Assembly: GCA_002900995.3 (NCBI GenBank) | Contig: CM035306.1 | Location: forward strand, 682,001 to 746,000 | Reading direction: 5' to 3' | Source of the DNA: Ganoderma boninense | Taxonomy: Eukaryota; Basidiomycota; Agaricomycetes; Polyporales; Polyporaceae | DNA length: 64,000 nt | In this document: positions 1 to 64,000 of the stretch, in pieces | Layout: the number at the start of each line of letters is the position of its first letter | Numbering within the stretch: the stretch's first letter is position 1 | Program-made: the position numbers and the translations under genes | The notes under the pieces: model-generated | Database searches by the model: none | Seen by the model: the letters and a program-made list of their open reading frames with translations, nothing else | What the model was told of the DNA's origin: nothing

Positions 1-2832
1 GTAGCAGGCGTAGAGCCAGGTCCATCCTTCATCATACGACTGAAGGGGTTAGTTGACTTGTCACCCGAAGGAGTGGCGACAGAAGGCGCGGGAGGTGCGG
101 GAGGCGCAGGGGGAGCCTGTGAAGGAGCAGGAGGAGCCGGTGGAGGAGCAGCCACTGCGACGGGCGCAGGTGCAGGCGGCGGAGCAGGGGCGACCGGAGG
201 TTCGGGGGCAGGCGGCGCCGCAACCGGAGCAGCCCTCTGCTGAGCCTGTTCAGCGAGCATACGGCGACGTGCCTCGTATTGCTGCTCCGCCAAACGTGCC
301 TCTTCCTCCTCTTTCTCGAGCTGTTGGAGCCGAGCAATCCGTTCGCGCTGCTTGCGGACAGCTTCTTCGCGTGCACGAAGAGCTTCCTCTTCGGGGTCGA
401 CCGCAGGTGCAACAGGAGCGGGAGGCGCTGCGGGTGTAGGTGGCGCAGGCGCAGGCGCGGGCGGCTGGGGAGCAGGGACTGCAGCAGGCGTACGCGGCGC
501 GGGGGGACGAGGAGCAGGTCCCTTTCGGGGTGGCGGGGGTGCAGGAGGTTTGCCCTTAGCCGGAGGAGGAGTAGGCTTCGGCGTAGGGACCTGAGGAGTG
601 GCTACCGCTGGAGGGATAGGCGGAGAGGGCCCGGTAGGAGACGATGGGCTCCTACCCTCTTTGATGGCCTTCTCGCCCTCAAGACGTTCGCGTCGGACGC
701 GTTCACGCTCCTCCGCTTCCCGCTCGGCCTGTTTGGCTTTCTCCTCCGCCTCCTTCCTTTCTTGGGCGATGCGGTCCTCAACGCTCGTGTCGATCTGCGC
801 TGAGGGTGAAGCCGATGGAGCAACGACGCCAAGAGCGGCCATACGTTCCCTGATCTTCTGCTGAACGGCCGCCTGTCTCTCCTCGGCAGTCATTGGCTTT
901 TTGGGAGCAGCTGAAGGTGCAGGTGGAGGAGGACGTGGTGCGGCAGCTGCAGGAGCTGGGGGCGGAGGCGGAGGAGGCTCCCGAGCAGCGGGTGGGCTGC
1001 GGGGACGGTCGTAATCCCGTTCGCGATTGCGCGAATATGGGCGATCACGATCGTAGTCGCGGTCTCTGTAGGTATCGCGTTCACGGCTACGCTCCCTCTC
1101 TCTCTCTCCATATGCGCTGCGCGGGCGGTCATAGTCGTATCGCGATGAGTAGTCGTCGCGATCGTCGAATCGGCCGAAACGGTCGTTGCGGCGGTCCCGG
1201 TCCCGTGCCCACTCCCGCTTCTCGCGTTCCTTGCGAGCTTCACGGTCCTTAATTCTCCGCTCGAGGTCGGGCAGCTTCTCGTGCATCAGTTCCAGGAGCT
1301 CACGCTCGAGCTGGCGGCGCTCTTCGTCCTTTGAGACCGACCGCGGACCACGAGCGAGATACTCAAGGTCCTCCTGCACCCTCTTGACACGGTACCGGAG
1401 GTCTGACATCTCCCGCTCCAAAGCGTCATCCTCGGCCGTACGCGCCGCGTTCTCGTCGGCCACGCGATCGAGCATCTTGGCGGTGTTCTCCAGCTGGCGC
1501 TTCATGTCGTCCAGGTCCGCAGCGGGGCTGGCGTTCTCGCTTGCTGTGCGGATCGCAGAGCGGTCGACATGTCTGGATCGGGGCTGGTAAAACCCACCAG
1601 CGGGAGCGTCGTCGTTGTGCTTGTAGACAGTAGCGTCTTGCCGGCCACCAGCACCAGCTGCGTTGTTGTAGAATGACCGCTCGCGCATGCGCGACGCAGG
1701 GCCAGAGTCGAAGCCTGCAGGGGAGCGTGCACGCGTGTCATGCTTCAGGATATCCTTCAGCACGTCGACGGAGGACTCGAGGTCCCGGTGCGATGGGGGG
1801 ATGAGCTCTTGTGGCAAGACTTCGGGAATCTCGTTGCCATTCAGCTCTGCTCTCCTGTCAGGAATGAATGCGGTTGCGAACAAACGGCCTACGCACTTCG
1901 ATAGATGATACCCATCGCAACGTGGAACTCGGCAAGATTGAGCTTCCCTCGATTATCCACGTCCGCGAGAGCCCTGCCATCGAGGCTCAGTCTCCTCCTC
2001 GAATACACACTGACGTAGGCACTCACCAGATCTTCGCCAGATCGTTCCTATCCAGCCCGCTCTGCCCAAACACCTCCAGCGCCGTCTGTCCACTAATAAA
2101 ACCAGTGCTCTGCGTGTCCCAAGCCCGGAAGATCTGATCGTAGTTTTTCTTCTCCGCCTTCGACAGGGCCCATGGCACCTTCGGCGCCGCGTTCCCGCGC
2201 TGCGCCTGGTTGTGCTGCATGAACGACTGCTGGAGATTGAAACCGCTCTGCTGTTGCTGGAATTGGGGCAGTCCCGCGGCGTTGTATGGCGATGAGGTGT
2301 TGGCAGGCAGGAACGTGTTCATCATCATCGCCAGCCTAGGGTCGACGAATCCGGTCGCCTGCGGGACGAGTGGGCGCAAACCCCCTGCTCCGGGGAATCC
2401 GGTCGCCTGCGCACTAAGCGGGGAGAGGCCACCGGGAGACGGGCTCAGGAAGCCACTTGGCTGCTGTGCACCGAGAAATGCGCTATTCTGCACATTCTGC
2501 TGGGGTTGCTGGAACTGCGAAGGAATGGGAGGCACGGGTGGAACAGGAGGGACCGGCGGAGCAGCACGTTGCTGGAAGCCTCCGCCTGGGAAGCCAGTTT
2601 GCTGGGCCTGGAGCTGTGCCGGATATCCTGTCTGCTGAGGCTGGAGCTGTCCAGAAAACCCGGGCTGTTGGAAGCCTTGCTGTTGGGGAAACCCGGTAGG
2701 CTGAGGCTGAAATCCTGGACGCTGGCCGGGGAAGCCAGTAGGCTGTGAGGCGAGAGGTTGGAACTGCTGTTGCTGCTGGGGGTTAAAGCCAGTCTGCATA
2801 GGATATTGGTAGCCCTGTCCCCATTGCGCCAT
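1..2832 (-). CDS. PAN1: PAN1-like endocytic actin-regulatory protein (partial, 3' end beyond window)
   Basis: Endocytic scaffold that activates Arp2/3 at cortical actin patches (known of the PAN1 family). The start at 2832 opens a Gln/Pro/Gly-rich N-terminus with many short QxTGF/QxTGY repeats. It is followed by one EH domain (about residues 218-300; PWALSKAEKKNYDQIF then the EF-loop DTQSTGFISG, continuing after an intron with LADVDNRGKLNLAEFH). The first exon ends at 2027 at a GTGAGT donor; exon 2 is about 1973-1897; the rest reads open to base 1. It then encodes a charged coiled-coil stretch, an Arg/Asp/Tyr-rich linker, Pro/Ala-rich blocks and an NPFSRMMK motif typical of this family just before the edge. 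The WH2 region and C-terminal proline-rich tail must lie outside the window. Yeast Pan1 has two EH domains, while only one is visible here. The third exon's acceptor is uncertain. Confidence 0.85.
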
Positions 2833-3888
2833 CGGGAACAGTCGTCGTCGTCGTCGTCGGGGTCGTCGTGGTGGTCGTTGGCGAAGGAAGGAGGCTCATC
2901 TAGCGCCGAGCCTCCCGCAGTATCGACTGACGACATCGGAGCGACATCCACTGGCGACGACCATCACCCTCCAATTCTCCATCACCAGCGTCGACATCCA
3001 TCCTCACCCATCCTGGACGAAATGCACGGCATTTAAACGAGCATACGTTCCGTGAATCAGGTGAGTCGTGCGCATATATCGACATCCGTAGTCCTGAAGT
3101 TGTCTCATGCGCTGATTCTGTGTACCAGCCTAACTTAACACCATACGAGGAGGAAGCTATGAGCACTCCACCATGCCAATCCTCTTGCATGATGCTAAAG
3201 ACGATTGATGGAGGCTAGACACACTTGGAGGATGCCTTGGTGGTCTGCTTAGACGACGCGCAACAGGCGTGGATGCCTGACCATCCTCAAGGCCAGGGAT
3301 GAAATATCTTGAGCTACGGCAGTGAACTCGTGGATAACTCTTTGACTTCATGAAAAAGGTGCCCGTCTCCCTCTTCGCGTATTTTACCGTTATGATGCCG
3401 CATGTTAGTGTCGACCCATCCAGCCGACATGCGCTCCTCACCTCCCCTCCGGTCATCCCAAACCCGTACCCTTTAGCCCTTTGGCCCTGTCGCACATCCC
3501 TTTCATGATTCTCCACCAATTCGCTCTTGACTCTCTCCGCGCCCGCGGTGACTTCATCGATCCCAGGGACAGGTGGGTGAGAGACCCAATGCGGTGAACC
3601 AGAAGACGGCAGTCGAGTAGGTAGATGTTCAACGAGCATCTTGAGAGGACGCTGAAGAGGCTCGACCGCGTAATTAAGGATGCTCACAGCATAAGCGACA
3701 TAAAAGATACGGCTATATGTGCGATTGGAGGGCGAGGGGCGCCGGTCCAACATGGACACGTTATGATGTTGCAGCAGTGTTAGAATTATCAGTATGCTAT
3801 ATCAGAATACTCTACCTACACGCTCTCGACGGGCGTGCTCATCTCCCCATGGCGGCAGGATCGGAGAGGCACTTCTCTCGCAACTTGG
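2833..3888. other. Intergenic region, PAN1 upstream side
   Basis: No gene is recognised. A 200-codon open frame on the minus strand (3157-3759) shows no motif, no introns and no similarity that I recognise, so I do not annotate it as a gene. The segment next to 2833 should contain the PAN1 promoter. A CGT-trinucleotide run lies at about 2840-2865. Confidence 0.4.
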
Positions 3889-5743
3889 CTAGCGGCCACC
3901 CAGGAATACGAGCTCGTCCTCAACCCGTACCAGCTCCTGGTCCGCAGCCTCCCCCGAGTCCGGACGAGGGGGAGCGTTCAAAGTCACTAGCGGATAATCC
4001 ACGCCTCCATCATCGCGGTCGTCCTCCCAATCGGCAGGATCGATGATGGTCCCAAGCGATCCGAATGCGTCTGCAACGTCGACGGAAAAATGCTCGGCTA
4101 GAACATCCTCTTCCAGTCCCTTAGGCGTAGAGAGAAGGGTGTCGATCGTGGCCAGCCCGAGCGGGGCTTTCTGATGCGCTTCTTGGAGGTCGAGGAGGAA
4201 ATGGGATACGAGCACGGATGCGATTCTGTTCATTGCATGGGGGTCAGCCTGAGTCAGTGAAGCGGCTCGGATTATGCATAAAATCGATGTCCACATACGG
4301 AGCTCTGACAGACGAGAGAAAGGTTAATGCTCGCTCGCCACCCCATTGCTTCTGGAATCACTTAGCAGTGTCTTATGAGGGGGAAAGGGTGCAGAGCTCA
4401 CCAGGCGCCCTGAGAAACTGATGTGCAATATGTTCAACACGGAGAGGATTCTGTATGCCATCATGATTAGGTGACTGTATCGAGTCAAAGGATAACTCGC
4501 GCGGTGGGCTCACACGAAGTTGATCATACCTAGTATCGAATTGTAGAATCCTCAGATTGGAACACGACCAATACCAATGCAGACGTACCGTTGTACAGCA
4601 TTATCGAGGCGATGCCTTTCGTTTTCGTGGTCTCGCTTCGGCCTCTGTGATGCAGGATGCCTGAGTCTGGTAGGAGCCTCCAAGTGATCATCATCAGGAT
4701 AGTTTCTGCCACAACGGATGTTATCCTGTTCACGAAGATCACTATTGCCACAGCGAGATCAATATCTTGTCTCCAGAATCAGCATCCCGAACATACTGCT
4801 AGGCGGTTGTTAGTGACCATGCTGCTTGAAGGACGATATAGTGAGGCTGCTCACATTCTAACCAAAGAAGGAAGGATAACGTCATTCGTTGTGCACCCCA
4901 ACACAGGGATGAAGTCGATGCGGGAGAAATGCCACCGTAAGGCGACCTGGAACAGCTTTTAGTCGGTTCTGAGCGTGAGCTACCATCGTGATAAGAAACA
5001 GTAATGGCGGTACTGTACCATATTCGTCGCAAATGACACACTGGAGAGAATAAGGATGAGAACTGACAGCCCGCGATTCCGAGTCAATGCATATGCCCGC
5101 GACGCAGTGAACACTGTAAAATACGTTCAGGGAGAGTGACACACGTCGAGGATGCGTCGAGGGTAAGCACCACGCACCTGCCGGCGGAACAAGAGATACA
5201 TATAAGGTTATCCGAGCCATGATAGCCAAGCCGCTACAACTACGAAGATTGATGGTTGAAGGTTGAAGTGTCGAAAACTTTGTTCCTTGAAAATCGAGAC
5301 TAACCTCTGCGATGAGATCGAGTTTAGTAAACACTACAGAACTCGAGGAAATATCGAGAAGATTATTCACTTTATCAGATGACGCCAACGGGAGAAGCTC
5401 CAAACCAATCATGATTTGAGAGAGCACATTCAAGTACTTGTTTGAGAAGTACAGAATGGCGGGGAGTGATCGGGTTTCGGCTCCCCAAAAGAGTTCCGCT
5501 TCACGTAGTAGTGTCGCTACACCGTCATACAGAACGAATGCTACAGGATATCACAATGAGTCGCTTTATTTGCACAATACCACTAGAGTGATAACTTACT
5601 GACTATAGAAAGCAGAGTACAATTGTCCGAAAATCTGCATGCCATGAGCTTCCAAGAGAGGGGAGCAGTGAGACAATCACTCACCCCGCAGCATATCGCG
5701 CAATCGGTTCTGGAACATCGGCGTTGGCCAACAGAAAGGTCAT
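3889..5743 (-). CDS. DUF6533-type multi-spanning membrane protein (paralogue 1)
   Basis: Member of the basidiomycete family with an N-terminal DUF6533 domain and several hydrophobic segments; function is unknown. The ATG is taken at 5743 (MTFLLANADV). The domain exon (about 5555-5345) reads YDGVATLLREAELFWGAE, then SLPAILYFSNKYLNVL. Later exons carry a hydrophobic VNRITSVVAETILMMITW segment (about 4740-4690) and the family C-terminus VLVSHFLLDLQEAHQ (about 4215), followed by an acidic tail that stops at 3889. About ten small exons are implied, and I did not fix every junction. It is an isolated, inverted copy of the genes clustered at 43.7-53.8 kb and is more divergent from them than they are from each other, for example DG where the others have DW. 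Confidence 0.65.
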
Positions 5744-7011
5744 CGTCAGATGGTCAAGGTGCAGGGAACTGTCAGGCAAGCCATGGTGACTACTTACTCT
5801 CACTCTTATGCACCTCGATACCCTGGACTTGATGCCGAGGTCCAACTTTGATTGCCAGAGAACACAGCTCTGCAGCTCCTAGTCATCCGTAGGATCGGAA
5901 CGCCGGCCCAGTTAGCGGAATAGCAGCCGCCCATCAGGCCGTAGGTATCTGTCAGTTACATAGCATCGTTGTCAGCATTGATGCAGGAACCGAACGTGGA
6001 TCCGCACACTCGCGCCTGTAAGAAGGCAAGGGTCGGCAGGCGCAACACCGCACACCACCAGTCCCGGCCCTCAAGGTAAACAGGGAAACGATAGGGAAAT
6101 TTTCAAGATAGCATATAACCAGCTGTACCAGCTTGAGAGCTGACAGTGACGCGGGGTCTGCCACACTTCTCGCGCCACCTCCTGGCCTCACTTCTATTCC
6201 GCAGAGGCCCATGCTTCTGCCCTCGACTGCGCAACGACAACCGTGGACAAAGGCGATGCACGGTGATCAGAATGCCTCTCACATGACCACTTGCCAACAA
6301 CAAATGCAGAGTCTGCAGTGACTGGAACTGGAAAGTTACGGCGTCCGAGCCCGGGGCGGTCTGTGACTCACCGTTGCGCCGAACATGCTGAACGATCACC
6401 CACGTTTCATGAGTGGTCGACGTCTTGTTAGACTGTGGACATAGAGGTGCTTGATAGAAGATGTGAGGAAGTGTCGACTTGGAACCGGAACCAAAAACAT
6501 GAGGCGATCAAGAGGCGATGCGACCACGGGCCACCGGCGGTAGTTGTGGGCGTCTGAGGTACCATATTTGTCACTGTCTGTGCCACACGGCCACGACCGG
6601 GCCGTGGAGCTTGGCTGGGCCGCTTTCGCTGCAGCGGCAAGTCGGTGACGGTTCAACGTTCACGTTCAATGTTCAACTTTCCATCCAAGTTCCACTGGCT
6701 GGGACCGAATTATTCTTCTCATCGGGTATCTACGGCCTTGATTTGCAGTCTTAGCGGCTTCTTCAGGACCTCTAGTGTCAGTTTAGCAGCCTCAAAGACG
6801 GGCGGGCCCATGCATCGAATTTTATGGACGATCAATCCAGACAAATCATCCGTTCGATTGCGGGTAGCGATGTACAAGGACAACAAGGGCACCTAGCAGT
6901 TTCACAGCGCTGCTATTCGGAATTGCAATATATCAACCAGACAACTTAAGAACTGGTGAGCATCGGACGACACATATACTCAGCGGAATTTGACACACAT
7001 TACAGGCCCAG
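5744..7011. other. Intergenic, no gene recognised
   Basis: About 1.27 kb between the DUF6533-type gene and the sirtuin stop. Only short open frames without recognisable motifs are visible on either strand. A small imperfect repeat of 'gttcaacgttcacgttcaat' type occurs near 6650-6680. Confidence 0.4.
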
Positions 7012-8242
7012 TCACTCTGCGCCAGCGAGGATCTGTTCAGCACGCTCCAGCAAAGTGGGGATGGTCTTTTCACAAGGCCCGTAGAAGACGAAATCCGCCT
7101 TGTCGTCGCCCTGCGAAGGCGCCAGGTTGAACACGGCGACCGTGCCGCCGTTCTTCTTCACAGTTGTGGCGTACGATGCGGCGGGGTGGACCTGTGGAAG
7201 GGGGCTACCAGTCAGACTCCCTGGTATGATAAACGAGAGAAAGTCGTACCAGGGAGCTCGTCCCGACGACGAGCAGCACATCCACCTTCGTGAGGATGCG
7301 CGTGATCTCGCCCTGGCCCTCGGGTATCTCGCCGAACCACACGATAGCAGGGCGGAGCAGTCCGCCACAGCGGCCGTATCTGCCCTTCCGTGAGCTCGGG
7401 CCGACACCACAGAACAGGAACAGATGCATGTGCACGGACGCGGCGCACCTGTTCGACCCCGACCATTCCGGCCCGCCACACCGCGGAAGCTGCTCTACTG
7501 CGATCCTCTCCTCTCCGTTCTTCGCCCTTTCGATCGCGGCATGGTCGTTGAAGATGGGTGCAAGTGGCGTCTCCCCGGTCGTCTTGACGCACTTGCACTG
7601 GGTGCACGTAAAGCGGTAGCAGGACCCGTGCATCTCGATGTGGCGTGCCTGGGCTGCGTCTCGCTCATCGGGGTCCAATCTGTCGTCGGTAGATTGAGCA
7701 TTGTTGACGGTCTCATCGAGGGCCCTCCTTCCGAGCCCATCGAAGTTCTGCGTCACGTACAGTGGCGGCTTGTCGGGTTGCAGGAGCTTAGGGAAGATTC
7801 GGCTGCGAACGGAGGGGAGCGACAGGGACGCCAGTGCATAATGTGCAGCATTCGGCTTGGCTTCGAGGCATCTGGGTGGGGTTGATCAGCACATCGAGGC
7901 ACGATGCTTACACAGTCGCACGGAAGACATACTGGTCGCGTTTTGGATGATAATAGGCCCAGACGCGGCCAGGGTTATCTTGGAATGCTTGGATAGAAGC
8001 GACCTCCATGGGATTCTGCGATAACGGAAATGAGTATTGGATGCAATCACCACAGCACGAGAAAATCGGACAGTTGTGAGCCACTGTCCGTTGGTGCCAC
8101 GATAGGTAGTGATACCTGACGCTGCGCTCAGGCCGGCTCCGGTGAGGATGCCGGGACATTTGCTAGATAGAAGAATGTTGCAGAATGCATCCAAATCAGT
8201 GGAAGGTTGGGAGACGGGGTTCTCGCTCGCAGGGTCCGACAT
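7012..8242 (-). CDS. Class III (SIRT5-like) NAD-dependent sirtuin deacylase
   Basis: NAD+-dependent lysine deacylase of the SIRT5-like class (family knowledge). Five exons fit: 8242-8072, 8015-7912, 7871-7449, 7379-7250 and 7191-7012. Together they encode 335 residues in one frame. Visible motifs in order are GILTGAGLSAASGITTYRG (NAD pocket), TQNFDGLGRRAL, IEMHG (catalytic His), the first zinc pair CTQC, the second pair in LPRC and GRCGG, LLRPAIVWFGE, VVGTSSLVHPAASY and a C-terminal VFNL segment. TQNFDGLG replaces the usual TQNIDGLH. The first intron uses a weak GTCCGA donor, chosen because it gives the family spacing after the tryptophan; a donor further down is possible. The gene lies 162 bp from the end of the Plavaka transposon, which therefore sits in its upstream region. 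No mitochondrial targeting peptide is obvious. Confidence 0.85.
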
Positions 8243-8404
8243 GATGTTACGGTCAAGAAAAAGTGCCAACTTCAACCAACAAGCTGAACTCGAAAGGCAA
8301 TGGTTCCTCCGCAGCAGCCACAATGTCAACAAGGACAAATAGGCATGTTGATCCTCGGTGGCAGTGTCAGCGGCGTTTGGATGCGTTGAACTGCCACGAC
8401 AAGC

Positions 8405-8422
8405 ATCAGGAATCCGTCCGGT
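8405..8422. repeat. Left terminal inverted repeat of the Plavaka element
   Basis: ATCAGGAATCCGTCCGGT, exactly the reverse complement of 33835-33852. It lies 162 bp upstream of the sirtuin start codon. Confidence 0.75.
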
Positions 8423-8660
8423 CCCCTGAGCCGGACTTAAACCACTTATTTGACCTTTTCCAGTGAATTCCAGTGAATTCAAGTGGCTCTGGAATCCACT
8501 TGATAATTAGGTTCGGTTTCTTACCCAGGACGCCGTCCAGTGATCCAGGGCGTCGTCAAGTGGAATCCAGGGCGCCGTCAAGTGGCATCCAGTCGGCAAG
8601 TGGGTGCTCAAGTCCTGTCTAGTTGGCTGCCAAGTACATACGAGTAATACAGGGGAGGTC
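8423..8660. repeat. Left subterminal repeat cluster
   Basis: Repeated CAAGTGG / CCACTTGA words in both orientations, with a partly tandem block 'ccagggcg(t/c)cgtcaagtgg' at about 8545-8590. Such clusters are typical transposase-binding subterminal regions (inference). The right end has comparable CTTGA/CTTAA words at 33755-33834. Confidence 0.55.
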
Positions 8661-9734
8661 GCCGTGAGGCAACAGACATGACGAGCAGAGGGGAGAAAAT
8701 GGGCAAGGCCCGATGGCGCTGGGGACGTACGACTAAAACCGAGCGCAAAAAGAGTGTTGCTTAAGGAGGAGGATTCGAAATAGGTATAACGTGTATGGAT
8801 AGAGATTGACGATGAATATAGCGTGTAGATTAAATGGCACACCACGTAGAACACAGTGGATGTGAGGGGAACCAGCAGAAAGGGATCATGAAAATGGCGG
8901 AGGCACAAGCACGCACTCAACGATAGTAAGGTCAACGATGCATCAGGAAACCTGCGTTGGCACTGAGAGCACTGAGGGGCGCTGAGGCAGTACGCTCAGT
9001 AGCACTCAGTACTCGCCCTCTCAGTAGTGGCTGTGTAGTGGCACCTCGAGCAGTGAAACGACGACCTCGTCTCGCTGTCTAGCCTCTATTTCCCGTCTCT
9101 CCTGCCCGAAAACCGTTCTATATGCTTTTTAGAACCTAACAGTTACTATTTCCAACAAAATTTCGCTCGAGGGGTCAACTCAGTGGACGCACAAGGCCCA
9201 AACCCCTGTCTTCCGGTCCTTGGGGTACACAGCGAGACTGGATAGGACTGGGGCCATATTGGTATGCAAATCCTTTTTAGAACATTGGTATTGGTTTATT
9301 TGTATGCTATACATACGTTTTCTCGAGGGTTTATACATTGTGTGTTGAGGGAGACGTGTTCGCGTCCGGCATGACCCCGCTGGGCGCCCGTCAGTACCCT
9401 CAGCGCCTCAGCGTTTTGCAGAAGTTCTGATGTGGAGCGGCATCGGGAGAAGCATGGTACAAAAACTTGCGAGATCTGCGAAAGGGATGGTTGAATGTAA
9501 TGAGGTATATGAAGATAAAAGACAGGGTGGCGGAGACGTGTATGGTGACAGATTAAGGGAGGAATGATCGAAGTAGCAGGCTAGCGTTCCGAGTGCGAGG
9601 GCGCAACCATGAAGACAATGGAGAAGGGACTGGGGTGTGGGGAACGTCTTGAGGTGGGTGGTGTGACTGAGAAACAAAGTACGACTCACCTGCATAGGTC
9701 CCAACACCCAGTCGTAGCCTAACCCTCTGACAGC
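8661..9734. other. Non-coding part of the Plavaka element
   Basis: About 1.07 kb between the left subterminal repeats and the passenger gene's stop. Only short frames without motifs are seen. Near 8950-9060 there are repeated CTCAGT/CACTCAG words. No gene is supported. Confidence 0.4.
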
Positions 9735-12000
9735 TCAAAACATCTTCAAGTCGGCATCCACTGGCAGTGCAGCACGTCCGGTGGTTGGGAGCTCAGCGCG
9801 CTCGCCCTCATCCTCATCCTCGATATCAGAATCGTCGTTCAAGCCTCGCGCGTAGCGGTCGGCCTTGGCGAGGATCTTGTCCCATTGCTCTTCGGTCAGA
9901 TCAATGATACTGCCCATGTACTCGTCGGCGGTCTTGCCCCACAGGCGATCACTGAACTTGGCTTCTTCCGAGTGGCCACGAGGTTGCAGGAGGTTGCCGG
10001 TGGTCCACATCTTCAAGGCGCGTTCAGCCTGCAGAGAGGAGTCAATACAACTCACGGAGAATCATGAGGCGATGTCTCACGGCAGTTGTGGCAAGCACAA
10101 GGGCATTGCATGGGTGATCGCGGATCTGGTGAACAGGAATGCCGATACGCTTGAGATGATAGGCCAAGACGCGAGAGACGATGGTGCCCTGGTACGCTCC
10201 ATAGAATACCTGCTTCGGATGTTTAGTATGAATACATCAATGTTGAAGACAACGTACAGTCGTGTTGGTCTCCGTTTCCACAACCTGCTCATAACAGAAT
10301 GGCCACTTATCTTTCTCCGACAGTGCCCAGTTGACATATTCCGCGCGATCTTTGATTGAGTTGAAGCGGCGAGATAGCATGTATGCGTTGACAACGTGAA
10401 TGGCCTCCTTGGCCATGCTGTTGCGGTAGTCCCAGAGCTTCTGCTTGGCCTAACAGGCATGAGTGCCGAAACAATGTAGAAAGTGGCAAATGCTCACCAT
10501 GTCGTAGAAGGGCTGACGAGGAACCACATTGATGGAAAGTGTAGGCCATAGTTCTTCTGTGAGCTCTTGAAGGATGCGCTTCATGTCCAGACCCTGGAGT
10601 CTCCATGGTCCGCAGGCTTGGTTGCCAACGATATTGATCAGCTTAGGTACCAAAGAAAGAGTGAAATCCCCCGTGAAGGGGCCCATAATGGGCTCAAGGT
10701 CTGGGACCGTCCATGGTCCCCCTCTGACCTGCGCGGGCTGAGTATTCAACGCCGCGGGGAGCACAGATTGGTTCGGTGAAGGAAAAGACAGGGGGTCCTG
10801 AGCAGTCGCGGCGGGGCCTCGCAAACCGTTACTTGAATTGTCGGTCGTCACATCGACGACCTCGAGCTGGATGATGTTCTAAGATGGAACACGGTGAGCA
10901 CTTACAACAGAAAACACACCATGAATGCCTAGGCAGGAGACCTCACTCACGTTCTTCTTCGCTGCGGGGGCAGCAGTGCTGTTGGGCTCGCGTCCGCCGG
11001 TCACGTTGAGAGATGCGGCCGCGGGGCGTTCCACGAGGGATGTGGCGAGGTCTTCGAAGTCATTGTTGTCGAATGCGTTGGTCGAATCGGTGTACACGCC
11101 CTCACGAAGCGGAGATGAGGCGGCAGATGCCACCAAAGCTGGTGCTGGGAGGGCGGCGGCGACACTGAGACTAGGTGGAAGGACAGAGGGAAGAGAGGAC
11201 TTGGCCTGAGAACGAGGCCGCGTCGAACACGCCGGAGACCGGGCAAAGGCCGCTGCCGCAGCTGCCGTTGGGCCGGAAGGTTTGGCCGGCTTGCCCTTTT
11301 TGGCAGCACTGTGTGGGTGGTTGGTGAGCGCTACTCAACTCGTTGACGGATGCGCTCACCTAGTATCCCCACTGCTATCAGCCTTGCGCTTCTTGCCCCC
11401 ACTGGTCTCACTGTTTGCAGAACGCGCCTCCGAGGCAAGCTGGGCGGGGGCGACATTCTCTTTCATATGACCATGGCCACTAGGTTCCTGTCCATCGGCA
11501 GCAGGAGCAACATTGTCCTCACGGTGAGCATCCACATCTGCGCGTGTGAGCCTCCGAACACGCCCCGGCTGAACCTGCCGCTCCCCAGACTCGCGAGAGA
11601 CGTGGACCGAGGCCCTAGCAGGCCTAGTCCAGTCCAGGTTAGCATCGACAGCCTCAGTGCAGAACGAGAGTACGGGAACTGACGTGGTTGTCAACTCGGC
11701 GTTGGAAGCGGAGCTGGATCCTCCAGTTCGAGTCCTGGATGCGGCAGAGGTCAGCTGGGTAGGTGGAGGGCGAGCTGCATGGGATGCATCCTGCTCGGCC
11801 TGCGCCTTCAGCTGTTGGTCCAGCTGACGAAGTTCCTCCAGCTGAGCCTGTTGCCTCAGGAGAACCTCCTTGCGCTGAGCGAGAAGTGCGGCTTTTTCCT
11901 TAGCAACCTCATCGGAGGACAGCCGAGTTTGCTGGGAGGCAATCACAATGTCTCCGGGATGGAGATTGGCTTTGGATCGGCGAGGACGAGAGGTCGACAT
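9735..12000 (-). CDS. Passenger gene of the Plavaka element, hypothetical protein (DUF6532-like shape)
   Basis: Six exons fit with continuous frame: 12000-11360, 11308-10951, 10878-10498, 10449-10258, 10209-10081 and 10028-9735, giving 664 residues. The N-terminal third is charged, with a Gln/Leu/Glu coiled-coil-like stretch (about residues 30-70), followed by a Lys/Arg-rich, Ala/Pro-rich linker (possible nuclear signal KKRK near residue 207). The C-terminal half is globular: LWDYRNSMAKEAIHVV, KWPFCYEQVV, VFYGAYQGTIVSRVLAYHLK, ALVLATTAAERALKMWTTG, then an acidic Asp/Glu stretch. The pattern resembles DUF6532-containing basidiomycete proteins, but I cannot confirm that domain. It is divergent from the transposase with 400 bp between starts, which suggests a shared promoter. 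The reading frame is intact although the neighbouring transposase is ruined. Confidence 0.65.
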
Positions 12001-12400
12001 CGCCAGAGGGGAGTAAAGTCACGGGGGAGTACCAGTGAGGGTAAGCAGAAAAGGGGGGGGGGGTCGTTCCAATTCGCCCAGCGCTGACTTATATGAGCTT
12101 TGCAGGATGCATGCTGATTGGGCTGGCTCCTGGATTAGACTGGATTCACCCATGTGCGCACGTCGTCCTTCAAGGCACGTATGACGCACGCCCCGTGTTC
12201 GTGCGTTATCAGTTGGAACCTTTCCGATTGTGATTGAGGCGACCCCAGGCACTACCGTGGAATCACCTTTCCGAAGCACCCACTCGTCCTCGTCCTGAGT
12301 CCCCTTTCTGGCCTCTCCAGCCCCTCGAGCACCTTCGCTGTCCTCCTTCTCGCTCACCTATCTGAGTCTCCTCAGGCGTCACGCACGGAAGAAAGCCACC
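12001..12400. promoter_or_regulatory. Divergent promoter region between passenger gene and transposase
   Basis: A 400-bp interval between two opposite start codons. It contains a G run (about 12052-12062) and pyrimidine-rich tracts leading to the plus-strand ATG at 12401 (context CCACC ATG C). No TATA box stands out. Its promoter role is inferred from geometry only. Confidence 0.4.
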
Positions 12401-14494
12401 ATGCAGAGGTTCAAGTGTCCACACTGCTTCAAGCCAGAGAAGTGGTGCAAAAGCTCTGGCGGCCTCACTCAGCACATCAACAGTGTCCACATCAAACTCT
12501 TCCACTCAGCGACAGTCGATACCAATCCCCCTCCCTCTCCTTCTTCCGAAACTCACCGCCAATCCCCCGAAGCAGATGATGGACTCCTTGAGGCTCTCCT
12601 AGATGCCGAGCAATCTCCCAGTCCTGAACCTCTCGACGATGCAGACCGTGATGCTCCTGGCGTGGTAGAAACACACCCAGTGCTGACAGGTATGTATTGT
12701 ACTTCTGAATCATTCATTTACGTGCCCAACCTTGTCTTCAGCCCATCCCTGTGATGAGCATGGCACTTCCTTGCCCGAAAATACACCCCCTCCACCTCGC
12801 ACTGATGCAAGAGCAGGCGACTGGGCACCGTACAACAGCCGCCTCGAATTTGAGCTTTCCGAGTTCTTGTTCAAGCGTGAACAGATGTCCCAACCAAACA
12901 TATCCTTCCTGTTGGAGCTTTGGGCAGCTGACGTCATGTGATACGGCGGCCGCCCTCCATTCGAGGACCACAAGCAGATGTTCAAGGTCATCGATTCCAT
13001 TGCGCATGGCGATGCTCCGTGGCAGTGTCTCAAGGTGCGCTACACGGGGCCACGGCCGGAGGGAGTAGTCCCTGCATGGATGGATGAGGTGTACGAGATT
13101 TGGTTCTGCGATCCCCGCATTGTCGCCATCAACATGCTGAAGAATCCGGATTTCGACGGCGTGTTCAACACCACACCCTACCGTGAGTTTACGAGAGGTG
13201 GAGAATGACGCTTCGGTAACCTCATGTCTGGAAACTGGTCATGGCGTCAAGCCGTACGCATGTTCATCTTCCATTCCTTTCAATAACGATGTTAACCCGC
13301 CGCCGTGCTAGGACGCGATCACCGTTGAAGTTCTGAATAGTGAAGGCTGCATGTTCGTACCCTTTGGCTTCGGCAGTGACAAGACGACTGTCTCCGTGGC
13401 TACAGGACAAAACGACTACTACCCTCTGTATATGTTTCTCGGCAATCTCGACAACAGCACGCGGCGTGCACATCGAGACTCAGTCCTTCCCCTTGCGTTT
13501 CTTGCCATCCCAAAAGGTATGTCCACAGGCTCTCCACGCTCCACTAGACATCGTGCCAACAACACATTCACCACAGCTGAGCGCAAGTACGCTGACACAG
13601 CCGCCTTCCGTCGCTTCCGCCGCCAACTCTTCCACACCAGTCTTGCCGCCATCCTGCAGCCGCTCAAGCCAGGAATGCTTGCACCGGAGGTAGTTCGCTG
13701 CCCTGACGGTCACTTTCGGCATGCGATCTGGGGAATTGGACCGTACGTCACCGACTACCCAGAACAAGTCCTCGTGGCCAACATAGTCCAAGGATGGTGC
13801 CCTGCGTACGTTCATACATTCACGCCGTCACGGTTACTGCTATAAGAATTCTTAAATGGACTGCTCGGAACAGGTGCCTAAAATATCCAAAGGAACTCGA
13901 TGCCCCGGAACCGGGTCAACCTCAATCTCGATTGTACACGGAGGCGCTCTGTCACGTCATCGAGCCGACGATCTTGTGGGATGACTGGGGAATTGTTGCA
14001 GATGTGATTGTAAGTTGGAACATCCTCCCTACAGCTCCAAGGCAGTTCTCCTAACCCCCGCTGCAAGCCTTTTACAGAAGGATTCCCCCGTGCGGATATA
14101 TTTGAGCTGCTCTCAGGCGACTTGTTGCACCAACTTATCAAGGGGACCTTTAAGGATCACCTCGTCACTTGGGTTGGCGAATACCTTACAATAACCCATG
14201 GAGAAGCTCGTGGCAAGGAGCTAATGGATGAAATAGATCGTTGGCATGTATATTTCATGTCTTTGAGCCAGTGTCTGGGTTATGCTGACAACGACTCCGA
14301 CATGACGATGTCGATTCCCACAGACTTGCCGCCACTCCCCCATTTCCTGGCCTACGTCACTTCAAACAGGGCCGTGACTTTAAGCAATGGACAGGCGATG
14401 ATTCCAAAGGCCTGATGAAGATAAATGTTCAATGATCTCGACAGTAAATATTCGTCTCACACGCTCTTGCTAGATATATCTCCTAGCGATATCT
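12401..14494 (+). pseudogene. Plavaka-type transposase, 5' portion (broken)
   Basis: Starts with a C2H2 zinc finger (CPHC, then LTQHINSVH) in an exon ending at 12689. After an intron the Plavaka hallmark DWAPYNSRLEFELSEFLF appears, then PEGVVPAWMDEVYEIW, DFDGVFNTTPYREFT, GSDKTTVSVATGQNDYYP, GMLAPEVVRCPDGHFR, LWDDWGIVADVI, LLHQLIKGTFKDHLV and TGDDSKGLMK, spread over about seven exons. Two in-frame TGA stops (12939-12941 and 13206-13208) interrupt conserved segments, and the last donor before 14442 has decayed from GT to AT. The coding sequence resumes at 17245 beyond the foldback insertion. The last seven bases (14488-14494, GATATCT) are the left copy of that element's target duplication. Confidence 0.8.
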
Positions 14495-15793
14495 CACCAT
14501 ATGTTGTGGTATTGATACATCATTTTACGGTTATCTCCCAGGAGTGTTTTACATCATATTACGGTTAAATGCATGATGTATCATAAGCCCCCGGGGCTTA
14601 TGCCGGATTCTACCCAATTAGGCAAGGCCTCCTCCGGGGCCTCCAGGGAGAGCCCCCATGCTTATCTAAGCCCTCCCGGGCCTGCTGTGGCTGTACTCTT
14701 TTGCTACTCCCATCAATCCTTGCCTCCCGGGCCTGCTGTGGCTGTACCTTGTTGTTCCTGCCATCAATTCTGGCCCCCGGGCCTGCTGTGGCTGTGCCCC
14801 CTTGCTTCTCCCATCAATCCTGCCTTCCGGGATGCCTCCTCCCATCAAATATCAACCTCCTGGCTTCCCTGGCCCAATTAGGCAAGTGCCCAGTGCCTGG
14901 GAGGTGGGAGACCTTGTTCCCCTTGCTGTTAGGCCATTCCTGGGCCGTTTCCCTTCATTGTAGGTGCGTTCTGTTCGCATTTTAAAGGCGAACAAAATGT
15001 ATATACTCAGTTACTACATAGTGGCCCCTACCCAGACCCATAGTGCCCCCTTAGGATCGACCTAGGGGGCACTGTTTGGTAAATATCTCTTCCGTTTCTT
15101 GGCCGTTTTGGGCGCATGAGGGCTCATTGGATTTGCATTTTGAATACGCACCTAACGAGCCCTCATTCGTCCAAATCCGTCCAGCGGTCGTCCCGGAGCA
15201 GATACCTTTTCCTCCTGGGGAGCAGGTATCTGTATCTCAGCAACCCCTGGACCGTTTGCCTTGCTGTTTGCACTCACCTGTACATCTGTTGTACTGCATT
15301 TCATGCAATGTATTCAGTTGTACATTGATAGTCAGCCCATCATGCAGGATGCCCATCAGTATGCAGCCTCTCCTACTTCGACGGCCCATATCTCCACAAC
15401 GCATGGGCCGTTTTTTGTGCCCGTGGTACGCCTGGAAAGCCCTTACTCAGAGCTTTCTAACGAGCCCCTGAACGTCCCAAACGGACCACTGGTCGTCCCG
15501 GGAGGCCAACCCTCTCCTCCTACCTCTATTTTATACTCATCCATCTATATCTCAGGCAGTTTCCCACCGTTTCCCCTCATCTCTTTTGCATCGTAGATGT
15601 GTATTTACCTGCTACCTGAATCCATGATTATATTTGTTATCAGGCCAGTGGATCTATTTGGGCTCCCTTATCAGTATCCTCACAGTATACACCCTATGCC
15701 CCCCTTGGCCCACTATGGATAGGACATGTAATAGGTCGACTAAATAGAGCTAAATGAGGGCTATCCAACGCAACAAGAATCATGCAAAACGGT
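14495..15793 (+). repeat. Left arm of the foldback element
   Basis: Reverse complement of 15940-17237. Near the outside it carries a ~62-bp tandem unit repeated about three times (14665-14835; core CCCGGGCCTGCTGTGGCTGT with CCATCAAT spacers). Further in lie short palindromes such as AAGCCCCCGGGGCTT at 14585-14599. Confidence 0.85.
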
Positions 15794-15939
15794 CAAGTAT
15801 TGGCCTAGTTATGATGTTTTCAACTCCAATAGACCCACTGTATAACAGTAAGACACTCCGGGCAAGTGTCTTAACCCGGAAGGCAGGGTCTTAAACCAGC
15901 TAACAGGAACTGTTCATGCTATAAGTTGGCTTCCTCTCA

Positions 15940-17237
15940 ACCGTTTTGCATGATTCTTGTTGCGTTGGATAGCCCTCATTTAGCTCTATTTAGTCGACCT
16001 ATTACATGTCCTATCCATAGTGGGCCAAGGGGGCATAGGGTGTATACTGTGAGGATACTGATAAGGGAGCCCAAATAGATCCACTGGCCTGATAACAAAT
16101 ATAATCATGGATTCAGGTAGCAGGTAAATACACATCTACGATGCAAAAGAGATGAGGGGAAACGGTGGGAAACTGCCTGAGATATAGATGGATGAGTATA
16201 AAATAGAGGTAGGAGGAGAGGGTTGGCCTCCCGGGACGACCAGTGGTCCGTTTGGGACGTTCAGGGGCTCGTTAGAAAGCTCTGAGTAAGGGCTTTCCAG
16301 GCGTACCACGGGCACAAAAAACGGCCCATGCGTTGTGGAGATATGGGCCGTCGAAGTAGGAGAGGCTGCATACTGATGGGCATCCTGCATGATGGGCTGA
16401 CTATCAATGTACAACTGAATACATTGCATGAAATGCAGTACAACAGATGTACAGGTGAGTGCAAACAGCAAGGCAAACGGTCCAGGGGTTGCTGAGATAC
16501 AGATACCTGCTCCCCAGGAGGAAAAGGTATCTGCTCCGGGACGACCGCTGGACGGATTTGGACGAATGAGGGCTCGTTAGGTGCGTATTCAAAATGCAAA
16601 TCCAATGAGCCCTCATGCGCCCAAAACGGCCAAGAAACGGAAGAGATATTTACCAAACAGTGCCCCCTAGGTCGATCCTAAGGGGGCACTATGGGTCTGG
16701 GTAGGGGCCACTATGTAGTAACTGAGTATATACATTTTGTTCGCCTTTAAAATGCGAACAGAACGCACCTACAATGAAGGGAAACGGCCCAGGAATGGCC
16801 TAACAGCAAGGGGAACAAGGTCTCCCACCTCCCAGGCACTGGGCACTTGCCTAATTGGGCCAGGGAAGCCAGGAGGTTGATATTTGATGGGAGGAGGCAT
16901 CCCGGAAGGCAGGATTGATGGGAGAAGCAAGGGGGCACAGCCACAGCAGGCCCGGGGGCCAGAATTGATGGCAGGAACAACAAGGTACAGCCACAGCAGG
17001 CCCGGGAGGCAAGGATTGATGGGAGTAGCAAAAGAGTACAGCCACAGCAGGCCCGGGAGGGCTTAGATAAGCATGGGGGCTCTCCCTGGAGGCCCCGGAG
17101 GAGGCCTTGCCTAATTGGGTAGAATCCGGCATAAGCCCCGGGGGCTTATGATACATCATGCATTTAACCGTAATATGATGTAAAACGCTCCTGGGAGATA
17201 ACCGTAAAATAATGTATCAATACCACAACAGCAGCTG
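15940..17237 (-). repeat. Right arm of the foldback element
   Basis: Inverted copy of the left arm, with very few mismatches by eye (for example at 17190 and 17211). The two arms could pair over about 1.3 kb, either as single-stranded DNA or in a read-through RNA. Confidence 0.85.
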
Positions 17238-17244
17238 GATATCT

Positions 17245-17458
17245 GGGATCGTCCCCGAGGAGGTTGTACGCGCTATGGCCGCCTTTTTGGAATTTTGTTA
17301 CATAGCACGAAGAGCGTACCTCACGGACTCGACACTGGCACAGATGGAGGCCGCACGACTCAGGTTTCATCAGTATCGCACCGTCTTCCAGACAAGCGGA
17401 GTTCGCCCTGACGGTTTCTCCCTCCCACGCCAACATTCTCTTGACCACTATCCACAGC
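17245..17458 (+). pseudogene. Plavaka-type transposase, middle fragment
   Basis: Continues the transposase frame: SGIVPEEVVRAMAAFLEFCY, then RLRFHQYRTVFQTSGVRP and DGFSLPRQHSLDHY, a strongly conserved family stretch. It is cut at 17459 by the 3' LTR of the Gypsy element. From memory of the family, roughly 55-60 residues expected before the next fragment (32505) are missing, together with the outer ~16 bp of this LTR. This suggests a deletion across the junction. Confidence 0.75.
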
Positions 17459-18554
17459 CGGTCTGGACTCCGCTAGGATACTGCGGGATAGAGGCTGAGG
17501 TGGAGTGACACCGTGGATGGGGCAAAGACCAACGAGTCCGTCACTGAGGGTGCGAGGAAGGTGGTCGGCTCTCGCGAATAGACCGAGGGACGTGTGGACG
17601 ATCCGAGGGACGGTGGATGATGGAGACAACGACGTACGGACGTCGTGCAGGAAGGGGACGAGAACGCTGGAAACGGATGGGAAACAAAAGGAAAGGGGGA
17701 CAACACACCCGTGAGGCTTTCGCTACCTCCGGGACGAGTGCGCTATCGGAAGAAGGCGCGATGATGGGTGAACGCGGGATCGGGGAGGTCGGAGACTTCG
17801 TAAGCGTCGAGAGTCCACGCGCGGACTACCCGAGCGATCTCGTATACGCTACGCTTGCGCGGTGAGGATGAGAGTGAGTGAGCAGATGGTCGCTGTCGAG
17901 TCGATGTCGGCCGGGGGAGGAATTCGCTATCCTTCCGTCGAGTCAGATCGTAAGCGTGGGGTGCCAAAAGCTCCCTAATCATGGGGAGCGACGGGTATAT
18001 ATACAGGAACGGGACGGGACCCGCGTGGTCCGACCTTCTACTACTACTACGCGAAAATGTCCTCCTCCGCTGGAATCACGAGCCCCTCCCGGAGTCCCGC
18101 AGACTCCGTAAGCCTCGACTTGTGCGCCACCGGTCTATGAGCTAGCTGGGCCTCGTGCGGCGGATCGACGCGTATAGGTCGCGGAGGCCGCGTCTTGAGC
18201 GCTTGAGTGCGACGCGTCGCGACACGGTCACGTGTACGCGTCGGGCGCCCGAGGACCAGTCGACGGAAACTAGGGGACAAGTCTTGATCTCGAACGGGGG
18301 TCCGTCCCCTCTCGATCCACCTGTCGCCGGTAGTGGAGACTACACGCGAGGGATGCACTCGGAAACTTCGGGGAGTGCGGAGTCAGCGGGACCACCGGGA
18401 AACTAAAGGGGGCTTCGGATGGTGGCTTCGGGGGCGTGCGTTCGGAACAGGGGGGGGGCGCGGGTCGAGTGCCTTCCGAGGGTGCGGACTCCTCGGTGCG
18501 AAAAGTGGGGGCATTTCGGGGGTTTCGGAGCATGGAGAGGCACCGGGCCTATCA
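17459..18554 (-). repeat. 3' LTR of the Gypsy element (outer end truncated)
   Basis: Direct repeat of 31408-32504. The inner end reads TGATAGGCCC on the minus strand. The outer end lacks about 16 bases that are present in the other LTR (31393-31407). A TATATATA sequence lies near 17997-18003. On the plus strand its edge lies 147 bp before the first cargo ATG, so it could act as an antisense promoter for the cargo (inference). Confidence 0.85.
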
Positions 18555-18591
18555 CCTCCCCCTCACTGAAATCTGAACCGTCCTCGGTTCA
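18555..18591 (-). promoter_or_regulatory. Polypurine tract and adjacent hairpin at the 3' LTR
   Basis: On the minus strand a stem TGAACCG / loop AGGA / CGGTTCA (18591-18574) is followed by GATTTCAGTGAGGGGGAGG, which directly abuts the LTR start TGATAGG. The position and purine content are those of the plus-strand primer of LTR elements. A second copy lies at 24455-24497. Confidence 0.75.
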
Positions 18592-18660
18592 GCGAGTCCC
18601 GCGCCAGGGTGACTTCGTCGCGCCATTCTTCGGTTCCGGGGTGATTTACCGCCTTCGAGA

Positions 18661-18666
18661 TATAAG
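18661..18666 (+). promoter_or_regulatory. Probable TATA box of cargo gene A
   Basis: TATAAG located 35-40 bp upstream of the ATG at 18701, inside the retroelement but on the opposite strand to gag-pol. Confidence 0.45.
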
Positions 18667-18700
18667 GCGAGATGCGGCGAGGTGGAAGCTGCATCGAAAC

Positions 18701-19376
18701 ATGGCTATACTCGGCATTTCCTCCGTTCTCGACGAGATCTTCACTCTGTCCGGCAGCGTTCGCCCTGCTCTCGATCATCGCATCGAAAGTCTTGTCACTT
18801 CGTTCGAGGCGATAACCCCCGAGAACGATTTCGACGAGACTAGCCTCCGCCGCAAGGTGCGCACCTTGGCATACGACCTTGTAAGTTTGTTCCTGTTCTC
18901 GGGCGGAGGCATGCTGACCACCGGCTGCGTAGGACCTCCGTGCCCTTCTGAGCGTTCATGGTCGCGCCGCTCCCGAAGTCGTCGAATGGGTCCGGCGCGT
19001 GTTCGAAGCCGCGTCTCTCCTTGATGATTACGGGGGCTACGTTTCCCTTTTCGAAGAGGAGTACCATCGTCTCCGCGACGAACGGCTGTCGTTTGCCAAC
19101 GCTCGCCGCCTTGCACGGGCGGAAGAGGCCCACTTCCTTGGCAACGCGCTCCGCGCCGCGGTCTATCGTTCTGGCCTGGGCGACCCGACGGTGACTGCCC
19201 GGATCGATGCTGCGATGGACTGGACGTCCGAAGAACTGCGCGGCGCGCGTTTCGAGAGATCGAGCATGTCCGCCTTCGCCGTCCATCGGTTGGCTAGCTC
19301 GGTCATGGCCAACGCCGCTACCGAATTAGACGAAATGGGGGGCGATGACGACTCTGGGGCCGACATGGGCTTGTGA
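18701..19376 (+). CDS. Cargo gene A of the Gypsy element (antisense, hypothetical)
   Basis: Two exons, 18701-18880 and 18933-19376, give 207 residues. The intron has GTAAGT, a CTGAC branch-like site and TAG, and it contains a frame break, so splicing is needed to join them. The protein is mostly helical-looking (MAILGISSVLDEIFTLSGSV; VVEWVRRVFEAASLLDDYGG; ARRLARAEEAHFLGNALRAA) with an acidic C-terminal tail. No known domain is recognised. It lies antisense to the retrotransposon, first in the cargo after the LTR. Because it is antisense, its intron cannot be removed from the genomic RNA of the element and would survive retrotransposition. Confidence 0.6.
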
Positions 19377-19665
19377 TTTGAAGGCTAGACCCGAGGTAGC
19401 GAGGGAGGGAGACGGAGGATGTCGCGAAAGGTTGTCGTCGATCGTTCGGACGTCTCGGAGGATTGTTAGGGGTGGAGGGGAGTGCGGGGGGGTGCGCGAA
19501 GGTTCGGGACTAGGGCAGATTTGCGACGCGCCGTCTGTAGACTAGTTTCCGGAAGAAATTGTTCCAACGCGCGACTGCTTGTTATGGAGGTGACATTTGA
19601 GGGTCGTCGGAACCGCCTGGCTTGAGCATGAGTGCGCACCCCGGGAAGTCCGACCGTTCTTCCGG

Positions 19666-19672
19666 TATAAAG
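19666..19672 (+). promoter_or_regulatory. Probable TATA box of cargo gene B
   Basis: TATAAAG about 47-53 bp upstream of the ATG at 19719. Confidence 0.5.
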
Positions 19673-19718
19673 GGCACCAAGTCGGTCACTCTTATTCTTC
19701 CGTAACCCGACACCTCCC

Positions 19719-20348
19719 ATGGACGACGACTTGCAGATGTTCGAAGAAATTCCCGAGCTGTCGACCGAAGAGGCCGAGAGCGAATACGAAAGCCTCACCC
19801 TCAGCAGCTTCGACCTTCTCGAACGCTCGATCAACCGCGCGATTGGCGACCTTTCGATGGACATAGGCTGCGGCAACGAGCGCGCGTCCATCCTCCAAGA
19901 GAAACTTTTTACCGTGGTGCAGGAGTTGGTGCGTCCCTTTCCCATTCGAAGGCCGTTTTCTCGCTGATGCTTCCTCGACCGCTAGACCTTCCTGGCCCGG
20001 TTCGCCAGTCGCAACGAAACCTTCGAGACCATGTTCCAACGCCTGCGGGGTACCGTTGCGCTTGCCCCGGTCGGATACGGGCTTGCGCCGCTTTTCGCGA
20101 CCTGGACGTCCGGCTTGCAAATGACTACTCGCCTCGCGCTTCTTCGCAGCCGCGTTGAGGACGCAAAGAAGAGCCGCGACGACATGGACCGCCTCGACCT
20201 CCTCTTCCGCCACCTCGACGAACCTCCCATCCTCTGGTTACACCGCATCGTAGCCCTCCGCGTCCATATTCATCGTCGCTACACGCACGCGAGCCTCGAA
20301 TTGGACACGTACCTCCGCCACCTCGCGGATGGCCTGACAAACGAGTAG
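19719..20348 (+). CDS. Cargo gene B of the Gypsy element (antisense, hypothetical)
   Basis: Exons 19719-19928 and 19986-20348 encode 190 residues. The intron is GTGCGT...GCTAG and contains stops, so it must be removed. The N-terminus is acidic (MDDDLQMFEEIPELSTEEAE); the rest looks alpha-helical, with FLARFASRNETFETMFQRL and LRSRVEDAKKSRDDMDRLDL. No catalytic motif or known family is recognised. It has its own TATA-like sequence, and its size and exon structure match genes A and C. That suggests a set of related accessory genes, although I cannot demonstrate sequence homology among them by eye. Confidence 0.6.
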
Positions 20349-20675
20349 GGGAGATTCTTTTTGGGGCGGGGCAGGCGGAATGCGCGGGGCCGTCGGGAAA
20401 AGGCGTAGGTTGCGGGGGACTGCGTACGGGGTTGGGGAGACGTGTCGAATCGCGAGGTTCGGTCGGGTTTACTTGCCAGGTTCCGCCTTGTTGGAAATCC
20501 AGTAGTCGCGGAATCGACAGTTTGTACCCCGTAGTACTTTGAACATGAGGTTGCGAGGTGCGCGATACGCCAGGGGTGCGTTCGGGAGTGGTCGAGAAAT
20601 AGACTCAGAGTGGACATAAGAAACCACCGGCCGCGCGCAGACCAGACGGCACATTCGCTTCCTTTTCTCCCCGCT

Positions 20676-21368
20676 ATGCGCCTTCCTACTACCAATCCAG
20701 AGCGCGCGGAGCTTCTTGAGGAGGTACTGCCTGCGCTCCATCGTACCATCAACGCCGACCTCGCGCGCGCAAGCTTCATCTCCGAGGATCCCGCTCGCGC
20801 GCTCTTCCCGAGTTCACAGGAGGTTGCGCAAATCGCGCGGGCTATCGTAAGTCGTGGTTCCTTCCCTTTGGTAGGCTATGCGTTGAGCTTCGTTCGCCCA
20901 CAGGCCCTTCACGGGTGGCTGTCCGTATCCGGTTTTCATAACGCGCCGTGGTGGAACGCGCTCCTTCGCCTTTGCGAACGCGCTCCTACCGACCATCCCG
21001 TTCGCGCGCAAGTCCATGGCGCTCTCGTCGACATCCAGTACCGGCTTATTGAACGCGAGCTCCTCGAGCACGCGCACGATACCGCCCGCGCGTACTCGAC
21101 CGATCTTGGTTTAGTGGACGCCCTTGACCGGCTCGGTTGGCGGTTCAGTAGTCTCGCGAGCCGCGCCAGAGTTCTAGTTGCTCATTCGGAAGGCGAATGG
21201 GTGGGTGCGGTTCAGGCGCTCGCTTCATTCCGTTATGGGCGCTCCGTCGCGCGCATTGCGAATCCGGAAGTCCTTTGGATGGAAGGGGAAGGCTCTTGGG
21301 ACGCGTCCGGCTGGGGCTACGATCCGGACCGGCTCTTCACGAACTTCGCTACCGCAGCACTTCGATGA
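20676..21368 (+). CDS. Cargo gene C of the Gypsy element (antisense, hypothetical)
   Basis: Exons 20676-20846 and 20904-21368 give 211 residues. The 57-bp GTAAGT...CACAG gap is a multiple of three and open, so an unspliced 230-residue form is also possible. Notable segments are ERAELLEEVLPALHRTINAD, GFHNAPWWNALLRLCERAPT, IQYRLIERELLEHAHDTARA and a Trp/Gly-rich end (WMEGEGSWDASGWGYDPD). No known domain is recognised. It shows the same opposite-strand placement and high CG use as genes A and B. Confidence 0.55.
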   Translation: MRLPTTNPERAELLEEVLPALHRTINADLARASFISEDPARALFPSSQEVAQIARAIVSRGSFPLVGYALSFVRPQALHGWLSVSGFHNAPWWNALLRLCERAPTDHPVRAQVHGALVDIQYRLIERELLEHAHDTARAYSTDLGLVDALDRLGWRFSSLASRARVLVAHSEGEWVGAVQALASFRYGRSVARIANPEVLWMEGEGSWDASGWGYDPDRLFTNFATAALR

Positions 21369-21444
21369 GGGGACCGCGGGAAGTGTAACTAGTCTTTCGC
21401 GATCGTAATCGAGCGTCTTGCCTTATCCCTCTCTTCTCTCCGTC

Positions 21445-21942
21445 ATGGCCTCCCCTCTCGCTCCTCTCCTTACTCGCGTTCAGGCCTCCGACTTCGAGCT
21501 CGACGCCGAGAACGCGCCCGAGATCACCTCCGGTTTCCTTTCCGCCATCCGCCGCCTTCCCGACCCCTCTCAACTTCCCGATGCCGATTTCGAGGGCGTG
21601 TTCGAGTTGTATACGGCCGCTGTGGCGGCGCGTCGCATTGCCCGTGAGGTGGCGGAGGAGTTCCTTGCTGAGTACTCGATGGTCTCGCGATGTGCTAAAG
21701 CTGACTTTATTGCACGCGCGTGTGGGAAGTACGCGAAGGTGGTCCGGCTGGCGGAGGTGCGAGTAGGTGAGTTGAAGTCGCAGCCCCCCGCGGCCGAAGG
21801 CGACGCGCGCGCGGACCAGAAGCTCGCCCTAGCCGGGGCCGAGAGGGATTTGCTCGACGCGTCCAGTGAACTCGCCAGTCTGAAAGCGAAGGCTGCGCTC
21901 GCCGACGCGGATCGTACGCCCTTTCTTCTCTCTCTCGTGTGA
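21445..21942 (+). CDS. Cargo gene D of the Gypsy element (antisense, coiled-coil hypothetical)
   Basis: One open frame of 165 codons from ATG 21445. It is Ala/Glu/Leu-rich with coiled-coil character in the second half (AEVRVGELKSQ; LALAGAERDLLDASSELASL). A possible donor (GTACGCC at about 21913) and acceptor (GACAG) could join it to sequence up to a GTAAGC at 22038, just before gene E. D may therefore be the first exon of E rather than a separate gene. No family is recognised. Confidence 0.45.
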   Translation: MASPLAPLLTRVQASDFELDAENAPEITSGFLSAIRRLPDPSQLPDADFEGVFELYTAAVAARRIAREVAEEFLAEYSMVSRCAKADFIARACGKYAKVVRLAEVRVGELKSQPPAAEGDARADQKLALAGAERDLLDASSELASLKAKAALADADRTPFLLSLV

Positions 21943-22082
21943 CAGCGCGCTAACGTACCGCTCGGACAGGGGCCGCTGCTTGTGCGGACAACTCCTACCA
22001 TCCCCGTCTCCTTCTCCTGCTCTCGGACGCACGCAAGGTAAGCAGACAGCAGATTCCCTCGACGGACCCTCCGCCTCGATTG

Positions 22083-24074
22083 ATGATTCGCTTGCCTGGG
22101 AAGCCTCCCGCCAAATCGGAGCCCGCCAAGCCTGACGCGTCGGAGAAGACCCCCCGGCGTACTCGTTCCGCCGCTCCAAAGTCCGCGTCTCCTGCCGTCG
22201 CTCGAAAGCCTACCGCCCGGATGTCCACGAGCGGCCCAAAACCAAAACCTCGTCCTTCCAAGAGTCGCGGAGGGCCCGACGACGAGTACGACGAGCTCGA
22301 CCCTTCAGACGATGATGAGGAAGGTGCCGAGGATGCCGACGACGCGAGCCCTTCGGTTCGTCGCAAAGGCAAGGGAAAGGGCTCCTCCGCCCATTACGAA
22401 TCGCTCGTCGACTCCCCAGAGCTCGCTTCGAAGCGGGACGCTTTCGAAAACCGGGCCTTGTTCTTGGCCTGGAAAGACGATGCCGAGGTTCGTTTCTTTC
22501 GCCTTCTTTGCGCCTTCTGAAATTCCGCAAGGTCTGACCCCCTTTTCCAGTGCGACATGTGCGTCAAGAACGGCGAGCCTTGCAAGCCTAGCTTGGACAA
22601 GGGACGCGTGCTCTGCGACCGCTGCCGGGGCAAGCACGACAAGTGCACCCACTGGGGGCGAAACTGCAAGGGGGAGGTCAAAGGGGGCCCCCACCGCAAT
22701 ACTCCCGTCGCCATCTTCAACGGCCTCGGGTACTCGTTCTCGTCCGCGCTCTCGCAAATCCAGCGCGCTTGGGCCGAAGCGGTCGTTCACTCGATCGAAG
22801 ACTGTCCTGAAGCCAACGAGCTCGTCGAGGTCGACAACGAGGGCCTATTGCGCTGCGTTCGGCGCGCCCGGACTGTGACCCTCAAGGAAGGATCGAGTAA
22901 GGCCAACTCCGTTTTGGTGACGTACTCGCCCACTTCACGCGCGCCCACGGAGTACCTGTTCGACCGGTCCACGCTGCCCCAGTACAACCCTCGTCTCCTC
23001 CCGGCCTACGTCGACCTCGACGAGGCACGCCTGCTTACCGCCACAGCCGCTCCGGCGGACGATCCCGCGGCCGGAATTGCAGCGGTTGCTGAGGCGCCGT
23101 CGACGCCGAGCTCGCCTGTTCCTCGTCGGTCTCGCCGCGGCCACCCTCCCGGCGTTCGCGAGCTTCCAGAGAGTTCGGCGAAACCCTCGCCCATCGTCGT
23201 CAAGATCGAAAAGGTCGCGCCCTCCTCGAAACGTCCTCACGAGGAGTCTAGTCCGGTGCCCTCGCTCGCCCCGAGGAAGAAGCGCACCCGCGTCGTCGAG
23301 TCCGAGGAGGAGTCCGCCGACGATATCGCCGCAATTCCGGAGGCCGATCCTGAAGAGCCCGAAGGGAAGACTTCCGGCCGTCTTCGTCGCTTGACCCGTA
23401 CTCGTCCCGCGGATCGCGACTCACCGGTGAGCACATTCTGTCGCTTGTTCGTAGCCACCGCTCACGCCGCCTGCCAGGCTTTCCTTGGTCACACTCCCGC
23501 CCCCGCCACCGTGGATCCTTCCGAATTGGCGGTCGAGGAAGCTGTCGCGCCGCCCGAGGACGAGCTCCCCCAGCTATCCGATGGTGGTGTCCCGGAGGCC
23601 GATCCCATCGTCGAGGGCTTCGAGGGTCCTGCTTCCCCGTCCATCGCGGGCGCTCAGTTGCCCGAGCCTGCCACTCCTGCGGATCCCTTGTCTGTTGCTC
23701 CTCCTGGCAGCGCGACGGCGACTACCCTGTCGCCCAACTTCGTCTTCCCTCCTCTTCGCTTGCGAGTGCGCGACCTTCGCGAGCTCGACATCCACGTCCA
23801 AGAGATTCGTGCGTCTTGGGCCGGGGCTGTCTCTCGCGAGTTCCTCAGCCAGTCCCAGCAGAGGGAGTGGGCTCGTCGCGAGGAGGAGCTGACTGGGGAG
23901 CCCTTCGGCTACTATTCGTCTGCGGACCTCCCTCGTCTCGACTTGGAGTTCGAGCGCACCATTTTCCGGGGCCTAGCCGCCAACTCTCTCGAGGAGATCA
24001 ATTCGAGGTATCCTCCTGATGAGGGGGACGTGCGCTCTGGTCTCGGAGGTCGGTCTCCTACTGCTTCCGAGTAA
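22083..24074 (+). CDS. Cargo gene E of the Gypsy element: Zn(II)2Cys6-like cluster protein (antisense)
   Basis: Exons 22083-22487 and 22551-24074 encode 642 residues. The N-terminus (about 1-120) is Lys/Pro/Ser-rich, then acidic. Exon 2 begins exactly at a cysteine cluster with spacing C-x2-C-x6-C-x10-C-x2-C-x6-C (about residues 136-167; CDMC, C, CDRC, C), the spacing of fungal Gal4-type binuclear zinc clusters, here internal rather than N-terminal. The intron separates the basic N-terminus from the cluster. A large disordered, acidic and Ser/Pro-rich middle follows, then a helical C-terminus (LRVRDLRELDIHVQEIRASW; QQREWARREEELTGEPFGYY). DNA binding is an inference from cysteine spacing. It ends 25 bp from the last codon of the opposing pol frame. 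Confidence 0.65.
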
Positions 24075-24454
24075 GGTAGCTGACGGACCCTTCGTCGGTT
24101 AGGGCACGGCTTGGCGTTGGCGTGATTCCCGGGGTCGTTTTGTACTGTCGAACGCTTCTTCGCATGTTTTTTCGTTCTGGTTCCCTTGCGTCGTCATCGT
24201 CTTCTTCCTCCTTTGTCCCCGGACGGACTCGCATCTTGGCATCCCGCGTCGCTCGCTCTCCTCCGATCCTTGCGCTTCGTGAAAGGTAAAGTGTTGAAAG
24301 GTCTGTTTGTTTTTCTGTTCGTACGTATTCTTGGAAATAAAATAGCTGTGTGCTGGAATTGGCGTTTGCGTGCCTTGGAACTGAATGGTGCACACAACTG
24401 CACATGATGCGAAGAAAAACGGAAAGGCGATTGAATTCATAGTGGTATCCTGTA

Positions 24455-24497
24455 TACCCCCCTCCCCCTCACTGAAATCGCGACTGTCCCCAGTCGT
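24455..24497 (-). promoter_or_regulatory. Second polypurine tract and hairpin, between pol and the cargo
   Basis: On the minus strand a stem (A/C)GACTG / loop GGGA / CAGTCGC is followed by GATTTCAGTGAGGGGGAGG, extended by further G residues. It matches 18591-18555 over the 19 purine-rich bases and in hairpin placement, but the stem sequences differ. It probably marks the original 3' end of the retroelement or an internal priming site. Confidence 0.6.
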
Positions 24498-27400
24498 GGT
24501 GACGCTCAGCAGGGTGGTCGGTGGGCTAGGGGAATTGATGTCGTATCTGTCGACTTCTTCAAAGTCGTCGGCTCCTTCGCCCTTGTCTTCGGAAGCTTCC
24601 AGTTCCCGGATTCGGAGGGAATCGGCGTCCAGCCATTCGCGCGGGACAGCGATGGGTTCCTTGCGCGCAAAATAAGGGATGACTCTGAACGCTGCAGTCG
24701 GGCGGTCGAACACCGTGCCGTCCAACTCCGCTAGTATGTATGCTCCGCCGCGATTGCGGGATACAACGGTGTATGGTCCCAGGTAGCGTGGACGCATTTT
24801 GCGATTGAGACTCTTCTCGATTGCTGTGTTGCGCAAAAGTACGAGGACGCCTGGTTGATGGTCGAAGTCCTTGATCGTCGTTCTGTGTTTGTCTTCGAAC
24901 TCTCGGGCCTCCTTGACTCGGGTCTCGTATATCTTGGAGCGCAATTGCGCGACGTCTTCTGCTCGCTTCTGGAGGGCGATCGCACGTTGCGCAATTAATT
25001 CAGCTGTAGCGAGCAGGGATTCGGGAGGTGGTACTAGGTACGTGGCTTCGACAAAGTCGAGGGGCAGTACCGGATGACTGCCGGTAATTGCGAAGTATGG
25101 GGAACAACCGAATCGCCTTCTTCGGGTGGCACGTTCCGACCAAAGGACCGTATGCACAAAGGCGTGCCAGCGCGTTCCGTCCCCTCCTGATGCCTTGAAG
25201 AGGGCATCGCGGACCGGAAAATGTGGCCGCTCGACTATCCCGTTTGCCCGCGAGTTATAGCCTGAGACACGGATGTGGTGTATGTGATACTTTTGGGCGA
25301 GGTAGTCGCACGCCTTCACCCACGGAGCACCATTGTCGGTAACCACTTCGGACAACGCTCCCCAACGGCTCAAAACGTCTTGGAAGAGCCATTCTCCGAT
25401 GGCTTTCGCGGTCTCCGTAGTCAACGCGCGGCCTTCCGGCCAAGAGGTCGTTGCGCACCGGGCGTGCACGAAATACTTGTATCATCCTGGCATGGCCATG
25501 GAGTCGGCATGAATTCGCATCATTGGGGATAATGGGATTGGGACCGTTGGAGGAATTAGGACGTGCGTAGTCTGCCTCGTCTGACAAACATGGCAAGTCT
25601 TCACAAACCAATGCACATCCGATTTTATGTCCGGCCACCAGAAGCGTTCGCAAGCGAAAGACGTGGTCGCAAAAGTTCCGCGATGTCCGAGTCTATCGTG
25701 AAGTTCCACTAGGACCTCGGGCCTTCGACCGGAGTCGACAACCAGTTTCCGAATTCCTTCATGGTGTCTTTTCCACAAAATGCCTCAAGCGTCGAGTAGG
25801 AATTGACTAGCGAACTTGTAGAATCCCTTCCATTGCTTGTCCGACATGCCCGACGGGCGCTTGGGGCTATCCAGGAAGTCTCGTACTTGAGGAATGAGTG
25901 AGTCCAGCCTCTTTGCTCGTTCGGACCTAGGGAATTGGTCGTACGCCGGTGTGTCCGTCATGATCGGCGCGGATTGCGGAGGATTCCCGAGTGCGAATAC
26001 TGCGAGCGGTTCGGAGGTCTGCGGGAGTGCGACAGCGAGGTCGCATATGTCTTCCGTGCCTACCGGCTCATTGATGAATTGCAGCAGGCCATGCACCCGG
26101 TCGATCCAATCGTCGAAGTCATCGTCCTCTGGTTCCGGGTCACCCGGCTGTCGCGGACGTCGTGAAAGGCCATCCGGAGCGTGTTTTTCGCCCGGTACAT
26201 GTACGATCTCGAAGTGGAACATGAGGATTGCCATGATCCATCGATTTATGGCCGCCGAGGGTTCCAAATCCGGGTTCGCTAACATGCCCTTGATATAACG
26301 CGCGTCGACTTCGACGATGAACTTTCGGAGACCTATGAGCCAGAACTTGAGAGCTCGGAGCGCCCGGAAAAGGCCATAGAGTTCCAGTTTGGGCTGCGAG
26401 AAACGACTTTCCCGTTCGTTCAAGGTGATGCTTCCGAAACGATTGTAGTACCTAATTCTCGGATTGCTTGGGTCTTGTTGACACAACAAATAGCCGACGG
26501 CGATGTAGGAGGTGTCAACTCCCAAGACGACCGGGGCTCCCGAGTCGTAGTCGAGTGGCTTGAGCGCGGGACTTGCCAACAGCGCTTCTCGAAGGTCTTC
26601 CACTGCCTTCCACTGTTGTTCTCCGAACTCAAAAGGTACGTCCTTTCTTGTGAGGTGTACCAGGGCATTCGCCCGCTTCGCGAAATTCTTGATGAAGATT
26701 CGAGCAACCCCGATGGTTCCTAAAAAGGCGCGGACATCTGAAAGGGTTTCGAATTTCGACCAATTCCGTACGACCCGGACGCGGTCATCGTCTGGCAGCC
26801 GGCCTACCGAGGTGCAGCGGTGTCCGATGATGATCAAATCATCGTCGATTATAACCGCCTTTGGTCCCGAGAATGTTCCTCCTGCGTAGCGCATGCGGTT
26901 GATGATTCGATTGACGTTCTGGAAATGCTCCCAGACAAAGCGACGTATTCCCGGGTTCTCAGGTATCGTCTCATACGTCCCGTCCTCGTTGCGATATTCC
27001 GATTCCGGACCGCGTAAAGGAACGTCGTCGACATACGGAACCGTGAAGTCCGGGATCTCCGGTTGGAGGATGTATGTCACGTCGTCATGGAAAATCGGGA
27101 CGGAGTTCGTCCACCCCATGGGCAAAGTGGTAAGTCGGTGTGCGCCGAACGGGGTTTGGAATGTTGTGAGGTCGCGCGAACTTTCCGCTAGTTCTCGCTC
27201 GTCATACCCCACATACAAGTCGAGTACCCCGATGCATGCGCGCCCTGCAAAGCGCTCGACCAAGTGTTCCGGTACGGGTGGTACTCCCGAGTGCTGGATA
27301 GTGACCGCATTCAGTGGCTCCAAACTATGCACGATTCGTGGTTTCCCGTCCTTCTTAGCCACCGTGAACCACCGCGACTTGTAGGCGGAATTCGAAGGCT

Positions 27401-28201
27401 CATAGACCCCCGCAGCGATCTTGCGCTTGATCTGTTCGCAGACTTCCTTGTAGATCCCCGGAGGAATCGGGATGTTCTTGAGCACCCATGGCTTGTGTTC
27501 GACCGTCGGCATTGTGACCGGAGGGAAGAATTCGGATTTGAACTTGCCGCGTTCGGAATCATTCCACGCGAAAGCCATTTCCTGGTTCCGGATCATGTCG
27601 TCGAGCAGGTCTAGTTCCGCAGGCCATAGGAATTTCTCGTGTCTAGCTCGGAGCTCATCCCGGCGCTCGGTCGTGTATCTTTTGCCGGGTTTGAACTCCG
27701 AGGGCGGATGAGGATTGAGCGGTGGGAGGTCCGCGAGTGGATCCCCCGGAATGTTTCGAACGATTCGATACTTGTCGGGTAATTCGGAGAGTAGGGGTCG
27801 AATCTTTTGCGCTACCGGTTTGTATTTCTTCTTTGCGGTCGCAAAAGATTCGAGTGGTGAAGTCCGAGGCATGGAAGTCGAGACGTCATATATGGGCTTA
27901 TAGTCTAGATTTTCGGCGATTGCTAAGAAACCTGAGAACGAAGGGGCCTGATGAGTTGAGGGAACCGAGAATTCATGGTCTTGCGCAAATAGAAATGAGT
28001 CGAATGGTAAGTCGGTACTGGTGAGGTTTTGGAAGTCACCCTCGGGTATAATCCCTTCGTCGCATGCCGAGAGATAAGCAAGGGTGACGGAGGAACTACT
28101 ATCGTCGGCGAGTGGGGTATACGCAGCGATCTTCGCTTCGCCCGACCGATGGTCGTATTCGACGATGAGGGCTGCAGATTCGCCGTCGTCCAGTAATTCC
28201 T

Positions 28202-30697
28202 CTAGGCTCGAAAAACCGCGGGCGTGGCCATCTTCGAGGCCTTCTTCTCTCCCCGAGGGGTAGTAGCAACTCTCGCGATTGCTCCTGTGTTCGGACAATG
28301 CATGGTTACTAACTGTTCCTCCTCCGATGGATTCTCCACCTTGAGTTTGACGAGCGTCTCGAAAGGTCTTCCTAGGAGGACTTCATATGCCGTTGTGCGA
28401 ACGACATACATTTGCAGGTGGACCGTGATGTCTCCGGGTACACGCACCGGGACATTTCGTGCGAGGCCTATGGTTTTGTCGATTGCGCCGTTCGCTGAGA
28501 TTAGCGGGATCCCCGCAGTTGGATCGACGGAGATCCTGAGGCGGTTGCAGCAGCTCTCGCTGATCGCCACTATCTGCGAGCCTCCGTCCAAGACACACTC
28601 GACGACCGCGGTCTCGTTGACTGTACACCATAGTGTCCGAATGAGGTGCCGGTCCTTTGCTGTCACAACCGGGTCCACCTGCTCGTCGACTCCTAGAGAA
28701 AATTCCTCTGCCACTCCTTCGCTTCCTGGGTCTTCAACAACTTCGGAGTCTTGTAGCTCCTCGAACCTTGCTGCTTCATCGTCCTCTTCCTCGTCCGGTA
28801 CCGTCTCCCAGAACACCGTGTATCCCCTTGTCGCTTGATTCGGGGGGACGGGAGGCCTTGGAATGCTCCCCTGCGTAACTTTCGGATCTTCCGGACGTGA
28901 CACCGGAACTCGACGAATCGCGGTGTCGTTGTGAATGGCCTTCCGCAATGCATCGTGCGAGGTGATGAGTTCGCCGAGCTCGCAAGAGACCTGCGTTTTG
29001 TATACCGCTTCCTTCAGGTTGTTTACCGCGTTCGGGCTACCATAAGTAACTTCGTTCCGGTAGGCAGGCGTGTTTCGGACGCCCGCTACGCCCCGCATTG
29101 GTTCTGCTGGCTTCGCGTGCAACGGAGAGGGGTCCGTCGCGTCCTTAGCTTTCGCGTACGGATGGAGCGGAGTCGCGCTCTCGGAAGCAGCAACATTCGG
29201 CTGGGGTGGCCTCTGTGTTACCGGTCGCTGAAGGTCCGTTGATGGCGAACCTTGCCGCGGCCCCGAAGGTCCTGGAGTGGGTGGGCGCGGGGTCGTCCTG
29301 TCCGCTGTTCCAACATTCGCCGGTCTTGTAGGTGTGGCAGCCTTTGGTCCCGGTGGAACCCCGCGTTTCCCAGTGAAAGGTCTGGGGCGCTGGATTATTT
29401 CAACACCGTCGAAGCGCAAATTTGACTTCTTCTTTGCGGCAACCTGAAGCTCGTTGATCTGGCACTGCAGAGCCTCGAGGGCGTCGGCGTCGCTCTCGGA
29501 CAAAGGCGGTTGGTGCGAATCATCCATCAACTCGTAATCTTGTTCGTCCGGGGTGGACAACTCCAGCAGCATATGGTCTGCGCCTGGTTGTTCCGCGCGC
29601 TTCGCATCGAGGTAAAAGTTCACCTTCTCCCGTAAAGTTCCTTGCCCGAGGTGGTACGGAATCGGATTACCATCGTACATGACTAGCATCCCGTTCTCGC
29701 GCTTGATCTTTCGGGCATTGATGTCTTCCGTGGCTTCCGGGCACCTCCGGGTTTCGCAACCGTCTGCTCCGCAATAGTAGCATCCTTTTCGCGGAGTCGG
29801 AGGTCTCGGAGGTAGATCGCGCCGAGGTCCTCCCCCGTTCGGTGGCGGAGTACGCGTAGCCGCACGTTCCGGAGGAGACGGGTTCGACGCCGGTTTGGGC
29901 AACATAGCCGCTAGGGTACTGACCAGCTGTTTCGAGATCAGGTTCGCGAATGCACTTGCGTCTTCTTGCTTGATCCGGGGAGCCACACTCGGCGCACGCG
30001 TCGCTGTGGGTGCTTGTAGTCCTCCTGTTCCTCCGGTACTCCCTATCGGGCCGGTCGTCTCCCAGATGTCGTCGAAGTCGTCGTTGCGGTGTTGTAGTAC
30101 GTAGGTCGCCGCCTTGTGGAACTGTTCGAACGTGTAGGGCGTGTTTGCCGTACGGTTTGGGACGTCATTTTCCAGACGTGCCTTGACAGCTTCCCTGTGC
30201 GAAGTCCCGAGGGCCCGAGCGAGTGCCTTGTTCGCCTCGATATTGTTGATCCGGTTCTTGCCCAGGAGGTACTTTACTACCGGCCGGAGTTCGACGTAGA
30301 ATCTCGAGTATTCGTTAAGGTCCTTGACGGCGCCGGCTGCGACCCGTTTGTCGACCAAAGACTGCAGATCTTCGACAGTCCATTCGGGGGTCGTCGATAC
30401 TCCCGGATAGAGCTCGAAGACCGCCTTCTTGAAATCCACGTAAGTCTTGGTCGGCTCCGAGAATTCTTCTAAGGAGCTCCACGACGCTTCGATTGCCCAG
30501 GAGAGATACCTGACTGCAAAACTCTTCCTGTCGGTTTGCGCTGTCGCGTCGTCCGGGACTGAATGCTTGCGGAAGAGGGCCTCCAAGTCGGCGAAGTATC
30601 GACTCAAAGACCGGGGGTCCGCTTCGTCGAATACCGGACACGTCCGATCTCCTCGTACAGGCATCGCCTGCGGTCCAGCGTTCGCGCCTTGGCTCAT
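28202..30697 (-). CDS. Gypsy gag with zinc knuckle and aspartic protease
   Basis: From the first ATG (30697, MSQGANAGPQ) the frame runs 831 codons. A capsid-like helical region (about residues 25-190; RSLSRYFADLEALFRKHSV, WTVEDLQSLVDKRV) is followed by a zinc-knuckle-like CYYCGADGCETRRC (Cys where His is usual in CCHC knuckles). A long Pro-rich linker and a C-terminal retropepsin follow (about residues 705-800) with CVLDGGSQIVAISE in place of D-S/T-G and YEVLLGRPF. The protein forms the particle shell and processes the polyprotein (family knowledge). Upstream of 30697 the same frame stays open for over 230 codons without an ATG. Gag is intact, unlike pol. Confidence 0.8.
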   Translation of the reverse strand: MSQGANAGPQAMPVRGDRTCPVFDEADPRSLSRYFADLEALFRKHSVPDDATAQTDRKSFAVRYLSWAIEASWSSLEEFSEPTKTYVDFKKAVFELYPGVSTTPEWTVEDLQSLVDKRVAAGAVKDLNEYSRFYVELRPVVKYLLGKNRINNIEANKALARALGTSHREAVKARLENDVPNRTANTPYTFEQFHKAATYVLQHRNDDFDDIWETTGPIGSTGGTGGLQAPTATRAPSVAPRIKQEDASAFANLISKQLVSTLAAMLPKPASNPSPPERAATRTPPPNGGGPRRDLPPRPPTPRKGCYYCGADGCETRRCPEATEDINARKIKRENGMLVMYDGNPIPYHLGQGTLREKVNFYLDAKRAEQPGADHMLLELSTPDEQDYELMDDSHQPPLSESDADALEALQCQINELQVAAKKKSNLRFDGVEIIQRPRPFTGKRGVPPGPKAATPTRPANVGTADRTTPRPPTPGPSGPRQGSPSTDLQRPVTQRPPQPNVAASESATPLHPYAKAKDATDPSPLHAKPAEPMRGVAGVRNTPAYRNEVTYGSPNAVNNLKEAVYKTQVSCELGELITSHDALRKAIHNDTAIRRVPVSRPEDPKVTQGSIPRPPVPPNQATRGYTVFWETVPDEEEDDEAARFEELQDSEVVEDPGSEGVAEEFSLGVDEQVDPVVTAKDRHLIRTLWCTVNETAVVECVLDGGSQIVAISESCCNRLRISVDPTAGIPLISANGAIDKTIGLARNVPVRVPGDITVHLQMYVVRTTAYEVLLGRPFETLVKLKVENPSEEEQLVTMHCPNTGAIARVATTPRGEKKASKMATPAVFRA
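28211..28217 (-). promoter_or_regulatory. Candidate -1 frameshift site between gag and pol
   Basis: GGTTTTT on the minus strand, read as G GTT TTT in gag, lies ten bases before the gag stop, within the gag-pol overlap. Shifting by -1 here continues into pol. It is not a perfect X-XXY-YYZ heptamer, so its function is an inference. Confidence 0.35.
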
Positions 30698-31372
30698 GAT
30701 TGGATGGGGGTTGATGAATGGTTGAGGTAGAAGCTGGTTCGATAATTGTGTGACGACCGGGGGCGCAATCACCACCGGTGGCAAGGTATGAGTAGTTCGT
30801 GGGGTCGAATGTATCGGAGCTCTTGACGCCGAGTCAGGACACTCGATAAAGTCTTCTTGATCTTGTATTGATGTGAGTTCCGAGCCAAACGTGTCGTCTG
30901 CCCCGAAGTCGGTAGGTATGTGTTCTGTAATTGCGGGAACGTCCGAGAAATGGTCTCGCGCGTCGTCGAACTCTTCGATCGAATTTCCGGATAGGTCCTC
31001 GTCGAATTGTTGATCGTCGTCGGTAACCCAGGTAAAGGTGTGAAAGTCGAAACGTAAGGTGTCGCTTGGACTAGGTGTATCGCCGGACTCTGGCGTCGAC
31101 CACGGCGAAACGGTTGGGGTAGGTTCTGACGAACCTTCCGACGTCGGAGGAGTCAGCGCAAAGGTTGCGGTTCGAGGTGAGTTCGGCACCGGTTGCGTCG
31201 GTGTCGGAAGTGTGAGATGATTCGGAGGGTCAGGAGGATTCGAAGGTTGTCTCCTTTGCAAAACTCCCGAGAGTTCCGCGAGATGTCTGAGGTCTGACAG
31301 GAACTCTTGATCTTCCGCAAGCGGTAAATTTGCTGTCTGTCGGTTAATCGCGAAGGAATCCGACTGGGCCCC
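30698..31372 (-). other. Gypsy leader, open in the gag frame without ATG
   Basis: Between the primer-binding site and the gag ATG the gag frame is open throughout. It encodes Ser/Thr/Pro- and Asp/Glu-rich sequence (NSPRTATFALTPPTSEGSSE; DLSGNSIEEFDDARDHFSD). It could be an untranslated leader, or a gag extension begun at a non-AUG codon. Confidence 0.45.
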
Positions 31373-31389
31373 CCTCGCGGTGGGCTCCA
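31373..31389 (-). promoter_or_regulatory. Primer-binding site of the Gypsy element
   Basis: TGGAGCCCACCGCGAGG on the minus strand begins three bases inside the 5' LTR and starts with TGG, the complement of a tRNA 3' CCA end. The matching tRNA is not identified. Confidence 0.65.
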
Positions 31390-31392
31390 AAA

Positions 31393-32504
31393 TGATATAC
31401 TGACAGACGGTCTGGACTCCGCTAGGATACTGCGGGATAGAGGCTGAGGTGGAGTGACACCGTGGATGGGGCAAAGACCAACGAGTCCGTCACTGAGGGT
31501 GCGAGGAAGGTGGTCGGCTCTCGCGAATAGACCGAGGGACGTGTGGACGATCCGAGGGACGGTAGATGATGGAGACAACGACGTACGGACGTCGTGCAGG
31601 AAGGGGACGAGAACGCTGGAAACGGATGGGAAACAAAGGGGGAAAGGGGGACAACACACCCGTGAGGCTTTCGCTACCTCCGGGACGAGTGCGCTATCGG
31701 AAGAAGGCGCGATGATGGGTGAACGCGGGATCGGGGAGGTCGGAGACTTCGTAAGCGTCGAGAGTCCACGCGCGGACTGCCCGAGCGATCTCGTATACGC
31801 TACGCTTGCGCGGTGAGGATGAGAGTGAGTGAGCAGATGGTCGCTGTCGAGTCGATGTCGGCCAGGGGAGGAATTCGCTATCCTTCCGTCGAGTCCGATC
31901 GTAAGCGTGGGGTGCCAAAAGCTGTATAATCATGGGGAGCGACGGGTATATATACAGGAACGGGACGGGACCCGCGTGGTCCGACCTTCTACTACTACTA
32001 CGCGAAAACGTCCTCCTCCGCTAGAATCACGCGCCCCTCCCGGAGTCCCGCAGACTCCGTAAACCTCGACTTGTGCGCCACCGGTCTATGAGCTAGCTGG
32101 GCCTCGTGCGGCGGATCGACGCGTATAGGTCGCGGAGGCCGCGTCTTGAGCGCTTGTGTGCGACGCGTCGCGACACGGTCACGTGTACGCGTCGGGCGCC
32201 CGAGGACCAGTCGACGGAAACTAGGGGACAAGTCTTGATCTCGAACGGGGGTCCGTCCCCTCTCGATCCACCTGTCGCCGGTAGTGGAGACTACGCGCGA
32301 GGGATGCACTCGGAAACTTCGGGGAGTGCGGAGTCAGCGGGACCACCGGGAAACTAAAGGGGGCTTCGGATGGTGGCTTCGGGGGCATGCATTCGGAACA
32401 GGGGGGGGCGCGGGTCGAGTGCCTTCCGAGGGTGCGGACTCCTCGGTGCGAAAAGTGGGGGCATTTCGGGGGTTTCGGAGCATGGAGAGGCACCGGGCCT
32501 ATCA
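31393..32504 (-). repeat. 5' LTR of the Gypsy element
   Basis: 1112 bp bounded by TGATA...TATCA, a 5-bp perfect inverted repeat with canonical TG/CA ends. It contains a TATATATA sequence near 31948-31954. The flanking transposase frame resumes immediately after 32504. Confidence 0.85.
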
Positions 32505-33598
32505 CCGCGAGAAGCATGCTCTCCGGTACCTGTCTTTCGGCCGCACTGGATGCACTCCAACTCTTGCAAGAAGAAGACCCTGATCCGCTAGATTTAGACG
32601 TAGCCGGAGAGGAAGACAACGCCAACTATGAAGACGATCCATATGAAGATCCACCCGACGACGACAATGACAACGATGTGACCGGCGACCGCGATCGAGA
32701 CAATACGGACGCGCGCGACCGTCATGACGGGCGTGAATCTGGCCAGCCTGATGAAGACCGCCCGGGGCAACACGGAGATGGGGTTGAAGGCGGGCTGGAC
32801 GGTGTTGTTTCTGGTCCTCGGGTGAGCGGTTTTGTTGTGCTTGCGTGGAAGCCCCGTACGTCATAGTCTCCCCAGTTCTCATTTATTCAGTCTTCGATGT
32901 CTTAACTGCGTCCACTTGTAGAGCCACACTACCCACGCTGGGCAGCTGAACTTGCCACATATGTGAACATCCCATCGTTGCCCTTCCTTGTCTCGCGCTT
33001 CATGTTCCAACAACTCACTCCCGACGCTGCTGTTCCTGACGACCCGGCTCTCCTCCCTCCCTGCTCTTCTCGTATTCATGTCTTCCACTCAGCTGTCGCA
33101 ACATTCTATGCACCGAGCGATCCATGTGGCATCAGAGGCATGCACCGCGAGCACATTCGTGCCACGCCATCATGGCGCAAAGGTCCGCCGCGGTACGACT
33201 GTGTCTATGTCGGTGCAGATCCATCTCAGCGTGGCTTTCGAAGCCTTCTCGTTGCTCGCGTGCGACTGTTCTTCTCGTTCCGTCTCTGCATTCCCTCAGT
33301 AGATCCGGACGTACCTCAGGACATGCATTGTGCATTGGTTGAGTGGTTTTCCACCGTAGACAGTGAACCTGACGAGGAGACGGGTCTATGGGTTGTTCAG
33401 CCAGATTTAGATCCAGACGGGGCGCGCGTTCTAGATGTCATAGATGCCCGGACAATCTTTCGTAGCACGCACCTCATTCCTGTCTTTGGCGAGCAGCCAG
33501 TCCCTCCGTACATGTCATTTTCAGACTCTTTAGATTCCTATCGAGCGTACTATGTAAATAGATTCGCAGACCATCAAGCATACGAAGAAATATTCTAG
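32505..33598 (+). pseudogene. Plavaka-type transposase, 3' portion
   Basis: Resumes with SMLSGTCLSAALDALQ and an acidic Asp/Glu repeat (DDPYEDPPDDDNDNDV). After an intron (donor near 32821, acceptor near 32922), the C-terminal domain runs to the stop at 33598: LPFLVSRFMFQQLTPDA, FHSAVATFYAPSDPCGIRGM, ATPSWRKGPPRYDCVYVGAD, CALVEWFS, YVNRFADHQAYEEIF. This is the well-conserved Plavaka C-terminus, and this part shows no internal stop. Confidence 0.75.
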
Positions 33599-33739
33599 CA
33601 TATTACAGTGAGTTATATGGCCCGCGGTATGCTGACTGCCGCACTCGCAACCCTAGGAAATCGTCCTTGTGCGCTTCTGATTGCGCTTCGCGGCTGCCAC
33701 CAACTGCCGCCGAGCTGAAGCTGGGCGCTCATCCTCGAG

Positions 33740-33834
33740 CCGTCAAGGCCTGTCAAGTGCTTAAGTGCCTATCAGTGATTTCCAGTCTCATCAAGGCGTT
33801 CAGTACATTCAAGTCCGTTCAAGTCCGTTTAAGT
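33740..33834. repeat. Right subterminal repeat cluster
   Basis: Repeated CAAGTG / TTCAAGTCCG / TTTAAGTACCGG words in tandem just inside the right terminal repeat, related to the CACTTGA/ACTTAA words inside the left end. Confidence 0.55.
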
Positions 33835-33852
33835 ACCGGACGGATTCCTGAT
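33835..33852. repeat. Right terminal inverted repeat of the Plavaka element
   Basis: ACCGGACGGATTCCTGAT, the exact reverse complement of 8405-8422. Confidence 0.75.
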
Positions 33853-34018
33853 GAAATCGACTATCTCAGCTTACCTTGATCAGCATAAGTATCATGACAC
33901 TCAAGGGTACCAGGTAAGCGGCACAGTATAAGTATTCGCGACTGTTTGCTGAACCCTTGCAGCTCTATTGACAGCCTCTCCGACGACTAGCTGTATTGTT
34001 TGATTGAAAGTGTTGTTC

Positions 34019-34172
34019 ATGATCGTGACCGCAGTCTGCGTAATCCACCAGCACGATGCGACGGGGGCGGTGCTGTAAGCGCCCCGCCCTTCCAAATCGG
34101 GTGTGGCATTCAAACTCCGTCACCGACTCTGCGTTTTGCCCAAGTGCGTTGAACTTGGGCGCGTCGAGTCGT
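34019..34172 (-). repeat. Inverted repeat copy 1 (about 150 bp)
   Basis: Nearly the reverse complement of 34585-34735. The shared core includes GCGCCCCGCCCTTCCAAATC and TTTTGCCCAAGTGCGTTG. The copies are separated by about 410 bp and differ by a few bases and short insertions. The unit may be a mobile fragment or an inverted duplication of the region upstream of the kinase-like pseudogene. Confidence 0.65.
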
Positions 34173-34584
34173 ATCGTATTGCATCTCGGGTCTTAGAGTA
34201 CATAGAACCGGCGCGATGCCATTCTATTTAAATTATTTAATTGTACTTACCATGCAGCAAGGAATCCAGCACAAAGATGACCAGGGGGGCTACCACGATG
34301 TCACCACTGGCAGGCTTGCTAGGAGAGGATTTCCCCGAGAAGTTGATACTCCATTATGTTCGGCAGGCGACGTCGGACTCCTGCAGTCATTTCTCTCTTT
34401 CGCCCAGTCTTGGCCTGATGGACATTGCCATTGGATAATCCTTATCGTCATTACATGCACTCCTGTGCAGCAGCTGTGCTTTCCGGCATTCCACTGCACC
34501 AAACTGGCATACAGATCTGGCTAAAAATTGAGAAAAGATACCGTAGAAGATACCGTAGGATCGTATGGACATAAAGACGCAACA
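34173..34584. other. Spacer between inverted repeat copies
   Basis: About 410 bp without a recognised gene. Short frames only. Confidence 0.4.
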
Positions 34585-34735
34585 CACGACACGATGCGAC
34601 TCGACGCGCCCAACGCACTTGGGCAAAACGCAGAGTCGCGACGGAGTTTGAATGCCACACCCGATTTGGAAGGGCGGGGCGCTTACAGCACCGCCCCCGT
34701 CGCATCGTGCTGGGTGGATTACGCAGACTTCGTGA
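34585..34735 (+). repeat. Inverted repeat copy 2
   Basis: Partner of 34019-34172. It directly precedes, and may overlap, the 5' end of the phosphotransferase-like pseudogene. Confidence 0.65.
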
Positions 34736-34764
34736 CCGCCGCACTCGGTCACGTTCCAGATGTA

Positions 34765-35627
34765 GATGCCATATACCACACTCATCGTGTGACGTATTGC
34801 ACCGGATATTGGAGTCGTCAAGCTATCTCATGGAGACTGTGAAGCGTCCACAAGCAGTTCGTGCGCAACAACACATCCATCCCCGTTCCTGCCGTCCGTC
34901 GTACGGTCTTACCGGCGCGTCGGGACTCGGGCGACCAACGGTAAGCACTGGATAGTCGCAGTAGACCACATCGACGGACGCACCCCCTTCAAACTCTGGG
35001 ACACCATCACGGAGGAGCGCAAGCGCAGAATTGACGACGTCCTCACGGGCTACGTGCGCCAGCTGCAGGCCATTCGCTTCCCGAGTGCATCGATCCCGGG
35101 CCCTCTCCATCCCGATAGCAAGCAAGTGCAATGCGTCCTTCTTCACCGAGGTCGACGCTGGACTCTTCAGTTATTACCAAGAGATGGCTGACTGGTTCGA
35201 CCGCCAGCGCCGGCGCTGCAGGATCTACCTACACAGGATGAGCGGATGGATGATGCAGTGTCCGAAGTTCGACGCCTCGCACCCGCTCGTCCTCTGCCAC
35301 ATGGACATCCACCCGAGGAATGTCCTGATCGACAACGTTGGCACCCCGTGGCTCGTGGACTGGGGTGTTGCGGGGGCGTACCCGCCGTGGTTCGAGTACG
35401 CCGCCATCGCGGTGTCGGTCAAGGCCGACTACCGGCTGGCGGAGGTGCCCGCATGGAAGGACCTTGTGGCTAACGTGTCGACCGTTGCGGGCGATTACGC
35501 ACGGTACCACGATGAGTACTTGTCTGTGCTGTTTCGCTGTACCTGCGGACTGAACTTCGACGACTTACCTTTCGACTTCGGTATTGACGATGATTATTTC
35601 GAGAAATTAGGTATCGAAGTCGATTAG
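34765..35627 (+). pseudogene. Aminoglycoside-phosphotransferase-like (APH family) kinase, frameshifted
   Basis: Fragments of one protein kinase-like fold appear in successive frames: PDIGVVKLSHGDCEAS (possible ATP-lysine strand), FVRNNTSIPVPAVRR, IVAVDHIDGRTPFKLWDTIT, DVLTGYVRQLQAIRFPSASI, and a long final piece FFTEVDAGLFSYYQEMADWF, HPLVLCHMDIHPRNVLID (HxDxxxxN catalytic loop), TPWLVDWGVAGAYPPWFEYA (DWG metal-binding site). The frame changes at least three times (about 34840, 34940 and 35120) without convincing introns, so I call it a pseudogene. If some changes are introns, a functional gene is possible. Agaricomycetes carry many such small-molecule kinase-like genes of unknown substrate. 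Confidence 0.6.
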
Positions 35628-36098
35628 ACGACACATCAGTGTTTGTAGACATGGATACTCGCTACAATGGTCATAGTAGTAGTACATCTCACGCTGACGG
35701 AAGCATTCGCAGGCCAGTGTCGCCAGGGCCGCTAATGGAGTGCTTCTACTGGCACCGCCATGCCTTCGTAGGCACCAGGACTGCTTCATACTGTTCTTCC
35801 CATCAGGCACTCGCATTATCACTGCAGGATGGTCATAGATACGGTCGCGGATTTAGGACACACGGGCCGCTAGGACCAGCCACAAAAATAATAGAGACAA
35901 ACAGCTAGTTGACAGCTAGCGCAAGCAACTTCGCATGTTCACCTTGTCACCGTGTACTCCAGACCGTCGCTGCAGAATACACAGACCGTCCATTCAGCTA
36001 TATCCTCAACGCTCAAGCTTTCCCCTCGTTTATCACGGTTATGGAGCTGTCAAGGTATGTGAGTAGCGTCCCAAGTTTTTATCATGACGACTTCTGAT
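35628..36098. other. Intergenic, no gene recognised
   Basis: About 470 bp between two related kinase-like sequences. Nothing recognisable on either strand. Confidence 0.4.
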
Positions 36099-36456
36099 CG
36101 ACAAGACTGGGACTCCGTGGCTCGTAGATTGGGGGTTTGCCGGGATGTACCCGGTGTGGTTCGAATACGCGGCCATCATCGCAGTGTCAGTCAGGGCTGA
36201 CCGCCGGCTGGCCGCTGTGCCCGCTTGGAGGGACCTTGTCGCAAACGCAGCGGTTGTCGCTGGTGATTACGCGTGGTACTATGATGAGTACCTCTCTGTC
36301 TTATTTGAAGAAGTCAAGCACAGTACAGATGGTGAAGATGGTCAGGAGGTCGATAGATGGTTCGAGCGTGACTCGACGCCGGCTGTCGGCGACTCGTTCA
36401 CCCGGTCTCCAACCCTCAAGCTCCCTCCTACGACTCCTGAATACCTTATACACTGA
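36099..36456 (+). pseudogene. Partial second copy of the APH-like kinase C-terminus
   Basis: Reads TPWLVDWGFAGMYPVWFEYA, then VRADRRLAAVPAWRDLVANA and GDYAWYYDEYLSVLFEE, closely paralleling 35340-35540. It lacks the upstream catalytic loop, so it is a truncated tandem duplicate, ending at 36456 after a diverged tail. Confidence 0.6.
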
Positions 36457-36623
36457 CCAACAACATCGGTCGACGCTCGGTGCCCGAGGGCGTCTTATAA
36501 TTTCAGTCATCCTCGCACCACCTCGGAGTCCGAGTCCCACTGGCCGGCCATTTAGCTGAGGCTGATGCTTCTGCTTTCCATGGCCGAGGCAAACTTAGCA
36601 GTCGTATCCTCCTCGAGGACGGG

Positions 36624-36630
36624 TATATAA
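36624..36630 (+). promoter_or_regulatory. TATA box of the NmrA-like gene
   Basis: TATATAA (in GGGTATATAAACC) lies 57-63 bp upstream of the ATG at 36687. Confidence 0.6.
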
Positions 36631-36686
36631 ACCAGTGAGGCCATTCTTTCAATCACCAATCTCTCTGCTAACTCGATCTCTCCAGC

Positions 36687-37943
36687 ATGCCAACCAAAAA
36701 CCTCATTCTCGTCATCGGAGCGACGGGCGGCCAAGGAATGGCTGTCATCGACAAGCTCCTCGCGCTCGCTGAAGACGGTTCGCCGTCTCCTTACGTGGTG
36801 CGTGCACTCACCCGCGACCCCAGTAGTCGTCGCGCCAAGGAGCTCGCGGAAAAGGGGGTTGAACTGTTTCAAGGTGCGTCTTTTTGTCATGGCCACCATG
36901 TAACGCTGACGTCGTTCTGTGCAGGATCCTTCGATGATTTCCCTAGAGTGCGTGCGGCCCTATGTGGCGTCTGGGGAGTCTGGGCCAACACGGACGGTTT
37001 CACCGTCGGAGAGGCCAAAGAGATGCAGGCCGGGATGCGCATCTTCGAGCTCGCCAAGTCCGTCAAGTCCGTACGCCACTTCGTTTGGAGCAACCTCGAC
37101 TATGTCTCCAAGGTGTGCCCCGCAGTTCCGCGCACATACCTAGACTGAATCACTAACATTTCTACAGAAGGGCGGGTTCGACCCCATCTACAAGTGCGAG
37201 CACTACGACGGCAAGGGTCGCGTCGCGGACTGGCTGAAAGCGCAGCCCTCAGTCGTCAGCGACGACAACATGTCCTGGGCTGTCGTCACGTCTGGCCCCT
37301 ACATGGAGATGTTGACCTTCGTAAGCCTCCTCTGCACGCCATTCCCAGCGGACTGTCTGACTTCTTATTCTCCCAGCGCATGTTCGGCCCCATCGGCAAG
37401 CGCGCGGACGGGACGTCCGTGTTCGCGTCCCCCATCGGCGACGGCCACGTCCCCATGATCGCACTCGAGGACCTCGGCTTCTTCGCGCGGTACGCATTCG
37501 ACCACCGCGCCGCGGTCTCGGGCCAGGACCTCGAGGTCGCGTCCGACTGGGTCGGCTGGGACGACCTTGTCTTGACGTTCAGCAGGGTGACGGGCGAGAA
37601 GGCCGAGTACCTCCGCCAGCCGCTCGACTCGGACGGCGGGGGGTGGTTCGGGAACTGGCTGCACACGGACTACCCGGTCGCGAACGAGCGGGCGTACGGG
37701 GACGGGTCGACGACGTGGCAGGAGAACTTCACGGGCTTCTGGGCGATGTGGCGGGACGACGTCGTCCAGCGCGACTGGGCGTGGATCCGGAAGACTAACC
37801 CGCGGGGGTACACGCTGGAGAGCTGGATGCGCGCGAAGGGGTATCGTGGGGTCTCGGAGGACGTGGCGGTGCTGAAGAACGCGGAGGACAAGAAGTCGGT
37901 TGTGCCCAACGTCGAGAGGATCCGCGAGCTTCTCGGGTCTTGA
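36687..37943 (+). CDS. NmrA-like NAD(P)-binding family protein
   Basis: Exons 36687-36873, 36925-37112, 37168-37320 and 37377-37943 join in frame to 364 residues. The N-terminus LILVIGATGGQGMAVIDKLL holds the Rossmann GxxGxxG dinucleotide site, followed by VVRALTRDPSS, GVWGVWANTDGF, VRHFVWSNLD, MSWAVVTSGPYMEML and DLGFFARYAFDH. This is the NmrA/HSCARG type of atypical short-chain dehydrogenase, which senses or uses NAD(P)H; the substrate is unknown. The active-site YxxxK of classical reductases is not evident, as usual in this family. A clear TATA box precedes it. Confidence 0.85.
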
Positions 37944-38140
37944 CCTTGTGCGCTTTCGGTGAGCTTTAATGTGACGCAATCACTACGTCCCACACTCCTG
38001 TTTAATGGCTACGGCCATGAAGGCTTCGTAGTTGTGGCTAGAAATGTGCACTGATGGTTTAAAATTCCGGATCATCCTCATGCAGAAGCGTTACAAGTCG
38101 AATGAATTGCCGCCGATCGAGGACAGATGCTTGCAACCCT

Positions 38141-39274
38141 TCATGCATCCCACCCCTTGATAGTGAGCCCGAGGAACCCGGGCAGCTTGCGCCACACCTC
38201 CCTCCGCAGCTGCCGATCCCGCGTCTCCAGGTGGGACATACACGGCTCGCACAGCCTGGGCATGTGGAGCCACCCCCTGCCATGTACATAGATCTCATGG
38301 TCGGCAGGCGGGGGCGCGGGGAAATAACGGGGCAAGCACTCGAAGTTCGCGACCCAGCTGTCGAGCGCGCAGACGGACGCGACGGGGTGCGGCAGGCCGC
38401 GGGGCACCTCGGGCTCCGGGACCCCCGCGTGCTCGAGGAGGCGGGGCCACACCTCGCGGCACCGCGCCTTGGTGAGGGGGCACCGCGGGCAGGGCGGCAC
38501 GGCCGGGCCCTGGAAGAGGAGGAACGCGGTGCGCGCGTTCTCGGCGAGGAGGCGCGCTTGTAGGCTGAGGACGAGGTGCATGTCGTCAGGCGTGAGCTGC
38601 TCTGTCGTCCCATCGTCGAGAGGGAGACCATGCGCTATGTCTGGCCCGAGCGTCGCGCAGATGTAGAAGGCTGCGGGAAGGATGGAGGGGGTGTTGGTGA
38701 ACCGGGCGAGGTTGATCGCGCGGATGGCGTGGATGGGGTCGGGCTGCCACTGGGAGGAGTCGCAGCGCGCAGTCCAGGCCTCGAAGGATGTGGTGTAATA
38801 GGCAGTGAGGTAGCCTATGGCCTGGTCGTACAGGTCCTCGAGTCCATACTTGTGGCCGAGGTGGATGATGGCCGAAATGAGGGCCATGTTGGCCTTCGGG
38901 TCACCGAGAGGCCTGGCAAGAGACGTAAAGTTAGTCCGAGGGGCCATAGAGAAAACATACAAGTTGCAGACTCACCTCTTGCGGGGATAGAGAAGACCGA
39001 AAAGCTCACGCCAATCTTGAGGAGAGTCATCGAGCGTTACCACAAGGCACCCATCGAATAGATCTTCCGTGGATGACCTCAACGGAGATGGACTAAACAT
39101 GTCTCGGAATACGACTGATTGTGGCACGAGTAGAGACTTCTGGACCCGAAACGCGACATCTTGGGAGACAATGATCAAGTTCCCGGTGTCGTACCAATAG
39201 TCGGCATCGCGAGTAGCAGTTTCGACTTTGCCAGAGTTATCCTGTGCCACACGCTTCCAGGATCCACGAACCAT
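38141..39274 (-). CDS. BTB/POZ-domain protein (paralogue 1)
   Basis: Exons 39274-38976 and 38912-38141 give 356 residues in frame. The BTB fold is seen in DADYWYDTGNLIIVSQDVAF, VFRDMFSPSP and CLVVTLDDSPQDWRELFGLL, followed after the intron by a helical region (ALISAIIHLGHKYGLEDLYD). The C-terminal half carries paired cysteines (CPRC; CEPCMSHLETRDRQLRREVW) that resemble a small zinc site. Such BTB proteins form large lineage-specific families in agaricomycetes, and the role (possibly a Cullin3 adaptor) is unproven. The adjacent tandem paralogue has the same intron position. Confidence 0.75.
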
Positions 39275-39599
39275 ATCAAGTATAATCTTGAGGCTATGGG
39301 ATGGTCGAGGTAAACGACTAACTACTCAACGAGGCTAGAATGTTACTGTGAATGAGGGAAGGAAGAAACTCGCGACAGGGGTGTCAATGCGTCGGGTAGG
39401 GGTCGACGCAGGCTCCTAAAACCACCTGCTCGTTAGCCCAGTACTCCGGCGGGGGAGTCGGGATACCTGTTTTGGGAAGAAATGTGGGAATGATGGGCAT
39501 GGTAAGCTATCGCGTTGGAATATGTACAAGGATACTCACCCCCATCTTATGAATGGCCCGCTAAACGATGCCCATAAACGTATCTGATGAGGAAGAACT
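39275..39599. other. Spacer between the two BTB genes
   Basis: 325 bp holding the upstream region of paralogue 1 and the downstream region of paralogue 2. No other gene is seen. Confidence 0.4.
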
Positions 39600-40828
39600 T
39601 CACGCATCCCAGTTCTCAATCGTGAGTCCAAGGAACTCGGGCAGCCTCCGCCATATCTGGCGCCGCAGCTCCCGGTCGCGCACCTCCAAGTGGTTCCTGC
39701 ACCCCGCGCACAGCGTGCGCTGCACGAACGACGGCGTGTGCGCCAAGTGCCAGTTCCCGGTGCCCCCCATCGTCGTCGCGGGCACCGGCAGGCAGTCCGC
39801 ATTCGCCGTCCAGCTGTCCAGCGCGCGCGCCGACGCGACAGCGTGCGGCACCGACCCCGGCGCCCTCCCCGCCTGCTCGAGGATCCGCCGCCACACCTCC
39901 GCGCATCCTTGCCCCTGCTGCCCCTGCCCCTGCCCCTGCCCCTGTCCTTGCCCTGGTGCGCCGACGATCGGCGCCTGGCAGACATCCGTGCCCGGGAAGC
40001 GGAAGAGCAGGAATGCGGTGCGCGCGTTCTCCGTCGCGAGGCGCGCCTTGAGCTCGAGCACGGAGCGCAGGTCGTCTGGCGCGAGACGCTCTGTGGGCAC
40101 GTCCCCGTCTCCGTCTCCGTCTCCGTCCCCGCCATTATCGTTGAGACGGCAGCCGTGCACAATGTCCGGGCCAAGGGTGGCGCAGATGTAGAAGGCGGTG
40201 GGAAGGATGGAGGGCGTGTCGGTGAGCCGGGCAAGGCTGATAGCGCGGATGGCGTGGATGGGTTCGGGCTGCCAGAGCGCGGCGTGGCTGCCGTCCGCCC
40301 AGGCGTCGAAGGAGGTGGTGTAGTAGGACGTGAGGTAGTGCAGCGCTTCCCCGTACAGGGCCTGGAGCTCGTACTTGTGGTCAAGCCGTATGATGCCAGA
40401 GATGAAGGCGATGTCCACCCTCGGCCCATGGAACCTGTGGTAGACAATCGATCAGCACAAGGTTGCACGAAGACCCAGAGCAAGCAGGCGAAGGAACGGC
40501 AGACCCACTTGAGATTGCCGCTCAAGGGAAAGATGAGCCTGAAGAGCTGACGCAAATGGTTTGGGGAGTCGTCGAGCGGAACCACTGGGCAGCCTTCGAC
40601 GAGATCCTCCGACGCATGAACAGCTTGGGCTGCGTGAAACATGCTCCGGAAGATCATCGAGTGTTCCGCGAGGAGTCCCTTGTAGACACGAAATGCGAAA
40701 CCTTGGGAGACAAGGATCAAGTTCCCATCGTCGAACCAGTAGTCGTTGTCGCGGGTTGCCGCGGCCACTTTGTCCAAGCCGGTGGTTGGTGCAGTGATCA
40801 CGTTGTCTTCAACACCGTCCCTCCCCAT
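39600..40828 (-). CDS. BTB/POZ-domain protein (paralogue 2)
   Basis: Exons 40828-40509 and 40434-39600 encode 384 residues. The order is the same as in paralogue 1: DNDYWFDDGNLILVSQGFAF, FRSMFHAAQ, CPVVPLDDSPNHLRQLFRLI, intron, VDIAFISGIIRLDHKYELQA, C-terminal CAGCRNHLEVRDRELRRQIW and LPEFLGLTIENWDA. It differs by two low-complexity insertions, a Gly-Asp repeat (about 40105-40140) and a Gly-Gln repeat (about 39920-39955), both from short tandem DNA repeats. A head-to-tail duplicate of 38141-39274. Confidence 0.75.
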
Positions 40829-42173
40829 GCGTATCCTTGTTGGCTCTAGATCTTAGTCGATGATAGGACGCAAAGGTGGAGAAAGAAAAAGGTTGAGGGA
40901 TAATAGCCAGGAATTGGTCAATGTGGGAATAGGAGTTCAACGCCGCGGGCGTAGTTCTACGAATGGGAAAACAGGAGACAGGGGGACCAAGATTCTCGTT
41001 AACGATCCGAGCCTGGGATCAACCCACCACATCTACAAGGAGCTCAGTTAGTCAAGTACATGGAGGAGGCAAGAGCGGGCTCGCTGCGCTGCCCAGCCAT
41101 AGTGGCTTAAGGCGTCGCCCGAAGACGCTTAACTCCATGTAAAGGTGGGTGAGAAGGACATGGGTACCCCAACACACATCCCGAGGCCTGGCGAGGGAGT
41201 TCGCTTGTTCTTGCGATCGATCGACTCAAATGCAAGCGTTGTGAGGAAAGGGAAGAGACGCATATATTGCAGGGTAACACATATGTACAGGTTGATGAGC
41301 ACAAACCGAGACCAGAACGCGAAGATGATGCTATTACCTGGTAGACAATTAGCAGGCTGCGTTCAACTGCGATGGGAGAACGTAGATACACCTGTGAACA
41401 TGGAAGAGAATCAGCACGCGTGAAAGGACCTCACGTTAGGACGGATATGGATCAGAGAACCGCGTCTCGACAGTTGCCAGCTCCCAGAGGAAGAGGCTCT
41501 CAGACGGCACTTCCTAATTGCATTCGGTTGGGGATCATCCGAAGAGGCAGGCCACCGTGCGCTGCACACAACGAAGAGGGGACACTCACCAGTTGGAAAC
41601 ACCCTACTAGTCAAAACACGCCTCCACTCGAAATGACTCTACTGCACCATACGCAAGCACTCTTCAAGAGATCCGTGGAAACCTGGTAAGAAGCTAGATC
41701 AGCATTTGTGTTGATGGAAGGGAGGAGAAATGGTCAGAGGTGCAATTGTTTGGCTATATGCTCTGCCTTCTCGTCACAGCTCGAGGCTACGACTGGGGCG
41801 GCAGCGATCTCATCAGAGAAGAGACATGAACAGTGCTCACCTGAGTTTGACGGCCTTGGTGAAACTGGAATCACACGCGGGATGTGGACGAGGTCGAAGA
41901 GAACAACAGCGAAAACTTCGCCATGCACCAAACTTTTAACATGCCCTTGAACATCACGTGATCCCGTCGGTGTCGGCCACGACCTTCCGGATTGAGGATG
42001 CCGGCGCCTGCGGGACGCGACTACGAAACCGCCCGGCTCAGCGGCCGCACGCATCGGTCACCCCAACGACTTGTTCCGAGGCTCAATATACACCTGCTTG
42101 TTTGTGCAGACGATCTCGACTTGCTTCATCCCTCACACCTCTCCTGAGAAAGCCCACCTCCTTGCTGAACACA
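40829..42173. other. Intergenic or degenerate region
   Basis: About 1.35 kb without a confident gene. On the minus strand around 41390-41110 there is a hydrophobic stretch (IIFAFWSRFVLINLYICVTL in one frame) and sequences resembling splice junctions, so a decayed membrane-protein gene is possible. I could not assemble a continuous product. The last ~250 bp should contain the OPA3 promoter. Confidence 0.35.
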
Positions 42174-43024
42174 ATGGCCACGGCCAAGATCGCGTCACTT
42201 GTCATTCGAGTGAGTCCCGACTACGCTGGTGGCTTCCTGTCTCTGAACGATGCAAGACGCTAGCGAAACCCATCAGCAATCAGTTAAAGGTTCAGGCCAA
42301 GCAGTAAGTTCTTGTTCTAATCTTGACCTGTGCACAATGTGAATGCCGTTTCTTCAGACATGAGAGGTTCCGAAGTATATGCATCGGGCTCGCACAGAGG
42401 ATGTACCAGACCGAAGTGAGGCTTCGCACAAATCTTCTGGGAGAGCCCGCCAAGCATGTGCGCCCGCTGTCAGAAACGAGGTGCGTCTATTCAGTCCCTC
42501 TCGCGCTCGAATAGTGGACAGAGGGTTCGGTTAGGGCAATCGAAAACGGCGCCAACACGCTGGCAGAAGGCTTCCTATTCGCTGTGGCAGCCGGCCTCAT
42601 CTTAGGAGAGCAGTACAGGTCTTCGCGTAACCAGAGCAAACGACGAGACACCGTGGACGACCAGTTGGACGAGCTCAAGTCAAGCGTGGAGGGCCTGAAT
42701 ACGCGGTTGGACGCGCTCGCTCGGCAGCAGGAAGAGCGACTGGCGGAGGAGTCGATGCGGTACGTGTTACGCCTCTCGTATGTGCCCATATATGCGCCTG
42801 CATCGTGCTCGAACTCCACTGACATGTGGATGCTTAGGCACGATGAGCTGGCGCGGATCTTGCAGAGAGTCGTGGAGATTGGATTGAGGGGAGGGTGGGC
42901 CGAATTTGAGGGCACGCCGTTGCCGCTGCCGCGCATCGACATCACGCAAAGGCCTCCTCCTTCACCTTCGCCATCCCCGTCTTCGAGCGGATCCCAGGAT
43001 ACCCCGTCTTCCAAGACGCCTTAG
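42174..43024 (+). CDS. OPA3: OPA3-like mitochondrial protein
   Basis: Five exons (42174-42209, 42257-42303, 42358-42480, 42535-42759, 42838-43024) join in frame to 205 residues. The family N-terminus MATAKIASLVIRTLAKPISN is followed by HERFRSICIGLAQRMYQTEV, then ENGANTLAEGFLFAVAAGLI (membrane-associated segment), a coiled coil (DDQLDELKSSVEGLNTRLDA) and a Pro/Ser tail. OPA3 proteins act at mitochondrial membranes; loss in humans causes optic atrophy. The last intron (42760-42837) is 78 bp and open, so an isoform with 26 extra residues is possible. Several very short exons at the 5' end are typical of basidiomycete genes. Confidence 0.85.
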
Positions 43025-43508
43025 CCAACATCTCACTACCTAGATACGGATCTCAATGCTAGCCCACCAACTCACTCACGAGAGGATCCCCAACGACGTG
43101 TGTGCAACAAAGTGCTTCTCTCAGACCGTTCTTATGCCTCGTAAGCATAAACCCGTCTTCATGTGCCTTAGTGCTCATGTCTCCTTGATCCAAGCACTTC
43201 AAACATTCATGCTCTGTCCAATCGAGAGAAGTAGACGTTGCGTTTTCTCTGCTAGGCATGGATGGCTGCACAATTCGAGTGGATCCTCGTGGTCTGAAAG
43301 TACACCGCTTGAAAGAGAAGCGCGACAGGCTGAGGTCCACTACAGACGGAGACTGCAACCAACTCGCGTCCTCACGCTCCCTCGCTCTATCAACTGTGCA
43401 AATTGGTCGCGCGTACTTCGCCATCTTTCCTAGAGCCTTGAATGTCTCCACGGTCTACGGGTTGAACATCTCTGGACGCCGACAAATGTCATTGCGATTT
43501 CGCCTGGA
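43025..43508. other. Intergenic, start of the DUF6533 cluster
   Basis: An open frame runs through here into the first exon of the next gene, but it has no family-like content. The region up to 43508 shows no recognised gene. Confidence 0.4.
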
Positions 43509-43626
43509 CGGACAGCCGCCAGCCCGCCAACCAGTAGTGTTCAGCACAAATGGGGCGCGCTTTCGTGACGCCTCTACAGTGTGGAATTTTACAAAGCTTG
43601 GCAGGGCAGGTCCCCTAAGGTCGGTG
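43509..43626 (+). promoter_or_regulatory. Shared promoter blocks of DUF6533 paralogue 2
   Basis: GGACAGCCGCCA (43509-43520) and GCAGGGCAGGTCCCCTAAGG (43601-43620) lie about 210 and 115 bp upstream of the ATG at 43726. The same pair precedes the next three genes. Confidence 0.6.
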
Positions 43627-43725
43627 AAGGAGCTGTATGTATCCCGCCTTCGTATCATGCTCATTGATCTCTCACCAGAATCAACCTTGCCCCTCAGGCC
43701 TCATCCTGCAGTCTCGCGCGGCGAG

Positions 43726-45583
43726 ATGTCCGCCTCTCAGTCCGATGCCGAAGTCCTTGGTCTATACCGAGCCGCCGCCTAGTAAGTGAGTCCTTTTTTG
43801 CGCCATTATGTACCTGAGCAGCTCACGATGCGGTGGAGCTTTGCGCTACAATGCTGCGTAGTGTCTACGATAAGCAAGTCTTGAATCTAAGCCTGTAGGG
43901 GTCGGTCATCTTACTACGTCGTGGTCTGGTTTCCAGCATTCGTCGTGTACGACTGGCTCGTGACGCTATCCCGCGAGGTGGACCTCTACTGGACTGGCGA
44001 GGCCCGACGGCTCTCAGCGATCCTATACTTTGCGAACAAGTACTTGAATCTCCTGCCATATGTCGTGGCTGGCGTGCAGATGGCTCCCATGTCCGACAAG
44101 GTATGCGCATTTTCCCTTTCCTCTCGAGCGTTTCGTAGTGTGATTCAATTCTCATGTGAGGATCAGAGGTATGTATGTCTGGCACGACAAGTCGGACTGG
44201 CGCTAAGGTTACGGCGGCCGCAGTTGCGTCAAGACGACCATCGTGTTTCGCCTATTGCTTTATCTATCTTACATCCCACCGGCAGGTGCGTTGCCCCGGA
44301 TTCCGTTTGCAACTATTTACGAGGAATCTTATCCGGTTCATGTTTACGTTTACAGTGTTTAGTGCTTTGCGGGCATATGCGCTGACCCGTCGTCGGTGGC
44401 TGTCCATCTTCGTCTTTCTGCTCTGCATTCTTCAATTTGTCACGAACATGGTATGTCATCCCGCCTCTCTGTTGGGTGCTCGCGTTCAGAGGGTGAGTGT
44501 TCCAGGTGGCTTTCCTCGCATACCGGGTCTACGGCATCTACTCCACAACCTGGGGGTGTATGGGCGGCGTCGCCGTCCCTATCTCAAGTCCGCTCGGAGA
44601 AAGGTGTGACATTTTTACAATTGTTCTCTCTTCGGCATTGCCTGCGCTAACCATGGGACCCAGCAGTCTGTAGGGTCTCCTGCGTGCCAGGACCGGGAGT
44701 GCTGACGCGAGTTGGACAGCTTTCATCGTCAACCGGGCAGCGACTATCCTCGCCAACACGATCCTCGTGCTCGTCACCTGGAAGTCCCTATTCGCGTCGC
44801 GTATCAGGAGATACGCAAGACAGACCGAAGGCAAGAAACCCATGGCTCTTGCGTCCATAATGCCGTGCAATGGTATGCGTTTCGCGTCGGTGTCGGTTGT
44901 CGCTTCTGATCAGGTTCTTCCTCGCCGGGCAGGCATAACGTACTTCGTGTAAGCTCCACACGACGCTCGGGCGTCCACCGTGACATACTCACACTTTACA
45001 ATGCGAAGGGTGCTGTCAATGCTGAACGTATTGCAGCTCGTCGTTACAGTTGCATTCGCGGTAAGGTTTCACTCGATTTGCTGAACGTTCTGTCCTGCGA
45101 CTCATTCGACGCTGTCCTACTCATGTGGTCTAGGTGGTGGCGGACGGAATCGTGATCGACGTCTCGTACCTCACAGCCCCGTACGTTCGGGCCCCACCGG
45201 GCATGACCTACAACACAACTCTAACTCTGCTATCGGACCACCATGCCAGGGTTTCCTCGGTCCTCGTATCCCATTTCCTCCTCCTCGACCTCCAAGGCGC
45301 CCACCAGAGAGCGGCCACCGGTGACCTCCTGCGCCGCTCAGAGTCACAGAGCGCCGCCAGCTTTACGGACCTTCCAGCCCTAGCTGCCTTGGGTTCGATC
45401 GGCGCTACCGTCTTCGATCTCGCCGCCGACTATAACTATAGCGGAGAGGAAGACGTTGGGGGCGCAGATGACGGCGTAGCGCTAGCGGTCGGGACGGACT
45501 TCGGTGCGAACGAGCGCGAGGCGGCGCCGGCCCTTGAGCGACGGATCGAGGACGGCCTCGCGATCATTGAGGTCCCGAGATGA
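43726..45583 (+). CDS. DUF6533-type multi-spanning membrane protein (paralogue 2)
   Basis: About ten or eleven small exons. Exon 1 (43726-43781) gives MSASQSDAEVLGLYRAAA. Exon 2 (about 43839-43873) ends at a GC donor. Exon 3 (43937-44100) carries the domain core VVYDWLVTLSREVDLYWTGE and LSAILYFANKYLNLLPYVV. Hydrophobic exons follow: IVFRLLLYLSYIPPAG, ALRAYALTRRRWLSIFVFLL, AFLAYRVYGIYSTTWGCMGG, ILANTILVLVTW and LNVLQLVVTVAF. The terminal exon has VSSVLVSHFLLLDLQ and an acidic tail. Probably a seven-helix-like integral membrane protein of unknown function. First of four tandem copies. Confidence 0.75.
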
Positions 45584-46204
45584 TCGGTGCGCGTCCAGTG
45601 CTCGAGAGTGGTATGGTATGGTTTTCAGCTGGTCGTATGTGCAAGTTCACGGCTGAGTCCGATGCAGGATGTGTAACCCCGGTGCCACGAGACGTACGCC
45701 TCGCTTCCCATACGAACTCTCCACGGCAAGAGCGCGAGCCGATTCGTGATCCGACTACCTGGCCCCTCTTCGCGTCCAAAGTACAATGACAAGTGGATTT
45801 GGACGCTGGCGGTCCCCCGGCCTGAACGTTTATTGCGAACTGTATGTGTCGTCCGTCTGGAGGTCGTGGGCATTATGAATTGCTCAAGCTCTCCCCCCCG
45901 ATGACGTGCGCTTCGGCAGGAATAGGACCCCGGGGCTCTACAGGGTTGTTCTAATTTCGAACAAGAGGAGCACGGTTGTCTGTGACTGACACACACGACC
46001 GAAGGTCTTACTTTTCAGTCGAGTGTAACGTGCGTTGTCGGCGTCCGGAGTCGGAGTGGCGTGAGTTTGAGGGTCGGCCCATCGTGGCAGATGGAGATGG
46101 AGGTGGAGGACAGCGGGGAGAGTGCGCGCCAGGGGCGGTGCAGAGTGTCGGAGGGTGGCACAGGGAGGAGAAAATCGTGGGTATTATTACAGTCTCGTCC
46201 GGGT
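45584..46204. other. Intergenic between DUF6533 paralogues 2 and 3
   Basis: No gene recognised. Part of the repeating unit of the tandem cluster. Confidence 0.4.
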
Positions 46205-46315
46205 GGACAGCCGCCGCCTGACGTATTACTTATCACAGCGAAGACGCGGGAAGGGAAGACCCTTTCCGCCACATTTTGCTCTGCATTAGCCGACCGACAG
46301 GGCAGGTTCCTTAAA
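46205..46315 (+). promoter_or_regulatory. Shared promoter blocks of DUF6533 paralogue 3
   Basis: GGACAGCCGCCG (46205-46216) and CAGGGCAGGTTCCTTAAAGG (about 46298-46317) upstream of the ATG at 46471. Confidence 0.6.
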
Positions 46316-46470
46316 GGTGGGGGAGAGAGTAGTCCTAGTTTCTGCCTCCATATTGCTCATGGACCCTTGTCTAGCGTAGAGGTCTTCTTCGTCCCAGTTG
46401 ACCATCACCCTATAGCAATAGCGCTTCAGCTGGGTCTTCAAGCTTCATCTTATATTGTCTCTCTCTCGAG

Positions 46471-48242
46471 ATGGACGTTCAGTCAAATTCTTCAACTGTT
46501 GAACAAGTCCTAGCTCTCTTCCGACCCGCAGCCTAGTGAGTGTTTAGGGTACATGTCGTACCAGAAACTCACACCTTCGAGCAGCTTCGGGCTCCAATGC
46601 TGTACAGTTTCTGCCCTCGGCAAGTCTTGAATCTGGGTGAACTTTCAAGGCTCAATCCTCTAACGTGGTGATCTTCAGCATTAGTCGTGTATGACTGGAT
46701 GATTACGCTATCTCGTGAGGTAGACCTTTACTGGTCTCGGAAGACCCGGCCGCTGGCAGCTATTCTGTACTTTTCAAACATGTACTTGAATCTGCTGTCG
46801 TGCTTCGTGAGCACTTTGCAGTTGATTTCGATGTCCAACGAGGTGTGTGCACTTTCGCCCTTCTTTTGAATTGCATGTCGTGTAATTTACTCCTGCAAAC
46901 CTCACAGGAGTGCGTATGGCATGCTAGAAACAGTATTCTGTACTGAGACTACTGTGACCCTCAGATGCGCTAGGAGGATGGTCGCGGCTCGCCTAACATT
47001 ATATTTATCTCTCATTCCACCGGCAGGTGCGCGCCCCAACTCCCGTCCCCATCCCAAATGTGCTTGTCTTACCAATGCTACCTTTTCAGCGTTCACTACC
47101 CTGCGAGCATACGCGCTTACTCGTTCCTGGTGGCTATCTGTTCTCGTGGGTCTTCTCTCCGCCGTTCAGTTCGTCGGAAATATGGTGCGCCACACCTTGG
47201 CTCCTGTTTATCCCGTGCCCAGTATCAAATTCTGCCTGACAGGTGTCATTGATATGGTTTCATATCTTCAACCTCAGTTCCCCGACGTGGGGGTGCGTCG
47301 GCGGCGTTCTGGTTCTCCCTTCCAGCGCGCTCGGTCAAATGTATGCATTCAACGATTGCACCTGCATACACGCGCACTGACTGTGTCATCCTAGGCGTCT
47401 GTAGAGTATTATTCGTCGCGTCAATGTGTAGAATGCTGATCTCCAGTCCACAGGTCTCATCGTGAACCGAGTGGCGACGATCCTCGCCGATATTATACTT
47501 GTTTTCGTCACCTGGAAGTGTTTACCTGCCTCTGCTCTCACGACGCACCGCGTCATGGGCCTTTCGTCCGTAATGCTTCGTAACGGTATGTACACTTGGC
47601 CTTTGGTTATCGCGTCTGTTCGGGGATTTACGCACCCGCAGGCATGCTGTACTTCATGTGAGCTCTCCCCGGTGCTTCAGCATCCTCCTGCTCACATGGC
47701 TCGATCACAATGTGAAGTGTGTTAACGATGCTGAACGTAGTGCAGCTCATCCTCACTGTCGGATTCCCGGTAAGCATTCTGTTGTCCACAGTTTAGTCTC
47801 TCCTTCAAAGTGCCGTACTTTCTTTACCTCCTAGGTGGTACCCGACGGAATCCTCTTCGACGTGTGGTTCTTCACGTTCCCGTAGGTGACGGAAGTTCCT
47901 CGCTGAATATGCCGTGTACTGTGCGCGAACACTGATATTGATTGGCCACCGCGCCCTAGGCTATCCGCGGTGCTCGTGTCGCATTTCCTCCTCGACCTCC
48001 AGGAAGCACATCAGAAGGTTGTAGTCGGTCTGAGCACAGGCGATCCGTCGAACATCTCTCAGAACGTGGATTCCATACAGTTCAATGCGGGTGCGCTTGG
48101 GTCCGTAGGTGCCACCGTCGGTCTCCCGACCGACCCGGTCCAGGAGGAAGAGGAAGATGAAGAGGTTGAGGGAAACCACGTAGGCGGCGATGATCACCGA
48201 ACGACGGCGGAGCCGGCCCATCCGGACGAAGGCGAGCCCTGA
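46471..48242 (+). CDS. DUF6533-type multi-spanning membrane protein (paralogue 3)
   Basis: Same exon pattern as paralogue 2. Exon 1 (46471-46535) gives MDVQSNSSTVEQVLALFRPA. Exon 2 ends at a GC donor (46620-46621). The domain exon reads LVVYDWMITLSREVDLYWSR and LAAILYFSNMYLNLLSCFVS. Later segments are RMVAARLTLYLSLIPPAG, ALRAYALTRSWWLSVLVGLL, NRVATILADIILVFVTWKCL and MLNVVQLILTVGF. The C-terminus has SAVLVSHFLLDLQEAHQ and a Glu/Asp-rich tail ending at 48242. A hydrophobic exon around 47250 is AT-rich, and its frame is less certain. Confidence 0.7.
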
Positions 48243-48775
48243 ACAGGGGAGCGAGTGGTGCATTGGTGAGCACGGAAGTCCGGCAGTTTGAGGATGCTCG
48301 CCATTCGGGGCCCGCACGCCGGGCGCCAGGCCACCGCTGGAAACGTCTGACGTTTTCGCCCTCAGGAAACTGTACCCTGGCAACGTCCGTATACCCCTCA
48401 TATTTATTAATCTCTTGGAGGGTATCATATATCTCTTCCCCTACCATATTATGTCGCGTAACCCCACAGAATGCCGTGGTCTTAGAGGCGGGCAGCGACT
48501 GAGATCGCCTCAACCACAGCTGCACGAGCACCCCGTCGTGACTTCTCATTCTGCTACCTACTGTTCATGCCACCGGCATGTCTCCAGTTACGTCTGAAGT
48601 GAAAACGAATGCGGTGACTCGGTGTCCGTGGCTACGTGCCATGCATTTCTTTTCTGGAGCGTAGAGCCCTCCCGAATGTAACCACGCTTATGAGGTGGGT
48701 GGGCCTGGGAGTATGAGCTGGAGGCTGCGGCATGGGTCGGGACCAAATCGCTCTTCGTTCCGATTTTGTCCAGAG
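48243..48775. other. Intergenic between DUF6533 paralogues 3 and 4
   Basis: No gene recognised. Confidence 0.4.
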
Positions 48776-48895
48776 GGTCAGCCGCCACCTCGTTGGCACT
48801 CACAGCGGAGAGGAACGACGATTGTGAGCCTTCCCTCCGCAATCCCAAGCCTGGACTTTGGGCTGGAACGACTCGGACAGGGCAGGTACCCTGAT
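48776..48895 (+). promoter_or_regulatory. Shared promoter blocks of DUF6533 paralogue 4
   Basis: GGTCAGCCGCCA (48776-48787) and CAGGGCAGGTACCCTGATAG (about 48878-48897) upstream of the ATG at 49025. Confidence 0.6.
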
Positions 48896-49024
48896 AGTAC
48901 GTGGAGAGGCTATGTTCTGCTTTTCGATCCGTGCTTATGGACTGTTCTCTAGCACGGACCCCATTCGTTGCTCAAGTCGATCGTTCGCAAGATCGCGCAG
49001 AGGACTTCAGCGAAGCCTCTTCAC

Positions 49025-50930
49025 ATGGAAGCCACCCAGTCATCATACTCCACCGTTGAAGAGGTGTTAGCCCTCTTCCGACCCGCTGCCTAGTAAGTGG
49101 TTATTACAAGTCCTTGTCATACCTGAAACTCATCCCGCAGGGCAGTTTCGGGCTCCAATGCTGCACAGCTTCTGTCCTCGGCAAGTCTTTGAATTCTGGG
49201 TGTACAGGGGGTCGATCGTCTCACGTCGTGGTTTCCAGCATTAGTCGTGTATGACTGGGCAGTGACACTATCCCGTGAGGTCGAGCTATATTGGTCTCGG
49301 AAGACGCGACCGCTCTCAGCGCTTCTGTACTTTTCAAACAAGTACTTGAATCTGGTGTCGTGCTTCGTGAGCATCTTGCAGATGGTTCCGATGTCCAACG
49401 AGGTATATATTCTTTCTCCATCTTGTGAGTCGTAAATCATCTGATGAAATTCCACTCCAACTGCAACGAACACAGAGGTCTGTATGACATGCCACTAGAG
49501 GTTATGATGATTCTCTGTACTGAGATCATGGTGACCACAGTTGTGTCCGGAGGATCGTTGCCTCTCGCCTATCGTTGTATCTGTCTCTCATCCCACCAGC
49601 AGGTGCACTGTCATCGCCTTCATGCTGCATATTCATATGCCCGTCTCATCATTCTGCTACATTTACAGCATTCACTACCTTGCGGGCGTATGCGCTTACT
49701 CGCTCTCTGTGGCTATCTATTCTCGTGCTAGTTCTCTCCAGCGTGCAGTTTATCGGAAATCTGGTGCGCCGCGTTCTTTGTTCTCATTTACGCCCAGTCT
49801 CACAGCGGGGCCCTGCAGGTGGCCTTGATATCGTTTCATATCTTCAACGTTCACTCCACCGCGTGGGGGTGTGTCGGCGGCGTTCTCGTACTGCCTTCCA
49901 GCACTCTCGGTCAAACGTATGCCTTTCGACGATCTCCTCCTGCACTAAACTAACCGTTTCGTACTAGACGTCCGTAGGGTGCGTTTCTCACGAAACTGGC
50001 GGGGGATGCTAACCTTCGGTCCATAGGTCTCATCGTGAACCGGGTGGCGACCCTCGTCGCCGATATGATCCTCATTTTTGTCACCTGGAAGTTCTTGCCG
50101 ACCTCGGCCCTCACGGCACACAACACCATGAGCTTTTCATCTGTGATGTTCCGCAATGGTACGTCCACAGTGAGCTTTGGACGTGGCTTTTGCTCAGCGG
50201 TTCGTGCAACGGACAGGTATACTGTACTTCGTGTGAGCCCCGGCCCCTGCTTGGGCGTGCAAATGCTGACATCCCCCAATCGCAATCCGAAGTGTCTTGA
50301 CGATGATGAACGTAGGACAGCTCGTCCTCACAGTGGGATTCCCGGTAAGTATCCAGATCATCACAGTTGGGCATCGCCTGACCGCCCTTCCTGCGCGACT
50401 CAGGTAGTTCCCGACGGAATCCTCTACGATGTGTGGTTTATGACGTTCCCGTGCGTGACGGTTTCACGCCGACTGGATCGTTCACAGTCCGCAGACGCTA
50501 ATTTGGGCCCCCTTACCCTAGGCTGTCCTCGGTGCTCGTATCACACTTCCTCCTCGACCTCCAGGAGGCACATCGGAGGACTCTGCTTGGCATGGCTACC
50601 TGCGACCTATTGAATACCTCGCACAACGTGGGCACGATACAGTTCAATGCGGGTTTGCTGGGGTCCATGGGCGCCACCCTCGGTTTCTATACCGATCAAG
50701 TGCAAGACGGAGATGGAGAAGAGGAAGGAGAAGGAGACGACGCTGGCAGCGATGCCCACCTGGTGATAGCGACGGGTGCCGGTCTCAACGAAGCTGAGGC
50801 GATCCACGAATCGGGGAACGACGGTGTACTAACGATGACGGAGGTCTGGCCTGTCGAGGAGGAGGACGACTTCGCTATTATGGAGGTCCCGCGCATCGGA
50901 GGAGGCCAGTCCTCTGTTGGATCCCTCTGA
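49025..50930 (+). CDS. DUF6533-type multi-spanning membrane protein (paralogue 4)
   Basis: Exon 1 begins at 49025 (MEATQSSYSTVEEVLALFRP). Exon 2 ends at a GC donor (49181). The domain exon reads LVVYDWAVTLSREVELYWSR and LSALLYFSNKYLNLVSCFVS. Further exons are RRIVASRLSLYLSLIPPAG, ALRAYALTRSLWLSILVLVL, VNRVATLVADMILIFVTWKF and MMNVGQLVLTVGF. The final exon has SSVLVSHFLLDLQEAHRR, a Glu/Asp/Gly-rich linker and DFAIMEVPRI near the stop at 50930. Closest by eye to paralogue 3, consistent with tandem duplication. Function unknown. Confidence 0.75.
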
Positions 50931-51693
50931 TCCTGGGAAGAGCATCATCGCGGGATATATATAGATACCTAGTACGATTAGCTCAATTATAGCGTGATTT
51001 TTGTTCTTGGACCTTGAATTTGCCGCTCGTGCGGGTGGAATGGGCGACAGTATGCTGTTTAGCGTAAGGTAGTGGCCGCGGCGGCCGGGAGGTGAGTAGG
51101 TTTTCTATATTTGGAACGCAAGAGCTTTTGATCCTAACAAGTGCAAACAACCGCAAGCATGGGCGCCAAGTCCAACGTATTTGCCTTCTCTCAGCTTCCC
51201 TCTCGACTCCATTCGAATGCGCACTCTGAGTTGCTGCTCGAACCCATACGTTTTCCTTCACCCTGACTGCTGCGACATTATGCAAGCTCTTCACCAAATT
51301 GAATGATCACAAATTCTCTACGGTTCACCTCCGACGCCCCGCCGGCCCGGGGCTCGTCCTCCCCCTGCAGCTGCTTGCATCTGACGCCTCGCTGACTTGC
51401 GCCGACCATATCTGAGCTCGCAAGTGTCATGCAAATACCTATACCAGCGCCATTACAGGATTAGAAGAAATCTGGACCGGGACAAGTGTCGAGTTGTTTA
51501 GAGGGCAGAGCGGCGGCTGAAAGTGGATGGCGGCATGTTCCCTGTCGCGCCAGTGTGCAGACGATGATCACTAGGCGGGATGCAGGTATGTTGGTTAACG
51601 GGGATGGAGTACGAGTTTGAGCCGAGCTCGAGGGAATGCCGCCAATTCGATGGCTCCGGACCAAGTCGTCCGTCATTTCGATTTCATCCGGAG
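50931..51693. other. Intergenic between DUF6533 paralogues 4 and 5
   Basis: A segment at about 51085-51160 (AGGTGAGTAG ... TTTGGAACGC ... CCTAACAAGTGCAAA) resembles one at about 53888-53950 after paralogue 5. Downstream sequence therefore duplicated along with the genes. No other gene is recognised. Confidence 0.45.
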
Positions 51694-51805
51694 GGACAGC
51701 CGCCACGTCCGGTGCTGCTGAGGCGAAGGAGAACGCTTTCCTGACACATTTTCCGTGTAGATTGTTGTCGCAGCAAGGTCTACAGGGCAGGTACCCTGAA
51801 GGTCG
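51694..51805 (+). promoter_or_regulatory. Shared promoter blocks of DUF6533 paralogue 5
   Basis: GGACAGCCGCCA (51694-51705) and CAGGGCAGGTACCCTGAAGG (about 51783-51802) upstream of the ATG at 51920. Confidence 0.6.
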
Positions 51806-51919
51806 GTGGAAAGTTTACATGCAGCCCTCAGATTTGTTCTCATCTACCGTTGTCCAACGCAGACGTCATTCATTGTCAAGTTCACTGTAGCCTTGCCTTG
51901 CGCCGTCCCTCTTTCCGCA

Positions 51920-53813
51920 ATGGCGGCCCAGCCCGACAGCACGGTTGAACAAGTGATGAGTTTATACCGACCCGCGGAGTAGTAAGCCGAGCTTCCATTA
52001 AGATCAACGCGATCTGAGGTGACCACGGCATGTTCTAGTTATGGACTCGAATGCACCGTAGTTTCTATAACCGGTGAGTTTTGCATCTGGATGCACAATA
52101 GCCTATAGCGAGTCTCACGTTGTCATGGGCAGCGTTAGTCGTGTACGACTGGATAGTGACGCTATCCCGCGAAATAGACCTCTACTGGTCTCGGAAGACT
52201 CGCCCGCTCGCGGCTGTTCTGTACTTTTCAAACAAATACCTGAATTTGCTGGGGTCCATCGTGAGCGTGTTGCAGATGGCTCCGATGTCCGACACGGTAC
52301 ATACAGTTTCCCACCCCTTCGATCCAGAAGCCGTGTGACTAACACAGTAATAAATACAGGAGTGCGTAAGCCGTGTTCGGTATGAATGCGCCTCTCTACT
52401 GAGATTGCTTCAACCACAGTTGCGCCAGGGAAGCCATAGCGACTCGCATAGTATCATACATCACTCTCATCCCACCAGCAGGTACGCACTCCCTATGTTG
52501 CATCTTCTCTGCAACCGCCAAACTCACTAAGGCGGTGCTTTTAGCATTTACCGCCTTGCGGGCATACGCTCTCACTCAGTCTCGGTGGCTGAGTGCTCTT
52601 GTCTTCTTTCTCTTGATCATTCAGTTCGTCGTGAACATCGTAAGCCATGTGTGTCGTTCTCGGTGATCTTAGGGCTGATATACTCTTCCACCCCAGGTGG
52701 CCTTGACAAGGTTCCATGTCTTTGGCATCGAGTCGACTACATGGGGGTGCATAATCAGCTTTGGCGTCCTTCCTTCAAGCCCTCTCGGTCAAATGTATGC
52801 ACCCAGAAATCTCGCTGTCAGTAGAACATGCACCAATCTAATTATACGCTAGGCGTCCGTATGATAGTATATTTACACCGAGGCACTAAACGCTGATATC
52901 GAACCAACAGGTCTCATCCTGAACCGAGCATCGACCGTCGTTGCCGATGCGATCCTCGTGTTCGTCACCTGGAAGTTCCTGCCAATCTCGGCCCTAGCGG
53001 CAAAGAACGCCATGAGCCTAACATCCGTGATGCTGCGTAATGGTACGTCCTGCGGACCTTGGCCGTGGGCTTTCGCTCAAGACGCTGCGACGCCAAACAG
53101 GCATACTGTATTTCATGTGAGCGGCGTGCGGTTGCTCCGCGCCCGGCGCCTGCTCACATATCCATGTCCCGATGACGTCGCGAAGCGTGTTGACGATGCT
53201 GAACGTGGTGCAGCTCGTCCTCACCGTAAGCTCTCCAGCAAGTTTTCCGGTTTTCTGAGTTTGTCCGGTCATTGATATTGATGTACCTCCCGTGCTTTCT
53301 AGGTGGCACCGGATGGAGTCGTCTTCTACGCGTGGTACTACACGTTCCCGTGCGTGAATGTTGTTCTCTGCGCTCAGCGGGTAGCCTTTGTCCAATCATA
53401 CAGCGCTGAGATTTGTTTCCTCATTTTAGGATGTCCTCGGTGCTGGTGTCCCACTTTCTCCTCGACCTCCAGGAGGCGCATCAGAAGACTGTGAAAGGGC
53501 TTGCAACCATCGACGACCCTTCAGATTCAGGTGCCTCGCACAACGCCGAAGGCTCGATACAGTTTGCGAGCGCGCTGGGGTCGGTCGGGGCTATCGTCGG
53601 CCTCGCTGCTGACCTGGACCAAGAAGCGAGGGAGACGACGGCGGCACTACAGGTGGTTTGTCGGAAGTGCCAGAGACTATCGGTCGGGACGAAGGCGAGC
53701 CAAGCAGCGAGCCGCGAATCGAGGACGAGCTGGAGATCAGTATGGAGGAAGCACGGATTGGGGAAAGCGAGCCTTTGGCGGTTGTAGCGCGCTCTGAAGG
53801 TGTTGGTAGTTAG
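51920..53813 (+). CDS. DUF6533-type multi-spanning membrane protein (paralogue 5), tail possibly frameshifted
   Basis: Exon 1 starts at 51920 (MAAQPDSTVEQVMSLYRPAE). Exon 2 reads YGLECTVVSIT and ends at a normal GT donor (52074). The domain exon has LVVYDWIVTLSREIDLYWSR and LAAVLYFSNKYLNLLGSIVS. Further segments are AIATRIVSYITLIPPAG, ALRAYALTQSRWLSALVFFL, LNRASTVVADAILVFVTWKF and LTMLNVVQLVLT. The last exon starts MSSVLVSHFLLDLQEAHQ and stops at 53787 with a basic tail. Another frame from about 53630 gives the acidic tail expected from the paralogues (EPRIEDELEISMEEARIGES), ending at 53813. A small indel has probably altered the tail. Confidence 0.7.
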
Positions 53814-54795
53814 CCTTGATTGACATAGCGCCCACTTTCATCACTGCTGCCAGGCACAGATGCGAGCAAGCAGTGAGGAGACTGCGAGGAGGTGAGTATA
53901 GTTGTCTGCATTTGGAAGGCCGGAGCTTGGGAACCTAACATGTACAAATAGTTCCTGGCGCTTACTCAGAATATCGGTCTCCTCGAGCGTCGGAGTCCCT
54001 TCTCTTTCCCCGACCCAACGTCCGCAGCCCACCCTTCTTCTCATTGTACGTGCTAGTGACCAACGTACAGCTCCAAACCATACTTCTGCTATGAATCAAG
54101 AAGTCCTTGTTTCGGGAGAAGGGTTCTCGCGGAAGATACTAGTCACGGGGGACGGGCTGAAGGCGCAGGCTGAGGTGCGTTGCTTTGTTTTTCAATCCTG
54201 TCTTTCTTCCTTTCCACTTTTCATGTATATGCTCTTGTTTTTACGGGTCTCGGAAATGCTTTACGACTTGCTTCTCATTGCCCAATGCTCAAGTAGATTT
54301 CTGCCTCAGGTCCCCGTGTCGCTTCGCCGTAGTATATGCTCTGAATACCTCGACTGCGAGCGCGTACATAGCATATCAGCGCTGCGGTCGCATTGTCAAA
54401 CCTACCGTCAATATCCATCCGCAGGCTAGCATATACTCGAATGCGAGTCTGTCGTCTCCTCCGATGCCGGTCGTGCCGGCCGGTCCTCATTGCACGGGAG
54501 CGACACCCTCCGAATTGTCACCCAGCTCGATCCCTCCGTCCGTCACATCGTACAGTGAGGGGGCCTTCCCAAACCTCTTCCGTGACGATGCGGAGTGTTT
54601 GGACAGCTTTGGCGACCTGTCACATCGGGTTCAACTGTCCTCGAGTGAAGGCGCCATTCGCTCATTCCGAACCACCGTGTCGCCCATCTTTCTCCTTCCT
54701 TCAGCCCTTGCACTGGACTCGGCTGGTCCACCAGTTCTTTCTTTGCACACTCACATCGCAGTTCTAGGTCGCATCTATCATCACCACTGGACGCT
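53814..54795. other. Intergenic, uncertain coding potential
   Basis: A short ATG-initiated piece at 54091 (MNQEVLVSGEGFSRKILVTG) ends at a donor-like GTGCGT. I found no continuation I trust. A 204-codon open frame to 54799 is rich in Ser/Pro and lacks motifs. No gene is called. Confidence 0.35.
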
Positions 54796-55536
54796 ATGAT
54801 TGTATCCCACTCTATCGTCGCGCTTTCGCTGTTCTTCGCCCCGCTGGCCCTCGGGCGACCAGCCTCCGCCCCCACGCACAGACTACACCCAACAGCCCCC
54901 CCGGGAGAACCCAACGCGCTGCTCGGACGGCGCTATATCGTCCACGACCACCGGGATGCCTCGCGCCCGCGCATATACACCTACGCCTTCTCTTCCGCTT
55001 CCGCAACCCCGGTGACGGCGAGCCCCCTCCCCCAACAGACCCCCCGCAGCACACAGCCATTCGCAAAGTACCTCGCCGACCGCTCAGGCGATATCTGGGT
55101 GCGCGAACGGCCTCGGGCGCCAGCTCCAGTCCTGGACTCCCGCGCCGACGCTAGCGACGAGGAGGAGGAGGCGACGATGAAGTACGTCGACTATGTCTCG
55201 CACGTCGGACCGTTCGCCTACGAGCCCCCTCTGCCCCAACCATCGCCCCCGTCTACGGTCACGGTCACGGTATCGTCCCAGCCCTCCCCGACACCCGCCG
55301 CGCACAACCAGTCGGCGCCGGCTTTGGCTTCCGCTGCAAGCATGTCGACAATGATGCCTGTGATGAACCTCGCGGCCGCAAACGCCACCGTGGCTTCGAC
55401 TTTGACTTCGATGTCTGAGCCATCCCCGACGACGACCGTCGCGGTGGAATCGGCGGGGGCCAAGAGAGCCAGGAAGCGGCGAGTCAAGGGGCACAAAAAT
55501 GGGAGGAAGGAGTACAAGGAGAAGACCAAGTACTAG
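54796..55536 (+). CDS. Small secreted Pro/Ser/Thr-rich protein (hypothetical)
   Basis: Single exon, 246 residues. The N-terminus IVALSLFFAPLALGRP is a typical signal peptide (cleavage probably after Gly-20 or Ala-23). The mature part has YIVHDHRDASRPRIYTYAF, an acidic DASDEEEEATMKYVDY patch, Pro/Ser/Thr-rich repeats with one N-glycosylation sequon type (NQS, NAT), and a strongly basic C-terminus (KRARKRRVKGHKNGRK). The KR/RKRR sites could be cut by a Kex2-like protease. No known family is recognised; it could be a wall-associated or effector-like protein. The intact frame, signal peptide and lack of introns support a real gene. Confidence 0.5.
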   Translation: MIVSHSIVALSLFFAPLALGRPASAPTHRLHPTAPPGEPNALLGRRYIVHDHRDASRPRIYTYAFSSASATPVTASPLPQQTPRSTQPFAKYLADRSGDIWVRERPRAPAPVLDSRADASDEEEEATMKYVDYVSHVGPFAYEPPLPQPSPPSTVTVTVSSQPSPTPAAHNQSAPALASAASMSTMMPVMNLAAANATVASTLTSMSEPSPTTTVAVESAGAKRARKRRVKGHKNGRKEYKEKTKY

Positions 55537-56219
55537 TACTAGAGCAGAGCTGACCTCGGGCTCGGCGGACGGGGCGGGACGACCGTGAATGTTGGAACCC
55601 GCCACGAAAGTACAGGATTGTGAACCTGTTGATGTTACTACCGTACCTATGTTGATGACGGCACTTGGGACTTGTACGATCGGACGCATACCTCACTTCT
55701 ATAGCATTGTACGAACACACAGCTCATCCTAGCTCTCTTGCAACTGTAATCCAAGTTCCATGCGTTTTGTTTGAGTCTCTTGTTTTGTGACTGTGGGCAA
55801 CCATCGTCGATCCGGAGTCTGGGCGTGGCGTTTGAACGCCTGAGATAGGATGACGTCATCCCCTTGAAGAAGGTTGGACGAGTGCGAGTTTGAGCTTGCG
55901 TTCCTCCCGTTAGTACCATCGTAGGAGTGTTTAGTTTACACTGGGTAAAACTATATCATGTGAGTCAATTTCACGAGGTGTCGACCGTCATCATCTCAGA
56001 CTTGTATTTTTCAAGTCACAGACTCAGATTCCAGTCGTCCGTGCCCGAGTCACCATTAACCTCTCAGGTACCGTAGTCCCCAGGGCTTTACCAATTGTCC
56101 TCGCACGCAAGGCTGAATCAAGTGGCACAGTAAGCGTCGCATATGTTTTACGAAGCCAATGGCTGCTAGGATCACTCACGCCTACAGCCCTTTGCCACGA
56201 AGTTCAGGACAATCTTGTC
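55537..56219. other. Intergenic, no gene recognised
   Basis: About 680 bp between the secreted-protein gene and the next gene. Nothing recognisable. Confidence 0.4.
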
Positions 56220-57086
56220 ATGATGGCAATGGACAACGTCGACGAAGCTCCAGATTCGGCTCAAGCAGAGCCTGAGGATGACAGCTTTAGCGAACAAGAG
56301 GATACCCCGCTTCCTCCGAAACCCGTCCGCGCGCTGTCCCAGACACAGGAACGAAACCTAATGGATTATCTCGAGGCCCGATTCCTCGACGTCACCCGCA
56401 ACTTCAAGAAACGGTACGCGCGTTCGACATCTTATCAACATGCACGGCAAACGATACCATCTTGCTGACCCCACGTCTACCCCTACCCCTACCTCCATCA
56501 GCGCAGACCCGTCCTCCACGCTCCGCACGCTCCCCGCCTACCTCGAAGCGACGCACCACCTCCTCTCGCTCATCCTCCAGATCCCGCCCGTAGACCCCTC
56601 CGCGCCCCTCCGCACGAGCCTCCTCCTCCGGCTCACCGGCGACGTCCTCTCCTCCGTCCCCGGCTACGCCCCTCCGCGCTCCCGCTCCCGCTCCTCCTCG
56701 GCTGGCTCGCGGACCTCGACGCCGGCTGGCTCGCCGTGCTGCGCGCACAGGCCTGGGACCCGGCGCGCTCGCGCGGGGTCGACGCGCTCCTACGTGAGGC
56801 GGAGGCGGGGGGCTGTCGGGCGAGCAGGCCGAGCCAGACGGAGCGCACGCGCCTGCGGAGCCTGCTCATTGGGGGCACGGACGCGCTCGAGGAGTGGGTC
56901 GAGAACCTGCTGGGGGCGGAGGAGGCGGAGGGCGCGGAGGGAGTAGGGGGGATGGAGGGGGCAGGGGGGATGGGGAGGGCGGAGATCGAGCAGGCGTTCA
57001 ACGAGCTGTTCGCGGGGACGCTGGCGGAGATGGGGAGCTTGACGGGCGCGATGAACGACCCGCGCGGGATGGAGGCGACGTGCTGA
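56220..57086 (+). CDS. Conserved-looking hypothetical protein, apparent frameshift
   Basis: Exon 1 (56220-56413) encodes an acidic start (DEAPDSAQAEPEDDSFSEQE) and LSQTQERNLMDYLEARFLDV. After an intron (acceptor near 56501) comes TLRTLPAYLEATHHLLSLIL and RTSLLLRLTGDVLSSVPGYA. The convincing continuation (LPLLLGWLADLDAGWLAVLR, then AWDPARSRGVDALLREAEAG and IEQAFNELFAGTLAEMGSLT) lies in another frame from about 56670. Either a 1-nt indel or an unrecognised intron (GTCCCC...CACAG) separates them. The helical, Leu-rich character and short C-terminal acidic/Gly linker look like a real regulatory subunit, but I do not recognise the family. GC content is very high in exon 2. Confidence 0.5.
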
Positions 57087-58094
57087 GAGGCGGGCGTTCC
57101 CATCAACGTGCGCCGTCGCCGGTCTCAAGGCGGTGTCCGACCCGGACGGCACGCCGATGCGACAAGAGCGGTAGGATTAATAAAATGTACTTACAGTCAT
57201 TCACCGGTCCTTCGGCTTCCTTCGGACAGACTTTTCGCGTGCAATTCAATATTAAACCAGGCTATGATGGAGAAGGCTCAATGGGGGAACTCTGGTAGAT
57301 CCTGATACCTCTCACTATCATAAGTCTACAGTTCTTGCAAGGTCTTCGGGTGGGATTTGCGCGGGGTGCTATGTAGCTGCAATAAGATTGCTCCAGGCTA
57401 TTTCTCGTCCTGCAAAGGCAGCCGTGACAGGGCGTCTGAACGTGGATGTGTTGCTGGACGTCGTCTTCGCTGTTCCGACATGGACGACTGTGTCCCATGC
57501 CGTCCCATAAGATTCACTATCTCATCGTTATATGGATACCACAATTCACCTCATTCTATGTTTAAGCTTCAAAATTCGCGGGGTAAGCCACGATTAGCCA
57601 AGAAGCGTTGAAAATGTCCTGTTTTTCCATGATAATGTTGACATAGCAAGGGCTATACGCAAGGGGAGAAAATAAAACTTAATACAATGGATTGTAGTTG
57701 ATGCTCAATGCATTTGAGATCCACATCAGAGTCAGCGATGCGAGGGAACAGCTGGACAACTGAAAAGTTACTTTGTCCGAAGGAGCCACATCAGGAAAAA
57801 CACTTTTTCTCGATAGGACCGCTGTCAACCTATGTAGTGCACCGAGGAGAGAGAGTAGTAGTGGGGGACTCGAGAGGCGGCATAATATCTGAAGGAACGG
57901 TGAATGGCTGTAGTCTAAGTGGTCTGTGCAAACAAACTCTAGGCCTGTGTTGATCAATGCGTCCCTCGACGCACTCGCCTGCCTCAAGCTCCCGGGGTGT
58001 GGGCTCGGCCTTCTCGAGGACTGGAGACAACGCCACCCATCTTCTACCCGCTGGAACGCGGTAATTAAGGTTTCCGTCGTCCTCGAATCGCGAG
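57087..58094. other. Intergenic, no gene recognised
   Basis: About 1 kb, locally AT-richer than its surroundings (57500-57720), containing only short frames. Nothing is supported. Confidence 0.4.
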
Positions 58095-59912
58095 TTATGG
58101 GTCACGGATCGCCTCGCCTTCGCCCGGGAGCACACCGCCTTCCACCGCTGCGAAGTGGTCATCATCCATGCCGCCCTCGGGTTGGTCTTCTTCCCCCTGA
58201 ACGTAGTTTGCGGCGGGATCTACGACGGCACCAATCGACCCTAGCGCATCCGCGAAGTTTAATGAACTATGCAGAATCCGCGAGGTGTCCAACGTTCCGT
58301 CGATGGCGGCCCCGACCAAAGTCCTCTGATGCGCTTCTTGGAGGTCGAGGAGGAAGTGGGACACCAACACCGACGAAAGGCTGGCAAGGGTATATCCAAT
58401 CCATGTTAATGCCGCGTCGAACGCATTTATGCGCCCGGTAGAAGTTTTACGTACGGCGGCGTGAAGTATAACACGGTGAGTCCGTCCGGTACTGACTAGA
58501 GCACGTAGAAGGAACGAGGATGAATGACTGGGCTCGGAAACCCAACCAAAACAATTTTCTTACCGAGAACCCGAGTACAAGTATGAGCTGCAAAATGTTG
58601 AGCGCAGAGAGCATGCTTTACGTCATTGCACTCAGGTCATGAATCTACTTAAGTAGATGCCTAGGCAGGGTGGGGTGCTTACATGAAGTAAGTCATACCT
58701 GCCAAAAGTGCAGGTACCTCAGCGGAGATTGCGAGCAAGAACTGACACTCAGGACATACCATTATAAAGCATTATGGATGCAAGAGCTCTGGGTTCTCTC
58801 GTGACCCTGCCTCCGGCCGGCCCAATGTCCGCCATGACGGCCGGGAGAGGCAGAAACTTCCAGGTGATGATGACGAGTACGGTGTCCGCCAGGATAGTGA
58901 ATGCTCGGTTCGCGATGAAGGCTGTCCATCTGGCATTAGCATTTCTAGCCTTGATACGGAAACCGCCCTACAGACCACTAGATGATGGTAAATGCGAATG
59001 TTGTGGGTGATAGGACAAGAACTGGATACCATACTTTTCACTGAGCAGAGTTGACCAAATGTCGCTCCTAGGGGCCCCTTCTATACACCCCCATGTCGGG
59101 GAGTGGAAACCGACCACGCGGTGTAGTGTCAAGGCCACCTAGCATGTCTTATCTGAACGTCCGAACACAGCGTGTGAGAGATGGACAACGACGCACCGTG
59201 TTTGTGACGAACGGAGCGGCCAAGAGAAGGAAGATAAAAATCGACAGCCAACGAAAACGGGTTAGCGCATATGCCCGCAAGGCGGCGAACGCTGCCAGCG
59301 TGACTCGAGTGAGATTGGTGCGCTCGATATCACACTCCTGAAACGCGGCTACGCACCTGCTGGTGGGAGTAGAGAAAAGCAAAGGGATACGCGAAACGCC
59401 ATGATCGTACGGATGCAACTGCGGTCGCTACGAAGTCAGTAATGGTACACAGATCTCTGTTTCCCATTGTGCCATACACACCTCTGTAGTTATCATTGCT
59501 GCACTCAGTTTCGTGATTTACCGCCTGAGAGAGAAGATGTACTTACCTTGTCAGATATCGAAGCTATCTGCACTGCAGTGATGACGTACGGTATGATGTT
59601 CAAGTATCTGTTTGTAAAGTACAGGGCAGCCGAAAGAGGTCGGGCCTTGCCTGTCCAAAAAAGGGCTACCTCCCGGGACAAGGTTATAACCCAATCGAAC
59701 ACAACCAACGCTGGGAACCACAGCGTGAGACGACAGACTGACTACCGTTGTATGTCCAAATTCAAGACTCACCGAGCACAGAAACCGTGCTGCATTCTAA
59801 TCCAAAACTGGACTGACTGGTGAGTTGCGAGTCATGTAGAGGTTTCTAAAATGATTTACGAGGCGGCGGCTAGTTCGTCGATAAATGCCGTAGCGAGAGG
59901 GTTGGAGACCAT
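58095..59912 (-). CDS. DUF6533-type multi-spanning membrane protein (paralogue 6)
   Basis: ATG at 59912 (MVSNPLATAFIDELAAA), with the first donor GTAAAT at the same place as in the other paralogues. The domain exon (about 59720-59545) reads VVFDWVITLSREVALFWTGK, then LSAALYFTNRYLNIIPYVIT. Middle segments include AALRAYALTRFRWLSIFIFL (about 59310-59250) and a hydrophobic block with VRNAMIIDTVLVIIT character near 58900. The final exon has VLVSHFLLDLQEAHQRT and an Asp/Glu/Gly tail ending at 58095. Middle exons were not all resolved, so an inactive copy cannot be excluded. It is inverted relative to the main cluster. Confidence 0.6.
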
Positions 59913-60642
59913 TTTACGGTGAGAGGTTGGAGGATGACGAGAACTGAGATCCCAGTTGTTGCCTGTCGGTGTCCCCTGATATTTAAGTTGGTGGTTAGCC
60001 TGCAGGTAGGGTGGCGGCCGACTACGCAGATTCGAGAACTCCAGTCGCGTGCGCGGTCAATCGGTTGCGAGCCGTGGCAATGGCAATTCAGCGCCCAAGA
60101 AACCTAGAGAGACGAGGATCGAGACATCGTCTCGGAAGTCCTGCAATAGACACAGCGAGTAAGACATGTCATGAGGTAAGATGCGAGGGGCATCCGGACC
60201 CTGCCGGCAAGTCAGTCAGGGCCAACGTCGATGAACACATTAAAATCTTTCTCGTCATATGCTGCGAGCGAAACTCTAGGTGAACCCTCCGGCACCGCTC
60301 GCTGACGGACGCTCTTCCCCAGCCCTAATGCGGCTCCGGTACAGCGAAGTTGTACCCTGTGCAGGGCCGTTGTGCAGCAAGCATTCGCTTCTAGCCTGCG
60401 GTCTGGATTGTAGCCGTAAGCGGCGCATCAACATTGTCCAAAAGACCACGTACTTTCGATGGGGAGACTGCGCTAGAATGCGGCGTACATGACGAAATAT
60501 CAGGAATGGAATGTGTCTTGGGCAACAGATCAGGGGAGCGTCAGTATACTCAGTCCTTGAACCTCGAACGTGCGAGGGCAAATAAATGAGAGTAGAGTGT
60601 ATTAAGATTATAAGGGTAATACTATAACGCACTCTATGCGGT
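59913..60642. other. Intergenic, no gene recognised
   Basis: 730 bp between the start of the DUF6533-type gene and the 3' end of the TrpRS gene. The shared promoter blocks of the plus-strand cluster are not obvious here. Confidence 0.4.
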
Positions 60643-62508
60643 CTACACGAGCCCAACACGGGTCCGCACCTCCTTCATCACAGGCTCCGTGAGAGCCCTA
60701 GCCTTCTCGGCCCCCTTCGCAGCGACCCCTGCGAGGTATCCGACCTCTTTTCGTAGCCTCTCAAACTCCGCACGCGGCCCCTTGATCAGCTCTTCGACGG
60801 CGTCCGCGACGTCCGCTTTGAGGTCTCCGTGACCCTTGTCTGCGTAGCGTGCTGCAACGACGTGAATGTCCTCGTCTTTACAAGCGGCGAGGATGCTGAG
60901 GAGGTTTGCAGCACCCGGACGAGCATCCGGATCGTAGGTTATCCCGAGTGTGGAGTCTGTGACTGCGCTTCGGATCTTCGAGCGCACCTGCGCGGAAGTA
61001 TCGGTGAGGAGGACACGCGAGTTTAGGTCCGGCGAAGATTTAGACATCTTGGAGGAGGGGTCGCGCAAGGAGAGTACACGACATGAAGAGGCTTGAAGGG
61101 ACGTTAGGGGCCAAAGCATCAGAAACGCATGCGAAGGAATGGACGCACTTATGACGTGTTGAGGCAAGGGAAACAAGGTCCGTTTGCCTTTGAATGTGCG
61201 ATTGAAGCCTTCGGCAAGATCGCGGCATAGCTCGATATGTTGCTGCTGGTCTTCACCCACTGGCACATGCGTCGCGCTAGCATCGTTGTCAGCCGCGCTG
61301 GCTCAACACATATCACGACACGACGTGCAAGGTAGGCGTTTCGAGCATTTGAAACCAGTCTGGAAACTGGTACGAAAACCTCGAGATTCTTGGCTGTTGC
61401 CGGGGTGTTTAGGGGCTCAGGAAAGAACAAGTTTCCTGGGTGCATCCCAGGCGTGTTCGGACATCGGAAACAGGTGAGGTGTTTCCACGGAAGGGAAATA
61501 TCAGGGACAATGTAACCTGTTTCCTGCCCGTTTCCTGGCAGTTTCCCCTTTGTGGAAACACCTTAGGCCGTTTCTGGTCTCCGAAGCCTCGGTGAAAACG
61601 CAGGAAACACAGCGTTTCCCCATAAACGAATTAACCCCTAAACTTCCGGGAAACTTGAAAATACCGTCCTCGTTTCCTGGCCGTCTCCCATATCCCGAAA
61701 CACCTGCTGCGTCCGTCGTGCCAGAAACGTACCGATATGCGAGAATGTCAGCGGCCTGCAGGACAGGGTACGTAAACAGACCGGCGTTGAGCAACGATTC
61801 GTCCACTTCCGAGTCATCTCGCGCATTCCGCGAGGCGGCAAGCCTGGACTGAGACGCTATAGATCATCGAAATGGCCCACGCAAACAGCATATACTCACC
61901 TTCCACGTCGTCATCCGCCGGAGCTTGCCCATCGGCGTGATACAATTAAGCATCCACGCCAGCTCCGCGTGGTGTGGGTTCTGTAAGGTCAATGTTTCAG
62001 GACACTTCTTGTCCAGGAACAGCAAAGTAACATGTAGCAAGACCACACACCTCGTCCTGGTGGAAGATGACTGACCGCTCAGGGTCAAGGCCCACCGCGA
62101 GCAAGACCGCAAGCATATCCCTCCGCGCGACGCTCAGAGCCTTTGGGTCTTGTGGGAGAGTCAGCGCGTGCCATCCAACGATCGAGTAGATGAGCTGGTC
62201 GGCCGGCGCTGCGTCGCGCTGGAGCTTCACCCAGTTCAAGAGCGCGCCGAGCAGATTCCCTAGCTGTGCGTGCGTTCACATTCAGGACTTTGGGCGAGAA
62301 CATGGAGACCTACGTGGGGGATGCCCGTGGGCTGAATGCCGGAAAAGACGACTCGCGGGGGCGCGCGTGCTGCTTCGGAGTCTTCACGAGTTACGGGGTT
62401 TGTGCTCAGCCCACGCACGAGACGACGAGGTGCATAATGTGGTAGACAGCATGAGGAGCGCAGGGAGAGGGTGGGCGCACGGCGGAGGTGCTGGTGGATG
62501 AGAGACAT
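60643..62508 (-). CDS. MSW1: Mitochondrial tryptophanyl-tRNA synthetase
   Basis: Charges mitochondrial tRNA-Trp. Six exons (62508-62314, 62263-62051, 61980-61900, 61848-61733, 61276-61149, 61091-60643) sum to 1182 bases and one frame of 393 residues. The N-terminus is Arg-rich without acidic residues (MSLIHQHLRRAPTLSLRSSC), as in mitochondrial presequences. The HIGH-type motif TGIPHLGN spans intron 1. Family segments are VFSGIQPTG, YSIVGWHALTLPQDPKAL, HHAELAWMLNCITPMGKL, VPVGEDQQQHIELCRDLAEG, and the KMSKS loop in RDPSSKMSKSSPD. Intron 4 (61277-61732) is 456 bp against 48-70 bp for the others and holds a repeat-rich insertion. Divergent from NAA35 with 166 bp between start codons. Confidence 0.9.
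61400..61730. repeat. GTTTCC-rich insertion in MSW1 intron 4
   Basis: At least ten copies of GTTTCC or its complement GGAAAC occur in about 330 bp, in both orientations (for example 61428, 61471-61490, 61510-61560, 61600-61620). They make an imperfect, foldable array inside an intron. It may be a small non-autonomous transposon or an expanded repeat. Confidence 0.55.
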
Positions 62509-62674
62509 GTGGCAGGGCTCATCGGTAGGCGCGTCGAGCGCGTCGGAATCGCGTCTGTTGTCGTCTTCGCCAAAACCGTCATCATCGCGACGCCACTCGG
62601 CGCTGGTCTCGCTCTTTCTGTGCTCCCTCTTGCTGCCTCCTGGGTCTGGTATTCTTCGTGTCGGGCTTCATGAG
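62509..62674. promoter_or_regulatory. Divergent promoter of MSW1 and NAA35
   Basis: 166 bp between opposite start codons, with pyrimidine-rich CTCCCTCTTGCTGCCTCCTG just before the NAA35 start. No TATA box. A compact bidirectional promoter is inferred. Confidence 0.5.
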
Positions 62675-64000
62675 ATGGCATCGAATCCAGGCTTCGAGGA
62701 CTTCTTCGACGTCCCCGGGGGCGACGCGTTCACGGAGGTGACAGACCTATTTGTCGTGGGGAGTCGAGGTATGTCCGCTGGCTTGGTTCCCTATGCCGGT
62801 TGCTTAACCATCGTCGCAGACATGGAACCCGAAGAGGTTGTCCTCATGGAGGGCTTCACTCTCGTCGACGCCATGAGCGCATTCGAGGTACGCAAAAGCG
62901 CTGTATTCCTCTGGATCACACGAACACACACCCTGACTGCAGATTGGTGAGCCACGCTTGGATAGCGGGATGATCCTCGAGGAGCAGCGACGGCCACCGT
63001 TCGATCCCCTCACCCCTCTGCTACCGGAGGAGGTGTGCTGGCTTTTGGATCGTAGCTTTGCGTGCGAGGTGAATATATGCTACCAACTACATCTTCTTCC
63101 ATATCCTATACCCAATCTCTTCTTTTCTGCGTACTGTATGGCAAACCATATGTTCATATCTTGTCTTGTTTGTTGCATACAGATGGAATGGCATTCAGGG
63201 AAGACGCTCTCGCAAAGCGTCTTCACCATCCTCTTTGTTCACCACCTCCCAGACATCAACCCCGAATACCTCTCGCCGGAGGAAAACGAGGACCCAGCTC
63301 GCCCTCGCTGGCTCATTGCTATCGTCGTACGGGCAGCGATGCTTGGTCTCCTCAAATGCTGCGATTTGGCGTGGCGCGAGCTGTCGAAAGGCCGGGTGCA
63401 AGACGTGCGTCCCCTGCCTTGGCTCGCTGAGGTCTCCGCTGATGCGCCATGCCCAGGTGGAAGACTGGCAAGGGGAGAAATGCGATGTTTCTCTGTTGGA
63501 AGGCGTAAATTCGGACCTCATTATCCATTTGCTGGACACTGCGTCCGACTGGGTGCAACAATCCGATCTAGCGGAAGCGCAAGTGGACGCAATATGTGAC
63601 CGGCTGCACCTTCGCAAGGTGCTGTTCTACCGAGGGCTCGCCCTCCGTCCGCTAATGACCTTGGCTTCTTTTCAGACTTTGTTGCAACTGTACAAGCTTG
63701 ACCTGCTCAAAGGCGTTGATGAGTTATGGTACCACACGACAGTCGGCCGTGAACTCGTCCAGCGCGTGCGAAGACCGCATGATCCTCTCCCGCCAAACTC
63801 TCCCATTCATCTTACAATTGACCCATACATCGCTCGACGCCTACCGAACTTCATGCCAATACGCGTCACTGAGGTACCCCGTCTGGCTCAGATCTGGGAC
63901 TCACTCGGTGTACATTTAGACGTCTGGGCTGAAGTGGGTCATCTCCTCACCTCACCATCATTACTCAAGTGGACGGTGAGTTTTATATTGTGCGCATATA
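62675..64000 (+). CDS. NAA35: NatC N-terminal acetyltransferase auxiliary subunit (Mak10/NAA35), 5' part
   Basis: Ribosome-associated auxiliary subunit of the NatC complex (family knowledge). Exons 62675-62768, 62820-62887, 62943-63068, 63183-63404 and 63456 onward keep one frame. Conserved stretches are FTEVTDLFVVGSRDMEPEEV, LMEGFTLVDAMSAFEIGEPR, LDSGMI, PLLPEEVCWLLDRSFACE and HSGKTLSQSVFTILFVHHLP, matching the Mak10 N-terminal pattern (E-x-MSAxE, DxGM, H-x-L-x-Q-x-VFT). Near 63620-63677 a GTGCTG...TTTCAG stretch could be an intron, but the frame is open either way. A donor GTGAGT follows 63975, and the gene continues beyond the window. The ATG at 62675 is the first in frame. Confidence 0.85.

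Follow-up and report, generated by a model that had tools for sequence, protein, structure and literature searches.

The window analysed here, a 64,000-nucleotide stretch of the genome of Ganoderma boninense, contains an LTR retrotransposon of ~15 kb whose gag-pol region lies on the minus strand between a pair of LTRs. The 5' LTR (TGAT...ATCA; 31393..32504, minus strand) and the 3' LTR (17454..18554, minus strand), in which ~10 of the outermost bases are missing or replaced, are 98.2-98.5% identical. Located 3 b inward from the 5' LTR is a putative primer binding site (TGGAGCCCACC...; approximately 31375..31389, minus strand), to which no tRNA could be matched. On the same strand, a gag/aspartic protease frame (28205..31489), the protease match of which (E 4e-6) falls slightly short of the Pfam cut-off, is followed by a Ty3-type reverse transcriptase (RT)/RNase H frame (25788..28382) with matches in Pfam and in the PDB, and by an integrase (INT) frame (24102..25481), for which weak matches only were obtained (SH3_Tf2-1, E 0.007; integrase, E 0.02). 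The RT frame matches Ty3 Gag-Pol (7q5b; 9e-23) and the RT/RNase H entry 4ol8 (1e-23), which we take to be that of Ty3; in Pfam, RT_RNaseH_2 scores above (2e-11) and RVT_1 below (6e-5) the cut-off. Together with the LTR pair, these frames confirm the minus-strand Gypsy element proposed in a preceding sequence-only reading of the window.

The domain order protease - RT - RNase H - integrase, in which the identification of INT is weak, is that of Ty3/Gypsy elements. The TG...CA ends of the LTRs are likewise typical of this class, as are the short, 4-b target-site duplications found at two further copies of the element (GCGT at the copy on C17, GCGC at the copy on C1). Among 25 LTR matches in the genome, ends and flanks were inspected for L009-L016 and the three full copies; no target-site duplication was found at the window copy or at L015, the only solo LTR with resolved ends. 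A chromodomain, as expected of chromoviruses, was not detected in the INT frame in Pfam at E up to 1, and the RT is of the Ty3 type, not of the Ty1/copia type of the Sirevirus pol. A search of viral contigs with the RT protein yielded three pattern matches, none of which was confirmed.

Four genes on the strand opposite to gag-pol

The interval from pol to the 3' LTR holds four genes, designated A, B, C and DE, which are encoded on the plus strand and each contain GT-AG introns. Gene A (18701..19376; 207 aa) has an intron at 18881-18932 and is preceded by a TATA-like box (TATAAG, 18661..18666) at -40, its ATG at 18701 being 147 b from the LTR; gene B (19719..20348; 190 aa) has an intron at 19929-19985 and a TATA-like box (TATAAA, 19666..19671) at -53. 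The intron of gene C (20676..21368; 211 aa) at 20847-20903 is in frame, and gene DE (21445..24074; 819 aa) contains introns at 21914-21969, 22488-22550 and 23427-23477, with a putative poly(A) signal (AATAAA, 24336..24341) 262 b past its stop. Upstream of C or DE, no TATA-like boxes of the types searched were found. The introns, including the in-frame one of C, the two TATA-like boxes and the distance of the cargo from the LTR had all been noticed before and are corroborated by these gene models. Of the five plus-strand genes counted at that stage, strand and position hold, but the number does not: D and E as separate genes had to be rejected, since removing three introns yields a single 819-aa frame. 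A single frame is also supported by the undivided homologue at the related locus L052 and by Ganoderma sinense, in which one gene model is found, there fused to C. With D and E being one gene, the cassette thus comprises four genes.

Genes A, B and C each contain a single phase-0 intron. In hhalign comparisons among them, E values of 0.0007-0.006 and probabilities of 6-26% were obtained, with reversed controls at E 0.16-0.55; this is suggestive of a common origin, which we do not claim. The second exon of gene C, modelled with AlphaFold2 on a three-sequence alignment, is all helical at a mean pLDDT of 55, too poor for fold searches.

DE encodes, from 22551 onwards, the six-cysteine zinc cluster that had been noticed in E and is now assigned to DE, as well as a basic NLS-like cluster. 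Zn(II)2Cys6 clusters have the spacing C-x2-C-x6-C-x(5-12)-C-x2-C-x(6-8)-C. All five DE-type proteins examined contain the six-cysteine motif and the basic cluster and fit this spacing, with a middle spacer of 8-10. PF00172 (Zn2Cys6) was unlisted at E up to 1 for the E exons of the window and of L052 and for GSI_03697; Pfam scans of module pieces gave no match at cut-off (best E 0.026), a profile search of DE against the PDB gave no meaningful match (best E 0.09), and an NCBIfam search with GSI_03697, the window E exon, the C frame and RT gave a single match at E 0.24. The Ganoderma sinense homologue of C plus DE is 35% identical across 98% of DE, and a homologue of the B protein from G. boninense has a splice point identical to that of B. 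Searching with the conserved part of DE returned the query alone, so that the DE family is not traced beyond Ganoderma. The cysteine and basic clusters suggest that DE may regulate the element in the nucleus, a role to which we assign slightly less than even chances.

Conservation of the cassette between copies and families

If the module belongs to the element, several full-length insertions should share it at the same site, and this is the case: two further full-length copies, on C17 (99% identity) and C1 (97% identity), carry it at the same position, and in both of them all six window introns retain their GT-AG ends. In the copies at C7 and C41, gag-side interior sequence is present and no module match was obtained, an RT match being likewise absent. 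The C17 copy has small indels within DE. In the C1 copy, B and DE are interrupted by frame-breaking insertions, the LTRs nonetheless being 99.8% identical; hence, this element may have moved while carrying a damaged module.

Comparison of the window with C17, the substitution test envisaged earlier, gave a clear synonymous excess: of the 18 changes in the 1426 module codons, 15 are synonymous and 3 non-synonymous, versus 18 and 15, respectively, in 2231 codons of gag-pol; if three quarters of changes were expected to be non-synonymous, the probability of ≤3 among 18 would be ~3e-7. In a second family, all six pairs among four B genes have dN/dS values of 0.13-0.31. As a counterweight, one opposite-strand frame is equally low (0.15-0.36), but it contains 7-9 stops. 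As judged from these substitution patterns, the module frames are under purifying selection. This bears on the view that regulation comes from the antisense RNA as such and that its reading frames are there by chance, in line with the antisense RNA regulation discussed for such elements in excerpts of PMC7264820; between the B genes of C12 and C14, 24 of 34 changes concentrate at third codon positions of the plus-strand frame, which weakens this view, and the preservation of the intron borders also speaks against it, leaving it very improbable.

Related families in this genome, with a pol identity of ~60%, have antisense homologues in the corresponding position. Such homologues follow pol at all nine loci, the window and C17 among them, where the pol match covers 800+ residues, and at 11 of the 15 loci where it covers 600+ residues at 58%+ identity; at the other four, no module was found in the searches made. 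At C5:3034278, C8:899434 and C2:3188772 the module was sought via genome scans, and downstream of C2:4356290 (L055) no integrase was matched, the best module match (E 0.57) was not significant, and other coding sequence comes next. More distant pol groups of ~46% identity are also present (e.g., C10:77539). Read from the LTR side, A precedes B in the window, L052 and L053 alike, with hhalign probabilities of 85% for A and 96% for B in the family comparison and ~27-28% identity between A of the window and the A proteins of L052 and L053. Depending on the family, the cassette is made up of A, B, C and DE, of A, B and DE, of A, B and X, or of an E-type gene, while its borders persist. An E-type gene is absent from the A, B, X cassette of L053, which means that DE is not a requirement in all families; in hhalign comparison with A, B and C, no relation of X to any of them was found.

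Were the cassette a mere hitchhiker, either captured from the host or a second mobile element nested in the first, this might explain why DE-type genes also occur outside hairpin-polypurine tract (PPT) pairs, at C14:78908-81456 and two C13 loci, where no gag-pol match was obtained within the 20-kb stretches read. These loci, however, resemble relics of the element, as C-like remnants precede DE (C13:618525; weaker at C14) and pol-like matches of 35-45% lie ~9-19 kb from two of the three. Neither a host gene nor another element could be named as a source of the cassette. Its frames are under selection and occupy the same place in three copies and several families; a hitchhiker is accordingly a rather remote prospect, and the earlier preference for an accessory module over a random host fragment is strengthened. 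Conservation between copies and related families makes it probable that the cassette functions as part of the element, and that we are dealing with a polypore Gypsy lineage with a resident antisense accessory cassette appears close to certain.

Hairpin-PPT units at the cassette borders

The right border of the cassette is not merely the end of pol, but a repeat of the hairpin and polypurine unit found at its left border. The outer unit (18555..18592, minus strand), consisting of the hairpin CTGAACCG-AGGA-CGGTTCAG and a PPT, adjoins the 3' LTR; the inner unit (24461..24498, minus strand; 19-b repeat at 24461-24479), with the hairpin CGACTG-GGGA-CAGTCG and a PPT, is crossed by the 3' end of the INT frame and has no LTR end adjoining its PPT. 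The hairpin shows compensatory changes, 97.6% of cells being paired and four of the six pairs having changed on both sides; three of five measures lie above all 500 shuffles, while double-change pairs were reached by 40 and pair types by 481 of the 500. A genome scan revealed 39 hairpin-PPT units (reversed control, 0), including 13 same-strand pairs <15 kb apart, compared with 0.2 expected for random sites, related copies not being independent; module genes lie inside 12 of these 13 pairs.

The position of the inner unit in the pol frame, distant from an LTR end, and the variation of the cassettes between persisting borders would fit a non-priming unit that either remained from the duplication through which the element gained the cassette or serves as a recombination site at which cassettes are exchanged. 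Stem pairing and the G-rich tract are, however, kept in all four inner copies aligned, neither of which a passive relic needs, and we consider this explanation possible, though doubtful. That both PPTs are used for priming has about even odds.

Proposed mechanism and known systems

We propose that the gag-pol RNA starts in the 5' LTR, crosses the cassette and reaches the 3' LTR, and that the cassette introns would survive reverse transcription intact because their splice signals lie on the opposite strand of this RNA. The argument that antisense orientation shields introns, already made in the sequence-only reading, is sound as reasoning and agrees with the splice-site ends retained in C17 and C1. 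The hairpin-PPT units at the pol end and at the 3' LTR would prime plus-strand DNA and delimit the cassette. After integration, the cassette genes would be transcribed toward pol from their own promoters and spliced, with transcripts terminating at the poly(A) signal ahead of the inner unit. DE would probably be a nuclear zinc-cluster protein that binds DNA or chromatin and regulates the element, with A, B and C as small, probably helical partners. This combination of a resident cassette, double PPT priming, own-promoter transcription and a DE regulator is, at a probability of roughly 60%, the best overall explanation.

The antisense proteins could instead counter host silencing or manipulate the host, rather than regulate element expression. 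Overlapping opposite transcription is expected from the anatomy, and as gag-pol RNA would be complementary to the cassette RNAs, dsRNA silencing would be fed, which favours a silencing suppressor; high divergence of the module proteins between families, as often seen in arms races, points the same way. Nothing like a known suppressor was found, however, and the zinc and basic clusters of DE indicate the nucleus, so this alternative seems unlikely in comparison with regulation of the element. Also rather unlikely is an ambisense design, in which the intron-bearing cassette, bounded by the two primer units, would pass as one piece from one Gypsy family to another when templates are switched or recombination takes place at these units. 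If so, a single replication backbone would sample varying combinations of nuclear regulators or anti-silencing proteins.

Among fungi, the Boty-like elements of Botrytis cinerea, which Zhao and co-workers are said to have described in 2011, reportedly carry an antisense gene, brtn, between pol and the 3' LTR. Boty has one such gene, whereas the cassette described here has four, with introns and duplicated borders; earlier work comes closer than the sequence-only reading had assumed. In plants, excerpts of PMC11963269 and PMC7264820 report that most copies of Retand, Grande and RIRE2 have antisense ORFs located between pol and the 3' LTR, the proteins being of unknown function with possible DNA binding, and gene23 of Grande being transcribed from its own promoter. 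The present element shares the antisense ORFs at this position with Retand, but TRP28 (PF04195), the hallmark of Retand, was unlisted in Pfam scans of module pieces; the kingdom also differs, and the cassette genes have introns, a word occurring 0 times in the two papers.

Extra PPTs in the region from pol to the 3' LTR, here as two hairpin-PPT units, are also known from Sirevirus and from Athila4/Calypso, and for the terminal PPT an inverted repeat forming a stem-loop has been proposed to guide primer formation (parts of PMC2829016). According to the same parts, the upstream PPTs of Sirevirus are without inverted repeat and clustered near the LTR; here, the hairpin lies entirely upstream of the PPT, at both copies, which flank a gene cassette. 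For Ty3, passages of PMC11381356 place the PPT in a paired region and do not mention an upstream hairpin. Bdelloid rotifer LTR elements possess a captured ORF3 and additional ORFs beside pol, an antisense intron-bearing multi-gene cassette not being mentioned in the relevant passages of PMC5408684. The "additional open reading frame" of unknown function in Tcn1-like fungal Gypsy elements was set aside as a parallel, as "antisense" is absent from the excerpts of PMC2864245.

The cassette would mean that a compartment of several intron-bearing genes can be maintained in LTR retrotransposons through antisense placement, and would extend the retroviral accessory-gene idea to fungal elements. The presence of at least four families in one genome provides a comparative set for the roles of antisense genes in LTR elements, and the paired hairpin-PPT units render plus-strand priming and cassette capture testable. 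While antisense extra genes as such are already known from plant Retand and Grande and from fungal Boty, the multi-gene, intron-bearing antisense cassette with duplicated hairpin-PPT borders is new.

Element Anatomy and Cassette Genes

The Gypsy retrotransposon at ~17454-32504, delimited by its LTR pair and coding frames, lies on contig C3 of the 55.6-Mb genome searched and carries its gag/protease, RT/RNase H and integrase frames all on the minus strand; the RT frame matches Ty3 in a search of solved structures. The two LTRs share 98.2-98.5% identity and, where complete, LTR termini read TGAT...ATCA, with the outermost ~10 b missing from the window 3' LTR. Target-site duplications of 4 b are present at the full-length copies on C17 (GCGT) and C1 (GCGC), and none was found at the window copy or the solo LTR L015. 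Coding remnants at 12300-14400, 17240-17453 and 32906-33598 resemble a KDZ/Plavaka-type DNA transposase, and the retrotransposon seems to have inserted in or beside one. Perfect 74-nt inverted repeats (34048-34121 and 34640-34713, 518 nt apart) may represent a small DNA transposon.

The plus strand between pol and the 3' LTR encodes A (207 aa), B (190 aa), C (211 aa) and DE (819 aa). Taking out six predicted GT-AG introns (51-63 nt) leaves each frame open; a branch-like CTNAY is found 17-22 nt upstream of the acceptor in five of these introns. A, B and C have one phase-0 intron apiece, located 57-70 codons into the frame, an arrangement shared by the A and B homologues of L052 and L053, two stretches holding related families. 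The antisense, intron-bearing set proposed in the sequence-only reading stands, but with four genes instead of five, since D and E constitute one gene. This follows from the intron immediately preceding the zinc cluster, which occupies the same point in the window DE, the L052 homologue and the C14/C13 paralogues (donor GTTCGT in both window DE and L052), together with a single 987-aa Ganoderma sinense model, GSI_03697, spanning C and DE with 35% identity over 98% of DE. The TATA-like boxes described for A and B are indeed located upstream of both, with none upstream of C or DE; AATAAA occurs 262 b downstream of the DE stop. None of the module pieces scanned against Pfam, which excluded the first exons of window A and window B as separate queries, reached the cut-off.

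Database comparison comprised this one genome and proteins P0001-P0007. G. boninense P0004, labelled "Ferrous iron transport protein B" at source, is identical in 118 of 130 residues to the spliced B of the second family (that of L052) and skips the same intron; it is presumably a gene prediction and does not amount to RNA evidence of splicing. P0003 represents a second-family B frame of 214 aa and reads through the intron, and P0001 likewise reads through introns. These protein matches suggest a Ganoderma-like host.

Copies, Related Families and Selection

Several full-length insertions sharing the module at the same place had been named as support, and such insertions exist: the entire cassette segment recurs in the C17 copy (99%) and the C1 copy (97%; C1:5171198-5186454). 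The latter lacks 25930-28960 (RT), replaced by a 2.7-kb palindrome, and has insertions interrupting B and DE (~450 b within DE), its LTRs nevertheless being 99.8% identical; either a defective copy moved recently, or it was damaged fast after insertion. The same palindrome, possibly a fold-back mobile element, is present at window 14502-17230 (arms of 1209 nt, 100% complementary, 311 nt between).

Between the window and C17 copies, synonymous/non-synonymous changes amount to 2/0 in A, 0/1 in B, 4/1 in C and 9/1 in DE—15/3 over 1426 codons of the module, versus 18/15 over 2231 codons of gag-pol. Counter to purifying selection, the C17 DE contains small frame-breaking indels, and the C1 copy, with 45/58 changes and the insertions in B and DE, looks broken. 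Among four second-family B genes (L052 and three of seven other full or nearly full loci), dN/dS is 0.13-0.31 in all six pairs, one gene (C15) having an internal stop. Two of three opposite-strand control frames score higher (0.7-5.7); the third is as low as the plus frame (0.15-0.36), but contains 7-9 stops.

A genome search with the RT frame scored 52 of 323 candidates, so that locus counts are lower bounds. Antisense module genes lie downstream at all nine loci thus obtained with at least 800 matched residues (window and C17 included), and the module accompanies 11 of the 15 obtained with at least 600 residues at ≥58% identity; these searches did not find it at C2:4356290, C5:3034278, C8:899434 and C2:3188772. 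Broken window-family copies without the module include a pol fragment (C1:2366359-2368454) and the LTR loci on C7 and C41, which retain gag-side interior but have no match to RT or to the module.

Gene content varies by family—A, B, C and DE in the window, A, B and DE in L052, and A, B and X in L053, which has no E-type gene and whose X could not be linked to any of A, B and C. The order A then B from the LTR side is kept; hhalign of the window against the L052/L053 pair gives probabilities of 85% for A and 96% for B. E-type genes also occur in cassettes at C5, C10 and C22. In L054, a further coding block (2900-5300), KDZ-like by eye, follows a truncated E gene. With the outer PPT located at C5:2821242, the cassette there has probably been disrupted by a nested insertion. 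DE-type genes (~46% aa) are also contained in a ~15-kb duplicated segment (C14:76284-91513 and C13:1029108-1045999; ~94-98%, one part 82%) and in a third, 3.3-kb copy (93%) at C13:615245-618557; the 20-kb stretches examined around them yielded no gag-pol match.

Hairpin-Polypurine Borders

On the sense strand, both cassette borders carry a hairpin, its loop reading (A/G)GGA, followed by a polypurine tract (PPT), mostly TTTCAGTG...GGGGGAG, and a 19-b stretch is identical between them (18555-18573 and 24461-24479). In an alignment of seven units (three outer, four inner)—a small set from which the structure itself was derived—97.6% of cells are paired, compared with 12-33% in slid controls, and four of six base pairs have changed on both sides. 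Three of five measures exceed all 500 shuffles; double-change pairs were reached by 40 and pair types by 481 of them.

Scanning the genome with ≤2 mismatches returned 39 sites, versus 0 for the reversed pattern. They form 13 adjacent same-strand pairs <15 kb, where 0.2 would be expected if sites were placed at random and independently of one another; related copies lack such independence. Twelve pairs enclose antisense module genes; the remaining one (C5:2802143-2809949) encloses pol. Fourteen sites are unpaired, C8:1136723 solely because its inner unit is over the mismatch limit. Two others, on C6, belong to what looks like a single split element of the second family (C6:2525150 and C6:2582584): one strand bears its pol, inner PPT and E, whereas its A, B and outer PPT are on the opposite strand at a distance of 57 kb, which suggests an inversion.

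Proposed Working and Known Systems

Alongside the established anatomy, sharing among copies and families, selection and compensatory hairpin changes, a working of the cassette can be proposed. The gag-pol RNA would carry the antisense genes with their introns untouched, both hairpin-PPT units may prime plus-strand DNA, and in the integrated copy the cassette genes would be expressed from their own promoters. Based on the six-cysteine motif and basic clusters, present in all five DE-type proteins examined, our best guess is that DE is a nuclear DNA- or chromatin-binding regulator.

ORFs in antisense orientation, located after pol and before the 3' LTR as in the present cassette, are typical of Retand and are also described for Grande and RIRE2 and for the fungal element Boty (PMC11963269, PMC7264820, PMC8365987). 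No fungal LTR element with a multi-gene, intron-bearing antisense cassette was among the matches listed from open-licence PMC (titles and abstract starts). Extra PPTs are described for Sireviruses and Athila4/Calypso; the upstream PPTs of Sireviruses are without an inverted repeat, whereas the window element has a hairpin at both its inner and its outer unit (PMC2829016).
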